Source of the DNA: Sphingomonas jatrophae
GTDB lineage: Bacteria > Pseudomonadota > Alphaproteobacteria > Sphingomonadales > Sphingomonadaceae
Direction: 5' to 3'
Assembly: GCF_900113315.1 (NCBI RefSeq)
Contig: NZ_FOZG01000003.1
Coordinates: forward strand, 186,001 to 250,000
DNA length: 64,000 nt
Part shown: piece by piece, positions 1 to 64,000 of the stretch
Layout: every line of letters starts with the position of its first letter
Numbering within the stretch: the stretch's first letter is position 1
Position numbers and translations under genes: made by a program
Notes under the pieces: generated by a model
Database searches by the model: none
What the model was told of the DNA's origin: nothing
The model's input: the letters and a program-made list of their open reading frames with translations, nothing else

Positions 1-432
1 GGCGAGCTCGGTCTCGAGCCAGTCGAGGTGGGTGTCGATCATGCCCTTGACGGTGCCGAGCGCCGGCCGGCCGAGCAGCCCCATGCGCTGCAATACCAGC
101 AGGGTGAGCAGCGGCGGCATCATCGAGCCTTCGGCATAATGGAGGAAGTGGCGGTAGCGGAGCGCCGCATCGCGGTTGGCAGGCGCGCCGAGGCGGCCGT
201 CCGCCAGCTCGATGAGATATTCGGTGATCGCACCCGATTCGGCGATGACGCGGCCGTCATGCTCGATCAACGGCGCCTTGCCGAGCGGGTGGATGGCGCG
301 GAGCTCGGCCGGCGCGAACATGGTCTTCGGGTTCCGCGCGTAGCGGCGCACTTCGTAGGGCAGGCCGAGCTCTTCGAGCAGCCACAGGATGCGCAGCGAG
401 CGCGACGTTTCTAGATGGTGGACGCGGATCAT
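1..432 (-). CDS. Glutathione S-transferase, N-terminal part (runs off window)
   Basis: The frame is open from an ATG at 432 to the window edge, giving 144 codons with no stop, so only the N-terminal part is present. It begins with the thioredoxin-fold pattern of bacterial GSTs: a first strand, then a TSRSLRILWLLEEL segment supplying the likely catalytic serine and helix 1. A cis-proline region follows (HPLGKAPLIEHDG) and then the glutathione-binding ESGAITEYL motif. These features indicate a cytosolic enzyme that conjugates or otherwise uses glutathione on electrophiles. The later helical domain, which sets substrate specificity, is only partly inside the window, so the class cannot be fixed. 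It lies downstream of recA on the same strand, separated by 128 bases containing a GC-rich hairpin, and is probably a separate transcription unit. Confidence 0.85.
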   Translation of the reverse strand, partial: MIRVHHLETSRSLRILWLLEELGLPYEVRRYARNPKTMFAPAELRAIHPLGKAPLIEHDGRVIAESGAITEYLIELADGRLGAPANRDAALRYRHFLHYAEGSMMPPLLTLLVLQRMGLLGRPALGTVKGMIDTHLDWLETELA

Positions 433-481
433 GCCGCACGTGTGAGCCGATGGTCGGTCCGCCGCAACCCGGGATGTGGCC

Positions 482-506
482 CCCTCCCCCGCGCCGCGGG
501 AGAGGG
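482..506 (-). terminator. GC-rich hairpin between recA and the GST gene
   Basis: Two 12-base arms (CCCTCCCCCGCG and CGCGGGAGAGGG) are complementary with one mismatch and are separated by a single base, so a stem-loop with a small GC loop is expected. It lies about 55 bases after the recA stop on the recA strand. No strong T tract follows, so it may be a weak terminator or a dispersed palindromic repeat. Termination is inferred, not shown. Confidence 0.35.
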
Positions 507-560
507 TATCAGATTACCCGAAAGTCACGAAGGTCACGCCAACGACGCAGATTTCACGCC

Positions 561-1634
561 TCAGGCGTCGTCATCCGCCGATGGGCCGACCATCATGGCA
601 TCGGCGACCTCGGTGGTCTTGCCGCGGATCGCCTGTTCGAGGCGGTCCATCAGCTCGGGATGCTCCTTCAGGTAGGTCTTGGCATTCTCGCGGCCCTGAC
701 CGATGCGGATCGAATCGTAGGAGAACCACGCGCCGGACTTCTCGACCAGGCCCGCCTTGACGCCGAGATCGAGGATCTCGCCGACCTTGCTGACACCTTC
801 GCCATACATGATGTCGAACTCGACCTGCTTGAACGGCGGCGCGACCTTGTTCTTCACCACCTTAACGCGCGTCGCATTGCCGACGATATCGTCGCGATCC
901 TTGATCTGCCCGGTGCGGCGGATGTCGAGGCGGACGGAGGCGTAGAATTTCAGCGCGTTGCCGCCCGTCGTCGTCTCCGGATTGCCGTACATCACGCCGA
1001 TCTTCATGCGGATCTGGTTGATGAAGATGACCAGCGTGCGCGACCGGCTGATCGAGCCGGTGATCTTGCGAAGCGCCTGGCTCATCAACCGGGCCTGAAG
1101 GCCGACATGGCTGTCGCCCATCTCGCCCTCGATTTCGGCGCGGGGCACCAGCGCGGCGACCGAATCGATCACCAGCACGTCGATCGCATTGGAGCGGACG
1201 AGCGTGTCGGTGATCTCCAGCGCCTGCTCACCCGTGTCGGGCTGCGACACGATCAGCTCGTCGATGTTGACGCCGAGCTTCTTGGCATAGACCGGATCGA
1301 GCGCATGTTCGGCATCGACGAAGGCGGCGGTGCCGCCCGCCTTCTGCGCCTCGGCGATCGCATGGAGCGCGAGCGTGGTCTTGCCCGAGCTTTCCGGCCC
1401 GTAAATCTCGATGATGCGGCCGCGCGGCAGGCCGCCGATGCCGAGCGCGATGTCGAGCCCGAGCGAGCCGGTGCTGATCGCCTCGATCTCGATCTTCTCG
1501 CGGCTGCCCAGCTTCATTGCCGAGCCCTTGCCGAAGGCGCGGTCGATCTGCGCGAGGGCGGCGTCCAGCGCCTTCTGCCTGTCCATGTCGGCCTTTTCCT
1601 TGTCGGTCCCGATCAGCTTCAACTGTGCCGCCAT
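561..1634 (-). CDS. recA: Recombinase RecA
   Basis: RecA forms ATP-dependent filaments on single-stranded DNA, catalyses strand exchange and triggers LexA self-cleavage in the SOS response. The 357-residue product has the usual family length. It carries Walker [10 protein letters not shown] at residues 79-87, a Walker B strand ([11 protein letters not shown]), and the L1/L2 DNA-binding loop region around the [21 protein letters not shown] stretch, which is given here only by its ends. The start is an ATG followed by the family-like lead into [27 protein letters not shown]7-GTTC SOS box lies 64-78 bases upstream of the start codon, so LexA repression and DNA-damage induction are expected. The gene stands alone between a response regulator and a GST. 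Confidence 0.98.
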
Positions 1635-1697
1635 GATGCCACTCCCGCAAGGCGCGTGCCGCGCCCGAGAGCCTCATGTATCCCCTTCGTTCCCCGA

Positions 1698-1712
1698 GAA
1701 CAAGTGGGGAAC
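1698..1712 (-). promoter_or_regulatory. LexA (SOS) box upstream of recA
   Basis: Read on the recA strand this is GTTCCCCACTTGTTC, a direct repeat GTTC-N7-GTTC. This is the established LexA operator of alphaproteobacteria, unlike the palindromic enterobacterial box. It sits 64 bases upstream of the recA ATG and just past the stop codon of the upstream response-regulator gene, the position expected of an operator overlapping the recA promoter. Confidence 0.88.
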
Positions 1713-1719
1713 AGACGAT

Positions 1720-2076
1720 TCAGCGGGTCATGCCTTCGATGGCGGCCTTCACGCCGTCCATGGTGAAGGGCTTGGGCAATTGCGGCGCGGCGGCGTGGCG
1801 CGCGGGCGGCGGCTCGACATGGCCGCCGGTGGCCATGACATAGGGGATGCCGCGATCGGCCAGCGCATCGGCGACCGCCCAAGACGCCTCGTTGCCGCGC
1901 AGATGCACGTCGAGGATGGCCGCGTCGAACCCACCCGCCTCGACCCGGGCCAGCGCATCGCCCACGCTGTCGACGCTGCCGGCCACGCCATAGCCCAGGC
2001 AGTCGACGAAATCCTCGAGCATCATGGCGATCAGCGGCTCATCCTCGACGATGAGCACGGAGAGTGGTTCAGTCAT
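1720..2076 (-). CDS. Single-domain response regulator (CheY-like receiver)
   Basis: This 118-residue protein is one receiver domain with no output domain. It has the acidic pocket (LIVEDEP near the N-terminus), the phosphoacceptor aspartate in ILDVHL in the middle, and the conserved lysine in LPKPF near the C-terminus. The start is placed at the ATG at 2076, directly before TEPLSVLIVEDEP. An upstream in-frame extension is rich in arginine and lacks receiver sequence. Such proteins pass phosphate or bind partners in phosphorelays. No kinase is adjacent, although the CckA-like hybrid kinase lies 1.1 kb upstream on the same strand, and a link between them is only a guess. The recA SOS box begins just after its stop codon. 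Confidence 0.85.
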   Translation of the reverse strand: MTEPLSVLIVEDEPLIAMMLEDFVDCLGYGVAGSVDSVGDALARVEAGGFDAAILDVHLRGNEASWAVADALADRGIPYVMATGGHVEPPPARHAAAPQLPKPFTMDGVKAAIEGMTR

Positions 2077-2177
2077 GCCGCGGGGAATAGTGCGGTTTTT
2101 GCGAGACGCCAAGCCACGCGCGGCACCGCGAGCTCCTGGTTGTCCCAGCACGGCAAGCCATCAACCCGCGGCCGCGC

Positions 2178-2528
2178 TCAGCCGATCGTGCAGAGCTGCA
2201 GCCGCTCGTCCAGCACGCGGCGCTTGAGCGTCGCCGCCTGCGCCAGCCGGCCCTTGCCCGCGGCCTGCCGCGCCAGGATCAGGCGCATGCCCGTATCGTC
2301 GATCATGGCGGGGGTGGCATAGCTGCTGCCGAGCGCGCCCAGCGCCTCGTCGAGCCGGGCATTCTCGACCTTGCGATCGCCCCGCGCACCCGCGCTGTCG
2401 GCGGCGGCGCGCGCCATTATCGCCTTGCCGCGGACCGCGACGCAGCGGTCCGGCCCCTTGGCCGGTGCGGCCGCGATGAGGGGCAGGAGGGCCAGCGCGA
2501 ATGCGGTACGATCAAACCGGAGAGACAC
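2178..2528 (-). CDS. Small exported protein of unknown function
   Basis: I do not recognise a family. The GTG start at 2528 gives 116 residues beginning with a basic tip and a hydrophobic stretch (FALALLPLIAAAPA), a likely signal peptide with cleavage near residues 20-22. The mature part is helical and charged, and has one cysteine near its start (DRC) and one near its end (LQLC) that could form a disulfide in the periplasm. The gene overlaps the end of the upstream JAB-like gene by 17 bases, and GGAG lies about 9 bases before the GTG, so the two are almost certainly co-translated. Partnership with the JAB-like protein is inferred from this overlap. Confidence 0.65.
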   Translation of the reverse strand: MSLRFDRTAFALALLPLIAAAPAKGPDRCVAVRGKAIMARAAADSAGARGDRKVENARLDEALGALGSSYATPAMIDDTGMRLILARQAAGKGRLAQAATLKRRVLDERLQLCTIG

Positions 2529-3129
2529 GCGTCACCACTCCATTCGAGCCCTGATAATAAGCCAGGCTATACATGGGCGCGATCAGCTGCGCTTCAATGC
2601 GGCTGGCCTGCTGGAAGGTGCGCCCGCCGGCGTGGCGGGCGGCGATCGCCTCGTTCTGCACCTGGTTGACCGCGGCATAATCGATCGGCGTCGGGGAGAG
2701 CGCGGTCCGCAGGAACACGAACAGGCGCGGCCCGGACTGGACCACCGAGATGGTGAGCAGATTGTTGAGCAGGTGGCCGATGTCCCCGCCGCTGAACGAC
2801 ACGCCGTTCATCGAGCCTTCGCTGCGATCATAGGGATGCGTGTGGAAGGTGCCGATCGCCTTGAATTTGGCCGGATCACGCACCTTGAGATTGGGGAAGA
2901 AGCTGCCGGCCGTGCTGCCGAGGCCGCCGACATTCTGGACGCTCAGCCGCCCTTCCTTGTCCGCGACGATGGTGCCGCCGCGCTCCTTCGCATGGCCGCC
3001 CGGAAAGCTCATCATGCGGAGATGCTGGAACAGGCGCACATTCTCGGCCGAGAAGCGGATGGTGCGCGGCGCGTGGGGCGGGGAGCCGAGATGCTCGATC
3101 TCGTCCAACCGTGTGGGCGTGCCCGGCAT
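2512..3129 (-). CDS. JAB/MPN-like metalloprotease-fold protein
   Basis: The 205-residue product contains a stretch resembling the JAMM zinc site: FHTHP followed 14-18 residues later by SGGD, in the order HxH...SxxD. The loop between the second histidine and the serine is longer than in canonical JAB proteins (H-x-H-x7-S-x2-D), so it may belong to a JAB-like relative such as the DUF4329 group. That assignment comes from memory of the family pattern and is not secure. There is no signal peptide. The N-terminus has an RLDEIEHLG segment. The gene is followed with a 17-base overlap by a small exported protein. JAB-fold proteins can be isopeptidases or peptidoglycan-peptide hydrolases, but the substrate here is unknown. 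Confidence 0.6.
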   Translation of the reverse strand: MPGTPTRLDEIEHLGSPPHAPRTIRFSAENVRLFQHLRMMSFPGGHAKERGGTIVADKEGRLSVQNVGGLGSTAGSFFPNLKVRDPAKFKAIGTFHTHPYDRSEGSMNGVSFSGGDIGHLLNNLLTISVVQSGPRLFVFLRTALSPTPIDYAAVNQVQNEAIAARHAGGRTFQQASRIEAQLIAPMYSLAYYQGSNGVVTRVSPV

Positions 3130-3194
3130 GTGTCGCTCCCCTCCCCTCGTCCGTCGCGCTCAACCGCGGACGTGGCGGGGCGTTCCCGCGCCGA

Positions 3195-5570
3195 TCACGC
3201 CTTCAGCGCCATGGCGTCGCGGGCCGCCTCCGCCAGCTGCTGCACCGAGAAGGGCTTGGGCAGGAAGTGGACGCGGGCGATGTCGATCGAGCGGCGGAGC
3301 TGCTCCTCGGCATAGCCCGACATGAACAGGACGGGCACGTCGGGGTGCGTCTCACGCGCGCGCGTCGCCATGGTGGGGCCATCCATCACCGGCATGACGA
3401 CGTCCGAGACGATCAGGTCGACCGTCTCGCCCGCGTCCGCCAGCAGCGCCAGTGCCTCCAGCGCCGCCTCGCCATTGGCCGCGGCGACGATGCGGTAGCC
3501 CTGCCGCGTCAGTGCGCGCTCGGCCACCGCGCGGACCATGTCCTCGTCCTCGACGAGCAGGATCGTGCCCGTGCCCCACAAAGCATCCTGGCGCGGCCGC
3601 TTGGGCGGGGGCGCTTCCTCCCGCGCGGGCTCGGCGCGGTGGACGGGCAGGTAGATGACGAAGCTGGTCCCCTGCCCCACCTTGCTGTCGGCGAAGATGA
3701 AGCCGCCCGACTGCTTGACGATGCCGTAGACGGTGGAGAGGCCGAGGCCGGTGCCCTTGCCCAGTTCCTTGGTGGTGAAGAAGGGCTCGAAGATCTTGGC
3801 GAGGTTCTCGGGCGCGATGCCGGTGCCGGTGTCGGCGACAGACAGTGCGGTATAGTCGCCGACGGGCAGCACCTCGGAGCGGAGTTCGCGCACCTCCTCC
3901 GCCCCGACGCCGTAGGTGCGGATGGTGAGCGTGCCGCCGCCCTTCTCCAGCATGGCATCGCGCGCATTGACCGCGAGGTTGACGATCACCTGCTCGAGCT
4001 GACCCGGATCGGCGCGGACGGGGCCGAGATTGCGGCCGTGCTTCACCTCCAGCCGCACCGTCTCGCCCAGCAGCCGCTTGAGCAGATTGCCCACCTCCGC
4101 GATCACGTCGGGCAGTTGCAGCACCTGGGGCCTGAGCGTCTGCTGGCGTGAGAAGGCGAGCAGCTGGCGGGTCAGGCCGGCGGCGCGGTTGCTGTTGTGC
4201 TTGATCTGCTGAATGTCGTCATAATCGCTGTCGCCGGGCGCGTGGCGCATCAGCATCAGATCGCAGTGACCGATGATCGCGGTCAGGATGTTGTTGAAAT
4301 CGTGGGCGACACCGCCGGCAAGCTGGCCGACCGCCTGCATCTTGGTCGCCTGCGCGATCTGGTGCTTGAGCTTCGATTCCTCGCTATTGTCCTTGAGGCT
4401 GAGGAGGACGGACGCCTCGCCCAGCCCCTTGGCCTGCGCGATGGTGAGCGAGACGGGCTCGTCCGCGCGCGCCGCCAGCCGGACGGACAGATCGGAGGAA
4501 GGCGCGCGGCCGTTGGTGACGCGGCGCATCGTGTCCGCCACCGCGCCCTTGTCCTCGCGGACGAACAGGTCGGAGGGGTAGACGATGGGGCGGCCCGGCT
4601 CGATTCCGGCGGCGCGCTCGAACGCCTCGTTCATGAACAGCAGCCGGCCGTCGCGCTCCGCCAGTGCGAGGCCGAGCGGCAGCATGCCGAGCAGCGCGTG
4701 GACGTGCACCGTCGCCATGCTGCGCGCGTCGGGGCGGGTGGCGACGCGGCCATCCTCGTCCAGCATCATGACGAGGGTCGCGCCCTCCGCATCCGCTTCG
4801 CCGAGCGGCAGCTGGATGAGGCGGAGGGGGTCCGGGCCGTCACCGGGGGCGCCGGGCGTGAGTTCGGCGGCGATGCGGATGCGGTCGTCGTCACCGGCGG
4901 CGAGCAGATCGGTGAAGTCGCGGCCCGCCGGCTGGGCGTCGGCATCGCCCAATGCGCGGGCAAGGAAGACCGGGTTGGCGGCGAGCAGGCGGCCGGTCTC
5001 GCCGACCAGCGCGGCCATGACGCCGGCGAGGCCAAGGCGGCGGCCGGGCTCCCCCGCCAGCGCCTGCGCGACGCGGCGGGCGCGGGCCTCGGCGGGTGCG
5101 GGAGCGAAGCGCCAGACGAGGTGGTCCTCCGCCGCCCCGGCCCGCGTCACCGTGATCGTGCGGCCGCCCGCCTCCGCCACGCCGACCCCGTCGCGCCACG
5201 CCGCCTTCGCCGCATCGCCAGCGGCCGTGCCGGGCAGCGCCGCCTGCGGCGCGGGGAGGCCGGGAAAGGCCTCGCCATAAGCGGGATTGACGCAGACCAG
5301 CCGGCCCTCGCGGTCTGCCACCGCGACCGGCTCGGGCAAGGCGGCGAGCGCCTGGCCGAGCAGGGTCCAGTCGGTCGCGGGCGGCGCGACTTCGGCGGTG
5401 CGCTCGCGCCGGAAGACGAGGCCGACCGCCGCCACCGCCAGCATGGTCGCGACGAACCCGGCCGCGAAGCGCGCATCGCCCACCGCCTGCCACAGCAGCA
5501 CCGCGGTGATCGCGCCGACCAAGGCGACGATGGCGAGCAGGAGGCGCGGCGAGGCCGGGGTGAGCGTCAT
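3195..5570 (-). CDS. cckA: CckA-type hybrid sensor histidine kinase
   Basis: CckA is the membrane hybrid kinase that feeds the ChpT-CtrA phosphorelay controlling the alphaproteobacterial cell cycle. From an ATG at 5570 the product is 791 residues. It has two membrane segments (about 10-29 and 36-53), PAS-like regions (one begins [19 protein letters not shown]), and an H box AHDFNNIL with histidine 423. The ATPase domain has an N box ([10 protein letters not shown], about 531-540) and G boxes ([17 protein letters not shown]). A C-terminal receiver from about 668 has phosphoacceptor Asp723 in [10 protein letters not shown] and Lys772 in LPKPF. The AHDFNN box plus a fused receiver is typical of CckA. 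An earlier in-frame ATG would add 55 arginine- and glycine-rich residues that run into a dispersed repeat, so it was not used. ChpT and CtrA genes are not in the window. Confidence 0.88.
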
Positions 5571-5655
5571 GCCGCTGTGTGGGGACCGGGCGCGGGGTGC
5601 GTCAAGCGCGGGCGTGCCGGGGCCGCCTGCACGATCGTCCTTCCGCCCTGCCGGA

Positions 5656-5727
5656 CTTGTTTCGGCATCCACGTCGCCGCACGTCCGGCGGCCGCTGGCC
5701 TGGCCGCCCGGTGGATGCTGAAACGCG
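5656..5727. repeat. Dispersed palindromic repeat (GGATGCTGAAAC type)
   Basis: An arm at 5659-5672 (GTTTCGGCATCCAC) matches the reverse complement of the arm at 5711-5724 (GTGGATGCTGAAAC) at 13 of 14 positions. The arms are separated by about 38 GC-rich bases, and the right side continues into GCGTTCAGCATGACG, itself half of a smaller palindrome. From memory, this sequence type recurs between genes in sphingomonads. It fills the gap between cckA and the M13 peptidase gene and could fold as a transcript end for the latter or a boundary element for the former. Confidence 0.55.
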
Positions 5728-5772
5728 TTCAGCATGACGAGGGAGGGAGATGTCCCCGCCCTCCGAACATCG

Positions 5773-7779
5773 TCACCAGATCCGCACGCGCTCCTCGGGC
5801 TTCAGCATCAGTTTGCCGGGCTTCGGCTTGAACGCGGCATACCAGGGATCGAGATTGCGGACGACGCTGACGCGGACCGAGCCGGGCGAGTGCGGATCGG
5901 ACAGCAGCTGCTGGCGGAGCGCCGGCTCGCGATATTTGGTGCGCCAGACCTGCGCCCAGCCGAGGTAGAAACGCTGGTCGCCGGTCAGCCCGCCGATCAC
6001 CGGCGCGGGCTTGCCGCCGAGCGAGCGCTGGTAGGCGTCGTAGGCGATGGTGAGGCCGGCGAGATCGCCGATATTCTCGCCCAGCGTCAGCGCGCCCTGC
6101 ACATGCTGGCCGGGGATCGGCTCATAGGCGTTGACCTGCGCCACGAAGCGGTCGGTCAGTGCCTTGAAGCGAGACACGTCGGCGGGAGTCCACCAGTCGG
6201 TCAGCGTGCCGGTGGCGTCATATTTGCGCCCCTGATCGTCGAAATGGTGGCTGATCTCATGCCCGATCACCGCGCCGATGCCGCCATAATTCACCGCCGG
6301 ATCGGCCCTGGCATCGAAGAAGGGCGGCTGGAGGATGGCGGCGGGGAAGACGATCTCGTTCCACACCGGATTGGCATAAGCGTTGATCGTCATCGGGGTC
6401 ATGCCCCATTCCGACCGGTCCATCGGCTTGCCGAGCTTGTCGAGATCGCGCTGGAAGTCGAACGCGCGGCCGCGCATGACATTGCCGACGAGGTCGTCGC
6501 GCTTGACCACATAGCCAGCATAATCGCGCCACTTGTCGGGATAGCCGATCTTCGGCGTGAAGGCGGCAAGCTTCGCACGCGCCTTCGCCCGCGTCTCGGG
6601 CGCCATCCACGGCAGCGTGCCGAGCCGCGCATCCATCGCGGCGATGACGTTCTTCACCAGCCCGTCGGCCGCCGCCTTGCTCTCCGGCGGGAAATAGGCG
6701 GCGACATATTTCTCGCCGACCGCTTCGCCCAGCAGATTGCCCTCCAGGCTCACCGCCCGCTTCCAGCGCGCGCGATTCTCCGGCGTGCCGTTCAGCGTGG
6801 TGCCGGTGAAGGCGAAATTCTCGTCCACGAACGCCTTGGACAGATAGGGCGCATAGCTCTCGATCGTGCGCAGCGCGGCATAGTCCTTGAGGACGGGCAG
6901 CGGCGTCGCGGCATAGAGCCTGGCCATGCCGGTGAAAGCCGTCGGCTGCGACACAAGGTAAGCGGGCTGCGCGGGCATGCCGGCGGCGGCGAGATAGGCG
7001 GCGAAATCGAAGCCGGGCGCGGTCTGGGCGAGCTGGGCGGCGGTCAGCTTGTTATAGGCCTTGTCGCGGTCGCGGCTCTCGACGCGGCTCCACTGCGCGG
7101 TGGCGAGGCCGGTCTCGAATGCGACGACGCGCGCGGCGCGCGCCTGCGCGTCCGTCTCACCCGCGAGCGTCAGCAGGCGAGCGAGGTGCGCCGCATAGGC
7201 GGTGCGGATCGCCGCCAGCTTGGCATCGTCCTTCAGGTAATAATCGCGGTCGGGGAGCCCCAGGCCGCCCTGGCGCATCCCGATGACGTAATTGGCCGGA
7301 TCCTTGTCATCGACGCGGACGCCGGCGGCGAACGGCGTCACCACGCCGACGCGCAGCAGCCGGCCCCACACCTGCGCCAGCGCGGTGCGATCCTTCGCCG
7401 CCGCAATCTCGCCGAGCGTCGGCTTCAGCGGTGTCGCGCCCTTCGCCTCGGCCGCCGCCTCGTCCATGAAGCTGGCGTAGAGATCGCCGATCTGCGAGCC
7501 GGTCTTGCCCTGCTCCGCCTCGAGGATCGTCCGCGTGCGCGTCTCGGACAGGTCCTGCAGGACATGGAACATGCCGTAGGTGGCGCGGTCCGCCGGGATC
7601 TGCGTGCGATCATGCCAGGCGCCGTTGGCGTAGCGATCGAAATCGTCACCCGGCTGGGCGGAGCGATCCATGCCCTTCTCGTCGAAGCCGAACGTGCCGA
7701 TCTGCGGGCCGGCGGACGGCTGCGCGATGGCGACGGTGGCGGCGAGCGCGGTGGCAGAGAGAAGCAGATGGAGGCGCAT
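5773..7779 (-). CDS. Secreted M13-family zinc metallopeptidase
   Basis: This is a neprilysin/PepO-type endopeptidase of 668 residues. The zinc motif HEISH is at residues 507-511, the third ligand glutamate is in GENIGD at about 568, and the upstream substrate-binding motif NAYANP is present, as in the family's NAYY/F consensus. The chosen ATG (7779) opens a signal peptide (MRLHLLLSATALAATVAIAQ), and GGAG lies just upstream, so export to the periplasm is expected. The C-terminus ends PEERVRIW, matching the usual CxVW-like tail but without cysteine, as is common in bacterial members. It probably degrades short peptides outside the cytoplasm. It appears monocistronic, flanked by a repeat and a DUF2062 gene. 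Confidence 0.93.
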   Translation of the reverse strand: MRLHLLLSATALAATVAIAQPSAGPQIGTFGFDEKGMDRSAQPGDDFDRYANGAWHDRTQIPADRATYGMFHVLQDLSETRTRTILEAEQGKTGSQIGDLYASFMDEAAAEAKGATPLKPTLGEIAAAKDRTALAQVWGRLLRVGVVTPFAAGVRVDDKDPANYVIGMRQGGLGLPDRDYYLKDDAKLAAIRTAYAAHLARLLTLAGETDAQARAARVVAFETGLATAQWSRVESRDRDKAYNKLTAAQLAQTAPGFDFAAYLAAAGMPAQPAYLVSQPTAFTGMARLYAATPLPVLKDYAALRTIESYAPYLSKAFVDENFAFTGTTLNGTPENRARWKRAVSLEGNLLGEAVGEKYVAAYFPPESKAAADGLVKNVIAAMDARLGTLPWMAPETRAKARAKLAAFTPKIGYPDKWRDYAGYVVKRDDLVGNVMRGRAFDFQRDLDKLGKPMDRSEWGMTPMTINAYANPVWNEIVFPAAILQPPFFDARADPAVNYGGIGAVIGHEISHHFDDQGRKYDATGTLTDWWTPADVSRFKALTDRFVAQVNAYEPIPGQHVQGALTLGENIGDLAGLTIAYDAYQRSLGGKPAPVIGGLTGDQRFYLGWAQVWRTKYREPALRQQLLSDPHSPGSVRVSVVRNLDPWYAAFKPKPGKLMLKPEERVRIW

Positions 7780-7857
7780 GGAGGCTCCGGAGAAAGGATG
7801 ATCGCCGAAGCACTTACGCGCAGGTGGTAACAGGTGCAACCAGTCGGCGGGCGCCGG

Positions 7858-8412
7858 TCAGTGACCGCGGATCGAGCGGTTGCGGCCGCGGGCGCGCCAT
7901 TTATGGCCGATCCAGAACCGCCAGAAGAAGGCCGCCAGCAGATAGCCGAGCGCGGCCCCGATCACCGCGATGACGACGAGGCCGATCGCCGTCGCCGGCG
8001 CGGCATCGGACAGGAGCCAGTGCAGCCAGTCGTTGAAGCTCGTCTCGATCCGCTGGTCCGACGGCGGCTGCGCGACCACGTCCGCCACCCACACGCGCGA
8101 GCCGATCCAGTAGGCGGCGATCCAGATGGGCGGCGTGGTGAACGGGTTGGTGATGAAGGTGGTGAGCGCGGCGACGGGCACGTTGGCGCGCGCGGGCAGC
8201 GCGAACAAAGCGGCGAACACCGTCTGCGCGACCGGGATCAGCACGCCGACGAGCATGCCCAACGCCACGCCGCGCGGCACCGAGCGGCGATTGAACCGCC
8301 ACAATTCGGGCAGCAGGATGCGATGCGCGACGGGCCGCAGGAAGCGTATCCGCTCGAACGTCTCGCGCGTCGGCATGTTGCGACGCGACCAATCGGCGAT
8401 ACGCGCGAACAT
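7858..8412 (-). CDS. DUF2062 membrane protein
   Basis: The 184-residue product has the DUF2062 layout. A basic cytosolic N-terminus (IRFLRPVAHRILLPELW) leads to RRSVPRGVALGMLVGVLIP, then a membrane helix. The signature NPFTTPPIW follows, a second hydrophobic region comes next, and a C-terminal helix of about 25 residues precedes a strongly basic tail. The biochemical role of the family is not established. The ATG at 8412 lies 5 bases after the smpB stop, so it is probably co-transcribed with and translationally close to smpB. Confidence 0.85.
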   Translation of the reverse strand: MFARIADWSRRNMPTRETFERIRFLRPVAHRILLPELWRFNRRSVPRGVALGMLVGVLIPVAQTVFAALFALPARANVPVAALTTFITNPFTTPPIWIAAYWIGSRVWVADVVAQPPSDQRIETSFNDWLHWLLSDAAPATAIGLVVIAVIGAALGYLLAAFFWRFWIGHKWRARGRNRSIRGH

Positions 8413-8417
8413 GGGCC

Positions 8418-8900
8418 TCAGCCGCGATCCCGCAGCAAGCGCTGCTGGTCGCGCTTCCAATCGCGCGCCTTGATCGTCTCGCGCTTGTCGTGGAGCTTCT
8501 TGCCCTTGGCGAGCGCCAGTTCCACCTTCGCCCGGCCGCGATCGTTAAAGTAGATCGACAGCGGGATCATCGTCATCCCCTCGCGCCCGATGCCGTCGCG
8601 CAGTTTCTCGATCTCGCGCACGTGGAGCAGGAGCTTGCGCGGCCGTTTCGGCTCATGGTTGAAGCGGTTGCCGTGGCTGAATTCGGGGATGTTGGCATTG
8701 ACCAGCCACGCCTCGTTGCCGCGCACCTCGGCATAGCTCTCGGCGATCGTCCCCTCGCCGAAGCGGAGCGACTTCACCTCGGTGCCGGAGAGCGCGATCC
8801 CCGCCTCGAAAAACTCCTCGAGGAAATATTCGAAGCGCGCGCGCCGGTTCTCGGCGACCACCTTCTTCTTCTCGAATGCCTGGGGCTTGGGACGGGCCAT
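8418..8900 (-). CDS. smpB: SsrA-binding protein SmpB
   Basis: SmpB binds tmRNA and delivers it to stalled ribosomes for trans-translation. The 160-residue protein has family length and hallmarks: an early NRRARFEYF segment, the core [13 protein letters not shown], the [17 protein letters not shown] motif, and a C-terminal basic tail ([17 protein letters not shown]) that enters the decoding centre. The ATG at 8900 starts [20 protein letters not shown], as in alphaproteobacterial homologues. It is followed 5 bases later by the DUF2062 gene. Confidence 0.97.
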
Positions 8901-8966
8901 GCGGGCGACATAGGGGGGGATGCGGCGAAGGGGAAGGCTGGTGCGCGGGGCGGCGGGATCACCAAA

Positions 8967-9263
8967 TCAGATCAGACCTTCGGCCTTCAGCATCTTTGCG
9001 ATCTTGGACGAGTTCGTCGGCCCCACATTCCGAGCTGGAACATAGCCACGTAACCATTCGCGCCCGTGCTCTTCCATAACAGCCGAGATGTTGGCCATCC
9101 TGTACTCGATCGAGCCCTTCGTACGAGACTTAAGCGGACCAGTTTGCAGGCGGTCCAGCATGTCCTTCTTCGGCACCGATGCGGCATTCGGCTGCTCGCG
9201 CAGTAGCTTAGCATAGGCTTCCACGCAGGCCTGCAACTCAGCATCGGTCCAAAGCTCAGCCAT
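8967..9263 (-). CDS. Small orphan protein resembling the head domain of McrA-type restriction enzymes
   Basis: The 98-residue product resembles the N-terminal head domain often found fused to HNH or McrB-type restriction proteins: an ELWTDAELQACVEAY opening, then LKSRTKGSIEYRMANISAV, then a VGPTNSSKIAKML end. That family link is from memory of the pattern. Here the domain stands alone with no nuclease. Its ATG (9263) overlaps the dapA stop by one base (TGATG), so translation is probably coupled. Base composition is visibly lower in GC than neighbouring genes, with more A- and T-ending codons, which suggests recent acquisition or a degenerate remnant of a restriction gene. Function is unknown. 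Confidence 0.6.
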   Translation of the reverse strand: MAELWTDAELQACVEAYAKLLREQPNAASVPKKDMLDRLQTGPLKSRTKGSIEYRMANISAVMEEHGREWLRGYVPARNVGPTNSSKIAKMLKAEGLI

Positions 9264-10138
9264 CAAACTAACCCGGCGATCCTCAGGCCCTCGTCCACCA
9301 GCGCGCGGGCGGCGGCGGAGGCGGGGGTCATCGGCAGGCGGAGTTCGGCGGGGAAATCGGGCCGCACCTTGTTCAGCGCATATTTGATCGGGCCGGGCGA
9401 TGCGTCGGCGAACAGCGCATTGTGCAGCGGCACCAGCCGGTCCTGCCAGGCGAGCGCATCCGCCCAGCGCCCCTCGGCCATCGCCCGCTGGAAATCGGCG
9501 CAGGCACGCGGCGCGACATTGGCGGTGACCGAGATGCAGCCCTTGCCGCCCATGGCGTAGAAGCCGAGCGCGGTATCGTCATTGCCGGACAGCTGGCAGA
9601 AATCCGCCCCGCAGGCGATGCGCTGCGTGGCGACGCGGCCGAGCGCGCCGGTCGCATCCTTGACGCCGACCACGGTCGGCAGCTGCGCCAGCCGGCCCAT
9701 CGTCTCGACCGCGATGTCGGTGACGGTGCGCGCGGGCACGTTGTAGAGGACGATCGGCAGATCGCAGGCGGCGGCGATCGCCTCGAAATGCGCGATCACG
9801 CCCGACTGGCTGGGCCGGTTGTAATAAGGGGGCACCAGCAGGCCCGCATCGGCGCCGGCCGCCTGCGCGGACTTCATATGCTCGATCGCGACCTTGGTGT
9901 CGTTCGAGCCGCAGCCGGCGATGACGGGCACGCGGCCTTTCGCCTGATCGATGCAGACGCGCACGACATGATCGTGCTCCGCGATCGTCATCGTCGCGGC
10001 CTCCCCCGTCGTGCCGCAGGGCACCAGCGCGGAGGATCCCTCCTCGATCTGCCAGTCCACCAGCCAGCGGAAGGCCGCCTCGTCGAACGTGCCGTCGCGA
10101 AACGGGGTCACCAGAGCGGGAATCGATCCCGAGAACAT
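9263..10138 (-). CDS. dapA: 4-hydroxy-tetrahydrodipicolinate synthase
   Basis: DapA condenses pyruvate with aspartate semialdehyde in the lysine/diaminopimelate pathway. The 291-residue TIM-barrel protein has the CGTTGE pyruvate-binding motif (41-46), Tyr132 in LYNVPART and Schiff-base Lys160 in VVGVKDATG. The ATG at 10138 gives the usual start MFSGSIPALVTPF. A longer frame to 10318 would add 60 arginine/alanine-rich residues and would overlap the divergent transglycosylase gene, so it was not used. Only 46 bases separate the two divergent starts. A small McrA-head-like gene is coupled downstream. Confidence 0.96.
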   Translation of the reverse strand: MFSGSIPALVTPFRDGTFDEAAFRWLVDWQIEEGSSALVPCGTTGEAATMTIAEHDHVVRVCIDQAKGRVPVIAGCGSNDTKVAIEHMKSAQAAGADAGLLVPPYYNRPSQSGVIAHFEAIAAACDLPIVLYNVPARTVTDIAVETMGRLAQLPTVVGVKDATGALGRVATQRIACGADFCQLSGNDDTALGFYAMGGKGCISVTANVAPRACADFQRAMAEGRWADALAWQDRLVPLHNALFADASPGPIKYALNKVRPDFPAELRLPMTPASAAARALVDEGLRIAGLV

Positions 10139-10184
10139 GCCACTAACCCTTCCGCCGCAGGCCGCTGATCGCCATAATGAAGCC

Positions 10185-12236
10185 ATGACCGAGCTTGCCG
10201 ACCGGCCCATCCCGAACCCGACGCCAGATAGGAGGGTGCCCCGCCTCCTGTCCAGCACGCGCTGGCCGCTGGTGGCAGGCGCGCTGCTCGCCTGTGGTGC
10301 GGTTGCGGTGGCCGCCACCTGGCAGAGCGAGGGGCAGCCGGCGGCACCGGCGGCCGTGCCGATGGCGACCTATGCATCGCCCGGCCCGGACGCGGCGATC
10401 GGCCCGGCGGTGAACGAGTGGAACCGGCTGCGCCAGTCGGACAATCTGCCCTTTGCCGATTATGCCCGTTTCCTGATGGCGCATACCGGCTGGCCGGGTG
10501 AGGCGGCGATGCGCCGCGCGGCCGAGCGGCAGCTGAAGCCGGACCAGATCGATGCGGCGACGGTGGCGGCCTATTTCACCCGGTTCGAGCCGACGACCGT
10601 CGCCGGCCGCACGCGGCAGGCAGAGGCGCTGCGCGGGCTTGGCCGCACGGCGGAGGCGAATGCGGCGGCGCGGGCGGCGTGGGTGGCGGGCCCGGCGTCG
10701 AGCGACGACGAGGCGCGCCTGTTCGCCTTCTTCAATCCCGTCTTCACGCCCGAGGATCAGGATCGGCGGATGGAGGTGCTGCTGTGGGCGCGCGCCACCG
10801 CCTCGGCCGAGCGGCAGCTGGCGCGGGTCGCCTCCCCGCGGCGTGCGCTCTATGCCGCGCGGCTGGCGATGCTGTCCAAGGCGCCGGGCGCGGGCGCGCT
10901 GCAGCCGGCGCTTGCCAGCGATGCGGGCTTTGTCGTCGATCGCGCCATGTGGCTGCGCGACGGCGGGCAGAGCGTCGCCGCGCGCAACTGGCTGGCCGGG
11001 CCGATGCAGCTTTCGGGCGCGCCCATCGCGGCGGAGCCCTATCTGGATGCGCTGCTGATCTTCGCGCAGGGGGCGGCGAACGACAATCAGGGCAGCCTTG
11101 CCTATGGCATCGCACAGAAGGCGGATTTCGCCTTCGCGCCGGGCACTGCGGTGCGCGAGCGGCCTCTGGCAGAGCGCGATCCCTATACCAGCCTCGTCTG
11201 GCTGGGCGGCGACGTGGCGCTGCGCAAGCTCAACCGCCCGCGCGATGCGGCGGCGATGTTCCAGCGTTATGCGCGCGCGGCGCTGACGCCATCGACGCAG
11301 ACCAAGGGCCTCTACTGGGCGGCGCGATCGCTGGCGCAGGCGGGTGACGCGGCGGCGGCGCAGGCGCTGTTCACCGAGGCGGCGGGGCATGGCGATACTT
11401 TCTACGGCCAGCTGGCGGCGGAGCGGCTGGGCCGCGCGCCGGGCATGCCCCCCGCCCCGCCGGCGACCACGCCCGACCCGACCGCACGCGCGGCGTTCGA
11501 CCGCTCCGACCTGGTGCGCGCGGCGCGCTGGCTGGGATCGCAGGGGCGCTGGGCCGACCAGACGACCTTCCTCCGCCAGATCGCGGCCAATGCCAAGACG
11601 CAGACCGACCATCTGCTCGCCGTCGACCTGTCGCGCAGCATCGGCCGTCCCGATCTGGGCGTGATGGTGGCGCGGAACGCCCGCCTCGGCACCGCCGACC
11701 CGGTGCGCTTCGGCTTCCCGCAGATCGCCGTGCCGGGCCCCGCCGAGCCGCTGTGGACGATGGTCCACGCGATCAGCCGGCAGGAGAGCATGTTCGACCG
11801 CGAGGCGACCAGCCGGGTGGGCGCGAAAGGCCTGATGCAGCTGATGCCCGCCACCGCGCGCGAGCAGGCGGGCAAGATCGGCCTGCCTTATGATTACGAC
11901 CGGCTGACGCGCGACCCGCAATATAACCTGCTGCTGGGCAGTTCCTTCTACAAGCGGCTGCTGGATTCCTATGGCGGCAGCCACGTGCTGGCGGTGGCGG
12001 CGTACAATGCGGGGCCGGGCAACGTCCGCAAGTTCATCAACGCCAATGGCGATCCGCGGATGCCGGGCGTCGACGTGCTGCAATGGATTGAGGCGATCCC
12101 GCTGACCGAGACGCGCGGCTATGTGCAGCGGGTGCTGGAGAATGCCGTCGTCTATGATGCGCTCAATCCGGCCAGGGCGCGGATGCCGGCGCAGAACCGC
12201 CTGTCCGCCTATCTCGGCAAGCGCACGGCGGGCTGA
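10185..12236 (+). CDS. slt: Lytic murein transglycosylase (Slt type)
   Basis: This enzyme cleaves the glycan strand of peptidoglycan to form 1,6-anhydromuramyl ends. The 683-residue protein has an N-terminal membrane segment or uncleaved signal (about 32-52, WPLVAGALLACGAVAVAATW) and a long alpha-helical superhelix region made of short repeats. A C-terminal SLT domain follows, with catalytic Glu534 in SRQESMFD and the family motifs GLMQLMPATA and AAYNAGPGNV. The start at 10185 is the ATG nearest the signal. The gene is divergent from dapA and is followed 21 bases later by greB. Confidence 0.93.
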   Translation: MTELADRPIPNPTPDRRVPRLLSSTRWPLVAGALLACGAVAVAATWQSEGQPAAPAAVPMATYASPGPDAAIGPAVNEWNRLRQSDNLPFADYARFLMAHTGWPGEAAMRRAAERQLKPDQIDAATVAAYFTRFEPTTVAGRTRQAEALRGLGRTAEANAAARAAWVAGPASSDDEARLFAFFNPVFTPEDQDRRMEVLLWARATASAERQLARVASPRRALYAARLAMLSKAPGAGALQPALASDAGFVVDRAMWLRDGGQSVAARNWLAGPMQLSGAPIAAEPYLDALLIFAQGAANDNQGSLAYGIAQKADFAFAPGTAVRERPLAERDPYTSLVWLGGDVALRKLNRPRDAAAMFQRYARAALTPSTQTKGLYWAARSLAQAGDAAAAQALFTEAAGHGDTFYGQLAAERLGRAPGMPPAPPATTPDPTARAAFDRSDLVRAARWLGSQGRWADQTTFLRQIAANAKTQTDHLLAVDLSRSIGRPDLGVMVARNARLGTADPVRFGFPQIAVPGPAEPLWTMVHAISRQESMFDREATSRVGAKGLMQLMPATAREQAGKIGLPYDYDRLTRDPQYNLLLGSSFYKRLLDSYGGSHVLAVAAYNAGPGNVRKFINANGDPRMPGVDVLQWIEAIPLTETRGYVQRVLENAVVYDALNPARARMPAQNRLSAYLGKRTAG

Positions 12237-12257
12237 GGCGCGGCGGCGAGCACGGCC

Positions 12258-12743
12258 ATGGAGCGCGAGCCCAATTACATCACGCCCGCGGGCTATGCGG
12301 CGCTGCGCACCCGCTACGACACCTTGTTCGGGCAGGAACGGCCGAAGCTGGTCGAGGTGATCAGCTGGGCGGCGGGGAATGGCGACCGCTCGGAGAATGG
12401 CGACTATATCTATGGCCGCAAGCGGCTGCGCGAGATCGACCGGGAGCTCGGCCACCTCTCGCGCCGGATGAAGGCGGCCAAGGTGATCGATCCGGCGCGC
12501 ACCGAGGATCGCGCGCGCGTCCGCTTCGGCGCGACGGTCACCATCGTCGACGAGGAGGATGCCGAGCGCGTCGTCACGCTCGTCGGCGTGGACGAGGCGG
12601 ACGCGACGGCCGGGCGGATCAGCTGGCATGCGCCGATGGCGCGCGCGCTGAAGGGGGCGGCGGTGGGCGATGTCCGACGCGTTCACCTGCCGGGCGGCGA
12701 CAAGGAGTGGGAAGTGCTGGCGATCGCCTATCCCGAGGCGTGA
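12258..12743 (+). CDS. greB: Transcription elongation factor GreB
   Basis: GreB enters the RNA polymerase secondary channel and stimulates cleavage of backtracked transcripts. The 161-residue product has an N-terminal coiled coil (from YITPAGYAALRTRYDTL to about residue 75). The acidic tip lies in NGDRSENGDYIYGRKRLREIDREL, quoted here only by its character: conserved D and E residues and the YGKKRLREID-like GreB signature. The C-terminal FKBP-like domain ends HLPGGDKEWEVLAIAY. The YIYGRKRLREID pattern favours GreB over GreA. It directly follows the transglycosylase gene. Confidence 0.93.
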   Translation: MEREPNYITPAGYAALRTRYDTLFGQERPKLVEVISWAAGNGDRSENGDYIYGRKRLREIDRELGHLSRRMKAAKVIDPARTEDRARVRFGATVTIVDEEDAERVVTLVGVDEADATAGRISWHAPMARALKGAAVGDVRRVHLPGGDKEWEVLAIAYPEA

Positions 12744-12814
12744 GCGAGCCATCTCGCCACGGCGCGCAATGGCCCGTTTCGCGCGGGCGCGATCCGGTCT
12801 AGGCGCTGCCGGGC

Positions 12815-13594
12815 ATGGCGTCGGCGCCTCTCCCTTCCGATCCGCTGCACGTGCCGTTTCGGCGGCGGGCGGCGGGGCTTGCCCTCGCGCTGGCGGCGAA
12901 CCTGCTGCTGCTGGCGCTGCTGCTCGGGCTGGTGCCGGTGCTGCCGGGACCGCCGCCGGCGGGGCGCGGGCCGACCGTGATCACGCTGTCGCCGGACGCG
13001 GCGGAGAGCCCGAGCCCGAGCGAGAGTCCCGCGAGCGAGACGCGCGCCGCCAAGGCCGCCCCTGAACGTGCCCGCACCCCCGCCGCGCCGCAGCCGGTGC
13101 CGCCGCCCCCCGTCCCGGCCGAGCCGGACCGCCCGCTGCCGATGATCCTGCTGACCCCCGACGAATTCGCCTCGGCGGATATCGGCCGCATGCCGAAGCG
13201 GGGAGCGGCCGAAGGCACGGAGAGTGCGGATGCAGGCGCGGGCGCGGCCTCGATGGGCAAAGGCAGCGACGGCAGCATCGGCGTCGGCCCGAATGGCGAG
13301 CGGCTCTACCGCGCGGACTGGGTGCGTGAGCCTACCGATGCGGAGCTGGCCACCTATCTGCCGCGCGACGCGCCCGGCGGCGGCTATGGCGTGGTGGCCT
13401 GCCGGACGGTGGCGCGCAACCGGGTGGAGGATTGCGCCGAGGTCGCCGAATCGCCGGCGGGATCGGGCTATGCGCGCTCGGTGCGGCTGGCGGCGTGGCA
13501 GTTCCTCGTGCGGCCGCCACGCGTGGGCGGGCGCACGCTGGTCGGCGCGTGGGTGCAGATCCGCATCACCTACAGCCGCCGCAAGGCGGACTGA
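12815..13594 (+). CDS. TonB-like energy-transducer family protein
   Basis: The 259-residue protein has a TonB-like plan. A short basic N-terminus leads to one membrane helix (about 21-42, leucine- and alanine-rich). A long periplasmic spacer rich in Pro, Ala, Glu and Ser follows (about 45-110). The C-terminal globular domain of about 75 residues (VVACRTVARNRVEDC through WVQIRITYSR) resembles the TonB/TolA C-domain, with two cysteines that could pair. It probably links inner-membrane energy to outer-membrane transport, but no exbB or exbD gene is adjacent. It is tail-to-tail with a small minus-strand gene (4-base gap). Confidence 0.7.
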   Translation: MASAPLPSDPLHVPFRRRAAGLALALAANLLLLALLLGLVPVLPGPPPAGRGPTVITLSPDAAESPSPSESPASETRAAKAAPERARTPAAPQPVPPPPVPAEPDRPLPMILLTPDEFASADIGRMPKRGAAEGTESADAGAGAASMGKGSDGSIGVGPNGERLYRADWVREPTDAELATYLPRDAPGGGYGVVACRTVARNRVEDCAEVAESPAGSGYARSVRLAAWQFLVRPPRVGGRTLVGAWVQIRITYSRRKAD

Positions 13595-13598
13595 CGCG

Positions 13599-13958
13599 TC
13601 AGCGCGCGCGCGGCGGGCGCGGCCCCGTGCGAGGCCCGGGGCGCGGGCCGGACGGGCGGCGCCGCGGATCGCTGCCGGGCGGCGGCCCCGACGGGCGCGG
13701 CGCCGGGCGTGCCGCATCCGCGGGCGCCACGGCATAGCCTTCCTTCTGCAGCCGGGTGAAGGCAGCACGCACGCTGGCGGTGATCGCCGCCTGCACGGGA
13801 TCGGGCAGATCCGCGAAGGTGGTGTTGAGGTGGATGGCGTTCAGATCGCGCAGCAATGCGTTGGGCAGCCCCTTCGCGCCGTCCTTGAACGCGGCGAGCG
13901 CGTCGAGCACGGCGGAGGAGACGATCTCCTGCATCACCTCGGTGGCGGATTTCTGCAT
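13599..13958 (-). CDS. Hypothetical protein with Arg/Pro-rich tail
   Basis: The 119-residue product has a conserved-looking helical N-terminal half (SATEVMQEIVSSAVLDALAAF, then LPNALLRDLNAIHLNTTFADLP) and a low-complexity tail from about residue 80 made of proline, arginine and glycine. I cannot name the family. There is no signal peptide or membrane segment. The basic tail could contact nucleic acid. The ATG at 13958 has GAGG about 6 bases upstream. The gene follows secA on the other side of a short gap and is convergent with the TonB-like gene. Confidence 0.6.
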   Translation of the reverse strand: MQKSATEVMQEIVSSAVLDALAAFKDGAKGLPNALLRDLNAIHLNTTFADLPDPVQAAITASVRAAFTRLQKEGYAVAPADAARPAPRPSGPPPGSDPRRRPSGPRPGPRTGPRPPRAR

Positions 13959-14032
13959 GGGGCCTCAACGCTTGAGCGGCGATTCGGCCGCCGCTCTAGC
14001 CGCGGGTTGATGACAGCGGAAGCGCGGCCGCC

Positions 14033-16768
14033 CTAGAGCTGGCCGTGGCAGTGCTTGAACTTGCGGCCCGACCCGCACGGGCAGGGCGCGTTGCGGCTGA
14101 CCTGGCCTTCCCACTGCGACGGATCGCTGCCGAGTTCGTCGACCATCGCCGGCTGCGCCATCTGGAATTGCGGCATGCGCGTGGTGACGAGGCCGAGCGA
14201 CGCGCCGTCGAGATCGAGCGTGTCGTCCTCACCGGTCAGCGGATCGAAATGGCTCGTCATGAAATCGGGCATGGGCGGCAGTTCGGGCGGGGCGGCGAAG
14301 CTGGCATGCGCCAGCATCCGCGTCACATCCTCGCGGATGGCGGACAGCATCCGCTCGAACAGCGCGAACGCCTCCTGCTTATATTCGTTGATCGGCGTCT
14401 TCTGCGCATAGGCGCGCAGGTGGATCACCTGGCGCAGCGCATCGAGCGTGGCCAGATGCTCCTTCCAGTGATGGTCGAGATTCTGCAGCAGGATGTTCTT
14501 CTCGACCTGGTGCCAGCTGTCCTCGGGCAGTTCCTGCGCCTTGGCCGCCATGTGCGCATCGGCCGCCTGCTGCATCCGCTCGGTCATCACCTCGGGGTCG
14601 ATGCCCTCCTCGGCCGCCCACTCGTCCAGCGGCAGATCGAGCGCGAGCAGCGCCTGGCTGCGCTCCTTCAGCACGTCCATCGCCCACTGCTCGGGATAGC
14701 TGTTCGGCGGGCATGCCTCGCCGACCAGCGCATTGACCGTCTCGGCGCGCATGTCGGCGACGACATCGTCCACCGTGTCCGCATCCATGATGTCCGAGCG
14801 CTGCTCGTAGACCACCTTGCGCTGGTCGTTCATCACGTCGTCATATTCGACGACCTGCTTGCGGATGTCGTAGTTGCGCGCCTCGACCTTGCGCTGCGCC
14901 GTCTCGATCGCCTTGGAGATCCAGGGGGAGACGATCGCCTCGCCGTCCGCCAGATTCTTGTTCATCATCTTGGCGAACATCGTCTGCGGGCCGAAGATGC
15001 GCAGCAGATCGTCGTCGAGGCTGAGATAGAAGCGGCTGAGGCCGGGATCGCCCTGCCGGCCCGAGCGGCCGCGCAGCTGGTTGTCGATGCGCCGGCTCTC
15101 ATGCCGCTCGGTGCCGAGCACGAACAGGCCGCCGGCCGCCAGCACCGCCGCCTTCTCCTCGGCGATCTCGGCGCGGATGGCATCGGCGCGCGCCTCATAT
15201 TCGGGCGTGCCGGGGGCGAGATCGGGATGCTCGTCGAGCATGCGGAATTCGAGATTGCCGCCGAGCTGGATGTCGGTGCCGCGGCCGGCCATGTTGGTCG
15301 CGATGGTGACGGCGCGCAGCCGCCCCGCCTGCGCGACAATGTGCGCCTCGCTCTCGTGATAGCGCGCGTTCAGCACCTTGTGATCGACGCCCTCGCGCAC
15401 GAGGAATTCGGACAGCAGCTCCGACTTCTCGATCGACACGGTGCCGACGAGCACCGGCTGGCCGGTGGCCTGCTTGTCGCGGATCGCCGTCGCGATCGCG
15501 GCGAACTTGTCCTGCATGTTCTTGTAGAATTCGTCATCCTCGTCGACGCGCTGCACCGGCACGTTCGTCGGGATGGAGACGACGTTCATCTTGTAGATCT
15601 GGAAGAATTCGTTCGCCTCGGTGGCGGCGGTGCCCGTCATGCCCGAAAGCTTGGGATACATGCGGAAATAGTTCTGGAAGGTGATCGAGGCCATGGTCTG
15701 GTTCTCGGGCTCGATCTCGACGCCCTCCTTGGCCTCGACCGCCTGGTGCAGGCCTTCCGACCAGCGCCGGCCGTCCATCATGCGGCCGGTGAACTCGTCG
15801 ATGATGATGACCTTGCCGTCCTTGACGATGTAATCCGTGTCGCGCTTGAACACGACGTTCGCGCGCATCGCCTGATTGAGGTGGTGGACGACCTGCGTGT
15901 TCTCGAAATCGTAGAGGTTGGCGCCCTCAAGCAGGCCCGCCGCCTCGAGCATCCGCTCGATCTTCTCGGTGCCCTCCTCGGTCAGGATGACGCTGCGCTG
16001 CTTCTCGTCCAGCTCGTAATCCGCAGGGTCGATCTGCTTCACGATCGCGTCGACCTGCATGTAGAGTTCCGACTTGTCGTCGGTCGGCCCCGAGATGATC
16101 AGCGGCGTGCGCGCCTCGTCGATCAGGATCGAATCGACCTCGTCGACGATGGCGTGCGCGAAGGGGCGCTGCACCATAGCGCTGCGCTCATACTTCATGT
16201 TGTCGCGCAGGTAATCGAAGCCGAATTCGTTGTTCGTGCCGTAGGTGATGTCGGCGGCATAGGCGTCGCGCCGCTGCTGGTCGGACAGGTTAGGCACGAT
16301 CACGCCCACCGTCAGGCCCAGCCAGCGATAGACCTGGCCCATCCACTCGCTGTCGCGCGTGGCGAGATAATCGTTCACCGTGACGACGTGAACGCCCTGC
16401 CCCGTCAGGCCCGACAGGTAGACGGCGAGCGTGGCGACCAGCGTCTTGCCCTCGCCCGTCCGCATCTCGGCGATTTCGCCGCGGTGGAGGACGATGCCGC
16501 CGATCATCTGCACGTCGAAGTGGCGCATGCCGAGGACGCGCTTCGACGCCTCGCGCACGGTGGCGAACGCCTCGGGCAGGATGTCATCCAGCGTCTCGCC
16601 CGCGGCCAGCCGGGCGCGCAGCTTCGGCGTCTGCGCCTGCAGTTCCTCGTCGGACAGCGCCTCCAGCGCCGGCTCGAAATCGGCGATCTGCCGCACGATG
16701 GATCCGAGCGACTTGACGTAACGGTCGTTCGACGATCCGAAGATGGCCTTGGCGATGCCGGCGAACAT
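14033..16768 (-). CDS. secA: Preprotein translocase ATPase SecA
   Basis: SecA is the motor that drives unfolded preproteins through SecYEG. The 911-residue product has the usual length. It has a nucleotide-binding domain with Walker A GEGKT (in [17 protein letters not shown]), [19 protein letters not shown] as the DEAD-like Walker B region, the preprotein cross-linking domain, NMAGRGTDI and [10 protein letters not shown] helicase motifs, and a C-terminal zinc-binding SEC-C motif with Cys896, Cys898, Cys907 and His908 ([14 protein letters not shown]). The ATG at 16768 has AAGGA about 6 bases upstream. It is divergent from argJ, with a 180-base gap in which I see no further gene. Confidence 0.98.
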
Positions 16769-16948
16769 GCGGTGTCCTTGAGAAACGGGCGCGCGGGATC
16801 AGGGGCGCCCGGACCCCCCGCTGATGAACCGACGCGAGATAGGTGCGGGGGGAGGCGAGGTCAATTCGGAGCGTCGCGCGCGCGACGCCGGGTATCCCCC
16901 GTCGGTCAAGCTGGCATCCTGCCACGCCGCCCGCTATCCGCTCGTGCC

Positions 16949-18169
16949 ATGGAAACGTCCCCCCTCGCTCTCCCCTTCCCTGCCTGTCCGCCGATTGCGG
17001 GTGTCGAGCTGCGCGTGGCGCGGGCGCGTTACAAGGCGTGGGATCGGTGCGACCTGACCTTTGCGGCGCTGGCGGAGGGGACGACCGTGGCGGGTGTCAC
17101 GACGAAGAGCAAATGCCCGTCGCCGGAAGTCGAGTGGTGCCGGGCGGCGCTGACGCTGGGGCGGGCGCGTGCGCTGGTCGTCAATGCGGGCAACTCGAAC
17201 GCCTTTACCGGCCATCGCGGTCGCGCGGCGGTGGAGGCGATTGCGGCGCGCGTGGCGGGCGCGATCGGATGCCAGCCGTCCGACGTGTTCGTCGCCTCGA
17301 CGGGGGTGATCGGCGTGCCGCTGCCCATCGACAAGGCGGAGGCAGGGATCGACGCCGCGCTGGCCGCCGCGCCCGCCAGCTGGGAGGAAGCGGCGGCCAC
17401 GATCATGACGACCGACACCTTCCCCAAGGCCGCGACGGCGACGGCGGTGGTGGATGGCCGGACGGTCACGCTCGTCGGCATCGTCAAGGGATCGGGCATG
17501 ATCGCGCCCGACATGGCGACGATGCTGGGCTTCGTCTTCACCGACGCGGCGATCGAGGCGCCGCTCCTCCAGGCCATGCTGTCGTCGGCGAACGAGGCGA
17601 GCTTCTCCTGCATCACGGTGGATGGCGACACCTCCACCTCCGACACGGTGCTGGCCTTCGCAACCGGGGCGGCGGGCAATGCGCCGCTCACCAGCATGGA
17701 CGATGCCGGGGCGGATGCCCTTGCGGCCGCCTTGCAGCAGGTCTGCACCGAGCTGGCGCAGGCGGTGGTGCGCGACGGCGAAGGCGCTTCCAAGTTCGTC
17801 ACCGTCGAGGTGGAGGGCGCCGAAAGCGATGCGTCCGCACGGCGGATCGCGCTGTCCATCGCCAATTCGCCGTTGGTGAAGACCGCCATCGCCGGCGAGG
17901 ATGCGAACTGGGGTCGTGTCGTCATGGCGGTCGGCAAGGCGGGCGAGCCGGCCGAGCGTGACCGGCTGGCGATCCGCTTCGGCGCGACGCAGGTGGCGCG
18001 GGACGGTCTTGCCGTTGAAGGCTATGACGAGGCGCCGGTGGCGGCTCATCTGAAAGGCCGCGAGGTGGAGATCGGCGTCGATCTCGGGCTGGGCGAGGGC
18101 CGCGCCACCGTGTGGACCTGCGACCTGACGCACGGCTACATCTCGATCAACGCGGATTATCGCAGCTAG
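16949..18169 (+). CDS. argJ: Bifunctional glutamate N-acetyltransferase / amino-acid acetyltransferase ArgJ
   Basis: ArgJ recycles the acetyl group between N-acetylornithine and glutamate in arginine synthesis and often also makes N-acetylglutamate from acetyl-CoA. The 406-residue proprotein carries the self-cleavage site: the conserved GSGMIAPDMATMLGF stretch with nucleophile Thr191 following Ala190, which splits it into alpha and beta chains. Other family motifs are GNSNAFTG (81-88), TGVIG and GEDANWGR near the C-terminus, and the C-terminus is DLTHGYISINADYRS. The ATG at 16949 is the first start after the secA promoter gap. A much longer open frame upstream is antisense to secA and not real. 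The gene ends 4 bases inside the convergent MerR gene. Confidence 0.95.
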   Translation: METSPLALPFPACPPIAGVELRVARARYKAWDRCDLTFAALAEGTTVAGVTTKSKCPSPEVEWCRAALTLGRARALVVNAGNSNAFTGHRGRAAVEAIAARVAGAIGCQPSDVFVASTGVIGVPLPIDKAEAGIDAALAAAPASWEEAAATIMTTDTFPKAATATAVVDGRTVTLVGIVKGSGMIAPDMATMLGFVFTDAAIEAPLLQAMLSSANEASFSCITVDGDTSTSDTVLAFATGAAGNAPLTSMDDAGADALAAALQQVCTELAQAVVRDGEGASKFVTVEVEGAESDASARRIALSIANSPLVKTAIAGEDANWGRVVMAVGKAGEPAERDRLAIRFGATQVARDGLAVEGYDEAPVAAHLKGREVEIGVDLGLGEGRATVWTCDLTHGYISINADYRS

Positions 18170-18594
18170 GCGTCGCCCTGACCCGGCTCCGCGGAGAGGA
18201 CGCGGAGGAAGCTTTCCAGCTCGGCGATGGCGCTGTCGATGTCGTCGCGCTGGCGCTTCAGCGCGGTGATCTTGTCGGCGCAGCGCGCCTGCGTGACGTG
18301 GCGCTGCGTCTCGCGCCCGTCGTCGAGATCGTAGAGGTCGATCATCTCGCGGATCTCGACCAGGCTGAAGCCGACGCGCTTGCCCCGCAGGATCCACGCC
18401 AGCCGGGCCCGATCCCGCCGGGAATAGACCCGCGCGACGCCCACCCGCTCGGGCGAGATCAGCCCCTCATCCTCGTAGAAGCGCAGCGCCCGCGGGGTGA
18501 CACCGAACTCCTCCGCCAGATCCGAGATGGTGAAGCGTTCGCGGCCCTGCGCGTCGGGCATGTGGATCGCAGCACGGGCACCGGCGCTGGACAT
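18166..18594 (-). CDS. MerR-family transcriptional regulator
   Basis: The 142-residue protein has the MerR winged helix-turn-helix near its N-terminus (FTISDLAEEFGVTPRALRFYE, residues about 21-41; recognition pattern R-A-L-R-F-Y-E), wing residues (VYSRRDRARLAWI), and a C-terminal dimerisation coiled coil (about 85-130). The metal-binding cysteines of CueR- or ZntR-type members are absent, although one Cys is present mid-helix. It resembles the LiuR-like group that controls branched-chain amino-acid or acyl-CoA catabolism, but no such target is adjacent, so the effector is unknown. It is convergent with argJ by 4 bases and lies upstream of no same-strand partner. Confidence 0.85.
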   Translation of the reverse strand: MSSAGARAAIHMPDAQGRERFTISDLAEEFGVTPRALRFYEDEGLISPERVGVARVYSRRDRARLAWILRGKRVGFSLVEIREMIDLYDLDDGRETQRHVTQARCADKITALKRQRDDIDSAIAELESFLRVLSAEPGQGDA

Positions 18595-18650
18595 GACACA
18601 AGGAAGCTACGGGACGCGCACGGCAACGTCAAACGCCATGCGCTGCCGTT

Positions 18651-19016
18651 CTATCCCTCCACGCGCACCAGCCTGCCGCCCTCGATCCGGCGATAGAAGC
18701 AGCTGCGCGCGCCGGTGTGGCAGGCGGGGCCGGCAGGCTCCGCGCGGAGCCAGATCGCGTCCTGATCGCAATCGACCCGCGCCTCGACGACTCGCAGCAC
18801 ATGGCCGCTCGTCTCGCCCTTCTTCCACAGCCGCGCGCGGGAGCGGGACCAGAAGGTCGCCTCCCCCGTCTCCAGCGTGGCGGCGAGCGCATCGGCGTTC
18901 ATGTGCGCCACCATCAGCGGCGTGCCGTCGCGGGCGTCGGTGACGATCGCGGTGACGAGGCCGTTGGCATCCCATTTCGGCTGGAGCTCGGAGCCGGTTT
19001 CGCGCGGGTCGGTCAT
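18651..19016 (-). CDS. hisI: Phosphoribosyl-AMP cyclohydrolase
   Basis: HisI opens the adenine ring of phosphoribosyl-AMP in histidine biosynthesis. The 121-residue stand-alone form has the family core: [17 protein letters not shown], the [20 protein letters not shown] region, DCDQDAIWL for Mg/Zn binding, and [12 protein letters not shown] with the two zinc cysteines. No HisE domain is fused. The gene is isolated from other his genes here and is divergent from purF, with a 155-base gap between starts. Confidence 0.95.
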
Positions 19017-19171
19017 GCCGCTGCCTTAGCGTGGCCGCAGCGGTGAAAGCCACGCTGTGCAGCACCCAAGATAGGTTAAATGTCGTCAATCCGTAACGAA
19101 CGGGCGACAAGCGGCTGCGCCGCTCCTATATGCGCGGCACACGAGACCGCCGCGTGGATCGACCCGACATC

Positions 19172-20632
19172 ATGCTGACGACCAATCCCTTCGAGGACGA
19201 CAAGCTGCGCGAGGAGTGCGGCGTGTTCGGCATCTGGGGCGCCGACGCCGCCGCCGCGATGGTGGCGCTCGGCCTCCATGCGCTGCAACATCGCGGACAG
19301 GAAGCCGCGGGCATCTCCAGCTGGGACGGCGCGCTGTTCCACACGCACCGGGCGATGGGCCACGTCGCCGGCAATTTCGACCGGCCCGACGTGATCGGCC
19401 GCCTGCCCGGCCGCGCCGCCGTCGGCCATGTCCGCTATTCGACGACGGGCGAGACGGCGCTGAGGAACGTGCAGCCGCTGTTCGCCGAGCTGTCGTCGGG
19501 CGGCTTCGCCGTCGCGCACAACGGCAATCTGTCGAACGCGATGAAGCTGCGGCACGACCTCGTCCGCCGCGGCTCCATCTTCCAGTCGACCAGCGACACC
19601 GAGACGATCATCCACCTCGTCGCGACGAGCCATTATCGCACGCTGATCGACAAGTTCATCGATGCGTTGAAGGCGGTCGAGGGCGCCTATTCGCTCGTCT
19701 GCCTGACGCAGGAAGGCATGATCGGCTGCCGCGATCCGCTCGGCATCCGCCCGCTGGTGCTGGGGCGCGTGGGCGAGGCGTGGATCTTCGCCTCGGAGAC
19801 GGTGGCGCTGGACGTCGTCGGCGCGGAATATATCCGCGATGTCGAGCCGGGCGAGCTGGTGATCGTGTCGGACAAGGGTCTGCGCAGCCACCGCCCGTTC
19901 AAGCCCGTGGCGCCGCGACCGTGCATCTTCGAGCATGTCTATTTCTCGCGCCCCGATTCGATCGTCGACGGGACGTCCGTCTATTCGGTGCGGAAGGCGA
20001 TCGGTGCGCAGCTGGCGATCGAGAGCCCGGTGGAGGCCGATCTGGTGGTGCCCGTGCCCGATTCGGGCGTGCCCGCGGCGATCGGCTATGCCCAGCAATC
20101 GGGCCTGCCGTTCGAGCTCGGCATCATCCGCTCGCACTATGTCGGCCGCACGTTCATCCAGCCGGGCGATCAGGTGCGGCATTTGGGCGTCAAGCTGAAG
20201 CACAATGCCAACCGCGCGCTGATCGACGGCAAGCGCATCGTGCTGATCGACGATTCGATCGTGCGCGGCACGACCAGCCTGAAGATCGTGCAGATGATGC
20301 GCGATGCCGGCGCCCGGGAGGTGCACATGCGCATCGCCAGCCCGCCGACGCGGCACAGCTGCTATTACGGCGTCGACACGCCCGAGCGGGCCAAGCTGCT
20401 GGCCGCGCAGATGACGGTCGCGCAGATGTCGGATTACATCAACGCCGACAGCCTCGCCTTCGTCTCGGTCGACGGCCTGTACAAGGCGCGCGGCGAGGAG
20501 GGGCGCGATGCCCGCCAACCGACGCATTGCGACGCCTGCTTCACCGGCGCCTATCCGACGCACCTGACCGACCAGGAAGAGGTGGCGCCGGAGGACCAGC
20601 TGTCCATCTTCGCCGAGCGGGTGGTGGCCTGA
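19172..20632 (+). CDS. purF: Amidophosphoribosyltransferase
   Basis: PurF makes phosphoribosylamine from PRPP and glutamine, the first step of purine synthesis. From the ATG at 19172 it has 486 residues. A 15-residue leader precedes the catalytic Cys16 in EECGVFGIWG, so the leader must be removed as in other PurF proteins. The glutaminase domain includes GHVRYSTTG and HNGNLSN. The phosphoribosyltransferase domain has the PRPP loop VLIDDSIVRGTT. C-terminal cysteines (SCYYGVD and CDACF) could be part of an iron-sulfur or structural site. An earlier in-frame ATG at 19130 was rejected because it adds 14 residues with no match to the family start. A palindromic repeat follows the stop. Confidence 0.97.
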   Translation: MLTTNPFEDDKLREECGVFGIWGADAAAAMVALGLHALQHRGQEAAGISSWDGALFHTHRAMGHVAGNFDRPDVIGRLPGRAAVGHVRYSTTGETALRNVQPLFAELSSGGFAVAHNGNLSNAMKLRHDLVRRGSIFQSTSDTETIIHLVATSHYRTLIDKFIDALKAVEGAYSLVCLTQEGMIGCRDPLGIRPLVLGRVGEAWIFASETVALDVVGAEYIRDVEPGELVIVSDKGLRSHRPFKPVAPRPCIFEHVYFSRPDSIVDGTSVYSVRKAIGAQLAIESPVEADLVVPVPDSGVPAAIGYAQQSGLPFELGIIRSHYVGRTFIQPGDQVRHLGVKLKHNANRALIDGKRIVLIDDSIVRGTTSLKIVQMMRDAGAREVHMRIASPPTRHSCYYGVDTPERAKLLAAQMTVAQMSDYINADSLAFVSVDGLYKARGEEGRDARQPTHCDACFTGAYPTHLTDQEEVAPEDQLSIFAERVVA

Positions 20633-20644
20633 CGCCACCCGCCC

Positions 20645-20733
20645 CCGTTCGCCCCGAGCTTGTCGAAGGGCCGTTCTTCTCCTAGCCGGCGCTTGAAGCA
20701 GAACGGTGCTTCGACAGGCTCAGCACGAACGGC
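20645..20733. repeat. Dispersed inverted repeat (TTCGACAGGCTCAG type)
   Basis: The left arm (20645-20676, containing GAGCTTGTCGAAG) and the right arm (20701-20733, containing CTTCGACAGGCTC) are reverse complements over about 30 bases, with mismatches mainly in two short blocks. Both ends carry CCGTTCG. This is a well-known palindrome type between genes in sphingomonads and relatives. Here it sits 13 bases after the purF stop and probably folds as a transcript end. It also holds an in-frame ATG that could be mistaken for the start of the next gene. Confidence 0.7.
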
Positions 20734-20762
20734 GTCGGGCCGGGCACCAGTGGGACGATGAT

Positions 20763-21473
20763 TTGACCGACACCTCTCTCTCCGGCCGCACCGCCCTCGT
20801 CACCGGCGCGTCGCGCGGCATCGGCGCGGCGACGGCCGAGGCGCTGGCCGCACGCGGCGCGCACGTGATCCTGACCGCGCGCACGGCGGGCGGGCTGGAG
20901 GAGGTGGAGGGCCGCATCCATGATGCCGGCGGCACCGCCACCATCGCACCGATGGACCTGATCGATGGCGACAGCATCTCCCGGCTGGCGGCGGCGGTGG
21001 GCGAACGCTGGCCGGCGCTTGACGTGCTGGTGCTGAATGCCGCTTTGCTCGGCACGCTCTCGCCCGTGCCGGCGATCGACCAGAAGGAGCTGGGCCGCCT
21101 GCTCGCGGTCAACGTGTCGGCCAATGCGGCTTTGCTCGCCGCGTTCGATCCGCATCTTCGGCGGAGCGATGGTGCGTCGGTGATCGGCCTGACCAGCAGC
21201 GTGGCGGCGAGCCCGCGGGCCTATTGGGGCGCCTATGGCGCGTCCAAGGCGGCGCTGGAGACGCTGCTCGCGGCATATGGCGACGAGATGGCGGCGATCA
21301 GCAAGGTGCGTGTCGCCATCGTCGATCCCGGCGCCACCGCGACCAAGATGCGCGAACGCGCCTATCCGGGCGAGGACCAGGCGACGCTGAAGGCGCCCGC
21401 GGTCGTGGGCGAGGCGATCGCCGCGCTGGTGGCGGCCGGCTTCGAGACGGGCCACCGGGTGCGGATCGGCTGA
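20763..21473 (+). CDS. Short-chain dehydrogenase/reductase (SDR)
   Basis: This is a classical SDR of 236 residues with the cofactor motif TGASRGIG (14-21), LNAALLG in place of the usual NNAG, an active-site serine in LTSSVAAS, and YGASK for the Tyr-x3-Lys pair. It oxidises or reduces an alcohol or ketone using NAD(P), with unknown substrate. The start is probably the TTG at 20763, which gives MTDTSLSGRTALVTGAS. The only in-frame ATG (20706) lies inside a dispersed repeat and would add 19 unrelated residues. It is convergent with the cyclopropane synthase-like gene (19-base gap). Confidence 0.82.
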   Translation: MTDTSLSGRTALVTGASRGIGAATAEALAARGAHVILTARTAGGLEEVEGRIHDAGGTATIAPMDLIDGDSISRLAAAVGERWPALDVLVLNAALLGTLSPVPAIDQKELGRLLAVNVSANAALLAAFDPHLRRSDGASVIGLTSSVAASPRAYWGAYGASKAALETLLAAYGDEMAAISKVRVAIVDPGATATKMRERAYPGEDQATLKAPAVVGEAIAALVAAGFETGHRVRIG

Positions 21474-21492
21474 CCCGCCGCCCGGCGCCGGG

Positions 21493-22743
21493 TCAGCGCT
21501 TCACCAGCGTGACCTGCGCCACGTCGATGCCGCCGCCGCGGAAGCCGCCTTCGCAATACATCAGGTAATAGCGCCACAGATCGACGAAGCGCCCGTCGAA
21601 CCCCGCTGGCAGGCGGCCTTCCACGGCCGCCGCGTCGAAGGCGATCCGCCAGCGGCGCAGCGTTTCCGCATAATCGAGGCCGAAGCCGGTGCGGTCGCGC
21701 CACTCCAGCCCGGCCCGCTCGGCCGCCGCGGCGAAGCGCGATTCGGAGATGAGCAAGCCGCCCGGGAAGATATAGGCCTGGATGAAATCGACGTTGCCGG
21801 CGTAGCGCTCGAACACGTCGTCGGCGATGGTGATATACTGGATCGCGGCCCGCCCGCCCGGCCGCAGCGCGCGGGCGATGGCATCCATATAATCCTGCCA
21901 GTGCGCCTGCCCGACCGCCTCGACCATCTCGACCGAGGCGACGGCATCGTAGCGGCCTTGGACGTCGCGATAGTCGGTCAGCGTCACCTCGACCGGCTGG
22001 CCGGCGGTGACGCGATCCGCCCATGATTTCTGCTCGGCCGAGAGCGTGATGGCATGGACCGCGGCGCCGTAATCGCGGGCCGCAGTGGCGGCGAGACCGC
22101 CCCAGCCGCAGCCGATCTCGAGCAGCCTGTCACCGGGCTTCAGCGCCAGCCGGTCGAGCAGGGCGCGCTGCTTGCGGACCTGTGCCACCTCCAGCGGCTC
22201 GTCCGCCGCTGCAAAGATCGCGCTGGAATAGCTCATCGTCTGGTCGAGCCAGGCCGCATAGAAGTCGTTGCCGAGATCGTAATGCGCGGCGATGTTGCGG
22301 CGCGCGCCCGCGCGGCTGTTGCGCCGGGCGAAATGACGGATGCGGTTGAGCAGCCGGGGCAGCCCGCGCGCGCGCGCCGTGGTGCCGAGCGGCGCGCGAT
22401 TGCGCATGAACAGGTCGAACAGGGGCACCGGATCGGGGCTCGACCATTCGCGCAGCGACCAGGAGCGATACCAGCCGACCGACCCCGCAAGGATCAGGCG
22501 GACGAGCGGCATCCAATTGTGCAGGTGGACGATCGCCACCGGCCCCGGCGCACGCCCGCCGAGCAGGCGCGTGCGCCCGTCGGGCAGGGTCGCCTCGATC
22601 GCGCCTTCCGCCAGCCCCGCATCCACCCGGTCGAGCACGCGCTGGAAAGCGGGCGCCACCGCGCGCGCCAGGGGGCCGCCGCCGACGGCGAAGGCGCGGT
22701 CGGCGTCGAGCAGGTGACGTCCGCGGGGCGAGCCGACATTCAT
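21493..22743 (-). CDS. cfa: Cyclopropane-fatty-acyl-phospholipid synthase-family methyltransferase
   Basis: The 416-residue product belongs to the CFA synthase family, which transfers a methyl group from S-adenosylmethionine onto double bonds of membrane lipid acyl chains. It has an N-terminal lipid-binding-like region (about 1-140). The catalytic domain begins NIAAHYDLGNDFYAAWLD, with the SAM site LEIGCGWGG, the MSYSSAIF motif, VEMVEAVG, and IQYITI ... QAYIFPGG. These are all standard for the family. Whether it makes cyclopropane or modifies another lipid cannot be told from sequence. It lies 56 bases downstream of the photolyase gene on the same strand, so co-expression is possible. Confidence 0.9.
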   Translation of the reverse strand: MNVGSPRGRHLLDADRAFAVGGGPLARAVAPAFQRVLDRVDAGLAEGAIEATLPDGRTRLLGGRAPGPVAIVHLHNWMPLVRLILAGSVGWYRSWSLREWSSPDPVPLFDLFMRNRAPLGTTARARGLPRLLNRIRHFARRNSRAGARRNIAAHYDLGNDFYAAWLDQTMSYSSAIFAAADEPLEVAQVRKQRALLDRLALKPGDRLLEIGCGWGGLAATAARDYGAAVHAITLSAEQKSWADRVTAGQPVEVTLTDYRDVQGRYDAVASVEMVEAVGQAHWQDYMDAIARALRPGGRAAIQYITIADDVFERYAGNVDFIQAYIFPGGLLISESRFAAAAERAGLEWRDRTGFGLDYAETLRRWRIAFDAAAVEGRLPAGFDGRFVDLWRYYLMYCEGGFRGGGIDVAQVTLVKR

Positions 22744-22799
22744 GCCGCGCCTGATAGGTGCGGCGGCGGACGGTGCAAGAGGGGAGACGCTCGGGGCCG

Positions 22800-24152
22800 T
22801 CAGCCCCGCGCCGCCGCCAGCGCGCGCTCACGCCCCTCGCGGTGGCCGATCAGCGGGCGGGGATAGGCGGCGGGTGCGACGCCCGCGCCATGCGGATCGT
22901 GGATCGCGGCGTCGGGCACGTCGGCAAGCTCGGGCACCCAGGCGCGGATATAGGCGGCGGCGTCGAACTTGGCCGACTGGACGAGCGGCGCCATGATCCG
23001 GCTGAACGGGCTCGAATCCACGCCCGTGCCCGCGACCCACTGCCAGTTGACCGCATTGTTGCCGAGATCGGCATCGACCAGAGTGTCCCAGAACCAGTCC
23101 TGCCCGCGGCGCCAGTCGATCAGCAGGTGCTTCACCAGGAACGAGGCGGCGATCATTCGCACGCGGTTGTGCATCCAGCCGGTCACCCAGAGCTGGCGCA
23201 TGCCCGCATCGACGATGGGATAGCCCGTGCGGCCCTTCGTCCAGGCGCGATACTCCCGCTTCGCCCCGGCATCGCTGCGCCAGGCGATGCGATCGCCCAC
23301 CACGCGGCCATGCGCGTCGGCATAATTGGGGATCAGATCGAGAAGGTTGGCAGTGAAATCGCGCCAGCCGAGTTCGCGCAGGAACGGCTCGGCCTCGGGT
23401 CCGGCAGCGGCGGCGGTGTGCCAGACGGTGGCCGGGGAAAGCTCGCCCATGTGGAGATAGGGCGACAGGCGCGAGCTGCCCTGCACCGACGGCAGATTGC
23501 GGGCGGTGGCATAGGCACCGACACCGGGCATGAAGGCCTCGAGCACGTCACGGGCACCCGCCTCGCCCGGCGTCCAGTCGAAGCCGGTGGCCCAGTCAGG
23601 CTTGGTGGGGAGCAGCACCCAATCCTCCAGCCGGTCGGATGCAGCGGAGACCTTTGCGCCGGTGAGATCGGGCACGGGCGACGGCGCGGGCGGCGGCATC
23701 CGCTCGGCCAGCGCGCGCCAGAAGGGCGTGAAGATGCGGTAGCGCCCGCCGGTGCGGGTGAGGATGGTGCGTGGATCGGCTAGCCGCGCGCCGTCGTGCA
23801 GCATCAGCCGCTCGCCCAGCGCCTTCTCCGCCGCCTGCCACCACGGCTCGTAGTGGGCGAGCGCGTGGATGCGGGCGGCGCCGATCTCGTCCGCCAGCCG
23901 CGCCACCTGCTCGGCCGCACGGCCGCGGCGCAGGATCAGCTCCACGCCGCGGGCGGACAGGTCTGCGGCAAGGCTGGCGAGGCTGTGGTGCAGCCACCAG
24001 CGCTGCGCGCCGCCGATCGCCCAGCGGCCCGGCGTCTCGTCATCGAGGATGTAGCAGGCGACGACCGGCCCTTCCCCCGCTGCAGCGACGAGCGCGGGTT
24101 GATCGGCGAGGCGGAGATCCTGGCGGAACCAGACGAGCGTGGGCGCGGGCAT
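22800..24152 (-). CDS. phrB: Deoxyribodipyrimidine photolyase
   Basis: Photolyase uses FADH and light to split UV-induced cyclobutane pyrimidine dimers. The 450-residue product has an N-terminal alpha/beta antenna domain (LVWFRQDLRLADQPAL) and a C-terminal FAD domain. The FAD domain carries GRTGYPIVDAGMRQLWVTGW, MHNRVRMIAASFLVKHLLIDW, and DADLGNNAVNWQWVAGTG with SPFSRI. The conserved tryptophans and NNAVNWQW agree with a class I CPD photolyase. The ATG at 24152 is preferred over one 8 codons upstream because family members start close to the TLVWFRQDLR strand. It is followed by the CFA-like gene and preceded by the deacetylase-like gene. Confidence 0.94.
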   Translation of the reverse strand: MPAPTLVWFRQDLRLADQPALVAAAGEGPVVACYILDDETPGRWAIGGAQRWWLHHSLASLAADLSARGVELILRRGRAAEQVARLADEIGAARIHALAHYEPWWQAAEKALGERLMLHDGARLADPRTILTRTGGRYRIFTPFWRALAERMPPPAPSPVPDLTGAKVSAASDRLEDWVLLPTKPDWATGFDWTPGEAGARDVLEAFMPGVGAYATARNLPSVQGSSRLSPYLHMGELSPATVWHTAAAAGPEAEPFLRELGWRDFTANLLDLIPNYADAHGRVVGDRIAWRSDAGAKREYRAWTKGRTGYPIVDAGMRQLWVTGWMHNRVRMIAASFLVKHLLIDWRRGQDWFWDTLVDADLGNNAVNWQWVAGTGVDSSPFSRIMAPLVQSAKFDAAAYIRAWVPELADVPDAAIHDPHGAGVAPAAYPRPLIGHREGRERALAAARG

Positions 24153-24182
24153 GGCGGCTGAACGGCGGACGGGCACGGAGGT

Positions 24183-25079
24183 TCAGCGGCGGCCATTCGC
24201 CTCGGCACAGGCGATCATGGAGCGGACGTGGCGGCGGGCCACCTCCATCCGGTCCTCGCCATATCCGCCGCCCAGCACGCTTGCGACCGGCACGTCGCCT
24301 GCCGCCGCGATGACGAAGCGGTCCCGCGCCGCCAGCCCCGCGTCGCTGAGCGCCAGCCGGCCGAGCCGGTCGTTGCGGTGCGGATCGACGCCGGCCTGGT
24401 AGAAGACGAGATCGGGCGCGGTGCGCTCGATCAGCGGCGGCAGATGCTCGGCCAGCACCGCGAGATAGGCGGCGTCGTCCAGCCCGTCGGCGAGCGGCAC
24501 GTCGAGATCGGATGCGGCTTTCCGCGCGGGGAAGTTCTTTTCCGCATGCATCGAGAAGGTGACGATGTCGCTGCGCCCGGCGGTGAGCGCGGCGGTGCCG
24601 TCCCCCTGATGCACGTCGAGATCGACGATGAGGATGCGCCGCACCGTCCGCTCCGCCAGCAGCCGGTTGGCGGCGATGACGAGATCGTTGAACACGCAAT
24701 AGCCAGCACCCGTGTCGTAGAGCGCATGGTGGCTACCGCCCGCGGCATTGGCGGCGAAGCCATGCTCCAGCGCCAGCCGTGCCGCCAGCCAGCTGCCGCC
24801 CGGCGACAGGACCGAGCGGCGGGCGATCCGCTCCACGATCGGGAAGCCGATGCGCCGCTCCTTCTCGCGCGGCACCCGCGTCTCCAGCACCTCGGCGACG
24901 TAGGCGGGATCGTGCACCGCCGCCAGCCACGGACGCGGCATCAGATCGGGCGTGTGGACCGTGTGGGCCACGCCGCTTTCACGCAGCGCCTCCATGACGA
25001 GGCCGTATTTGTCGAAGCGGAAGCGGCTGTCGGGCGCGGGCGGGCCGACATAATCGGGGTGGTGGACGACGTGCAGCAT
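24183..25079 (-). CDS. Histone-deacetylase-family hydrolase
   Basis: This is a zinc amidohydrolase of the arginase/deacetylase fold, 298 residues from the ATG at 25079 ([10 protein letters not shown]). It has the paired catalytic histidines in GGSHHALYD, the zinc ligands in [10 protein letters not shown], a third aspartate in [14 protein letters not shown], and [12 protein letters not shown]. It most resembles the short class found in bacteria and HDAC11-like proteins. Bacterial members act on acetylated polyamines, small amides or protein acyl-lysines, and the substrate here is not visible. A longer frame to 25217 adds arginine-rich sequence and was not used. It is 30 bases upstream of the photolyase start on the same strand. 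Confidence 0.88.
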
Positions 25080-25239
25080 CGCCCGCGCCAACGCGCGGAC
25101 GCCACGATCGGTCGCCACCCGCCGCCGCGTGGCGCAGGACGTGCTTGTCGTGCCCCCATGTCTGTTGGCAAGGAGGCAGCGCCTTCGCGACTGCGCCGCC
25201 ATGCGGGCGCGCGTCACCGATCGGCCAAGGAGAGCGGGA

Positions 25240-26220
25240 TTGAGCGAGCCTTTCGTCCGCGCCGACGTGCGCGCCTTCCTCGACTATATGGCCGCCGCCG
25301 GGCGGCCGCCGGTGCAGGAGGCGGGCCATGTCGCCCAGCGTGAGCTGATGCGCGCCACCCGCGACCTGGTGGAGCCGGAGGTGGGCGCGCTGGCGGTGAT
25401 GCGCGATCTTGCCGCGCCGGGCCCCGCCGGCCCGATCCCGCTGCGCCTGTTCGACGCGCGGGCGGACCGGCTGCCGGGGCCGGTGGTCGTCTTCTTCCAC
25501 GGCGGCGGCTTCACCATCGGCGATGTCGATTTCTACACGCCGCTCTGCGCGGAGATCGCCCGCGGGCTCGACCTGCCGGTCGTCTCGGTCGAGTATCGGC
25601 TGGCGCCCGAACACCCCTTCCCCGCCGCGCCCGACGATTGCGAGGCGGCGGCACGCTGGGTGGCGAGCGGGGCGGCGGAGCTTGGCCTCGGCGTTTCCTC
25701 GCTGGTGCTGGCGGGGGACAGTGCGGGCGGCAACCTGACCATCGTCACCGCCATGGCGCTGCGCGATGCGCCCGCCGCGGTGCCGGTGATCGCGCAGTGG
25801 CCGATCTACCCGGTGCTGGGGCGCGCCAAGGATCACGGCTCGTTCGAGCAGTTCGGGCAGGACTGGTTCCTGACGATCGAGGCGATGCGCTTCTTCGACC
25901 GCTGCTATGCGGCCGATGCGGAGAGCTGGCGCGCGGCCCCTGCCATCGGCCGGTTCGACGGGCTGCCGCCGGCTCTGGTCGTCACCGCCTCGCTCGATCC
26001 GCTGCGCGACGAGGGGCGGGCCTATGCCGGCGTGCTGGCGGGCCATGGCATCCCGACCGTGTTCCGCGAAGCGGCGGGCACGATCCACGGCTTCATGACC
26101 TTCCGCCGCGCCATCCCGTCCGCCGCGGGTGACCTTGCCGGCTGCCTCGCGGCGCTGAAGCCCATCATCGTCGAGGCGGAGGCCGACCGCGTGATGCGCC
26201 AGGCCGCGCGGGCCGGATGA
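25240..26220 (+). CDS. Alpha/beta hydrolase, hormone-sensitive-lipase type esterase
   Basis: This is a carboxylesterase of bacterial family IV, 326 residues. It has the oxyanion-hole motif HGGGF, the nucleophile serine in [25 protein letters not shown] typical of the family, the acid in DPLRDEG and the histidine in IHGFM. The start is placed at TTG 25240 because AAGGAG lies 7 bases upstream (25227-25232). An in-frame ATG at 25201 lacks such a site. It likely hydrolyses short acyl esters in the cytosol. Its stop overlaps the rppH start (ATGA), so the esterase, rppH and DUF481 genes form a tight unit. Confidence 0.9.
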
Positions 26221-26708
26221 CCGAGGCGCGAATGAGCAAGGACCTTCCCTACCGCCCCGCCGTCGGCATCATGCTGCTGAATGCGGAGAACAAGGTGTTC
26301 GTCGGCCAGCGGCTCGATACCGCGCTGGAGGCGTGGCAGATGCCGCAGGGCGGGATCGACCGCGGCGAGGATGCCCGCACCGCGGCCTTGCGCGAGCTGG
26401 AGGAGGAAACGGGCGTCCTGCCCGATCTGGTCGAGATCGTCGCGCAGGCGAAGCGATCGCTCTTCTACGATCTGCCCGAGGATCTCGCCGGCAAGGTGTG
26501 GGGCGGCAAATATCGCGGGCAGGAGCAGATCTGGTTCCTGCTGCGCTTCCTGGGGCGCGACGAGGATGTGCGGATCGAGACCGCGCATCCCGAATTCCGC
26601 GCCTGGCGGTGGGCGAGCCCGGCCGAGGTGCTCGACCTGATCGTGCCGTTCAAGCGCGCGCTCTACGCGCAGATCCTCGACGAATTCGCGGAGCAGCTCG
26701 GCCGGTGA
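26217..26708 (+). CDS. rppH: RNA pyrophosphohydrolase
   Basis: RppH removes pyrophosphate from the 5-prime end of triphosphorylated mRNAs and so starts decay. The 163-residue protein has the Nudix box beginning GGIDRGEDARTAALRE and ending LEEETGV (about residues 45-67) and the family-specific LPYRPAVGIML, EAWQMPQGGID and GQEQIWFL motifs. The ATG at 26217 overlaps the esterase stop. A second ATG at 26232 (MSKDLPYRP) has GAGG about 6 bases upstream and is an equally good start. The downstream DUF481 gene begins at a GTG overlapping the rppH stop. Confidence 0.93.
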   Translation: MTEARMSKDLPYRPAVGIMLLNAENKVFVGQRLDTALEAWQMPQGGIDRGEDARTAALRELEEETGVLPDLVEIVAQAKRSLFYDLPEDLAGKVWGGKYRGQEQIWFLLRFLGRDEDVRIETAHPEFRAWRWASPAEVLDLIVPFKRALYAQILDEFAEQLGR

Positions 26709-27706
26709 TCTGGCAGGCGCCGAATATCGATCTGCCGCCGGAGCTGCTGCCGCTGCAGGTGGTGGTGGTGGTCGCCGCGCCGGAGATGCCGCCGCTGCTG
26801 CTGACCCCGCCCCGCCCGGCCGATGCCCCGCCCGAGCTGCCGCGCACCGTGCGCGACGTGATCGAGGCGGCGATCGATTCGGGCGATCCGGCGGCGGTGG
26901 CGGCGGTGGTGAAGTTCGCCCGCGCCTCCAACCCCGAGACGGCGAGCGAGATCGACACGATCCACAAGGCCTATCTCGCGCGCCTTGCCGCCCGCGAGGC
27001 GCGCGAGAAGGCGGCCAAGCGCGAGGCACTGGCGGCGGCGGGGCCGCTCGATTTCTGGAAGGGCACGATTGAGGTGGGCGCGACGCGCGCCACCGGCAAC
27101 AGCGACACGCTCGGGCTCTACGGCTCGCTCGGGCTGACGCGCGAGGGGCTGCTCTGGACGCACAAGCTGGTCGGGCGCATCGACTATCAGCGCACCGACG
27201 AGACGACCACCGCGTCGCGCGCGCTGCTCAGCTGGCAGCCGCGGCGGACGCTGGGCGAACGCTTCTACGGCTATGGCCTCGCGCAATATGAGCGGGACCG
27301 TTTTCTCGGCTATTCGATGCGCCTGACCGGCGGCGGCGGACTGGGCTACCGGCTCGTCGCGCAGCGCGGCCTGCAGCTCGACCTGGAAGGCGGCCCGGCG
27401 CTGCGGCGGACGAACTTCACCGACGAGGCGGAGTTTACCGAGCGGACCCACGCCACCACGCTCGCCGGCCGCGCCTCGCTGGCGCTGCGCTGGAAGGTGT
27501 CGCCGACGCTCGACGTGACGCAGGACAGCTCGATCTTCGTCGAGCGCGGCGCCACCAATGCCAGCGCAACAACCGCGCTCGACACGCGGCTGATCGGCGG
27601 GCTGAAGGCGCGCATCTCCTACGCGCTGACCTATGAACGCGATGCGCCGGACGGGCGCGAGCCGCTGGACACGCTGGGCCGCGCGACGCTCGTCTACAGC
27701 TTCTGA
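26705..27706 (+). CDS. DUF481 outer-membrane barrel-like protein
   Basis: The C-terminal 220 residues fit the DUF481 family: a GTIEVGATRATGNSDTLGLYG opening (glycine- and aromatic-rich beta strands), repeated LGLTREG-, LAQYERDRF- and GGGLGYRL-type strands, and a final aromatic residue (LVYSF), as in outer-membrane beta barrels. The N-terminal 110 residues contain a proline-rich part and a charged helix. The start is taken as GTG 26705, overlapping the rppH stop, because the frame has no ATG in between. No clear signal peptide is seen from that start, which is odd for an outer-membrane protein, so the true start may differ. Function is unknown. Confidence 0.75.
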   Translation: MIWQAPNIDLPPELLPLQVVVVVAAPEMPPLLLTPPRPADAPPELPRTVRDVIEAAIDSGDPAAVAAVVKFARASNPETASEIDTIHKAYLARLAAREAREKAAKREALAAAGPLDFWKGTIEVGATRATGNSDTLGLYGSLGLTREGLLWTHKLVGRIDYQRTDETTTASRALLSWQPRRTLGERFYGYGLAQYERDRFLGYSMRLTGGGGLGYRLVAQRGLQLDLEGGPALRRTNFTDEAEFTERTHATTLAGRASLALRWKVSPTLDVTQDSSIFVERGATNASATTALDTRLIGGLKARISYALTYERDAPDGREPLDTLGRATLVYSF

Positions 27707-27746
27707 GCCCCTGTCGCGACGCGCGCGGCTCCGCTAACGTCGCTGC

Positions 27747-28940
27747 GTGACCATTCATCAGCCGATCCTCGACCATGCCGCCGCCGCACCCATGCTGCGC
27801 AACATCGAGGCGTGGTGCGCGGTCAACAGCGGGTCGCGCAACCTGGCCGGGCTGGCGCGGATGGCCGATCTGCTGGCGAATGCCTTTGCCGTGCTGCCGG
27901 GCAAGCTGGCGCTGGTCGAGGGCGTGCCGGTCGAGGTGATGGATGCGGCCGGCAGCGTCGAGGCGGTGCAGCATGGCCGCAGCATGCACCTGCGCGTGCG
28001 GCCGGACGCGCCCGTGCAGCTGCTGCTGACCGGGCATATGGATACGGTGTTCGCGCCCGGTGACGATTTCGACAGGCTCGACTGGCGTGCGCCCGGCGTG
28101 CTCGGTGGGCCGGGCGTCGCCGACATGAAGGGCGGGCTGGCGGTGATGCTGGCGGCGCTGCACGCGCTGGAGGCGAGCCCGCTTGCCGGCCGCATCGGCT
28201 ATGAGGTGGTGGTGAATGCGGACGAGGAGGTCGGCTCGCCCGCCTCCGCACCGCTGATCGCGGCGGCGGCACGCGGCAAGCGTGCGGCCTTGACCTATGA
28301 GCCGGCGATGACGCCCGAGGGCATGCTGGCGGGCGCGCGGCCGGGCAGCGGCAATTTCTCTTTCCGCATCACCGGCCGTGCCGCGCATGCCGGCCGCAAT
28401 CCCGAGGATGGACGCAACGCGCTTGTCGCCGCCGCCGATCTGGCCTTGCGCCTGCATGAGGCGCGCGACGCCGGCCTGTCGGTCAACCCGGCGCGGATCG
28501 ACGGCGGCGGGCCGAACAATGTCGTGCCGGCGCACGCGGTGCTGCGCGTCAACCTGCGGCCGAAAAGTCTGGACGACCTCGCCCGCGCCGAAGCCCTGAT
28601 CGCGCGCGAGACGGCGGCGGTGGGGGCGCGGCACGACGTGACGATCGCCGCCCATGGCGGCTTCGGCCGGCCACCCAAGGCCCTCGATCCTGCAGCGGAA
28701 CGGCTGTTCGAACTGGTGCGCGACTGTGGTGCTGCGCTCGGCCAGCAGATCGGCTGGGCGCCGAGCGGCGGCGTGTGCGACGGCAACAATATCGCGGCGG
28801 CGGGCATTCCGGTGGTCGACACGATGGGCGTGCGCGGCGGCGCGATCCACAGCCATGACGAATATCTGATCGTCGAATCGCTCGCCGAACGGGCGATGCT
28901 CTCCACCCTCGTCCTCCTCCGTCTGGCCGAGGGCGCATGA
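27747..28940 (+). CDS. M20-family hydrolase linked to arginine succinyltransferase genes
   Basis: This 397-residue cytosolic dinuclear zinc hydrolase has an intact M20 metal site: His97 and Asp99 in TGHMDTVF, bridging Asp126 in GPGVADMKGG, Glu160/Glu161 in NADEEVGS, and a C-terminal histidine in HSHDEY. It resembles carboxypeptidase G2 and acetylornithine/succinyl-diaminopimelate deacylases. The start is a GTG at 27747. Its stop overlaps the astA start (ATGA), so it belongs to the arginine catabolic operon. Because the usual AstE (succinylglutamate desuccinylase) is absent here, this enzyme could remove a succinyl group in that pathway. That is an inference from context. Confidence 0.87.
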   Translation: MTIHQPILDHAAAAPMLRNIEAWCAVNSGSRNLAGLARMADLLANAFAVLPGKLALVEGVPVEVMDAAGSVEAVQHGRSMHLRVRPDAPVQLLLTGHMDTVFAPGDDFDRLDWRAPGVLGGPGVADMKGGLAVMLAALHALEASPLAGRIGYEVVVNADEEVGSPASAPLIAAAARGKRAALTYEPAMTPEGMLAGARPGSGNFSFRITGRAAHAGRNPEDGRNALVAAADLALRLHEARDAGLSVNPARIDGGGPNNVVPAHAVLRVNLRPKSLDDLARAEALIARETAAVGARHDVTIAAHGGFGRPPKALDPAAERLFELVRDCGAALGQQIGWAPSGGVCDGNNIAAAGIPVVDTMGVRGGAIHSHDEYLIVESLAERAMLSTLVLLRLAEGA

Positions 28941-29947
28941 GCTTCGTCGTCCGCCCATCGCGCGCCTCCGATCTCGACGCGCTTTATGAAATGGCGAAGC
29001 TGACCGGCGGCGGCTTCACCAACCTGCCGCCCGACCGGCGCGCGCTGCGCAACCGGCTGAAGGCATCGGAAGAGGCGTTCGGCAAGAGCGCGGACGTGCC
29101 GGGCCCCGACATCTACCTACTCATCCTCGAAAATCTGGAGACGGGCCGCATCGCCGGCACCGCGCAGATCTTCGCGCAGGTGGGGCAGGTCTTTCCCTTC
29201 TATTCCTACCGCCTTGGCACGCTGACCCAGCATTCGCGCGAGCTGGAGCGCACCTTCCGGGCGGAGATGCTGACGCTGACCACCGATTACGAGGGCGCGA
29301 GCGAGGTGGGCGGGCTGTTCCTCCACCCGCGCGAGCGGGCGGGCGGGCTCGGGCTGCTGCTCGCGCGATCACGCTATCTGTTCATCCGCCAGCACCGCGC
29401 CCGCTTTGCCGAGCGGGTCATTGCGGAGCTGCGCGGCGTGATCGACGAGGCGGGCGGATCGCCCTTCTGGGACGGCCTTGCCGGCAAGTTCTTCGGCATG
29501 GGCTTCCAGGAGGCGGACGAGTTCAATGCGGTGAACGGCCACCAGTTCATCGCCGACCTGATGCCCAAACACCCCATCTACATCGCGATGCTGCCCGAGG
29601 CGGCGCGCCACGTCATCGGCCTGCCCCACCCGAGCGGCCGTGCGGCGATGAAGATGCTGGAGGCGGAGGGTTTCCGCCACGAGGGCTATGTCGACATCTT
29701 CGACGGCGGGCCGACCATGGCGGCGCGCACCGACACGATCCGATCGATCGCGGGCGCCACGATCGCGCCCGTCGCGCGGGTGGGCGGCGAAGCGGGTCGG
29801 CGCGCACTGGTGGCGACGGGGCGGCTGACCGGTTTCCGCTGCGCCTTTGCCGACCTGTCCGGCGGCGACGTGCTGGAGATCGATGCCGCGGGTGCCGCAG
29901 CGCTCGGCGTGCGCGAGGGGGATGAGGTGCTGCATGTCGAGCGGTGA
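28937..29947 (+). CDS. astA: Arginine N-succinyltransferase
   Basis: AstA transfers succinate from succinyl-CoA to the alpha-amino group of arginine, the first step of the AST pathway for using arginine as a nitrogen source. The 336-residue length is normal. Family stretches include VRPSRASDLDALYEMAKLTG, GGFTNLPPD, LFLHPRERAGGLGLLLARSRY and FFGMGFQEADEFNAVNG, with PKHPIYI later. The ATG overlaps the stop of the M20 hydrolase gene, and astB follows after 10 bases, so these three genes are one operon. Confidence 0.95.
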   Translation: MSFVVRPSRASDLDALYEMAKLTGGGFTNLPPDRRALRNRLKASEEAFGKSADVPGPDIYLLILENLETGRIAGTAQIFAQVGQVFPFYSYRLGTLTQHSRELERTFRAEMLTLTTDYEGASEVGGLFLHPRERAGGLGLLLARSRYLFIRQHRARFAERVIAELRGVIDEAGGSPFWDGLAGKFFGMGFQEADEFNAVNGHQFIADLMPKHPIYIAMLPEAARHVIGLPHPSGRAAMKMLEAEGFRHEGYVDIFDGGPTMAARTDTIRSIAGATIAPVARVGGEAGRRALVATGRLTGFRCAFADLSGGDVLEIDAAGAAALGVREGDEVLHVER

Positions 29948-29957
29948 GGGCGTGGCG

Positions 29958-31205
29958 ATGATCCGCGAGATCAATTTCGACGGCATCGTCGGCCCGACGC
30001 ACAATCTTGCGGGGCTGAGCCTCGGCAATCTTGCCGCCACGCGCAACGCCGGTGCCGTCTCCCGGCCGCGCGCGGCGGCGCTGGAGGGCGTGGCGAAGAT
30101 GCGCGCCAACCTCGCCCTCGGGCTGGTTCAAGGCGTGTTCATGCCGCAGGCGCGGCCCGCGCTCGGCTGGCTGGCGCAACTGGCGACGACGCCTGAGGAG
30201 GCCTCCCCCGCTTTGCTCGCCAATGCGATGTCGGCATCGGCGATGTGGGCGGCCAATGCGGCGACCGTCTCGCCCGCGGCCGACACGGCCGATGGCCGCT
30301 GCCACCTGACCGTCGCCAACCTCGCCACCATGCCGCATCGCAGCCATGAGTGGACGGGCACGCTGGCGCAGCTGCGCCTCGCCTTCGCGCGCTCGGCCTT
30401 CGCGGTGCACGAGCCGGTGCCGCCGCCCTTCGGCGATGAGGGCGCGGCCAACCACATGCGGCTGGCAGCGGCGCATGATGCGCCGGGGATCGAGCTGTTC
30501 GTCTATGGCCAGCGCGGCGGCCCCTACCCGACCCGCCAGCATGTCGAGGCGAGCCGGGCCGTCGCCAGGCGACACCGCCTCGATCCCGCGCGGACGCTGT
30601 TCGTCGAGCAGGCGGAGGCGGCGATCGCGGCAGGCGCCTTCCACAACGATGTCGTCGCGGTGGCGGACGGGCTGACGCTGTTCGCGCACGAGCAGGCCTT
30701 TGCGGATCGCGACATGCTGCATGATCGCCTGCGCGCGCTGCTGCCGGAGGTACGCATCGTCGAGGTGCCTGCGAACCGCGTCAGCCTGGGCGATGCGATC
30801 TCCACCTATCTGTTCAACGCGCAACTGGTGACGCTGCCGCAGGGCGGGCAGGCGCTGATCGTGCCCGCCGAGGCGCGCGAAAATGCGGCGGTGTGGACCT
30901 GGCTTGAGGAGATGCTGGCAGGCAACGGCCCCATTCGCCGGATCGAGGTGGTGGACGTGCGCGGATCGATGGCCAATGGCGGCGGCCCCGCCTGCCTGCG
31001 CCTGCGCGTCGCGTGCGATCCGGCGACGGTGGATCCCCGCTTCCTCGTCGATGACGCGATCCTCGACGGGATCGAACAGGTCATCGCCGCGACGTGGCCG
31101 GAGGAGATCGGGCCGGACGATCTGGGTCGCCCTACCCTGTGGGCAAGCGCCGCTGCGGCGCGACGTGCACTGCTGGAAAGGCTCGATCTGGCGCCGCTGA
31201 TCTAG
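29958..31205 (+). CDS. astB: N-succinylarginine dihydrolase
   Basis: AstB releases two ammonia and CO2 from succinylarginine, giving succinylornithine. The 415-residue protein starts MIREINFDGIVGPTHNLAGLS, like known AstB. It has the conserved MPQARP, HEWTG and HNDVVAVAD motifs and the catalytic cysteine near GGGPACLRLRV. The ATG at 29958 has GAGGG 7 bases upstream. An in-frame ATG at 29934 inside astA would add 8 residues and was not preferred. No astC, astD or astE follows. The next gene is a PilZ protein on the other strand. Confidence 0.95.
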   Translation: MIREINFDGIVGPTHNLAGLSLGNLAATRNAGAVSRPRAAALEGVAKMRANLALGLVQGVFMPQARPALGWLAQLATTPEEASPALLANAMSASAMWAANAATVSPAADTADGRCHLTVANLATMPHRSHEWTGTLAQLRLAFARSAFAVHEPVPPPFGDEGAANHMRLAAAHDAPGIELFVYGQRGGPYPTRQHVEASRAVARRHRLDPARTLFVEQAEAAIAAGAFHNDVVAVADGLTLFAHEQAFADRDMLHDRLRALLPEVRIVEVPANRVSLGDAISTYLFNAQLVTLPQGGQALIVPAEARENAAVWTWLEEMLAGNGPIRRIEVVDVRGSMANGGGPACLRLRVACDPATVDPRFLVDDAILDGIEQVIAATWPEEIGPDDLGRPTLWASAAAARRALLERLDLAPLI

Positions 31206-31224
31206 CCGCGCTGCGGCGGTTGGC

Positions 31225-31530
31225 TCAGCGGCGCGCCTGAGCCACGATCGAGTCGAGCACGGCCGGATGAAGCGGCTGCGAGAAGGCGCAGCCGATGCGA
31301 TAGTTGCGGAACCAGCGCACCTGCGCTTCAAGCGGGGCCAGCGGACCGAATTGCAGCCAGACGATCTGGCCGGGCCGGATGATGTGGACGGTATCCACCT
31401 GGAAGCCATGGGTGGACAGATCGTGCACCTCGACCTCGATGGGCTTGGCGCCGCTCTGCCGCAGGCGCGCGACCAGCGTCACCGGCTGGCGCTCGGCGCT
31501 CCGCTCAACAATGGTCTCCGGCTCACTCAT
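31225..31530 (-). CDS. PilZ-domain protein (probable c-di-GMP binder)
   Basis: The 101-residue single-domain protein has both c-di-GMP binding elements of PilZ: RxxxR in ERSAERQPV near the N-terminus and D-x-S-x-x-G in DLSTHGF. Beta strands such as QIVWLQFGPLAPLEAQVRWF complete the barrel. It probably binds cyclic di-GMP and acts on an unknown partner. The start is the ATG at 31530 (MSEPETIVERS). It is convergent with astB (19-base gap). Confidence 0.85.
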   Translation of the reverse strand: MSEPETIVERSAERQPVTLVARLRQSGAKPIEVEVHDLSTHGFQVDTVHIIRPGQIVWLQFGPLAPLEAQVRWFRNYRIGCAFSQPLHPAVLDSIVAQARR

Positions 31531-31629
31531 GCCCACTCTCCCGAGCGGCAATCTTATCGCCTGCGCGGGGTAGCGGAAGCGTTAACGTGTCGCTTTCCCT
31601 GGCATTTTCCTGCCCGGCCACCCGGCCGG

Positions 31630-31803
31630 TCACCCCGTGCGCGCGCGGCGGACCAGCGTGCGCGGCAAAGCGCGCCAGCTGACCCCGTCGGCCTTCATCA
31701 TCGGCCAGCTGCAATCGGCGCAGCGGCTGAGCTGAAAGCCTTCGCGGTGGCGACCATAAGCGGCGAGCGGCCAGTGTCGGCCGAGGAGGCAGGACAGTGT
31801 CAT
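31630..31803 (-). CDS. Small cysteine-containing protein, possible zinc ribbon
   Basis: From the ATG at 31803 this gives 57 residues with a single Cys in SCLLGRH, a histidine in YGRH, and a CADC pair (CxxC) about 20 residues later, followed by a basic tail. The spacing suggests a half zinc ribbon using His and Cys ligands. Similar short CLLGRH...CxxC proteins occur in sphingomonads from memory, but no function is known. Coding status rests on this motif arrangement and is moderate. Confidence 0.45.
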   Translation of the reverse strand: MTLSCLLGRHWPLAAYGRHREGFQLSRCADCSWPMMKADGVSWRALPRTLVRRARTG

Positions 31804-31896
31804 GACCCGCACAATCGGACGAACGGCGGCTTGGTTCCCACCATCCGCGGCGGGCCTGCGGGATGCCGCGACGGGCATCCCGCAGGCCTGGTCCGG

Positions 31897-34857
31897 TCAG
31901 GGCCGGGCGGCGCCGGACCCCGCATCGAGGTGATCCCAGTTCAGGATCGTGTTGAAGCCGAGCATGTAGCTGCCCTGCGTCTGCCAGCGCCAGAAGGGCC
32001 GCAGCGCGAACAGCACCATGTGGCCGCGGCCGCTGGGCACGTCGACGACCAGCGGCTTGTTGGTCAGCGCCTCGCCCCCGCTCAGCATGCCGCTGAGGAG
32101 AATGTCGCTCGACTTGGCGGGGAAGTTCATCACCACACGCGGGAACTGCGTCGGCTCAGCCCCGCTTGAGCGCGAGGCGGGTGCCGCGGATCCGAAGGGG
32201 CTCGGATCGACGGCGGCATTGGCATTCGCCCCGCCCTTCGGCCCGGTCGAATCGGGCCAGGGCGAGATCGGCACGGGCGTGACGTTCGGCGTCACGTTCT
32301 GCGCCAGCCGCACGCCCGGGCCATTGGGATCGAAATAGCCCATGCCCGAGCCGCGGCTGATGTTGAGCACCGGCGACTGCGAGAAGTAGATCGGCAGCTG
32401 CTTGCCTTCATAGCCGTAGACGATCGGGCTGGTCGTATCGGCAATCAGCCCGCGCATGATCGAGCCCTTGTTGTAGAGCTCCGCCGGCCGTGTGACGGAG
32501 ACGCCCTGCGTCAGCCCGAAATCGGACAGCATCTCGACCGTCGATCCGTCGGCGATCAGCGTGCCGCCATCCTCGACGAAGCGGCGCAGCGCATCGAGCC
32601 CCGCCCCGCCCACGCCGCCGCGAATATCGTCGGCGGAGTCGAGCGCGCCGAGGTTCGGCGTCATCGCGGTCTTCTTGTAGGGGATCGGATCCTTGCCGTT
32701 CATCGCCACACCGACGAACTGGTCCTTCGCCGTGTTGGCGACGGTCGGATAGATCAGCACGTCATACTTGCCGCGCAGATTGCCCGCCTTCTTCAGCGTG
32801 ATGTCGGCGAAGTAATCATATGGGATGCCGTAGGTGTCGAGCGCGGCGCGCCACCAGCCCTCGTCCTGCGTGCGCAGCCAGGAGTGGATGTAGCCGATGC
32901 GCGGCACGTTGAGCGCGTGGGTGGCGACCTGCGGCAGCGATGCCATCGCCTCGCCCTGCACGCCCAGCGCCTCGGCGGCACGCGACACCGCCGCACGGTC
33001 AGCCGCCGGGATGATGAAGCTGCCCGCGGCATAGCGCTTGCCGCCCGCCTCGAACGGCGTCTCCGCCGCCAGCATGCGCGTGCCCTTCATCCGGAAGCGC
33101 AGTGCCATCAGCGCATTGTCGCCGGTATGGTTGAACACGACGACGGGGCCGCTCCCGCTGATCCCGCCGGGCGCACGCGCCTCGGCCGTCAGCGGCGTCA
33201 GCGCCTGGTTGAAGACGGCCTGATCCTTGATCGTCTTCAGCTCGACATTGTGCATATACTGCATCGTCCAGCCGGTATCGTCATAGGGCCGGGGATTGCT
33301 GGCGGGATAGTTCTGCACGCTCAGATACATGTCGAGCAGCGTGCGATAGGGCTGGTCGGCACGGATGACGTAATCGCCCGCCGCCACTTCGACGCCGCCG
33401 GCGGTGAAGCCCTGCGCGGCGGTGCCGATCTCGACGCCCTGCTGGCGCAGCATGTTGACCATGTCGGCGACGTTGCCCGGCGCATGCTGGCGCGCGGGAA
33501 TGACATAGGCGTTGACCGGGCCGGTGCGGCCGATCTCGATCGCGTTGCGGTTCTTCGCCCAGTAATTCTCCAGATAGGTCGCGCGGTCGCTCGCAACCTT
33601 GTGCAGCGCGAACAGAAGCGCCGACTGCTGGATGTTGGTGTTCTGCCGCGGTGCCCAGTCAACCGACGGCAGCGGCGGGTTCGGGCGGAACCACTCCTTG
33701 CTGGTGGTCGTCGGCGGCATCTTGAGGCCCTTCTGGATGTCGGGGCCGTAGCTCTGCACTTCGTAGAAGCGGCCGAAGCTGTTGTGCGTGTGCGCGATCC
33801 AGAACAGATAATTGGGCACCCAGCCGTCGTAGAAGCCGTAGGTCCACACGCCCGGCACGCCGCGCTTGGTCATCTCCATGACCTCGGTTTCGGCGAGCAG
33901 CCACCATTCGTTCGACTGAATGGGATCGAGCGAGTTGTTGTAGGGGCCCGTGCCGGTCGACGTATAGAGATAGGCGACCGATTCATGCAGGTCGTGCAGC
34001 ACCGTCGGGTGCCAGTCGAGCACGCCCCTGGTGATGTTCTGCGTAAGCTTCAGATACTGGCCGAGGCCGTCGCGATTATTGTCGTGGGCGACATACTTAC
34101 CCCAGTAGACGAGCGGCGGCTTGGGCTTGCCCGTCTTCTTGCCGTAATAGTAGGTGTCGACCATCTTCTCGCGCCCGTCCACCTCGATGACGGGGGTGAT
34201 GAAGGTGATCATGTTGTCGCGGATGTTCTTGATGAACGGCGTTTCTTCCACCGCCATGCGGTAGGCCAGCTCAATCAGCATCTCGGGCCCACCCGTCTCG
34301 GGCGAGTGGATGCCGCTCGTCACCCAGTAGATCGGCTTGGCCGTCTTGATGATCTCGGCGGCCTGTTGCGCGTTCGTGCGCCGCGGATCGGCGAGTGCCG
34401 CCAGCTGCGCCTTATACTGGTCGAGATTGGCCAAAGTCGCCTCGTCCGCGATGGCGATGACGACCTGCTCGCGCCCCTCCTCAGTGGTGCCGAGCGTCAT
34501 GTACTTCACGCGCTTGGAGGTGCGCGCCAGCTCCTGGTAATAGCGGTTGATGTCCTTGGCGTAGGTCAGCTCGCTCGGCGTGCCGGGAATGCGGCCGAAG
34601 AATTTGAGCGGCGACGGCACCGTGTCGGATGCCGGCATGTGATCGGTCAGTTCCGTCTGGAAGCGCCGATCGATCAGATGCTGCTGGATGAGCCGGCCAT
34701 ATTCGGCATCCTGCGGCTGGCTGAGCGTCGCGGTGCCCGACGGCATCGTTACGTTGGTCAGCGGTGCCGCCGCCGGGGCCTGCTGCGCCTGTACCGGCAG
34801 CGCGGTCAGGACGGTCGCGGCGAGCGCCGCGGCCGACACGGAAATACGAACGCCCAT
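31897..34857 (-). CDS. Large secreted M14-family zinc carboxypeptidase-like protein
   Basis: The 986-residue product has a signal peptide (about 1-24, ending VQAQ). An M14-like catalytic domain follows, with His184 and Glu187 in SGIHSPETGG as the HxxE zinc pair and a later histidine in HDLHES. A long C-terminal part (about 500-986) contains a glutamine-amidotransferase-like or ThuA-like region (YDVLIYPTV, RRFVEDGGTLIADGS, HMVLFALRPFWR). It is probably exported and removes residues from peptides. It is the last gene of a minus-strand series behind an M20-like protein, two amidohydrolases and a TonB receptor. The gap to the upstream gene is 26 bases. Confidence 0.85.
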   Translation of the reverse strand: MGVRISVSAAALAATVLTALPVQAQQAPAAAPLTNVTMPSGTATLSQPQDAEYGRLIQQHLIDRRFQTELTDHMPASDTVPSPLKFFGRIPGTPSELTYAKDINRYYQELARTSKRVKYMTLGTTEEGREQVVIAIADEATLANLDQYKAQLAALADPRRTNAQQAAEIIKTAKPIYWVTSGIHSPETGGPEMLIELAYRMAVEETPFIKNIRDNMITFITPVIEVDGREKMVDTYYYGKKTGKPKPPLVYWGKYVAHDNNRDGLGQYLKLTQNITRGVLDWHPTVLHDLHESVAYLYTSTGTGPYNNSLDPIQSNEWWLLAETEVMEMTKRGVPGVWTYGFYDGWVPNYLFWIAHTHNSFGRFYEVQSYGPDIQKGLKMPPTTTSKEWFRPNPPLPSVDWAPRQNTNIQQSALLFALHKVASDRATYLENYWAKNRNAIEIGRTGPVNAYVIPARQHAPGNVADMVNMLRQQGVEIGTAAQGFTAGGVEVAAGDYVIRADQPYRTLLDMYLSVQNYPASNPRPYDDTGWTMQYMHNVELKTIKDQAVFNQALTPLTAEARAPGGISGSGPVVVFNHTGDNALMALRFRMKGTRMLAAETPFEAGGKRYAAGSFIIPAADRAAVSRAAEALGVQGEAMASLPQVATHALNVPRIGYIHSWLRTQDEGWWRAALDTYGIPYDYFADITLKKAGNLRGKYDVLIYPTVANTAKDQFVGVAMNGKDPIPYKKTAMTPNLGALDSADDIRGGVGGAGLDALRRFVEDGGTLIADGSTVEMLSDFGLTQGVSVTRPAELYNKGSIMRGLIADTTSPIVYGYEGKQLPIYFSQSPVLNISRGSGMGYFDPNGPGVRLAQNVTPNVTPVPISPWPDSTGPKGGANANAAVDPSPFGSAAPASRSSGAEPTQFPRVVMNFPAKSSDILLSGMLSGGEALTNKPLVVDVPSGRGHMVLFALRPFWRWQTQGSYMLGFNTILNWDHLDAGSGAARP

Positions 34858-34883
34858 ATTTACCCCTTTGTGAAAGACCGTCC

Positions 34884-36461
34884 CTATTTCGTCGCCGCCA
34901 GCGCGTAGAGCGTGTCGACGTAGAACTTCTCCATCGCCGACAGCCCGAACACCTTGGAGCCGGGCTTCGGATCGATCAGCAGATATTCGTTGGGCGCATG
35001 CGCATCGGCGCCGTGGCCGATCGCCAGCGTGACATCCGGAATGCCCAGCGTCTTGGTGAAGACATAGGACGGACGGCTGCCGCCCGAGCGCGGGCTGACA
35101 TCCACCGGCAGACCATATTTGTTGTAGGTGGCGAGCACCGCCTGGACGAGCGGCGCGGACACGCTGGTCTGCGACGGCGGATAGCCGCTGAGCTGGCGCA
35201 CCTCGATGTCGCTGAACCCCTTGGCGACGAGATGCGCCTTGATCAGCCGCAGCGACTCCTCGGGGGTCTGGTCGGGCACCAGCCGGCTGTCCAGCTTGGC
35301 AAAGGCGCGGTGCGGCAGGATCGTCTTCATCCCCGGCCCGTCATAGCCGCTCGACAGGCCGTCGATGTTGAGCGTGGTATCGAACAGATAGCGCGTCAGC
35401 GAGGCGCGCGCGTCCATCTTGTCGTACCAGTGATCGATCGCGAAGCTCTTGCGCGTATTCACCTCGCGCTTGGTCCAGCCGGGCAGCGTGCCGTTGAAGA
35501 GGCTCCGCTCCTCCGCATTGGGCTGGCGGATGCTGTCATAGTAACCGGGGACGAGGATGGTGTTGCCATCTGCGGTCGTCAGCGTGGCGAGCGCCTGCGC
35601 CAGCCGCCAGGCGGGTGCATCGGTGGTCGCCTTCCAGCTGGAGTGGATCTCCGCCTTCTGCGGGCCGCCGCCGGTGGCGCTGCCCTTCGCCTCCAGCTCG
35701 ATATAGAGGACGCCCTTGTTGCCGAGCTGCATGGCGACGGCGCCGTCGGCGGGCGACTGGCCGCCGCCCGGATAGATGGACCCCGCCGCCGTCTTCAGCC
35801 GGTCGGCATATTTGGCGATCAGCTCGGGGTAATGGATCGAGCCCAGTTCCTCCTCGCACTCGGCGAGGATCATCAGGTTGACGGGCAGCTTGCCACGCGT
35901 CGCGATGATCGCCTCGACGGCGTTGAGGAAGGCGCGCTCGGGGCCCTTGGTGTTGGTGGCACCGCGCGCCATCAGCACCTTGCCGAGCGGGTGATCGACC
36001 AGCGCGCCGTCGAACGGCTTCACCTGCCAGTCCTTCTCCTCGACCGGCTGGACGTCGAGCATCATGTAGACGGCGAGCGTCTTGGCCGCACCCGCATCAT
36101 AATAGCCCCAGACGCCGGGGTGGCCGGAGGTCGGCACCACCTCGGCCTCCTTGAAGCCGATCTTCTTCAGGTCGGCCGCGGCGAGCGCCGCCATCTCCTT
36201 GATGCCGATATTCTGCGCGCTGACCGAGGGCTGGCGAACCCAGCGCTGGAGATTGGCGACATCCTCCGCCTTGTGCGCGTCGATATAGGCGTAGATGTCC
36301 TTGTGATCGCCCTTGTAGGCGGGGATCGACGCCATGGAGAAGGCCGGCCCCTCCGCGATGCGGATGTCGGGCCGGGTGCCCGGGGGCGCGGCGAGCGCGG
36401 ACGTTGCCAGCATGGTTGCCGCGGCGAACAGCGGCATGGCGGAACGGACGAGCTTGCTCAC
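34884..36461 (-). CDS. Exported M20-family peptidase homologue with altered metal site
   Basis: The 525-residue protein has a signal peptide (about 1-25, ending SALAA) and the M20 fold layout: catalytic domain, dimerisation insert (about 240-400), C-terminal catalytic part. The metal site is changed. Where family members have GHxDVxP, this one has MMLDVQP (Met134 at the usual zinc histidine, Asp136 kept). Where they have GAxDxKG, this one has GATNTKGP (Asn170 at the bridging aspartate). The EEE of AECEEELGS (203-205) and the C-terminal HAPNEY histidine are kept. It may bind one metal, use a different chemistry or be inactive. It lies 24-26 bases from both neighbours in the peptidase operon. 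Confidence 0.85.
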   Translation of the reverse strand: MSKLVRSAMPLFAAATMLATSALAAPPGTRPDIRIAEGPAFSMASIPAYKGDHKDIYAYIDAHKAEDVANLQRWVRQPSVSAQNIGIKEMAALAAADLKKIGFKEAEVVPTSGHPGVWGYYDAGAAKTLAVYMMLDVQPVEEKDWQVKPFDGALVDHPLGKVLMARGATNTKGPERAFLNAVEAIIATRGKLPVNLMILAECEEELGSIHYPELIAKYADRLKTAAGSIYPGGGQSPADGAVAMQLGNKGVLYIELEAKGSATGGGPQKAEIHSSWKATTDAPAWRLAQALATLTTADGNTILVPGYYDSIRQPNAEERSLFNGTLPGWTKREVNTRKSFAIDHWYDKMDARASLTRYLFDTTLNIDGLSSGYDGPGMKTILPHRAFAKLDSRLVPDQTPEESLRLIKAHLVAKGFSDIEVRQLSGYPPSQTSVSAPLVQAVLATYNKYGLPVDVSPRSGGSRPSYVFTKTLGIPDVTLAIGHGADAHAPNEYLLIDPKPGSKVFGLSAMEKFYVDTLYALAATK

Positions 36462-36485
36462 GACCCCGGTATCTCCCTCGTTGGT

Positions 36486-37799
36486 TCAGTCTTGCGGCTG
36501 CATCGCTCCGCCGCGCTTCAGCACGTCGCCGCCCTTCATCACGAAGCCGACGCGCTGGAGGACGGTGATGTCCGCCAGCGGATCGCCGTCGACCGCGACG
36601 ATATCGGCGTAGCGGCCCGCCTGGACCGAGCCGATATCCTGCGGCGCGCCGATCAGTTCGGCGGCGTTTCGCGTGCCGGCGAAGATCGCGTCCATCGGCG
36701 TCAGCCCCGCCTTGACCAGCAGCGCGAACTCCTCCGCCTTGTTGCGGTCCCCCAGCCCCGTGAAGTCGGTGCCGAGCGCGATCTTCACGCCCGCTTTGTA
36801 GGCGCGGCCGGCATTGCCGATCATCGTCGGCGTCACCGCGATCGCCTTTTCCGCGACGGACGGCGGCAGCGCCTGCGGCGTCTTAACCGCCGTCTGGTAG
36901 ATCCAGTCGGCGACGAGCAGGGTCGGCACGAGGAAGGTGCCGTGCTGCTTCATCAGCTTGTAGCTGGTGGCATCCGCATAGGTGCCGTGATCGACCGAAT
37001 CGACGCCGGCCTCGACCGCATGGTTGATCGCCTTGTTGCCGTGGACGTGCGCCGCGACCTTCATGCCGAGCTCATGCGCGGTCGAGGTGACGGCGCGCAT
37101 CTCCTCGTCGGTCATGGTCATGTGGTTGGGATCGTCGCCGATCGAACCGACGCCGCCCGACGGCATGATCTTGATCAGCTGCGCGCCGTCCCGGCGATGC
37201 TGGCGGACCTTGCGCTGGGCATCGTCGGCCCCCTCGATGATCGACAGCTCGCGATTTTCGAAATGGACCTCCGAGTTGAAGCCATTCTGCGGGTCCGAGT
37301 GGCCGCCCGTCGCCGACAGCGGCTGCATGGCGGACCAGATGCGCGGGCCGACCAGCTGCTTGGCGGCGATCGCCCGGCTGAGCGCCGGCGCCTCGATCGA
37401 GCCCGAGCCGCAATCGCGCACGGTGGTGAAGCCCTGCTCGATGTCGCGCTCCGCATTGCGCATCGCGGCGACCACCGCATCCGCCTGGTTCTGGGTGAAG
37501 CGGTTGAGCACACTCCAGTCCGGCGTCATCGAGATATGGTCGTGCGTGTCGATGAAGCCCGGTAGCACCGTCTGGCGCGACAGGTCGATCACCTCGGCAC
37601 CGGCCGGCGTGACGAAGCCGGGCTGCACGCCGACGATCCGCTCGTCCTTGACGATGATCGACACCTGCCGCCTCGGCGTGGCGGAGGCGCCGTCGATCAG
37701 CGTGCCGGCATGGATCACCACATCCTTGGCGGCGGCCGGCGCCGCCATCATCAGCGCGGGGGCGGCGAGCAGCGCCGCAAGGGCCGTGCGCAGGCTCAT
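36486..37799 (-). CDS. Exported amidohydrolase (Xaa-Pro dipeptidase / imidazolonepropionase-like), copy 1
   Basis: The 437-residue TIM-barrel metal hydrolase has a signal peptide (about 1-24, ending AAAK), HDH in GFIDTHDHIS, a probable carboxylated lysine in LIKIMPSGG, later metal histidines in AAHVHG and VDHGTY, and the catalytic aspartate in LGTDFTG. It probably cleaves a dipeptide or cyclic amide in the periplasm. It is closely similar over its full length to the next gene upstream, with an ATGA overlap, so the pair arose by tandem duplication. Confidence 0.88.
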   Translation of the reverse strand: MSLRTALAALLAAPALMMAAPAAAKDVVIHAGTLIDGASATPRRQVSIIVKDERIVGVQPGFVTPAGAEVIDLSRQTVLPGFIDTHDHISMTPDWSVLNRFTQNQADAVVAAMRNAERDIEQGFTTVRDCGSGSIEAPALSRAIAAKQLVGPRIWSAMQPLSATGGHSDPQNGFNSEVHFENRELSIIEGADDAQRKVRQHRRDGAQLIKIMPSGGVGSIGDDPNHMTMTDEEMRAVTSTAHELGMKVAAHVHGNKAINHAVEAGVDSVDHGTYADATSYKLMKQHGTFLVPTLLVADWIYQTAVKTPQALPPSVAEKAIAVTPTMIGNAGRAYKAGVKIALGTDFTGLGDRNKAEEFALLVKAGLTPMDAIFAGTRNAAELIGAPQDIGSVQAGRYADIVAVDGDPLADITVLQRVGFVMKGGDVLKRGGAMQPQD

Positions 37800-39106
37800 C
37801 GCGTCATCCTCCCGCCGGTCTTCAACACTTCGCCACCCTTCATCACGAAATCGACCTTCTGGAGCACGGTGATGTCCGCCAGCGGATCGCCGTCGACTGC
37901 GACGATATCGGCATAGCGGCCCGCCTGGACGGTGCCGATGTCCGCGGGCGAGCCGACCAGCGCGGCCGCATTCTTCGAACTGGCGAAGATCGCATCCATC
38001 GGCGTCAGCCCCGCCTTGACCAGCAGCGCGAACTCCTCCGCCTTGTTGCGGCCGGAGCTGGCCGACTGATCGGTGCCGAGCGCGATCTTGACGCCCGCCT
38101 TGTAGGCGCGGCCGGCATTGCCGATCATCGTCGGGGTAACCGCAATCGCCTTTTCCGCGACGGTCGGCGGCAGCGTCTCGGGCGACTTCACCGCATTCTG
38201 GTAGATCGCGTCCGCCACCAGCAACGTCGGCACGAGATAGGTGCCGTGCTGCTTCATCAGCGCGTAGCTTTCGGCATCGGCATAGGTGCCATGCTCGATC
38301 GAATCGACACCGGCACGGATGGCGTGATCGATCGCCACCTTGCCGTGCGCGTGCGCCGCAACCTTCAGGCCGAGCTCGTGCGCTTCCTCGATGGCGGCCT
38401 TCATCTCCGCGTCGGTCATGACCATGTGGTTGGGATCGTCGCCGATCGAGCCGACACCGCCCGAAGGCATGATCTTGATGACGGTGGCGCCGTTGCGGCG
38501 ATGCTCGCGCACCTTGCGGCGGGCGTCGTCCGGCCCGTCGATGATCGCACCTTCACGACCGTCGATGTGGATGGCCGGCCCAAGCCCGTTCTGCCGGTCG
38601 CTGTGGCCACCCGTCGGGCCCATTGCCTGCAGCGCGGTCCAGAAGCGCGGGCCGACGATCTGCTTGGCGTTGATCGCGCGGATGATCGCGGGCGCGGTCA
38701 CTTCGCTGGAGCCGAGATCGCGCACGGTGGTGAAGCCGGTCTCGATATCGATCCGCGCATTGGCGGCGGCGGCGATCGTCGCATCGCCCTCGGTCAGAAC
38801 GAAGCGGTTGAGCGGCTTCCGGCTGCCCGTCGCGGAGATATGGTCGTGCGCGTCGATGAAGCCGGGCAGCACCGTCTTGGTCGACAGGTCGATCACCTCG
38901 GCGCCGGCGGGCGTGACGAAACCGTTCTGGATGCCCGTCACCCGCTCGTCGCGGATCAGGATCGACATCTGCCGCTTCGGCGTAGCCGACGCGCCGTCGA
39001 TCAGCGTGCCTGCGTGGATCACGACGTCCTTGGCGACCGCGGGCGCCGCCGCGGACGCGAGCAGCGCGGCGCCGCAGCCCCAGCGCGCCAACCTCTTTCT
39101 AATCAT
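37796..39106 (-). CDS. Exported amidohydrolase, copy 2 (paralogue of copy 1)
   Basis: The 436-residue paralogue shares the same motifs: HDH in GFIDAHDHIS, VIKIMPSGGVGSIGDDPNH, AAHAHG, EHGTY and LGTDQS. The ATG at 39106 opens a signal peptide (basic start, then WGCGAALLASAAAPAVAK). A longer frame to 39214 lacks a signal and was not used. Its stop overlaps the start of copy 1. Differences cluster in the loop after HDHIS and in the residues after the catalytic aspartate (DQSASS here, DFTGLG in copy 1), which suggests divergent substrates. It is downstream of the TonB receptor gene but separated from it by a terminator. Confidence 0.88.
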   Translation of the reverse strand: MIRKRLARWGCGAALLASAAAPAVAKDVVIHAGTLIDGASATPKRQMSILIRDERVTGIQNGFVTPAGAEVIDLSTKTVLPGFIDAHDHISATGSRKPLNRFVLTEGDATIAAAANARIDIETGFTTVRDLGSSEVTAPAIIRAINAKQIVGPRFWTALQAMGPTGGHSDRQNGLGPAIHIDGREGAIIDGPDDARRKVREHRRNGATVIKIMPSGGVGSIGDDPNHMVMTDAEMKAAIEEAHELGLKVAAHAHGKVAIDHAIRAGVDSIEHGTYADAESYALMKQHGTYLVPTLLVADAIYQNAVKSPETLPPTVAEKAIAVTPTMIGNAGRAYKAGVKIALGTDQSASSGRNKAEEFALLVKAGLTPMDAIFASSKNAAALVGSPADIGTVQAGRYADIVAVDGDPLADITVLQKVDFVMKGGEVLKTGGRMTR

Positions 39107-39240
39107 CCCATTTCCCCCAGAGCGACCCGCTTGCCGGACGCGCGGCCACGTCGGGACCTGATACGCCGGCCATGTTTCGTTACAATTCTTGTCCGGACGC
39201 AACCGGGCCTGCACGAACCCGATCGTCAGAACCTTGTCAG

Positions 39241-39276
39241 AAAAAAGGGGCAGGTCGCTGCTGCGGCCTGCCCCTT
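39241..39276 (-). terminator. Rho-independent terminator after the TonB receptor gene
   Basis: Two perfect 10-base arms (AAGGGGCAGG at 39245-39254 and CCTGCCCCTT at 39267-39276) flank a 12-base loop. On the minus strand the stem is followed by a run of six T. It lies 6 bases past the receptor stop. It should end most receptor transcripts before the amidohydrolase genes, so those need read-through or a promoter in 39107-39240. Confidence 0.85.
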
Positions 39277-39281
39277 GTGGC

Positions 39282-41912
<2,631 letters not shown>

Positions 41913-42253
41913 TGCCTGGTGACCCCCTAGTTCGCGGAATTCCGATCCCGCCCATAACCGAGGCTCGACAGAGCTTTGCCCTTGCCGAACCTTTTCGTCC
42001 CTGCACCGCCCGATGATCTGCGCCCCGGTTGTCACGGATCAGAAACCGAACTGCGCTCGAAGGCAATTCCAAAATTACGTGTCATGCATGAGATTTTCGG
42101 CATGCTTGCACTAAAGACACAGCAGCTCGTAGGTGATACGCACTCCCTCTCGTGCAAAAGCGGTTGCAGACGGGAGTCGGCCGGGGCAGGCTAGCCCTCG
42201 GGGCCGGTGCCGTTCGGGAAAACGGTGCGCCACGGCCTTTGTCAGGAGGTTGC
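41913..42253. other. Divergent control region between TonB receptor and Lrp/AsnC genes
   Basis: This 341-base gap is the longest without a gene. It is less GC-rich in its middle (about 42060-42140) than the surroundings. It holds a GCATG-N10-CATGC dyad at 42086-42105 described separately. A GC-rich stretch at about 42175-42240 contains GCCGTTCGGGAAAACGG, a short hairpin before the Lrp gene. I see no small gene in it. Promoters for both flanking genes must lie here. Confidence 0.6.
42086..42105. promoter_or_regulatory. Candidate Lrp/AsnC operator
   Basis: Arms GCATG (42086-42090) and CATGC (42101-42105) flank the AT-containing spacer AGATTTTCGG. A short dyad around an A/T-rich centre is the usual form of Lrp/AsnC sites, and these regulators commonly bind beside their own gene. 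The arms are only 5 bases long, so the call is tentative. Confidence 0.4.
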
Positions 42254-42721
42254 GTGGGCAGCAAGACCAAGCTCGACAGTTTCGACACGCGCATCCTTCA
42301 GATCCTGACCGCAGAAGGCCGGAAAACATGGCGCGATCTGGCCGAGGATATCGGCCTGTCGCTCACGCCCACGCTGCGGCGGGTGCGGCGGCTGGAAAAT
42401 GACGGCTATATTCTCGGCTATACTGCAAGGCTCGACGAGCGACGGCTGATCGGCGGGATCGAGGCGCTCATATCGGTCACGCTGGAGCGGCAGGCCGAAG
42501 AGGCGCTCACCACGTTCGAACGCAGCATCCAGGACGTGCCGGAGGTGACGGACTGCTTCCAGATGACGGGTGACTATGATTATCTGCTGCGCGTGGTGGT
42601 CACCGATCTCGATCATTACCAGTCGATGCTGATGGCGCTGGCCCGCATTCCGCGCGTGTCGCGGATCAACTCGAGCTTCATGCTGAAGACCGTGCTGCGG
42701 CGGCCGACGCAGGTGGTTTGA
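42254..42721 (+). CDS. Lrp/AsnC-family transcriptional regulator
   Basis: The 155-residue protein has an N-terminal winged helix (KLDSFDTRILQILTAEGRKT, then WRDLAEDIGLSLTPTLRRVRRLE) and a C-terminal RAM ligand-binding domain (VTDCFQMTGDYDYLLRVVVTDLDHYQ) ending in INSSFMLKTV. Such regulators sense amino acids. The GTG at 42254 is preceded by AGGAGG with a short 4-base spacing. It is divergent from the TonB receptor and peptidase locus, so that locus is the likely target and an amino acid or peptide product the likely effector. Confidence 0.93.
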   Translation: MGSKTKLDSFDTRILQILTAEGRKTWRDLAEDIGLSLTPTLRRVRRLENDGYILGYTARLDERRLIGGIEALISVTLERQAEEALTTFERSIQDVPEVTDCFQMTGDYDYLLRVVVTDLDHYQSMLMALARIPRVSRINSSFMLKTVLRRPTQVV

Positions 42722-42831
42722 ACTCCGCGCCTCAGTGCCGCGCGGTTTGCTCGTGCCGTGCCCCACCCGCCTCAGCTATTCGACCATCTTCCTAAATGTA
42801 ACGCGCGTCGGCGATTTCGGCCGGTTGCGCA

Positions 42832-42859
42832 TTGACCTGCGTACTTTCCAAGCTAGCCT
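42832..42859 (+). promoter_or_regulatory. Candidate promoter of the KstD-like gene
   Basis: TTGACC at 42832-42837 and TAGCCT at 42854-42859 are separated by 16 bases and fit a housekeeping-type promoter loosely. The -10 match is weak. It points to the flavoprotein gene at 42914 and is followed at once by a perfect dyad. Confidence 0.35.
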
Positions 42860-42866
42860 GATCGCG

Positions 42867-42884
42867 ACCGTCACCCGTGACGGT
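42867..42884. promoter_or_regulatory. Perfect 8+2+8 dyad upstream of the KstD-like gene
   Basis: ACCGTCAC-CC-GTGACGGT is a perfect inverted repeat. It starts 8 bases after the candidate -10 element and lies 30-47 bases before the GTG start, so it would overlap the transcript start. It could be a repressor operator or an RNA hairpin in the leader. The short 2-base spacer makes a DNA-binding dimer the more likely reading. Confidence 0.5.
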
Positions 42885-42913
42885 TCAACGGCAAAGCTGG
42901 TGGAGAGAGACAG

Positions 42914-44653
42914 GTGGCAGGTTCGGCGAACGGCGCAGCCGACACGATCGAGTGCGATCTGCTGGTGATTGGCAGCGGTGGCGGCGCACTCACCGCCGCG
43001 GTGACGGCACGCAAGGCAGGCCTCGATGTCGTCGTGGTGGAGAAGCAGCCGGTGTTCGGCGGCACCACCGCGACATCCGGCGGCATGTTGTGGATCCCGG
43101 GCAACCGCCACTCGGCCGCCCTGCAGGAACGTCTGGGCGAGACCGATACGCTCGACAATGCGCGCAAGTACATCATCGAGGAAGCCGGCAATTATGCGGA
43201 CATCGACCGGATCGACGCCTATCTGAAATATGGCCCGGAGATGATCGCCTTCCTGGAGGACAATAGCCACGTCCGCTTCGACGCGGCCGAATATCCCGAT
43301 TACAACATGGACCACCCGAACGCCGCCAAAGTTCGCTCGCTGATCGCGCGCGAATATAATGCGGGCAAGCTCGGCAAGCATCTGCGCGAGCTGAAGAGCG
43401 AGCTGCCGCAGATGCTGTTCTTCGGCTTTGCGATCGGCTCGTCGGTGGAGATGAAGCAGTTCTTCCGGGCTGGCCGCTCACCGAAGGCGTTCGCCGCGGT
43501 CGCGGGCAAGATGGCGCGGCATGTCGTCGATACGGCGTTGCACGGGGCGCCCCGCCGCGTGGTCCGGGGGCGCGCGCTGATCACCCGGCTGGCGCAGACC
43601 CTGTTCGAGCTGAAGGTGCCGATCCTGCTCTCCTCCCCCGCGCGCGAACTGATCGTGACCGATGGCGGCGTGCGCGGCGCTGTCGTCGACACGCCGAACG
43701 GCGCACGGCGCATTCTTGCCAGGCGCGGCGTCGTGCTGGGCAGCGGTGGCTTTCCGCATGATGACAAGCGCCGCCAGCAGGCCTACCCCGCCAACGCTTA
43801 TGATGGCGTCCGCCGCTCCGTCGCCAACCCCGGCAATACGGGCGATGGCGCGCGACTGGCGGAACAGGCCGGCGGTGTGTTCAGCAAGGAGGTGTCGAAT
43901 GCGGGCGCCTGGATGCCGACCTCTGTCCGCCCCGACGTGGCCGGACCGGCGGGGGTCTGGCCCCATCTGGTCGATCGTCTGAAGCCCGGCTTCATCGCGG
44001 TCGGCGCGGATGCGCGGCGCTTCGGCAACGAGTCCGCTGCCTATTCCGCCTTCGTGCCGATGATGCTGGAGGCCGGGGCCAAGCAGCCGATGGCATTCGC
44101 CTGGCTGATCGGGGACAAGCGCGCCGTCGACAAGTGGGGGATCGGGCGGGTCCGCCCCAAGCCCATGCCGCGCCGCGGCTTCATCCGCTCAGGCTATCTG
44201 ATCGAGGCACCGACGCTCGCCGATCTCGCACGCAAGATCGGGCTCGATCCCGAACAGCTCCAGCAGACGGTGATGCGGTTCAACGCGGATGCGCGGCGTG
44301 GCGTCGACAGCGAGTTCAATCGCGGCGCCAACGCCTATGACGCCTATCAGGGCGACGACGATTATGATGGCCCCAACCTGTGCCTGGGGCCGCTGGAGAA
44401 GGGCCCGTTCTACGCGATCAAGATGTTTCCGGGCGAGATCGGCACCTTCGCCGGCATCCGCACCGATCGTTATGCGCGCGTGGTCCGCGAGGATGGATCA
44501 CCGCTCGACGGCCTTTATGCAGTCGGCAATGATCAGCTCAACGTGTTCGGCGGCGCCTATCCGGGTGCCGGTGCGACGCTTGGGCCGGGGCTGACCTTCG
44601 GCTACGTCGCTGCGCGCCATGCGGCGGGCCTGATCGGCGAGGAGGCGCGGTAG
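42914..44653 (+). CDS. FAD-dependent oxidoreductase, 3-ketosteroid-delta1-dehydrogenase-like
   Basis: The 579-residue protein has the FAD-binding motif LLVIGSGGGALTAAVTARKAG near residue 18-38 (given by its start GSGGG) and FGGTTATSGGMLWIP. A C-terminal FAD motif reads GLYAVGNDQ. The segment YPGAG at residues 549-553 matches the Tyr-x3-Gly pair that in KstD (Tyr487/Gly491 in the Rhodococcus enzyme) holds the 3-keto group. KstD removes two hydrogens from ring A of 3-ketosteroids, and relatives act on other cyclic ketones. The GTG start at 42914 has GAGAGA upstream. It opens the catabolic island and is convergent with the VOC gene (3-base gap). Confidence 0.85.
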   Translation: MAGSANGAADTIECDLLVIGSGGGALTAAVTARKAGLDVVVVEKQPVFGGTTATSGGMLWIPGNRHSAALQERLGETDTLDNARKYIIEEAGNYADIDRIDAYLKYGPEMIAFLEDNSHVRFDAAEYPDYNMDHPNAAKVRSLIAREYNAGKLGKHLRELKSELPQMLFFGFAIGSSVEMKQFFRAGRSPKAFAAVAGKMARHVVDTALHGAPRRVVRGRALITRLAQTLFELKVPILLSSPARELIVTDGGVRGAVVDTPNGARRILARRGVVLGSGGFPHDDKRRQQAYPANAYDGVRRSVANPGNTGDGARLAEQAGGVFSKEVSNAGAWMPTSVRPDVAGPAGVWPHLVDRLKPGFIAVGADARRFGNESAAYSAFVPMMLEAGAKQPMAFAWLIGDKRAVDKWGIGRVRPKPMPRRGFIRSGYLIEAPTLADLARKIGLDPEQLQQTVMRFNADARRGVDSEFNRGANAYDAYQGDDDYDGPNLCLGPLEKGPFYAIKMFPGEIGTFAGIRTDRYARVVREDGSPLDGLYAVGNDQLNVFGGAYPGAGATLGPGLTFGYVAARHAAGLIGEEAR

Positions 44654-44656
44654 AGG

Positions 44657-45178
44657 TCAGCGGACGGGATCGCTCCCGTCCCACTCGCGGGCGGCGGCGC
44701 GCATCGCGGCGAAGCGCTGCGCCGTCGCCTCCGGCACCTGCATCACCTCGATCATCGTGCCGGGCCCGCCACCCGTATCCGCATAGAAGACGCCGCCACC
44801 GGGATAGTCCGCTTCCTGCGCGATGGTCATGCCAAGGTCGAGGCAGTGGCGGCGGGCGGCGGCGATGTCGTCCACCGCGGTGCACAGATGGTGCACGCCC
44901 TCCTGCCCTGCCGCCCGCCACTCGGTGTAGATGGACGGCGCGTCATTATGCTGTTCGATCAGCTCGATCTGCACATCGCCCCAGTAAGCGAGGTAGATGG
45001 TGAAGTCCGGATCGGTGGGCTGTCCGCGGTAGCGGCAATTGGCCATGCGGATGTTGGCAAGGCGGAAGAAGGGCCCGACACGCATACGCTGCGTCCAGAA
45101 ATCGAGTGCGGCCGGCAGGTCCGTCGGCACGTAAGCGATCTGGAAGATCGATCCGAGGGGATGGGCAGCGGTCAGCAT
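44657..45178 (-). CDS. VOC-superfamily (glyoxalase/dioxygenase-fold) protein
   Basis: The 173-residue protein has the paired beta-alpha-beta-beta-beta modules of the VOC fold. Probable ligands are Gln in SIFQIAYV, Glu in VQIELIEQ, His in GVHHLC and Glu in TMIEVMQ. Such proteins use a divalent metal for isomerisation, epimerisation or ring opening. The exact reaction cannot be read. It is divergent from a ThuA-like gene, and the gap between them carries a dyad shared with other promoters of this island. Confidence 0.85.
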   Translation of the reverse strand: MLTAAHPLGSIFQIAYVPTDLPAALDFWTQRMRVGPFFRLANIRMANCRYRGQPTDPDFTIYLAYWGDVQIELIEQHNDAPSIYTEWRAAGQEGVHHLCTAVDDIAAARRHCLDLGMTIAQEADYPGGGVFYADTGGGPGTMIEVMQVPEATAQRFAAMRAAAREWDGSDPVR

Positions 45179-45191
45179 CGCGGTTCTCCGG

Positions 45192-45216
45192 AAAACAGCT
45201 ACACGCTATAGTTTTG
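45192..45216 (+). promoter_or_regulatory. Shared operator-like element, copy 1 (VOC / ThuA gap)
   Basis: AAAA at 45192-45195 and TTTT at 45212-45215 bracket a core with CACGCTA. The right half reads CGCTATAGTTTTG (45204-45216), matching CGYTANNNTTTTG. It lies 14 bases before the VOC start and overlaps the leader of the divergent ThuA-like gene, a position suited to repression of both. Confidence 0.5.
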
Positions 45217-45230
45217 GGAGGGAGGTGCCA

Positions 45231-46055
45231 ATGCCGCGAATCGATCATGCCGCAGAACTGCGCGCGCTTGTCGCGGTGCGTGGTCATCCGTTCGACCGCA
45301 CCGCGTTCGATCGCCTGTTCGAGGGCATGGCCGGCATCAGCGCGACGATGGTGGATCAGCCTGCCGCCGCGCTGCTGATGACGCCTGAAGGGATGGCCGA
45401 CTTCGACGTGCTCGTGCTCTACGACATGCCGGGCGTGGATTTCGCCGCAGCGGAGGATAGACCGGGCCTGCTGCAGCCATCTGCCGCTCTCAAGGACGGC
45501 ATGCGGCGCCTGCTGGGCGCGGGCAAGGGCGTCGTCGCGCTCCACCATGCGCTCGCGGGGTGGCCCACCTGGGACGAATATGGCGACTGGCTGGGCGGCC
45601 GCTTCCTCTACAAGCCGGGCCTCGTTCGCGGGGAGCCAAGGCCGGATTCGGGCTATCGCCACGACATCACCCACACGCTCCGCCCCGTCGCGCCTCATCC
45701 GGTGACGGCGGGCTTGCCGGACAGCTTCACGCTGACCGACGAACTCTATCTGGCGGAAACGTTCGAGAGCGACATCATCCCGCTGCTCCGCTCCGACCAT
45801 GCGTTCGACGATCGCGGCTTCTGGTCGGCAGCGGCGGCGGTGAACGGGCGCATGTTCGACAATGAGGGCTGGGTGCACCCGCCGGGGTCGAACATCGTCG
45901 GCTGGGTCAAGCGCGCGCTCGCCAGCCCGCTCGTCTATCTCCAGCCCGGTGACGGGCCGAGCGTGTATGACGATCCGAATTACCGCCGGCTGGTGGAAAA
46001 TGCGATCCGCTGGGCCGCCTCGCCGGAGGCGCTCGACTGGGCGCGCTCAGGCTGA
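45231..46055 (+). CDS. ThuA-like protein, copy 1
   Basis: The 274-residue product fits the ThuA/trehalose-utilisation-like glutamine-amidotransferase fold. It has an ALVAVRGHPFDRTAF opening, FDVLVLYDMPG as the central strand, KGVVALHHALAGWPTWDEYGDWLGGRF, DELYLAE, and HPPGSNIVGWVKRALASPLVYLQPGD. ThuA domains are linked to the breakdown of sugars and glycosides, including 3-keto sugars, but no reaction is proven for most. The ATG at 45231 has GGAGG 5 bases upstream; a GTG at 45225 is also in frame. Its end overlaps the convergent MFS gene by 9 bases. Confidence 0.82.
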   Translation: MPRIDHAAELRALVAVRGHPFDRTAFDRLFEGMAGISATMVDQPAAALLMTPEGMADFDVLVLYDMPGVDFAAAEDRPGLLQPSAALKDGMRRLLGAGKGVVALHHALAGWPTWDEYGDWLGGRFLYKPGLVRGEPRPDSGYRHDITHTLRPVAPHPVTAGLPDSFTLTDELYLAETFESDIIPLLRSDHAFDDRGFWSAAAAVNGRMFDNEGWVHPPGSNIVGWVKRALASPLVYLQPGDGPSVYDDPNYRRLVENAIRWAASPEALDWARSG

Positions 46056-47417
46056 AGGCGGCATCGCCGCGGCGATGGCCCGGCGCATCGCCGGCCGGCC
46101 GATGGTGAACAGCAGGGCGGCAAGTCCGGTGGTCAGCCCGGCGAACAAGGCCATGGATTCTCCGAGCGCCGCCTCGTCGCCGAACAGCTTGTCGGTGAAG
46201 GTGGCGACGATGATCGGGCCCAGGATCGTGCCGACGATCGACACGCCGACCATGTAGACGGCCGAGGCCTTGCCACGCAGTTGCGCCGGCGTCGCGATCT
46301 GCAGGGCGGCGGGGCCGATGCTGGCGAACGCCATCAGGCAGAAATAAGCGACGCTGTAGAGCACGAGCATGAGCGCGCCGCTCTCCACCAGGTAAGCGGC
46401 CACGCCGCATGGCAAAGCGAGCGCGCACATCACCGCGAAGTAGGTCAGGTGCGCATCGCGCCGCCCCGTCGCGAACAGCCGGTCGACCGCCCAGCCATGC
46501 ACCGCCAGCCCGATCAGCGCCGATCCCACCTGCGCGATGCCGATCCAGTAGCCGATGGTCGACAATTCCCAGCCATGGTGCCGCGACAGGAAGGTGGCGT
46601 TCCACGATTGCAGACCGACGACGAAGGCCATGATGAGCGCGAAGCCGAGCCCGTGCGCCGCGTAGAAGAGCGGGAAGCGGCGATAATGGCGGAACAGATC
46701 ACCGAAGCCCGTGGTCGATTGCCGGGTCGCCTTGCGGGCGAGGTGCTGCTGCGATTCCGGGATGGTGAAGACCAAAGGTGCGAGCAACAGGCCCGGCAGA
46801 CCGGTGATGACGAAGGCGAGCTGCCAACCGGACAGCGTGCCGAACAGCGGCAGATCGATCGGCGGCGATGCCGTGACCCACGCGATCACCGCTCCGCCCA
46901 GCAGGAAGGACATGCCGCTGCCGAGATTGCCGCCCATGACGAACAGCGACAGCGGCAGCGACAGCTTATTCGGCGGGTAAAGCTCGCTCAGCATGGCATA
47001 GGCCGTCGGGTTGATCGACGCCTCGCACCCGCCCACGCCGGCACGCGCGGCGAACAGCCCCCCGAAGCTGCGCGTCAGGCCCGAACAGACCGCCGCGATG
47101 CTCCAGCCGATGATCCCGCCGAACAGGATCATGCGCCGGCTGTAGCGATCGACCAGCCAGCCCATGACCGGGCTGAGCAGCATGAAGAACAGGCCGAAGG
47201 CGAGGCCCTGGATCAGGGAGATCTGCAGGTCGGTCAGCTTCATGTCCGCCTTGATCAGCGGCACGAGCAGCGCGGCGATCTGCCGGTCGAGCGTGCCGAA
47301 CCAGTAGAGCAGGGTCAGCACCGCGGTGGCGCGCCAGGCCCCGTCCGCAATCGGCACATGCTCGCTCTGGGCCAAGCTGCCCGCAAGCTCGAGCGAGGTC
47401 TGCGCATCGCTGGCCAT
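46047..47417 (-). CDS. MFS transporter
   Basis: The 456-residue protein has about 12 hydrophobic helices and the MFS motif A-like GWLVDRYSRRMILFGG between helices 2 and 3. It also has an early LDRQIAALLVPLIKADM motif, seen in carriers of aromatic acids and related compounds. The ATG at 47417 has GAGG upstream. A long frame continues further upstream but is arginine-rich and antisense to the dehydrogenase gene. It is divergent from the D-2-hydroxyacid dehydrogenase gene, with a shared dyad in the gap, and probably imports or exports a pathway compound. Confidence 0.92.
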   Translation of the reverse strand: MASDAQTSLELAGSLAQSEHVPIADGAWRATAVLTLLYWFGTLDRQIAALLVPLIKADMKLTDLQISLIQGLAFGLFFMLLSPVMGWLVDRYSRRMILFGGIIGWSIAAVCSGLTRSFGGLFAARAGVGGCEASINPTAYAMLSELYPPNKLSLPLSLFVMGGNLGSGMSFLLGGAVIAWVTASPPIDLPLFGTLSGWQLAFVITGLPGLLLAPLVFTIPESQQHLARKATRQSTTGFGDLFRHYRRFPLFYAAHGLGFALIMAFVVGLQSWNATFLSRHHGWELSTIGYWIGIAQVGSALIGLAVHGWAVDRLFATGRRDAHLTYFAVMCALALPCGVAAYLVESGALMLVLYSVAYFCLMAFASIGPAALQIATPAQLRGKASAVYMVGVSIVGTILGPIIVATFTDKLFGDEAALGESMALFAGLTTGLAALLFTIGRPAMRRAIAAAMPPSA

Positions 47418-47431
47418 CTGCCATTCCTCTA

Positions 47432-47456
47432 CAAAAGCGCACGCGCTATTATTTTG
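47432..47456 (+). promoter_or_regulatory. Shared operator-like element, copy 2 (MFS / dehydrogenase gap)
   Basis: CAAAA (47432-47436) and TTTTG (47452-47456) are exact inverted ends around GCGCACGCGC. The right half is CGCTATTATTTTG (47444-47456), matching CGYTANNNTTTTG. It lies 15 bases upstream of the MFS start and 66 bases upstream of the dehydrogenase start. Confidence 0.55.
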
Positions 47457-47522
47457 TTGATCGCTAATCGATCCGCACGCAAAAGCAAAGGGAAAGCGCG
47501 TGGTGCATTTGGGAGGGGACGG

Positions 47523-48575
47523 ATGCGACCGACGGATGATAGCGGCTCGACGATGCCGGGCGAAGCGGCATCGCGAAACGCCGGCACACCCCTGCGGATG
47601 CTGTTCCCGCGCGACGGCTGGGTGCGGATGCGCGACGCCATTGCGGATGCGGGCATAAGGATCGAGCCGGTGCTGTTCGAGCCGGACGGGTCGTTCAGCG
47701 TCGAGGGTCGCGCCATCCCCCTCGACCAGGCGCGGTTCACCGCCGCCTGGTTCAGTCTCGACACCTTCGCACGCGGGCAGGACGAGGCATTCCTGGCGCG
47801 CATGGTCGAGGCGCCGGACCTGCGCTGGATGCAGAGCGCGCGCGCCGGCTATGATCACCCCGCCTTTGCCCGTCTCGCCGCCAAGGGCGTCCGCCTGTCG
47901 ATGAGCAAGGCGATGATCCCCGCCATCGGCGAATATGTCGTCGCCGCGGTGTTCGATCATTTCCAGCGCGGCCCTGAGCGGCGCGCGGCGCAGGCGGCGC
48001 AGCGCTGGCAGGCCTTTCCGTTCCGCGAAATCGCTGGCAGCCGCTGGCTGTGCGTCGGCTATGGCGAGATCGGACGCGACATCGCGGTGCGCGCACGCGC
48101 ACTCGGCGCGCACGTCACCGGCGTGCGGCGGAGCGGCGGCACGGACGCGGATGCCGACGCCATCGTCCGCCCCGACGACATGGCAGACGCACTCGCCCAG
48201 GCGGACGTGGTGATCCTGTCGGTGCCGCTCACGCGCGACAATGACGGCGCTTATGGCGCGGATTTCTTCGCCGGGTTCAAGCCGGGAGCCCTGTTCATCA
48301 ATGTCGGCCGCGGGCCGTTGCTCGACGAGGCGGCGTTGCGCTCGGCGCTCGATGACGGACGAGTCGGCCATGCCGTGCTCGATGTCTGCCGTGTCGAGCC
48401 CTTGCCGCCCGGCGAATGGCAGTGGACGCACCCGCGCGTCACCCTGACTGCGCACACCGCGGGCATCGGCTCGGGCCTGTATGCGCGCACCGACCGGCTG
48501 CTGGTGGACAATCTGGTGCGCTACACGACGGGCGCGCCGCTGCTCCACGAGATCGGGCCGGAGGCGCTGGCGTGA
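47523..48575 (+). CDS. D-2-hydroxyacid dehydrogenase family protein
   Basis: The 350-residue NAD(P)-dependent enzyme has the Rossmann motif VGYGEIGRDIA, the catalytic arginine in NVGRGPLLDEAAL, a glutamate in DVCRVEPLPP and the catalytic histidine in TAHTAGIGSG. It interconverts a 2-keto acid and a D-2-hydroxy acid. The ATG at 47523 has GGGAGGGG about 5 bases upstream. The following SDR starts at a GTG overlapping its stop, so the two enzymes are made together. Confidence 0.9.
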   Translation: MRPTDDSGSTMPGEAASRNAGTPLRMLFPRDGWVRMRDAIADAGIRIEPVLFEPDGSFSVEGRAIPLDQARFTAAWFSLDTFARGQDEAFLARMVEAPDLRWMQSARAGYDHPAFARLAAKGVRLSMSKAMIPAIGEYVVAAVFDHFQRGPERRAAQAAQRWQAFPFREIAGSRWLCVGYGEIGRDIAVRARALGAHVTGVRRSGGTDADADAIVRPDDMADALAQADVVILSVPLTRDNDGAYGADFFAGFKPGALFINVGRGPLLDEAALRSALDDGRVGHAVLDVCRVEPLPPGEWQWTHPRVTLTAHTAGIGSGLYARTDRLLVDNLVRYTTGAPLLHEIGPEALA

Positions 48576-49381
48576 GCGGGGCCACGCTCACCGGGAAGGT
48601 GGCGCTGGTGATCGGCGCGGGCGGCGCCGGCAATATGGGTCAGGTGATCGCGCGGGCGCTGGCGGGTGCCGGCGCGCGGGTGATGGTGGCAGGGCGCACG
48701 ATTGGGCCGCTAGCGGCCTTCGCACAGGAGATCGGCGGCTGGGCAGAGCCTTGCGACATCACGGTCAAGGCCGATTCCGAGCGGCTGGCAGACCGGCTGC
48801 GCGACGTGGGGGGCGGCGTGGACATCGTCGTCAACGCAACCGGCCACGGCCTGCGCGGCCGCTTCGAAGACGTCACCGAGCAGCAGCTGCGCGACATCGT
48901 CGATCTGCAGTTCGTCGGGCCCTTCCTGTTCTTCCAGGCGCTGCTGCCCGCCGTACGTGATGGCGGGTCGCTCATCCAGATCAGCTCCGCCACCGCGACG
49001 ATCATGCTCGACGATCACGCACCCTACATGGGCACCAAGGCGGGGATGGATCATGTGATGCGCTGCATCGCGCTGGTCGGCGGTCCACGCGGGATCCGCG
49101 CCAACTCCGTCTCACCGGGGCTGACCGAGACGCCGATGACGGCGGGCGCGAAGGCGGTGCCGGGCGTGTTCGAGGCCTATCGCGCCAAATATCCGCTGGG
49201 CCGGCTCGGCACGTCGGAGGACATTGCCGCCGCCGTGCTGTGGCTGGCCGACGATGCCTGCTTCATGACCGGCCAGAACCTGCAGGTGAATGGCGGGCTG
49301 ACGTTGCGCGGCAATCCGTCGCGCGCGGAGGTGGACGCGTCGGTGATCGCCGCGACGGGGGCACCCCGCCCCGCGCCGTAA
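48572..49381 (+). CDS. Short-chain dehydrogenase/reductase
   Basis: The 269-residue SDR has a variant cofactor motif (IGAGGAGNMGQVIA) in place of TGxxxGIG, VNATGHG in place of NNAG, ISSATAT with the active serine, and YMGTKAG as the Tyr-x3-Lys pair. NTGQNLQVNGG-type sequence (MTGQNLQVNGGLTL) marks the usual C-terminal end. The GTG start overlaps the previous stop (GTGA). The substrate is unknown, and context suggests a hydroxyl group produced by the Rieske enzymes of the island. Confidence 0.88.
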   Translation: MSGATLTGKVALVIGAGGAGNMGQVIARALAGAGARVMVAGRTIGPLAAFAQEIGGWAEPCDITVKADSERLADRLRDVGGGVDIVVNATGHGLRGRFEDVTEQQLRDIVDLQFVGPFLFFQALLPAVRDGGSLIQISSATATIMLDDHAPYMGTKAGMDHVMRCIALVGGPRGIRANSVSPGLTETPMTAGAKAVPGVFEAYRAKYPLGRLGTSEDIAAAVLWLADDACFMTGQNLQVNGGLTLRGNPSRAEVDASVIAATGAPRPAP

Positions 49382-49419
49382 CCCGCACCCGATCGACAGA
49401 ATAAACCAGGAGAGACGAT

Positions 49420-49923
49420 ATGGCACAGATCGACCTTCCGGAGGGCCCGGGCGAAGAGCGCGAACGGATGTGGCAGCTGCGGCCGGAGATGGGCGCCGCA
49501 GCCGATGCGTTCAGCGCGGCCGTGCAGGACACGTCGACGCTGACGACGCGGGAGCAGGAAGCGGCGCGGACCCGCATCGCCCATATCAATCGCTGCATTC
49601 CCTGTTCGGACGCGCGGATCGACGATCTCGCGGGCAGCGGCCTCGACGAGGCGTTCTACGAAGGCGTCGACGCGCCGGACGAGCGCTATTCCCGGCGCGA
49701 GAGGCTCGCCATCGGCTTTGCCGAGCGGTTCGCGGCGGGCGTAGACAGTTTCGATCCGGTCTTCTGGGCAGACCTGCGCTCTGCCTTCGATGACGGCGAG
49801 ATCGTCGATCTGGCCGCGGGTTGTGCCAAGTGGCTCGGGCTCGGCCGGATCAACGCGGTGCTGGACCTGCAACGCTCCTGCGCGATCCGGCTGCGGCCGT
49901 CTGCTGCAGCCCGCGCCGCATGA
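49420..49923 (+). CDS. AhpD-like / carboxymuconolactone decarboxylase family protein
   Basis: The 167-residue all-helical protein has the family redox motif CIPC (Cys59, Cys62) within RIAHINRCIPCSDAR, as in AhpD-type members. A second region (ERLAIGFAERFAAG) is typical of the fold. CMD members decarboxylate a lactone and lack the CxxC, while AhpD members are peroxidase partners, so the CxxC favours the latter or an uncharacterised branch. The ATG at 49420 has AGGAGAG upstream, and the next SDR overlaps its stop. Confidence 0.85.
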   Translation: MAQIDLPEGPGEERERMWQLRPEMGAAADAFSAAVQDTSTLTTREQEAARTRIAHINRCIPCSDARIDDLAGSGLDEAFYEGVDAPDERYSRRERLAIGFAERFAAGVDSFDPVFWADLRSAFDDGEIVDLAAGCAKWLGLGRINAVLDLQRSCAIRLRPSAAARAA

Positions 49924-50708
49924 GCGGACGGCTGGCCGGCAAGGTCGCGGTCGTCACCGGCGCGGCCAAGGGCCTGGGCGCGGCCGCGGCGCGGATGTTC
50001 GCCGCCGAGGGTGCCCGCGTGATCCTGACCGACGTTGATGCGGGCGGCGAGAACATCGCCCGAACAATCGGCACGGCGGCGCGGTTCGTCCACCACGACG
50101 TGCGGCGCGAATCCGAATGGTCGGCCCTGATCGCCGGGGTGGAAGCGCGGGAAGGCCGGCTCGACATCCTCGTCAACAATGCAGGCGTAGTCGAACTCGA
50201 CACGCCCGAGGGGATCACCGAGGACAGTTACCGCATGGTCATGTCGGTCAGCGTCGATGGCATGGTGTGGGGCTGCAAACATGCCATCCCCGCGATGCGG
50301 CGGAGCGGCGGCGGCTCGGTCATCAACCTGTCGTCCATTGCCGCCGTGCAGGGCGAGCCGAACAACGCTTCCTATACCGCCGCAAAGGGCGCGATCGACG
50401 CCTATAGCCGCATGGTCGCGGTCTATTGCGGCCAGACCGGCCTGGCCATCCGCTGCAATGCGGTGCTGCCGAACGGCATGCACACACCGATGGTCGCGTC
50501 CGTGCCGGAGAAGAAGCGGGCCGCGGCACCCGGTGCCGGGCTGCTCGACGCGGTCCCCGGCGGCGGCAATGCGCGCGGCGAGCCTGAGGATGTGGGCGCG
50601 CTCCTCCTGTTTCTCGCGTCCGACGAGTCGCGCTGGATCAATGGCCAGTCGCTGGTGATCGACAATGGTGCCTCGATCACCAAGGGCGCTGTCCCCTCAC
50701 CCGCATAA
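49920..50708 (+). CDS. Short-chain dehydrogenase/reductase
   Basis: The 262-residue classical SDR has TGAAKGLG for the cofactor, NNAG in LVNNAGVVE, LSSIAAVQGE with the serine, and YTAAKGA for Tyr-x3-Lys. Its ATG overlaps the stop of the AhpD-like gene (ATGA). It is the last gene of a four-gene run that starts with the hydroxyacid dehydrogenase. An operator-like dyad begins one base after its stop. Confidence 0.9.
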   Translation: MSGRLAGKVAVVTGAAKGLGAAAARMFAAEGARVILTDVDAGGENIARTIGTAARFVHHDVRRESEWSALIAGVEAREGRLDILVNNAGVVELDTPEGITEDSYRMVMSVSVDGMVWGCKHAIPAMRRSGGGSVINLSSIAAVQGEPNNASYTAAKGAIDAYSRMVAVYCGQTGLAIRCNAVLPNGMHTPMVASVPEKKRAAAPGAGLLDAVPGGGNARGEPEDVGALLLFLASDESRWINGQSLVIDNGASITKGAVPSPA

Positions 50709-50734
50709 GAAAACGCAACGCGTTACGCTTTTGC
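50709..50734 (+). promoter_or_regulatory. Shared operator-like element, copy 3 (TonB receptor promoter)
   Basis: AAAA (50710-50713) and TTTT (50729-50732) flank a palindromic core AACGCGTT (50717-50724). The right half is CGTTACGCTTTTG (50721-50733), matching CGYTANNNTTTTG. A related half CGTTAGTTTTG with a shorter spacer is at 50756-50766, and the palindrome GCTTGCAAGC lies at 50733-50742. It is about 92 bases upstream of the TonB receptor start. Confidence 0.55.
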
Positions 50735-50825
50735 TTGCAAGCATGTGGGTGCGTGCGTTAGTTTTGCACATCGAAGCGCCGCTTGGGCGCCGGGGCAGAG
50801 CATGACCCCGATCAGGGAGGACAGC

Positions 50826-53699
50826 ATGAGGGCACATCGTTTCCGCGCAATTCTCTGCGGCTCGGCGGCGATGCTGCCCTTCCATGCAGTGTCGGCGCAG
50901 ACGGCCGATCCCGCGGCCGCGATGGCAGCCCCCGTCCCCTCGCAGGACGGCGCGACGCAGAACGATGCCCCCGTCTCGGCGCAGACCGTACCCGGCGAAG
51001 TCGCCCCCATTGCCGCGGCCGAGCCGGCGGCTGCGGCAGCACCCGACGTCGTCGTCACCGGCTCGCGCATCGTGCGCAACGGATACGACGCGCCGACCCC
51101 GGTCAGCGTCGTGACCGAAGCGGAGATCCAGCAGGCCGCGCCGGTGACGATCGCAGATTATGTCAACCAGCTGCCCTCGCTCGCCGGCTCGCAGTCGCCC
51201 CGTTCGTCCGCATCCACCGTGGGCGGCGGTCTTGCCGGTGCCAACCTGCTGAACCTGCGCAATCTCGGCCCGAACCGCACGCTGGTGCTGCTCAACGGCC
51301 GCCGCGTGACGCCGTCCACCGTCACGGGCGCGGTCGACATCAACACGCTGCCGCAGGCGCTGGTACAGCGCGTCGACGTGGTGACGGGCGGTGCTTCGGC
51401 AGCTTGGGGCTCGGACGCGGTCAGCGGCGTGGTCAATTTCGTGCTCGACACCAAGTTCGAAGGCATCAAGGGCCAGGTGCAGGGCGGCATCACCGGTGAA
51501 GGCGACGGCGAGTCGATCACCGCCGATCTGAGCTGGGGTGCGAAGCTCGGCGACCGCGGCCGTATCGTCGTCAGCGGCAATTTTTCGTCCGCCGGCAGCG
51601 CCTACCTGCGCAAGCGCGATTGGTACAAGGGCTACAAGTTCTTCATCAACCCGGCCTACACGCCGACCAACGGCCAGCCGCAGCGGCTGATCCTGCCCAA
51701 TTCGACGATCAACGCGACGCGCGAGGGCGTGATCATCTCCGGCCCGCTGCGCGGCACCGCGTTCGACGCCGCCGGCAACGTCGCCACGACCAATTTCCCG
51801 TTCGGCTCGGTCGCGAGCGGCTTCGTCCAGTCGGGCGGCACGCAGAATTACGACATGACGCTGGACGTGCTCCAGGTCTCGACGCCGGTCACGCAGGGCG
51901 CCGCCTTCGCACACGCCGAATATGAGCTGGCCGACGACCTCACCTTCTTCGCCGAGGGCAGCTACGGCTCGTCGCGGACGCGGACGAACTCCGGCTATTT
52001 CTGGCGGGTCGACAATGAGCCGATCCGCATCGACAATGCGTATCTGCCGACTTCCGTGCGCGATCGCATGGTGGCGGCGGGCATCACCAGCTTCAACCTG
52101 TCGCACATCAATCCGGCGTTCGGCTGGCCGGAAGGCGTGAACGATCGCTCGCTGATCCGCGGCCTTGCCGGCCTCGAAGGCAAGATCAGCAACTGGAAGT
52201 GGAACGTCTATTACCAGTACGGCCAGACGCGCATCAAGAATGCGGGTGAGAACAACCTTCTGCCCAGCCGCATTCTCAACATGTTCGACTCGGTCGTCGG
52301 GCCGGGCGGCACCCCCGTCTGCCGCTCGACTCTGACTTCGCCGAACAATGGCTGCGTGCCCTACAATCCGTTCGGCAACCGTGAGATCACCGACGCGCAG
52401 CGCGCCTATGCGTCCGGCACGTCGCTGTCGCGCATCCGCCTGACGCAGCACGTGATCGAAGGCAGCGTGCAGGGCGACCTGTTCGACCTGCCCGCCGGTG
52501 CGGTCGCGCTGGCAGTGGGCGGCGACTATCGCCGCGACAGCGGCGGCGTCGTCGAGGCCGATCCCAACAGCGAAGCCGGCTTGTGGTATGTCGCCAACCA
52601 GAAGGCGTTCCGCGGCCGCATCTCGGTCAAGGAAGCGTTTGGCGAGTTGGCCGTGCCGGTGCTGAAGGACAGCGCGGTCGGCACGCTCGACCTGAATGGC
52701 GCGGTGCGCTTCACCGATTATTCGACCAGCGGCAGCGTGACGACGTGGAAGGTCGGCGGCACCTGGGCCCCGATCGAGGACATCCAGTTCCGCGTCACCC
52801 GCTCGCGCGACATTCGTGCACCGTATCTCAGCGAGCTGTTCACCGCGGGCACGACCCTGGTGCAGTTCCTCACCGATCCGACCCGCGGCAACAGCAGCGT
52901 GTCCGTCGTGCAGACCACCAGCGGCAACCCCAATCTCGCGCCCGAGCGGGCCAATTCGCTGACCGCAGGCGTGGTGCTGCGGCCGAGCTTCCTGCCCGGC
53001 TTCTCGGCCTCGATCGACTATTACGACATCAAGATCGACGGTGCGATTTCGACCAGTTCGTCGCAGCAGATCGTCAATCTCTGCGCCGCCGGTCAGTCGG
53101 TCTTCTGCTCCGCCATCACGCGGGATGCCGGCGGCACGATCACGGCGGTTTCGGTGGTTCCGTTCAACGCACGTGAGGAGCTTGCCCGCGGCTTCGACGT
53201 CGAGCTCGGCTATCGCCGCCCGCTCGGTGCGGGTGCAATCGATCTGCGCGCCTTGTTCAACTATGCCGACAAGCTGGAGATCGTGAACCCGACCAACGTG
53301 GTCACGCGCGCGGGTGAGGTTGGCAACAATCTCGGCGTGTCGCAGGGCGTGCCGCGGCTGCGCGGCCTGTTCACCGCCACCTATGCGGGCGATCCGATCA
53401 CCGTGCAGCTGAAGAGCCGCTTCATCGGCAAGTCGAAGATGGAGGTGGATTTCGGTCCGCTCGACCAGAACCGCAACAAGGTGCCGGCGATCGCCTATTT
53501 CGATGCCTTTGCCTCCTATGACCTGAAGCTTGGCGGCGGCAGCACCGAATTGTTCGTCGCGGTCGACAACCTGCTCGACAAGGGCCCGCCCGTCGTCCTC
53601 TCGCAGGACACGCAGATCGGCCAGGCATCCGGCACCAACCTGCTGATCTATGACGGCGTCGGTCGGACCTTCCGGGGCGGTGTCCGCTTCAAGTTCTGA
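50826..53699 (+). CDS. TonB-dependent outer-membrane receptor (catabolic island)
   Basis: The 957-residue receptor has a signal peptide (about 1-25, ending AVSAQ), a TonB-box-like VVVTGSRIV, a plug with VLLNGRRVTPS and RVDVVTGGASAAWGSDAVSGVVNF, and a large barrel ending VRFKF with terminal aromatic. The LNGRR plug type is common in sphingomonads. It likely brings the island substrate across the outer membrane. The ATG has GGGAGG about 7 bases upstream, and a three-copy operator-like element sits in its promoter region. The EthD gene begins on its stop. Confidence 0.93.
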   Translation: MRAHRFRAILCGSAAMLPFHAVSAQTADPAAAMAAPVPSQDGATQNDAPVSAQTVPGEVAPIAAAEPAAAAAPDVVVTGSRIVRNGYDAPTPVSVVTEAEIQQAAPVTIADYVNQLPSLAGSQSPRSSASTVGGGLAGANLLNLRNLGPNRTLVLLNGRRVTPSTVTGAVDINTLPQALVQRVDVVTGGASAAWGSDAVSGVVNFVLDTKFEGIKGQVQGGITGEGDGESITADLSWGAKLGDRGRIVVSGNFSSAGSAYLRKRDWYKGYKFFINPAYTPTNGQPQRLILPNSTINATREGVIISGPLRGTAFDAAGNVATTNFPFGSVASGFVQSGGTQNYDMTLDVLQVSTPVTQGAAFAHAEYELADDLTFFAEGSYGSSRTRTNSGYFWRVDNEPIRIDNAYLPTSVRDRMVAAGITSFNLSHINPAFGWPEGVNDRSLIRGLAGLEGKISNWKWNVYYQYGQTRIKNAGENNLLPSRILNMFDSVVGPGGTPVCRSTLTSPNNGCVPYNPFGNREITDAQRAYASGTSLSRIRLTQHVIEGSVQGDLFDLPAGAVALAVGGDYRRDSGGVVEADPNSEAGLWYVANQKAFRGRISVKEAFGELAVPVLKDSAVGTLDLNGAVRFTDYSTSGSVTTWKVGGTWAPIEDIQFRVTRSRDIRAPYLSELFTAGTTLVQFLTDPTRGNSSVSVVQTTSGNPNLAPERANSLTAGVVLRPSFLPGFSASIDYYDIKIDGAISTSSSQQIVNLCAAGQSVFCSAITRDAGGTITAVSVVPFNAREELARGFDVELGYRRPLGAGAIDLRALFNYADKLEIVNPTNVVTRAGEVGNNLGVSQGVPRLRGLFTATYAGDPITVQLKSRFIGKSKMEVDFGPLDQNRNKVPAIAYFDAFASYDLKLGGGSTELFVAVDNLLDKGPPVVLSQDTQIGQASGTNLLIYDGVGRTFRGGVRFKF

Positions 53700-54352
53700 T
53701 GTTCAAGGTCATGGGCCTGATCCGGCGGCGGGGAGACCTGCCGCCGGATGCGTTTCGGCTGCACTGGCGGACGATCCATCGCGGCCTTGCCCTCCGCATC
53801 GCCGAGGCCGGGCTGCTTGCCGGTTACGTGCAGAACCATAAGCTCGACATACCGGTCGACGGGCTCGAGATTGTCGCCGATGGCGTGCCGGAATTGTGGT
53901 TTGCGGATGCGGAGGCCTTTGCCGCGCTGCGCAGCCATGCAGCGTTTCGCGACGGCGCGTTCCATGACGAGCCGAACTTCATGGACATCAGCGACTATCG
54001 CTCGCAACCGCTCACCGAGGAGATCGGCACCGGTGCGCCGCGACGTGAGTGCGTCGGCCTGCTGAAGGCGATCCTGTTCCTGCACGAGGGGGAGCCGGGC
54101 CTGCCCGGCCATGGCGCGGTTCGCACCGCGCGCCAGACCCGCCCCGCCACGCCCCTCCCCATCAAGGTCGCGCCTTACGTGGCGGTCGAGACCAGCTGGT
54201 GGCACGATCTCGCGACCTTCCGGCGCGCCTGGGCCGACCATGACGGGCCGGCACGCGGGCTGCTTGCCGAGGAGCGTGTCGTATTCTGGCCGGGCGATCC
54301 GAGCCCACCGGCGGACTGGCGGCCGGTGCCGCCGACGCGGGCTCAGGCGTAA
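53699..54352 (+). CDS. EthD-domain protein
   Basis: The 217-residue product starts with an EthD-type dimeric alpha/beta-barrel module (FKVMGLIRRRGDLPPDAFRLHW, with IHRGLALR and AGYVQNH). A second, more degenerate module is in the second half (AILFLHEGE to RAWADHDGPARG). EthD proteins are small partners of oxidative catabolic clusters, some acting as cyclases, decarboxylases or monooxygenase helpers. The start overlaps the TonB receptor stop by one base (TGATG), so the two are coupled. Its end overlaps the convergent SnoaL-like gene by 10 bases. Confidence 0.82.
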   Translation: MFKVMGLIRRRGDLPPDAFRLHWRTIHRGLALRIAEAGLLAGYVQNHKLDIPVDGLEIVADGVPELWFADAEAFAALRSHAAFRDGAFHDEPNFMDISDYRSQPLTEEIGTGAPRRECVGLLKAILFLHEGEPGLPGHGAVRTARQTRPATPLPIKVAPYVAVETSWWHDLATFRRAWADHDGPARGLLAEERVVFWPGDPSPPADWRPVPPTRAQA

Positions 54353-54840
54353 GACGGGTCGTCCGGCGCGCGTGCACCCGTCCTGCTGAACCGGGCGAAG
54401 CGCCCGCTGCCGATCTCGCAGGTCGAAGGTGCGATCTCGTTCCAGTCCATGACGTAGCGCCGCTCGGCGATGCGCCATCCCTCGCGGGTCCGCACCAACC
54501 GGTCGAGATAGCGTCCGCCGACGATCATCTGCTGCGCCTGCCCATCGACGGTCAGCTGGTGATAGGCGGTGCACATCGTCTCGGCCGAAGCATGATCGCC
54601 GGCAAGATCGACAAGGCTGTTGCTCAGAGCATGCTGCGTCCGCTCCATCGCGCGCAGGCGGCCGAGCAGGCCGAGGCTCCACTGCGCGGCGTCCTCCGGC
54701 CCCTCGCCGTAATCGACGATGGCTCCCGGCGCCCAAACCGTGTCGAACAGCGCCGCATCGCAGCGGTCCACCGCACGCGCATATCTCGCCATCAAATCGG
54801 CAATGTCGATGCGGTCGGCCACGGTCTGCAGAGTTGACAC
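54343..54840 (-). CDS. SnoaL-like (NTF2-fold) protein, copy 1
   Basis: The 165-residue protein follows the SnoaL-like pattern: an N-terminal helix IADLMARYARAVDRCD, a pocket strand VWAPGAIVDYGEG, the middle AMERTQHALSNSLVDL, and a C-terminal strand pair GRYLDRLVRTREGWRIAERRYVMDW. NTF2-fold proteins in catabolic clusters serve as isomerases, hydratases or cyclases. The start is a GTG at 54840 with AGGA about 9 bases upstream. It is divergent from SnoaL-like copy 2, with a dyad in the gap. Confidence 0.82.
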   Translation of the reverse strand: MSTLQTVADRIDIADLMARYARAVDRCDAALFDTVWAPGAIVDYGEGPEDAAQWSLGLLGRLRAMERTQHALSNSLVDLAGDHASAETMCTAYHQLTVDGQAQQMIVGGRYLDRLVRTREGWRIAERRYVMDWNEIAPSTCEIGSGRFARFSRTGARAPDDPSYA

Positions 54841-54861
54841 TGCCGGGTCCTTTCGAAATAA

Positions 54862-54885
54862 AATACAGGATAGCTTGACTGTATT
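54862..54885. promoter_or_regulatory. Dyad between divergent SnoaL-like genes
   Basis: AATACAG (54862-54868) and CTGTATT (54879-54885) are perfect 7-base arms with a 10-base spacer. The site lies 22 bases from one start and 49 bases from the other, and overlaps a possible TTGACT -35 box for the plus-strand operon. This suggests a repressor site for both. Confidence 0.5.
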
Positions 54886-54933
54886 GTGCAGGCGCATCGA
54901 TCGCAACGGCGACGCGATATCCAAGGAGCGGGA

Positions 54934-55458
54934 ATGCCGGAGAGACCGCCATCATTGGGCGAGTTGGCCGATCGGGTCGCCATTGCCGACTGCATCGCGC
55001 GCTACATGCGCGGGCAGGATCGGCTTGAGGCGTCGCTGCAGCTCGAAGCATTTCACCCTGATGCCACGGTCGATTACGGCTTCTTCACCGGCAGCGCGGC
55101 AGACTTCGTCGCTTTCGCGCAGGGCCTGCTCGCCCGCTATCCCGCCACATGGCACGCGCTCGGCCAGTCGTTGATCCAGCTGGACGGCGACAAGGCGACG
55201 GGCGAGGTCTATTTCCACGCGTGGCACCGCCGCGATGCCGGCGAGGGATTGCAGGACCTCCAGATCGCCGGCCGCTACCTCGACCACTATGAGCGCAGAG
55301 ACGGTGCGTGGGCGATCACGCATCGCCGCGAAGTGGTCGACTGGACACGCACCGACCCCGCCGCCGACGACTGGTTCCACCGCACGCCCACGGCGCTCCG
55401 CGGCGGCCGCGGCAGCGCCGATCCCAGCGCCCACATCCGAGAGGACGACCATGTCTGA
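54934..55458 (+). CDS. SnoaL-like (NTF2-fold) protein, copy 2
   Basis: The 174-residue protein has the same plan as copy 1: IADCIARYMRGQDRLEASL, FHPDATVDYGFFTG, ATWHALGQSLIQLDGDKATGE and a final GRYLDHYERRDGAWAITHRREVVDW. The tail after residue 150 is disordered-looking. The ATG at 54934 has AAGGAG about 7 bases upstream. Its stop overlaps the start of the first Rieske oxygenase gene by 8 bases, so the two proteins are probably made in fixed ratio. Confidence 0.85.
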   Translation: MPERPPSLGELADRVAIADCIARYMRGQDRLEASLQLEAFHPDATVDYGFFTGSAADFVAFAQGLLARYPATWHALGQSLIQLDGDKATGEVYFHAWHRRDAGEGLQDLQIAGRYLDHYERRDGAWAITHRREVVDWTRTDPAADDWFHRTPTALRGGRGSADPSAHIREDDHV

Positions 55459-56809
55459 CCTGAAGCCCGGCGAGCATCGCTGCCCCGGCCCGAGCACGCG
55501 CGACATCATCCTGGCGGACCGGCAGAAGGTGCCGGACGCGCTGATCACCGAATCTCCTGCCTTTCTCGGCGACGGCGACATTCCCTATGAGCGCTATTAC
55601 TCGCAGGCCTTCTTCGACCTCGAGATGAAGAAGCTCTGGCCGAAGGTGTGGCAATGGGCATGCCGCGTCGAGGATATAAGCGAGCCGGGCGATTACATCA
55701 CCTATGAGGTCGGGCCCCATTCGCTGATCGTCATGCGCGGACAGGACGATCGCATCCGCGCCTTCCACAATGCCTGTCTCCACCGCGGCACGCAGCTGCG
55801 CCGCCCGGGTGACGCGGGATGGACGCCGGAGCTGCGCTGCCCTTATCACGGCTGGACGTGGACGACCGAGGGCACGCTCAAGTCGATCCCGTGCCGCTGG
55901 GATTTCCCGCATGTCGACAATGCCGCTTACGGCCTGCCCGAGGCGAAGGTCGGCACGTGGGGCGGCTTCGTCTTCATCAACATGGACGAGGATGCCGAGC
56001 CGCTCGAACAATTCCTCGGCGTGATGCCCGATCATCTTCGCGACGGCTGGGATCTCGGCCGCCGCGCGGTGGCGGTGCATGTGCAGAAGGAACTGAACAC
56101 CAACTGGAAGGCCGCGCAGGAGGCGTTCCTCGAGGCCTATCACGTGGTCGAGACGCACGCGCAGAACCTGCCCTTTGCGGGCGATGCCAATGCGCAATAT
56201 GACGTGTTCGGCGATCACGTCTCCCGCTTCGTCCACACGCACGGTGTGCCGAGCCCGCATTACGCGCATCCGCAGACCGAGCAGGAGATTGCCGAGAAGA
56301 TGCATCTGCCGCCCGGCACGATCGTGCCCGAGGGCCGCACCGCGCGCTCGGTGGCCGCGGACTGGCGACGCACCAATCTCGGCAGCAAGTGGGGTCTCGA
56401 TCTCAGCGCCTATTCGGACAGCGAGATGCTCGATTCGATCGAGTATCACCTGTTCCCGAACATGTGCGTCTTTCCGGGCGTATCGCTGCCGATGGTCTAT
56501 CGCTTTCGCCCGATCGGCATGGATCCGGGCCGCACGCTGTTCGATCTGCTGTTCCTGCGGCCACTGAAGGACGGCGAGGAGCATCCCGAGCCAGTCGAGC
56601 CGGTGCGCATCGCGCACGACCAGAGCTATGGCGACGCACCGGGGATCGAGCGCTGGCTGGGTGCGACCTTCGACCAGGATACGGACAACCTCGCCCGCCA
56701 GTATCGCGGCTTCCAGTCGTCGAAGAAGCGCGGCGAGACGCTGGGCAATTACCAGGAGTCGCGCATCCGCCACCTGCATCAGGTGCTGGACGCCTATCTG
56801 GCGCGCTGA
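55451..56809 (+). CDS. Rieske non-heme iron oxygenase alpha subunit, copy 1
   Basis: The 452-residue protein has a Rieske [2Fe-2S] site (Cys109, His111 in CLHRG; Cys130, His133 in CPYHGW) and a mononuclear iron site in EAYHVVETH (Glu228 as bridging acid, His231, His236). It should hydroxylate or dihydroxylate a cyclic substrate with O2 and electrons from a ferredoxin/reductase not found here. Glu rather than Asp before the first His is seen in many alpha-only oxygenases. The ATG overlaps the SnoaL-like copy 2 stop. A quinone oxidoreductase gene lies convergently downstream. Confidence 0.93.
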   Translation: MSDLKPGEHRCPGPSTRDIILADRQKVPDALITESPAFLGDGDIPYERYYSQAFFDLEMKKLWPKVWQWACRVEDISEPGDYITYEVGPHSLIVMRGQDDRIRAFHNACLHRGTQLRRPGDAGWTPELRCPYHGWTWTTEGTLKSIPCRWDFPHVDNAAYGLPEAKVGTWGGFVFINMDEDAEPLEQFLGVMPDHLRDGWDLGRRAVAVHVQKELNTNWKAAQEAFLEAYHVVETHAQNLPFAGDANAQYDVFGDHVSRFVHTHGVPSPHYAHPQTEQEIAEKMHLPPGTIVPEGRTARSVAADWRRTNLGSKWGLDLSAYSDSEMLDSIEYHLFPNMCVFPGVSLPMVYRFRPIGMDPGRTLFDLLFLRPLKDGEEHPEPVEPVRIAHDQSYGDAPGIERWLGATFDQDTDNLARQYRGFQSSKKRGETLGNYQESRIRHLHQVLDAYLAR

Positions 56810-56839
56810 TCCGGGAGGATCGGCGCGCCAGGCGCTTGG

Positions 56840-57811
56840 TCAGGGGATCAGCACGACCTTGCCGAACTGGTTGCCGTCCTCCAGCCAGCGGTGGGCGGCA
56901 CCGGCCTCCTCCAGCCCGAAGCGCCGATCGATCGGCAGGCGGATCTGGCCGGAGGTGAACCATGGCCATGCCGCATCGGCAATGGCCGCAGTCAGGCGCG
57001 CTTTCTCGTCCGCGGGCCGGCCGCGCAGTGTTGATGCCGTGAGCGTCAGGCGCTTGAACATCAGCTTGACCAGATCGGTCTCGACGATGTTGCCGCCCAG
57101 CGTCGCGATCTGGACCAGTCGCCCGTCCGCGTTGAGCGCCTCGATATTGCGGGCGAAATAGTCGCCGCCGACGATGTCGAGCACGAGGTCGACGCCGCCC
57201 GCGGCGCGGGCCGTCCCGGCGAAATCCTCTGCGGTCACGTCGATTGCGAGGTCGGCACCGAGCGCCTTTGCCCGCGCTGCCTTGTCTCCGCCGCGGGCCG
57301 TTGCGATCACGCGGGCGCCTGCGGCCTTCGCCATGAGAATCGCGGTCGTGCCGATGCCGCTATTCGCGCCGTGGATCAGCGCCGTCTCGCCCGCGCTCAG
57401 CCGACCGCGTTCGAACAGGTTGGTGAAGACAGTGAAGACGGTTTCCGGCAAAGACCCTGCCTCGATCAGGTCCATGCCCTCGGGCACCGGCAGCGCATGC
57501 CGCGCATCCACGACGGCATATTCGGCATAACCGCCGCCCGGCAGCAGAGCCGCGACGCGGTCACCCGTGCGCCAGCGGCTGACCCCCTCGCCCACCGCCT
57601 CGACGGTGCCTGCGACCTCGAGCCCCATGACCTCCGATGCGCCCGGCGGTGGGGGATAATTGCCCTCGCGCTGGCCGATGTCGGGGCGATTGACGCCTGC
57701 CGCCGCGACCCGGATCAGGATCTCGCCGGGTTTCGGCTCAGGCGTGGCCGCCTCGCCGACGAACAGGTCTGCCGCCGTTCCCTTGCCGCCGCGTATCTGA
57801 ACAGCCCGCAT
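56840..57811 (-). CDS. NAD(P)H quinone oxidoreductase, zinc-less medium-chain dehydrogenase type
   Basis: The 323-residue protein is an MDR enzyme of the quinone oxidoreductase/PIG3 type. It has VAAAGVNRPDIGQREGNYPPPPG, GLEVAGTVEAVG, the cofactor motif HGANSGIGTTAI and VLDIVGGDYF. Zinc-ligand residues of alcohol dehydrogenases are absent. It reduces quinones or alpha,beta-unsaturated ketones with NAD(P)H. The ATG at 57811 has GAGAGGG about 3-4 bases upstream. It is divergent from the second Rieske gene with a dyad in the gap. Confidence 0.9.
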   Translation of the reverse strand: MRAVQIRGGKGTAADLFVGEAATPEPKPGEILIRVAAAGVNRPDIGQREGNYPPPPGASEVMGLEVAGTVEAVGEGVSRWRTGDRVAALLPGGGYAEYAVVDARHALPVPEGMDLIEAGSLPETVFTVFTNLFERGRLSAGETALIHGANSGIGTTAILMAKAAGARVIATARGGDKAARAKALGADLAIDVTAEDFAGTARAAGGVDLVLDIVGGDYFARNIEALNADGRLVQIATLGGNIVETDLVKLMFKRLTLTASTLRGRPADEKARLTAAIADAAWPWFTSGQIRLPIDRRFGLEEAGAAHRWLEDGNQFGKVVLIP

Positions 57812-57871
57812 AACCCTCTCCCAGCCAAATCCGTCCATCGCCTCTGCCCTGCCCGTTCAGCAGAATCAAAA

Positions 57872-57885
57872 ACAATCAAGATTGT
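57872..57885. promoter_or_regulatory. Dyad upstream of the second Rieske operon
   Basis: ACAATC-AA-GATTGT is a perfect 6+2+6 inverted repeat in an A/T-rich patch of an otherwise GC-rich gap. It is 61 bases upstream of the quinone oxidoreductase start and 60 bases upstream of the Rieske start. It may control both genes. Confidence 0.45.
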
Positions 57886-57945
57886 CTTTAATTTGTCGGT
57901 CTGCCATGATGCCATCATCAGAGCCCGTCAGAACGGGAGAGGACA

Positions 57946-59322
57946 ATGAATTACGATCCCCGCGCGCCGCGCGTGCCCGAGCAGCCCGATGGGGCGCCCA
58001 CCACCACGTGGGACAGCCTGGCCGCCGCGGACAGCCGACCCCTGCCGCAGTTCCTGCTGGATCATGCGCAGGAAGATATGGGCAATGCTCCGCTCGATGT
58101 GGCGCGCTACACCGATGAGGCCTTCTTCCGCGCCGAGTGCGAGAAGATGTGGCCGAACGTGTGGCAATTCGTCGCGCGGCAGGAGGAGATGCCCGAGCCC
58201 GGCGATTACGTCCTCTACGAGAATGCCGGCCGCTCCTTCCTTGTCACGCGGCAGGCGGATGGATCGGTCCGTGCCTTCCACAATGTCTGCCTGCATCGCG
58301 GGCGCAAGCTGCGGACATCGAGCGGCTATGCCGACGACTTCCAGTGCCCCTATCATGGCTTCACCTGGAAGACGGACGGCACACTGAAGCAGATCCCCTG
58401 CCGCTGGGACTTCCCGCATCTCGACAATGTCGACCTGTCGCTGCCGGAGGCCCAGGCGGGCGAATGGGCGGGCTATATCTTCATCAAGGAGTCAGAGGGC
58501 GGCCCGACGCTGGCCGAGTATCTGGCGCCCCTGCCCGAGCAGTTCGATCGCTGGTCGCACGACCGCGCCTACACCACCGCATGGGTGGCGAAGGTCATTC
58601 CCGCCAACTGGAAGGCGTGCGCCGAAGCGTTCATGGAGGCGTTCCACGTCTCCACCACGCACCCGCAGATCATGGGGTTCACCGGCGACGTCAATTCCAA
58701 GTACAACCTCTATGGCGATCATGTGAACATCGCCATCACGCCGTTCGGCGTCCTCTCCCCCACGCTCGGGGTGTCGGACAACGAACAGGAGATCATCAAC
58801 AATTTCCTGAAATATAATGGTCGCGTCGTGACCCCCGGCACCACCATCGACGTGCCCGAGGGCCGCACCGCCCGCGCCACGATGGGCGAGTTCAACCGCC
58901 GCCGCTTCGCCGACCTGTTCGGGCAGGATCTCGATCATGCGAGCGATGCGGAGGTGCAGGACGCCTTCACCTACAACATCTTCCCCAACTTCTCGCCGTG
59001 GGGCGGCTTTCAGCCGACCGTCGTCTATCGCTGGCGGCCCTGGCCCGACGTGCGCCACACGCTGATGGAGGTGCGCCTGCTCGGCCGGCTGAAGCCGGGC
59101 GAGACCGCCCCGGTGCCGACGATGAAGCTGATCGAACCGCACGAGAGCTTCGCCGACCATCTCGGCCAGTTGGGCGTCGTTCTGGAGCAGGACATGGACA
59201 ATCTTCCCCACGTCCAGACCGGCATGGAGGCGTCGAAGACCAAGGCGCTCCATCTCGCCCATTATCAGGAAAGTCGCATCCGGCATTTTCACCGGACGCT
59301 GGACAAATATCTCGCGGGCTGA
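57946..59322 (+). CDS. Rieske non-heme iron oxygenase alpha subunit, copy 2
   Basis: The 458-residue protein has the Rieske site Cys115/His117 (CLHRG) and Cys134/His137 (CPYHGF), and the mononuclear site EAFHVSTTH (Glu231, His234, His239). It is related to copy 1 across its length (shared RW-DFPH and QESRIRHFHRTLDKYL end), yet differs in the substrate-pocket region, so it probably acts on a different position or intermediate. It is followed 35 bases later by SnoaL-like copy 3, with SDR and third Rieske genes beyond, on one transcript. Confidence 0.93.
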   Translation: MNYDPRAPRVPEQPDGAPTTTWDSLAAADSRPLPQFLLDHAQEDMGNAPLDVARYTDEAFFRAECEKMWPNVWQFVARQEEMPEPGDYVLYENAGRSFLVTRQADGSVRAFHNVCLHRGRKLRTSSGYADDFQCPYHGFTWKTDGTLKQIPCRWDFPHLDNVDLSLPEAQAGEWAGYIFIKESEGGPTLAEYLAPLPEQFDRWSHDRAYTTAWVAKVIPANWKACAEAFMEAFHVSTTHPQIMGFTGDVNSKYNLYGDHVNIAITPFGVLSPTLGVSDNEQEIINNFLKYNGRVVTPGTTIDVPEGRTARATMGEFNRRRFADLFGQDLDHASDAEVQDAFTYNIFPNFSPWGGFQPTVVYRWRPWPDVRHTLMEVRLLGRLKPGETAPVPTMKLIEPHESFADHLGQLGVVLEQDMDNLPHVQTGMEASKTKALHLAHYQESRIRHFHRTLDKYLAG

Positions 59323-59357
59323 CGGCGCTGTCCGTTACTGCGAAGAAGGAGAGACGC

Positions 59358-59894
59358 GTGGACGCTGATATCCGCATCCTGCTCGACAAGCAGGCATGCA
59401 CCGAATTGGTCTACCGCTTCGCCCGCGGGCTCGACCGCTGCGACGAGGCTGTCCTCCGCTCGGTCTTTCACCCCGACGGCACGGACGACCACGGTTACTT
59501 CAAGGGCGATGCGAATGCGTTCATCGCGTGGGTGCTGCCGCTGCTGCGTACGATGGAGCGGACGCAGCACGTCATCGGCAACGTGCTTGTCGAGGTCTCC
59601 GGCGACGAGGCGTGGTCCGAAAGCTATTTCGTCGCCTATCACGACGTGACCGACGCGGCCGGGCAGGCGCTGCGCACGACGGTCGCCGGCCGCTATCTCG
59701 ACCGGTTCGAGCGGCGCGGCGACGAATGGCGGATCGCGCACCGCGAGTTCGTCTCGGATTGGAGCGCGTCGGATCCGCGCAGCGACATGTGGGATCGGGC
59801 CGCGGGTGGTGATCGCCGCTATGGCCAGCGCGCCCCGCACGATCCGCTCTACGCGCAGGGCTTTTCCGCCGCAGGTCAGGCGGTGGCGGCATGA
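59358..59894 (+). CDS. SnoaL-like (NTF2-fold) protein, copy 3
   Basis: The 178-residue protein matches copies 1 and 2: LVYRFARGLDRCDEAVLRSVFHPDG, MERTQHVIGNVLVEV, and GRYLDRFERRGDEWRIAHREFVSDW. MERTQH is shared with copy 1, and a His-Asp pair in the pocket is possible. The start is a GTG at 59358 with AAGGAG upstream. Its stop overlaps the next SDR start (ATGA). Confidence 0.85.
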   Translation: MDADIRILLDKQACTELVYRFARGLDRCDEAVLRSVFHPDGTDDHGYFKGDANAFIAWVLPLLRTMERTQHVIGNVLVEVSGDEAWSESYFVAYHDVTDAAGQALRTTVAGRYLDRFERRGDEWRIAHREFVSDWSASDPRSDMWDRAAGGDRRYGQRAPHDPLYAQGFSAAGQAVAA

Positions 59895-60652
59895 GGCTCC
59901 AGGGCAAGCGCGCGCTGCTCGCCGGCGCCTCCACCGCCGATGGCATGGGGGCGGCAATCGCCCGCCGCTTCGTGGCGGAAGGCGCGCAGGTGGTCCTTGG
60001 CGGCCGCAATGCGGAGAAGACCGCGGCCGCGGGCGCGGCGCTCGGACTGCCGACGGTGCAGCTCGACATCACCGACGAAGCCTCCCTGGCTGCCGGCGTG
60101 AAGGCCGCCGCCCAGGCGCTCGGCGGGCTCGACATCGCGATCAACCTCGCCGGGGTGAACCACTCTTCCTTGATCGCGGACGAGACCTATGAAGGTTTGC
60201 TAGAGCAGGCCAAGCTGCACTTCGTCGGCACGTCCCTGTTCATTCGCGACGTCGCCGCGGCGATGACGAACGGCGGATCGATCATCACCATTTCGTCGCT
60301 GACGGTCGAGCTGACCGGCCCGCGCTTCGCCGCTTATGCCGGCAGCAAGGCCGCCGCCGACAAGGTGGTGCGGGTGGCTGCGGTCGAATATGGCGAGCGC
60401 GGCATCCGGGTGAACTCGCTCGCACCCGGCCTGACGCGCACGCGGATGACAGGCGCCTATTTCGAGAACCCGGCGCTGCGCGAGGCCTTCGAGCGCGAGA
60501 CGCCGACGGGGCATCTGGCCGAGCCGGAGGATGTCGCGGCAGCCGCGCTGTGGCTAGCCAGCGACGAATGCACCGCGACGGGCGATCTCGTCCGTGTCAG
60601 CGGCGGCATGCACCTGCGCCGCCTTCCCACCCCTCGCGACTTCGCATCCTGA
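59891..60652 (+). CDS. Short-chain dehydrogenase/reductase
   Basis: The 253-residue SDR has the cofactor region AGASTADGMGAAIA (an insertion compared with TGxxxGIG), NLAGVNH in the NNAG position, ISSLTVELTG and YAGSKAA for the Tyr-x3-Lys pair. It ends VSGGMHLRRL. The ATG overlaps the stop of SnoaL-like copy 3, and the third Rieske gene starts 13 bases later. It probably oxidises a hydroxyl made by one of the oxygenases. Confidence 0.9.
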   Translation: MRLQGKRALLAGASTADGMGAAIARRFVAEGAQVVLGGRNAEKTAAAGAALGLPTVQLDITDEASLAAGVKAAAQALGGLDIAINLAGVNHSSLIADETYEGLLEQAKLHFVGTSLFIRDVAAAMTNGGSIITISSLTVELTGPRFAAYAGSKAAADKVVRVAAVEYGERGIRVNSLAPGLTRTRMTGAYFENPALREAFERETPTGHLAEPEDVAAAALWLASDECTATGDLVRVSGGMHLRRLPTPRDFAS

Positions 60653-60665
60653 GCCGGAACCACCC

Positions 60666-62009
60666 ATGGGCAAGATCGACATTCAGCCGCACGCAGGACG
60701 CCCCATCGGCGTCGACCTGAGCAAGGCGCCCGAGCCCACGCTCAGCAACAAGCCGATCACGCCCGAGCGCTATTGGGATCGCGACTTCTGGAAGCGCGAG
60801 TGGGAGACCGTCTGGACGCGCACCTGGCAGGTCGCGGCGATGGTCAACCAGTTCACCAAGCCGGGCGACTTCGTCACGCTGGAATTCGGCAGCGAGGTGA
60901 TCCTGGCAGTGATGGGCGAGGATCGCGAGATCCGCTGCTTCTACAACGTCTGCCAGCATCGCGGCATGATGCTGGTGACGCAGGAAGTCGGCAACTCCCG
61001 GCGGCTGACCTGCCCTTATCACGCCTGGTCCTACAATCTCGCCGGCGAGATAAAGACGATCCCGGACGAGCCGGACTTCCCTGCTTCCGCCAACTGCCGA
61101 TCCAAGAACCTTGTGCCGATCAAGACCGGCATCTGGGGCGGCTTCGTCTGGTTCAACATGGACGACGATGCCGAGCCGCTGCGCGACTTCCTCGCCCCCG
61201 TGGCCGATCATCTTGACGCCTACCCGATGGACCAGATGGTCCGCACCCATTGGGTGACGATCGAGGGCGATTTCAACTGGAAGCTGGTTCAGGACAACTT
61301 CAACGAATCCTACCACGTCTTCCATGCTCATCCGCAGCTGAAATATGTTGCCGAATTCTCCTATCTTCACTCGCAGTTCGATCTCTATCCGAGCGGCCAT
61401 GCGCGAATGCTGATGGCCGGCGGCGCACCCAGCCGCACGCTGCGGGGCGGCGAGCCCGAGATCATCCGCCAGATGGGCGAGCATATCCGCTTCTGGGGCC
61501 TCGACCCGGAGGACTTCCGCGGGCGCATGCATGACCTGCGCGAGGCGCTACAACAGCAGAAGCGCAAGCTCGGTGCCGAGAAGGGATATGACTTCTCGAG
61601 CTATGACGACACGATGCTGACCGACAATTGGCATTACACGCTGTTCCCGAACCTGTCCTTCAGCATGAAGCCCGACGGCAATATCTGGCTGCGCGCGCGC
61701 CCGCACCCGACCGATCCGGAGAAGTGCTTCTTCGACATGTGGTATCTGAACCTCTTCCCGGAAGGTCAGACGAGCTACTATTCGCCGACCATGCGCGACT
61801 GGGTCAGCATGGAAACGCCCGCACCGCACCAGAGCGGCAAGGCCGGGGATTACACGATGGGCCCGACGATCGATCAGGACGTCGCCCTGTGGAGTGCGCA
61901 GCAGAAGGCGCTGCATTCGCGCGGCTACAAGCGCGAGGTGCTGGCGGGGCAGGAATCCCGCGTCCGCTATTTCCACGACAATCTGGAGCGGTGGATGGCG
62001 CGCGGGTGA
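60666..62009 (+). CDS. Rieske non-heme iron oxygenase alpha subunit, copy 3
   Basis: The 447-residue protein has the Rieske site Cys96/His98 (CQHRG) and Cys116/His119 (CPYHAW) and the mononuclear site ESYHVFHAH (Glu214, His217, His222). It is clearly more distant from copies 1 and 2 than they are from each other: the start, the CQHRG form and the C-terminal LYLNLFPEGQ region differ. This suggests a separate reaction. The ATG at 60666 is inside the operon. It is convergent with the TetR gene (20-base gap). Confidence 0.93.
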   Translation: MGKIDIQPHAGRPIGVDLSKAPEPTLSNKPITPERYWDRDFWKREWETVWTRTWQVAAMVNQFTKPGDFVTLEFGSEVILAVMGEDREIRCFYNVCQHRGMMLVTQEVGNSRRLTCPYHAWSYNLAGEIKTIPDEPDFPASANCRSKNLVPIKTGIWGGFVWFNMDDDAEPLRDFLAPVADHLDAYPMDQMVRTHWVTIEGDFNWKLVQDNFNESYHVFHAHPQLKYVAEFSYLHSQFDLYPSGHARMLMAGGAPSRTLRGGEPEIIRQMGEHIRFWGLDPEDFRGRMHDLREALQQQKRKLGAEKGYDFSSYDDTMLTDNWHYTLFPNLSFSMKPDGNIWLRARPHPTDPEKCFFDMWYLNLFPEGQTSYYSPTMRDWVSMETPAPHQSGKAGDYTMGPTIDQDVALWSAQQKALHSRGYKREVLAGQESRVRYFHDNLERWMARG

Positions 62010-62029
62010 TTGCGTCGCCGTCCGCCGGA

Positions 62030-62734
62030 TCAGGCGGTGACGGGCAGATCGAGATCGTCGCCGTCGGGCCAGTCGAGCGTGCCCTCCCGTACCTTCAGCA
62101 GCGCGGAGGAGAGGAAGGCCAGCAGCGCACGTTCCATGTCGATGTCGGCCCATACGTCGCGGTTGAGCACCATGCCGCTCATCACCGTCTGCACCAGCCG
62201 GCGCGAGCGGGACAGGAGCGCAGGATCGTCCGCCCATTCGGGAAAGACGCGCTCCAGCTCCTCACGCCACGCCCGGTCGTGCCGACGGGCCTTGGGCACG
62301 AAGGTGGCGCGGAGTTCCTCGTCGGTGCGCGCAGCGACGGTCAGCTCGAGATAGGCGCTATATTCGCGCGACTGGTAGAGCCGCCAGTCGATCAGGATGC
62401 CCGCATTGTCGCGCATCCGCTCCACCTCTGGCAGCTCGCGCACCGAGGTGATGAACTGTTCGAGATGCCGGTAGAAGGCATAGTCGATGACGGAGGCGAT
62501 CAGCTCCTGCTTGGTCGAATAATGGTGCAGCATCGCCCCGCGGGACACGTTCGCCACCTTCGCGATCAGCTGCGTCGTGGTCCGCGCGTAGCCGACGCGG
62601 GCGAGACAATCGACCGCCGCATCGAGGATCGTCACGCGCGTCTCCGCGCTCTTGCGCTGTTGCAGGCCCGCATCGGGCGTCGCCATCCCGGCAGGTTCGA
62701 GCTCGGACAAGGCGGTGCGGATCGCGGCGTTCAT
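62030..62734 (-). CDS. TetR-family transcriptional regulator
   Basis: The 234-residue protein has a TetR DNA-binding domain (ILDAAVDCLARVGYARTTTQ with IAKVANVSRGAMLHHYSTKQELI, about residues 36-82) and a ligand-binding C-terminal part. The start is the ATG at 62734; an upstream in-frame ATG adds 13 residues with no family match. It is divergent from the second ThuA-like gene, and the 65-base gap holds a weak GCCGC-GGC-GCGGC dyad. It is the only regulator found inside the island, so it may control it, with a pathway intermediate as ligand. Confidence 0.9.
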   Translation of the reverse strand: MNAAIRTALSELEPAGMATPDAGLQQRKSAETRVTILDAAVDCLARVGYARTTTQLIAKVANVSRGAMLHHYSTKQELIASVIDYAFYRHLEQFITSVRELPEVERMRDNAGILIDWRLYQSREYSAYLELTVAARTDEELRATFVPKARRHDRAWREELERVFPEWADDPALLSRSRRLVQTVMSGMVLNRDVWADIDMERALLAFLSSALLKVREGTLDWPDGDDLDLPVTA

Positions 62735-62799
62735 GGCCCGGCCTATCCCGCCGCGGCGCGGCAAGGCAAGCAATGAAGACTGTTTTCGGGAGTAACCAC

Positions 62800-63555
62800 G
62801 TGGACATGGACAAGCGCCGGATCGACTGCGTCCTGATCGCCGGCGGCAAGTGGCACGACATCGACTTTGCCCGGCTGGAACTGCTCAAGCTACTGGCCGA
62901 GGACCAGCGCGTGCGGGTGCGCGTGTTCGAGGATTATGAGGCGATCGACGCGATCGAGGCGGCGGACATCCTCGTCAGCTATACGTGCGACGTGATCCCG
63001 TCGCTGGCGGTGCAGGAGCGGCTGCGTGCTTATCTGGCGGGCGGCAGAAGGTGGCTGGCGCTGCATGGCTGCAACTCGGTGCTGCGCTTCCTGGAGAACG
63101 GCAAGGTGGATGCGCCGGACTGGGCGCCGCACTTCATGGAGACGCTGGGCACGGCCTTTGTCGCGCATCCGCCGGTGGGGCCGTTCCGGGTGGAGGTGAC
63201 GCAGCCGGATCATCCGCTGGTCGCGGGCATCGAGCCGTTCGAGCCGGAGGATGACGAGCTGTATCTGTCGCGTCCGACGGCGGAGATCGAGACGCTGCTG
63301 CATGTCGATTTCGAGGGTGAGGCGCCGGCCTTTGTTGCGGACCAGTGGAGCGCGAGGCGGCATCCGCTCATGTACCTGCGGCGTTGGGGCGACGGCGCGA
63401 TCCTGTACAATGCGCTGGGGCATTGCCGCGGGCATCTGGACATGCAGCCGAAGGTCGAGTGGTTCCCGAAGGTGCAGCGGGGCGCGTGGCGGTGCCCGGA
63501 ATATTACGAACTGCTGCGGCGCGGGATCGCCTGGACCAAGGCGGGCCTAAGGTGA
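62800..63555 (+). CDS. ThuA-like protein, copy 2
   Basis: The product of about 251 residues resembles ThuA-like amidotransferase-fold proteins: DCVLIAGGKWHDIDFARLELL, YEAIDAIEAADILVSYTCDV, YLAGGRRWLALHGCNS, AHPPVGPFRVEVTQPDHPLVAGIEPF, DELYLSRP and ILYNALGHCRGHLD. The start is taken as GTG 62800, with GGGAG 7 bases upstream. An ATG at 62773 (with AAGG upstream) is also in frame. It shares the HHAL/HGCN and DELYL marks with copy 1 but little else. The reaction is unknown. Confidence 0.82.
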   Translation: MDMDKRRIDCVLIAGGKWHDIDFARLELLKLLAEDQRVRVRVFEDYEAIDAIEAADILVSYTCDVIPSLAVQERLRAYLAGGRRWLALHGCNSVLRFLENGKVDAPDWAPHFMETLGTAFVAHPPVGPFRVEVTQPDHPLVAGIEPFEPEDDELYLSRPTAEIETLLHVDFEGEAPAFVADQWSARRHPLMYLRRWGDGAILYNALGHCRGHLDMQPKVEWFPKVQRGAWRCPEYYELLRRGIAWTKAGLR

Positions 63556-63570
63556 CGAAGTTGACACTCA

Positions 63571-63594
63571 GGCGCCCTATTCCGACAGGGCGCC
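63571..63594. terminator. Hairpin between ThuA-like copy 2 and acyl-CoA synthetase
   Basis: GGCGCCCT (63571-63578) and AGGGCGCC (63587-63594) form a perfect 8-base stem with an 8-base loop, placed between two convergent genes. A T tract is weak on both sides, so a bidirectional terminator is plausible but not certain. Confidence 0.45.
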
Positions 63595-63607
63595 CTACAT
63601 GGCCTAA

Positions 63608-64000
63608 CTAGTTGATGTTGCGCGCATAGCCTTCCCAGAAGGGCGCGCGCAGCTCGCGCCGGAGGATCTTGCCGGTCGGCCCGCGGGGCAGCGCCGGGAT
63701 GACATCGACGCTCTTGGGCAGTTTGTAACCGGCGATGCGCTGGCGGGCCCAGGCGATCACCTCGGCGGGCTCGATCGCGGTGCCGGGTTTCGCGACCGCG
63801 ACCGCCTTCACCTCCTCGCCCCATTTCGCGGAAGGCACGCCGATCACCGCCACCTCGGCGATGGCCGGATGCTCGTAGAGCGCGGCCTCGACCTCGGCCG
63901 GATAGACGTTCTCGCCGCCCGTCACGATCATGTCCTTCACCCGATCCTGGATGAAGAGGTAGCCGCCCTCGTCCAGATAGCCGGCATCGCCGGTGCGGAA
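63608..64000 (-). CDS. AMP-binding acyl-CoA synthetase, C-terminal part (runs off window)
   Basis: The frame is open to the window edge (131 codons including the stop). It contains the adenylate-forming motif TGDAGYLDEGG, the hinge region DRVKDMIVTGGENVYPAEVE, and the catalytic lysine end PRGPTGKILRREL. These are standard for the acyl- and aryl-CoA ligase family, which activates carboxylic acids with ATP and CoA. Which acid it takes cannot be seen in this C-terminal part. It fits a pathway that ends in CoA thioester degradation. Confidence 0.92.
   Translation of the reverse strand, partial: FRTGDAGYLDEGGYLFIQDRVKDMIVTGGENVYPAEVEAALYEHPAIAEVAVIGVPSAKWGEEVKAVAVAKPGTAIEPAEVIAWARQRIAGYKLPKSVDVIPALPRGPTGKILRRELRAPFWEGYARNIN

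Follow-up and report, generated by a model that had tools for sequence, protein, structure and literature searches.

The three SnoaL-like proteins encoded among Rieske oxygenase genes of Sphingomonas jatrophae are best explained as separate NTF2-like enzymes of the dehydratase/isomerase type, which would act in one catabolic pathway with Glu-bridged Rieske oxygenases built of alpha subunits only (probability about 0.78). The reading draws on computed features of the genes and their relatives (families, predicted fold, synteny, free order, partner swapping, and an Asp/Glu split among the alpha subunits), from which we infer the trimeric state, substrate and reactions of the module. In the proposed pathway the Rieske enzyme would hydroxylate the substrate, the SnoaL protein, with its LinA/BaiE-like fold, would remove water from the oxygenated product or shift a double bond in it, and the SDRs and a medium-chain dehydrogenase would then oxidise or reduce the resulting compound. 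The initial annotation had offered two readings, in which the SnoaL-like proteins are either beta-like partners of the Rieske alphas or enzymes that process the oxygenated product. Of the two, the evidence points to the latter; the first is not supported, given the Glu-bridged alphas, the free order and strand of the SnoaL genes, their swapping or missing partners and their LinA/BaiE-like predicted fold.

Organization of the gene cluster

The window, which is the whole stretch of DNA analysed, comprises 64,000 nt and 57 predicted genes of S. jatrophae (assembly GCF_900113315.1, contig NZ_FOZG01000003.1, positions 186,001–250,000, forward strand). The relevant features, numbered from its first letter, are:

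53699–54352, + strand: EthD-domain protein beside SnoaL1 (PF07110, 47.3 bits)
54343–54837, − strand: SnoaL1, SnoaL_4 NTF2-like protein, 164 aa, divergent from SnoaL2 (PF13577, 98.6 bits)
54934–55458, + strand: SnoaL2, SnoaL_4 NTF2-like protein, 174 aa (PF13577, 93.1 bits)
55451–56809, + strand: R1, Rieske oxygenase alpha, bridging Glu (EAYH; PF00355 and PF00848, motif, tree)
56840–57811, − strand: medium-chain zinc-type (quinone-oxidoreductase-like) dehydrogenase between R1 and R2 (PF08240, PF00107, PF13602)
57946–59322, + strand: R2, Rieske oxygenase alpha, bridging Glu (EAFH; PF00355 and PF00848, motif, tree)
59358–59894, + strand: SnoaL3, SnoaL_4 NTF2-like protein, 178 aa, GTG start (PF13577, 81.4 bits)
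59891–60652, + strand: SDR dehydrogenase (PF13561, 177.4 bits)
60666–62009, + strand: R3, Rieske oxygenase alpha, bridging Glu (ESYH; PF00355 and PF00848, motif, tree)
62030–62734, − strand: TetR-type regulator, kept beside R3 (PF00440; synteny)
62800–63555, + strand: ThuA-domain protein, frequent near R3-type alphas (PF06283, 63.2 bits; synteny)

The tight pairing of SnoaL and Rieske genes that had been described is borne out by the reading frames, with SnoaL2 overlapping R1 by 8 nt and SnoaL3 following R2 after a gap of 35 nt; SnoaL3 also overlaps the SDR gene by 4 nt. The EthD-domain protein is possibly a further lyase-type enzyme, and we note that an EthD domain is described in Hsh3, a sphingomonad 7beta-hydroxysteroid dehydratase (PMC12175502).

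All three SnoaL proteins pass the PF13577 (SnoaL_4) cut-off of 24 bits by a wide span (98.6, 93.1 and 81.4 bits). The cut-off of the beta subunit family PF00866 (27 bits) is not reached by SnoaL1 (25.7 bits) or SnoaL3 (26.0 bits), both of which match over partial stretches only, and SnoaL2 has no PF00866 match at E values up to 1. The earlier statement that no beta subunit is present holds for the whole genome, which has five partial PF00866 matches, all below the cut-off, alongside eight PF00848 matches and 26 SnoaL_4 matches (25 over the cut-off). Across the family, a PF00866 beta over the cut-off is present in 66 of 249 genomes.

Rieske alpha subunits

The iron motifs of the three alphas read EAYH (R1), EAFH (R2) and ESYH (R3); the Glu assigned to an ExYH motif in the initial annotation is thus present in all three, but the Tyr is replaced in R2. 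In a tree of 97 alphas, the 29 sampled alphas that adjoin true betas all have a bridging Asp and split off across a branch with 100% support, and the remaining 68, R1, R2 and R3 among them, all have a bridging Glu. The 30 true-beta loci are the leading entries of a longer PF00866 list, and the 68 Glu-bridged rows were for the most part collected as sequences similar to R1, R2 or their neighbours. Within this sample the proposed link between Glu and alpha-only enzymes stands, with no true beta beside any of the Glu-bridged alphas (68/68), and R1, R2 and R3, all with Glu, lie outside the Asp-bridged, beta-bearing class.

The R1 part of a SnoaL2–R1 fusion model is structurally nearest to CntA (Z 29.6, rmsd 3.2 over 328 residues), a carnitine monooxygenase of Rieske group V described as a head-to-tail alpha3 trimer with a bridging Glu205 (PMC7948474). 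R1 shares the bridging Glu with CntA but is only about 22% identical to it in the structural alignment, and the CxxC pair beside the iron site of CntA is missing from all 68 Glu-bridged rows, because the +1 position is A, S or G in each of them. The second enzyme matched by R1, for which alone this comparison was made, again within the fusion model, is the terephthalate dioxygenase alpha (Z 27.0), and that dioxygenase possesses a beta chain. R1, R2 and R3 score 119.4, 95.6 and 125.2 bits against the GbcA glycine betaine monooxygenase model NF058607, below its cut-off of 670. By their bridging residue and the likeness of R1 to CntA, the three alphas are probably alpha3 trimers of the CntA kind.

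Gene order and partner swapping

True betas lie directly behind their alphas in 28 of 30 loci. The SnoaL genes are placed far more freely: in a census of copies scoring over 100 bits (38 loci chosen from those fetched), 11 of 55 copies stand before an alpha, eight behind one, one between two and three opposite, and the other 32 have no alpha within 400 bp. The position directly behind an alpha, held by SnoaL3 in the window and not by SnoaL2, is that of 8/55 copies overall.

Partners are exchanged as well. SnoaL3 adjoins R2 in the window, R1 or R3 in other genomes, and elsewhere stands apart; it is apart and on the other strand in two of eight R2-bearing clusters. No SnoaL was found within 1.5 kb at 21 of 30 R2-type loci. 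In other families, 16 of 19 loci with R1 relatives (from 13 genomes, 39–61% identity to R1) show no SnoaL that could be recognised in the 1.5-kb flanks, among them nine of the 12 at 52% identity or above; absence was scored with our own profile in these flanks, which remote NTF2-like neighbours may escape. Conversely, three rhizobial/Variovorax loci that we read have SnoaL3 relatives with no Rieske neighbour.

The association is nonetheless real, and the adjacency of SnoaL3 and Rieske genes exceeds chance. Of the 30 loci that carry the top-ranking SnoaL3 relatives of the family, the window being the first, 14 place a Rieske alpha no more than 1.5 kb away, and L061 becomes a fifteenth when reading frames running off the end are allowed. 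Uniform placement would give roughly 1.4% per gene, a rough estimate, and even at ten times that rate the probability of 14/30 is about 2e-5. Weaker SnoaL_4 copies outside the census also adjoin alphas (L007, L009, L017, L018, L032, L036, L038, L041 and L043), and a SnoaL gene before R1 recurs in another family (L122 and L123).

Fold and conserved residues of the SnoaL proteins

The predicted structure of SnoaL3 (pLDDT 93.4), the one SnoaL protein modelled alone, has a LinA/BaiE-type fold. It resembles LinA (Z 18.6, rmsd 1.7 over 141 residues, about 15% identity in the structural alignment), BaiE (Z 16.7) and LdpA (Z 14.8) over nearly the entire domain, and this predicted fold fits these enzymes better than it fits ring-hydroxylase betas: among the Foldseek matches listed, TMq is 0.66–0.69 for LinA, 0.65–0.70 for BaiE and 0.51–0.58 for betas. 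Enzymes account for many of the top structural matches. The best 50 include no ring-hydroxylase beta, which tells of rank only, since betas do appear in the Foldseek matches.

The residues invariant across 42 relatives include R23, D26, R27, H71, E88, R112, Y113, D115 and R129. The profile aligns with LinA and BaiE over the full domain and places H71 and D26 in the columns of the LinA dyad, described as His73-Asp25 (PMC3507683). We considered this dyad as proof of an enzyme and rejected it: true betas keep the same columns (Asp in 19/19 and His in 17/19 of the aligned betas, these being 27 beta loci less eight dropped by a crude motif filter), so that the pair is not diagnostic and does not prove catalysis. 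R27, E88 and Y113 are mostly missing in these 19 betas.

As had been pointed out, the SnoaL proteins are indeed akin to beta subunits in fold and size. SnoaL proteins and PF00866 betas have in common an NTF2-like fold, a length of 160–180 residues, a Rieske alpha neighbour and the Asp and His columns; there are the weak PF00866 matches, and the profile of the 42 relatives matches the beta chains 3eby (2.9e-7) and 7q04_A (2e-4) over about residues 68–140. This kinship is still insufficient to call them subunits, and they differ from betas in scoring below the cut-off, in their variable order and partners, and in being found with Glu-bridged alphas.

Alternative explanations

That the SnoaL_4 proteins are divergent but functional betas, sitting under R1 and R2 in alpha3beta3 oxygenases, is quite unlikely. 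The fold and size class, the partial matches to PF00866 and to the two beta chains, the shared Asp and His columns, the close coupling to R1 and R2 in the window, the recurrence of the adjacency (14/30 loci, the weaker copies, and the gene before R1 in another family) and the likeness of R1 to the alpha of the beta-bearing terephthalate dioxygenase would all accord with it, but the sampled Glu-bridged class has no true betas, the SnoaL genes are free in order and strand and swap or lack partners, the structural fit is better to LinA and BaiE, and three residues invariant in the SnoaL relatives are mostly missing in betas. The artificial SnoaL2–R1 fusion, modelled with no control from unpaired rows (20 SnoaL and 12 Rieske), gives a weak indication in the same direction, as it contains no confident docking: its linker has a pLDDT below 50, and its pTM of 0.70 is about that expected without docking because 452 of the 624 residues are alpha.

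The same model also speaks weakly against product channelling, in which the SnoaL_4 proteins would be separate enzymes that dock on the oxygenases to receive an unstable product. Adjacency in several gene orders and the SnoaL2/R1 overlap are consistent with channelling, but adjacency would fit plain operon membership too, SnoaL3 is coupled to the SDR gene as tightly as to R2, and in G093 and pHR1a it is encoded on the other strand; we regard channelling as quite improbable. Just as improbable is a reading in which the SnoaL_4 proteins dock facultatively, and with exchange of partners, on Glu-bridged alpha3 oxygenases and receive their unstable products; were it true, they would be a present-day equivalent of the state out of which alpha3beta3 enzymes recruited their NTF2-like beta. 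A role as non-catalytic ligand binders or pathway regulators is very unlikely: non-catalytic NTF2-like domains are described (PMC3924330), but charged residues are invariant across the 42 relatives, with D26 and H71 in the LinA dyad columns, and enzymes make up many of the best structural matches.

Relation to known systems

The cluster represents a recurring sphingomonad catabolic module of R1/R2/R3, three SnoaL_4 proteins, SDRs, ThuA and EthD. Cultivable relatives that carry a cluster of this sort include Novosphingobium resinovorum HR1a and Novosphingobium sp. ERN07. Its component parts belong to known kinds, and our literature searches found no description of the recurring R1/R2/R3–SnoaL_4 module. 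The sample also suggests a candidate sequence rule, that a bridging Asp goes with a beta (29/29) and a bridging Glu with none (68/68), which could help to recognise the true beta subunits among NTF2-like proteins encoded next to Rieske alphas; SnoaL genes such as these should not be named ring-hydroxylase parts.

As to the identity of the pathway, published work on steroids, lignin dimers, syringate and bile salts yielded no more than analogies, and pdmAB-type Rieske pairs were considered as a precedent and dropped. Hsh2, from a sphingomonad, is described as a steroid dehydratase of the NTF2-like kind (PMC12175502), a likeness to the SnoaL proteins by description. MgaD of Pseudomonas sp. NGC7 is a pfam13577 protein in a pathway that starts with a Rieske O-demethylase, and its authors predict that it tautomerises a later intermediate (PMC12314914); the likeness is again by description alone, with a Rieske class and substrate other than those of the window. 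Among solved structures, we note that the SnoaL-like relative 3b8l is titled "putative aromatic ring hydroxylase".

Organization of the Rieske/SnoaL gene cluster

The window (G000:C4:186001-250000, in a 4.06-Mb genome) has its nearest loci, among the genome contigs searched, in Novosphingobium, Sphingomonas and an unclassified Sphingomonadales bacterium. Three Rieske alpha genes and three SnoaL_4 genes lie within positions 54343-62009, and the features discussed are listed here.

42914-44653, FAD oxidoreductase
45231-46055, ThuA-domain protein
53699-54352, EthD-domain protein
54343-54837 (-), SnoaL1, SnoaL_4 (PF13577) NTF2-like protein
54934-55458 (+), SnoaL2, SnoaL_4 protein
55451-56809 (+), R1, Rieske oxygenase alpha
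56840-57811 (-), medium-chain dehydrogenase
57946-59322 (+), R2, Rieske oxygenase alpha
59358-59894 (+), SnoaL3, SnoaL_4 protein
59891-60652 (+), SDR, dehydrogenase
60666-62009 (+), R3, Rieske oxygenase alpha
62800-63555, ThuA-domain protein

The tight packing described in the initial annotation is borne out: SnoaL2 and R1 share 8 nt and SnoaL3 follows R2 by 35 nt; SnoaL3 also overlaps the SDR gene by 4 nt. Glu is present in the iron motif of all three alphas as stated, although the ExYH wording fits R1 (EAYH) and R3 (ESYH) but not R2 (EAFH). The reported lack of a beta subunit extends to the whole genome, which has no match over cut-off to PF00866 (ring-hydroxylating dioxygenase beta subunit) alongside eight PF00848 alphas and 25 SnoaL_4 matches over cut-off. 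A second SnoaL-rich region lies on another contig (G000:C6:1572576-1945200), where 17 of the genome's 26 SnoaL_4 matches fall inside about 370 kb.

Recurrence of the gene pairing

The pairing of SnoaL and Rieske genes exceeds chance: 30 loci were taken for the best-matching SnoaL3 relatives in the Sphingomonadaceae (the window being one of the 30), and 14 of them have a Rieske alpha within 1.5 kb. The order R2, SnoaL3, SDR is also present in a Sphingomonadales MAG (L001), Novosphingobium sp. ERN07 (L002), a Sphingomonas MAG (L003/G205) and G035; R3 comes after these genes in L002, L003 and G035. SnoaL2 followed by R1 is seen again in L001, L002 and G093, two genomes belonging to a different family (L122, L123) have a SnoaL gene ahead of an R1 relative, and Rieske alphas adjoin weaker SnoaL_4 copies as well (L007, L009, L017, L018, L032, L038). 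Each protein family of the module is already known, and no description of the recurring module was found in the literature searched.

SnoaL_4 proteins compared with beta subunits

The initial annotation raised the possibility that the SnoaL_4 proteins are beta-like partners of the alphas. The 8-nt overlap, the repeated adjacency and a weak PF00866 match fit such a role, but family, gene order, alpha class, partner swapping and structure all argue against it, and we do not adopt it. All three proteins are SnoaL_4 by family; the PF00866 match is partial and under cut-off in SnoaL1 and SnoaL3 and absent from SnoaL2. True betas are recognisable in this bacterial family, since 66 of the 249 family genomes searched have PF00866 over cut-off. 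In 30 true beta loci, the top of a longer list of PF00866 places, the alpha is directly upstream on the same strand in 28 (downstream in L086; none in the stretch at L106), whereas SnoaL order is free: 55 copies scoring >100 bits in 38 loci include 11 before an alpha, eight behind, one between two, three opposite and 32 with no alpha within 400 bp. Same-strand order is 28:1 for betas and 9:12 for SnoaL genes (Fisher P 2.5e-5, for loci that are related and not independent).

Partners also swap between R1, R2 and R3, or are absent. SnoaL3 adjoins R2 in the window, lies between R1 (62.5%) and R3 (57%) orthologues without adjoining R2 in G139 (L113), and has R3 as its sole adjoining alpha in G088 (L114); in G112 (L112) SnoaL3, SnoaL1 and SnoaL2 are consecutive and flanked by R3 and R1, and in G224 (L116) the order is R1, SnoaL2, SnoaL1, R3. 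Among eight distinct R2 orthologues (at least 60%; the window, L001, L002, L003/G205, G035, G093, L013 and G211), five have SnoaL3 immediately after them and two have it at another place in the cluster (on the opposite strand to R2 in G093 (L109) and plasmid pHR1a (L013)). For the eighth, G211 (L110), the 18 kb fetched yielded no SnoaL3, and R2 (60%) has a SnoaL2-like gene (39%) about 7 kb off. Within 1.5 kb, no SnoaL gene was found for 21 of 30 R2-type loci from this family, or for 16 of 19 R1-relative loci that represent other alphaproteobacterial families (39-61% identity, from 13 genomes). The same holds for the R1 relatives (52-54%) at L124, L125 and L126, in alphaproteobacterial genomes that are small (1.4 Mb) and AT-rich. 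On Rhizobium and Variovorax plasmids, no Rieske gene adjoins the SnoaL3 relatives (L014, L015, L016; 40-43%) across the stretches read; close to one of these relatives are nif genes, together with a P450, an SDR and a luciferase-like oxidoreductase.

The SnoaL3 model (pLDDT 93.4, pTM 0.89) is nearer LinA and BaiE than betas. Its best structural match is LinA (Z 18.6, rmsd 1.7 over 141), followed by uncharacterised NTF2-like proteins, BaiE (16.7), LdpA (14.8), scytalone dehydratase (14.7) and ketosteroid isomerase (14.5). Foldseek TMq values are 0.66-0.69 for LinA and 0.65-0.70 for BaiE, above the betas, which start at rank 19 (3eby, 0.56) and range from 0.51 to 0.58 among the matches listed. 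Profile alignments span the entire domain for LinA and BaiE, and only about residues 68-140 for the better beta matches. Going by the predicted fold of SnoaL3, we classify the three small proteins as members of SnoaL_4, NTF2-like and probably of LinA/BaiE type, and not as beta subunits.

SnoaL3 D26 and H71 correspond to the LinA Asp-His dyad and are invariant in 42 relatives. True betas keep both columns (Asp in 19/19 and His in 17/19 aligned betas), so the dyad was dropped as a discriminator of enzyme and subunit. R27, E88 and Y113 are invariant in the SnoaL set and mostly missing from the 19 betas.

Rieske alpha subunits

In a quick-method tree of 97 alphas with some long branches (the window's three, 65 relatives or other alphas of the host genome, and 29 from beside true betas), a 100% branch splits the 29 from all other rows. 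The bridging acidic residue is Asp in all 29 and Glu in 68/68 others. The sample is limited, since the beta loci are the top of their list and most of the 68 were picked up because they resemble R1, R2 or genes next to them; the 29 match the Rieske profile weakly (80-174 bits), mostly over the Rieske half. A SnoaL2-R1 fusion model, run without a control, has two well-folded parts and a linker of pLDDT <50, and its pTM of 0.70 is about that expected without docking because the alpha part is 452 of 624 residues. Structure ranking of the R1 part places CntA first (Z 29.6), then the terephthalate dioxygenase alpha (27.0; this enzyme bears a beta, which counts against the alpha-only reading), stachydrine demethylase (26.0) and, further down, salicylate 5-hydroxylase (25.3) and classical dioxygenase alphas (at most 24.0). 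CntA shares its bridging Glu and nearest fold with R1, and its bridging Glu with R2 and R3; we file R1-R3 as Glu-bridged Rieske oxygenases, which resemble group V enzymes.

In CntA-type enzymes the aromatic residue two before the bridging Glu binds a quaternary ammonium group. This position is Phe in 65 of the 68 Glu-bridged alphas and Tyr in two. CntA is described as an alpha3 trimer, arranged head to tail, in which a glutamate is the bridging residue and the substrate-binding Tyr203 stands at this position (PMC7948474).

Possible pathway and neighboring genes

R1-R3 are probably alpha-only oxygenases like CntA. A Rieske enzyme would put a hydroxyl group on the substrate, a SnoaL enzyme would then remove it as water or shift a double bond, and the carbonyl would be handled by the SDRs and the medium-chain dehydrogenase. 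Analogous proteins are known from other pathways: Hsh2, an NTF2-like dehydratase in sphingomonad bile-salt degradation (PMC12175502); LdpA and PcfL, NTF2-family deformylases of lignin dimers, the LdpA route including dehydration (PMC12997858); and MgaD, a pfam13577 protein predicted to act as a tautomerase in a route for syringate whose first enzyme is a Rieske O-demethylase (PMC12314914).

The EthD-domain gene adjoins SnoaL1, with the same placement in L001 and L002, and its product could be another dehydratase-type enzyme, since Hsh3, the second dehydratase of that bile-salt route, is an EthD-domain protein (7beta-hydroxysteroid dehydratase of Sphingobium; PMC12175502). Besides the two ThuA genes of the window, others lie directly next to Rieske alphas elsewhere (L007, L010, L013, L017); no function was found for ThuA in such clusters. 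The FAD oxidoreductase is akin to 3-ketosteroid-delta1-dehydrogenases, under those families' cut-offs, and a 75% relative lies near R2 in G035; this may point to a substrate of alicyclic or steroid-like type.
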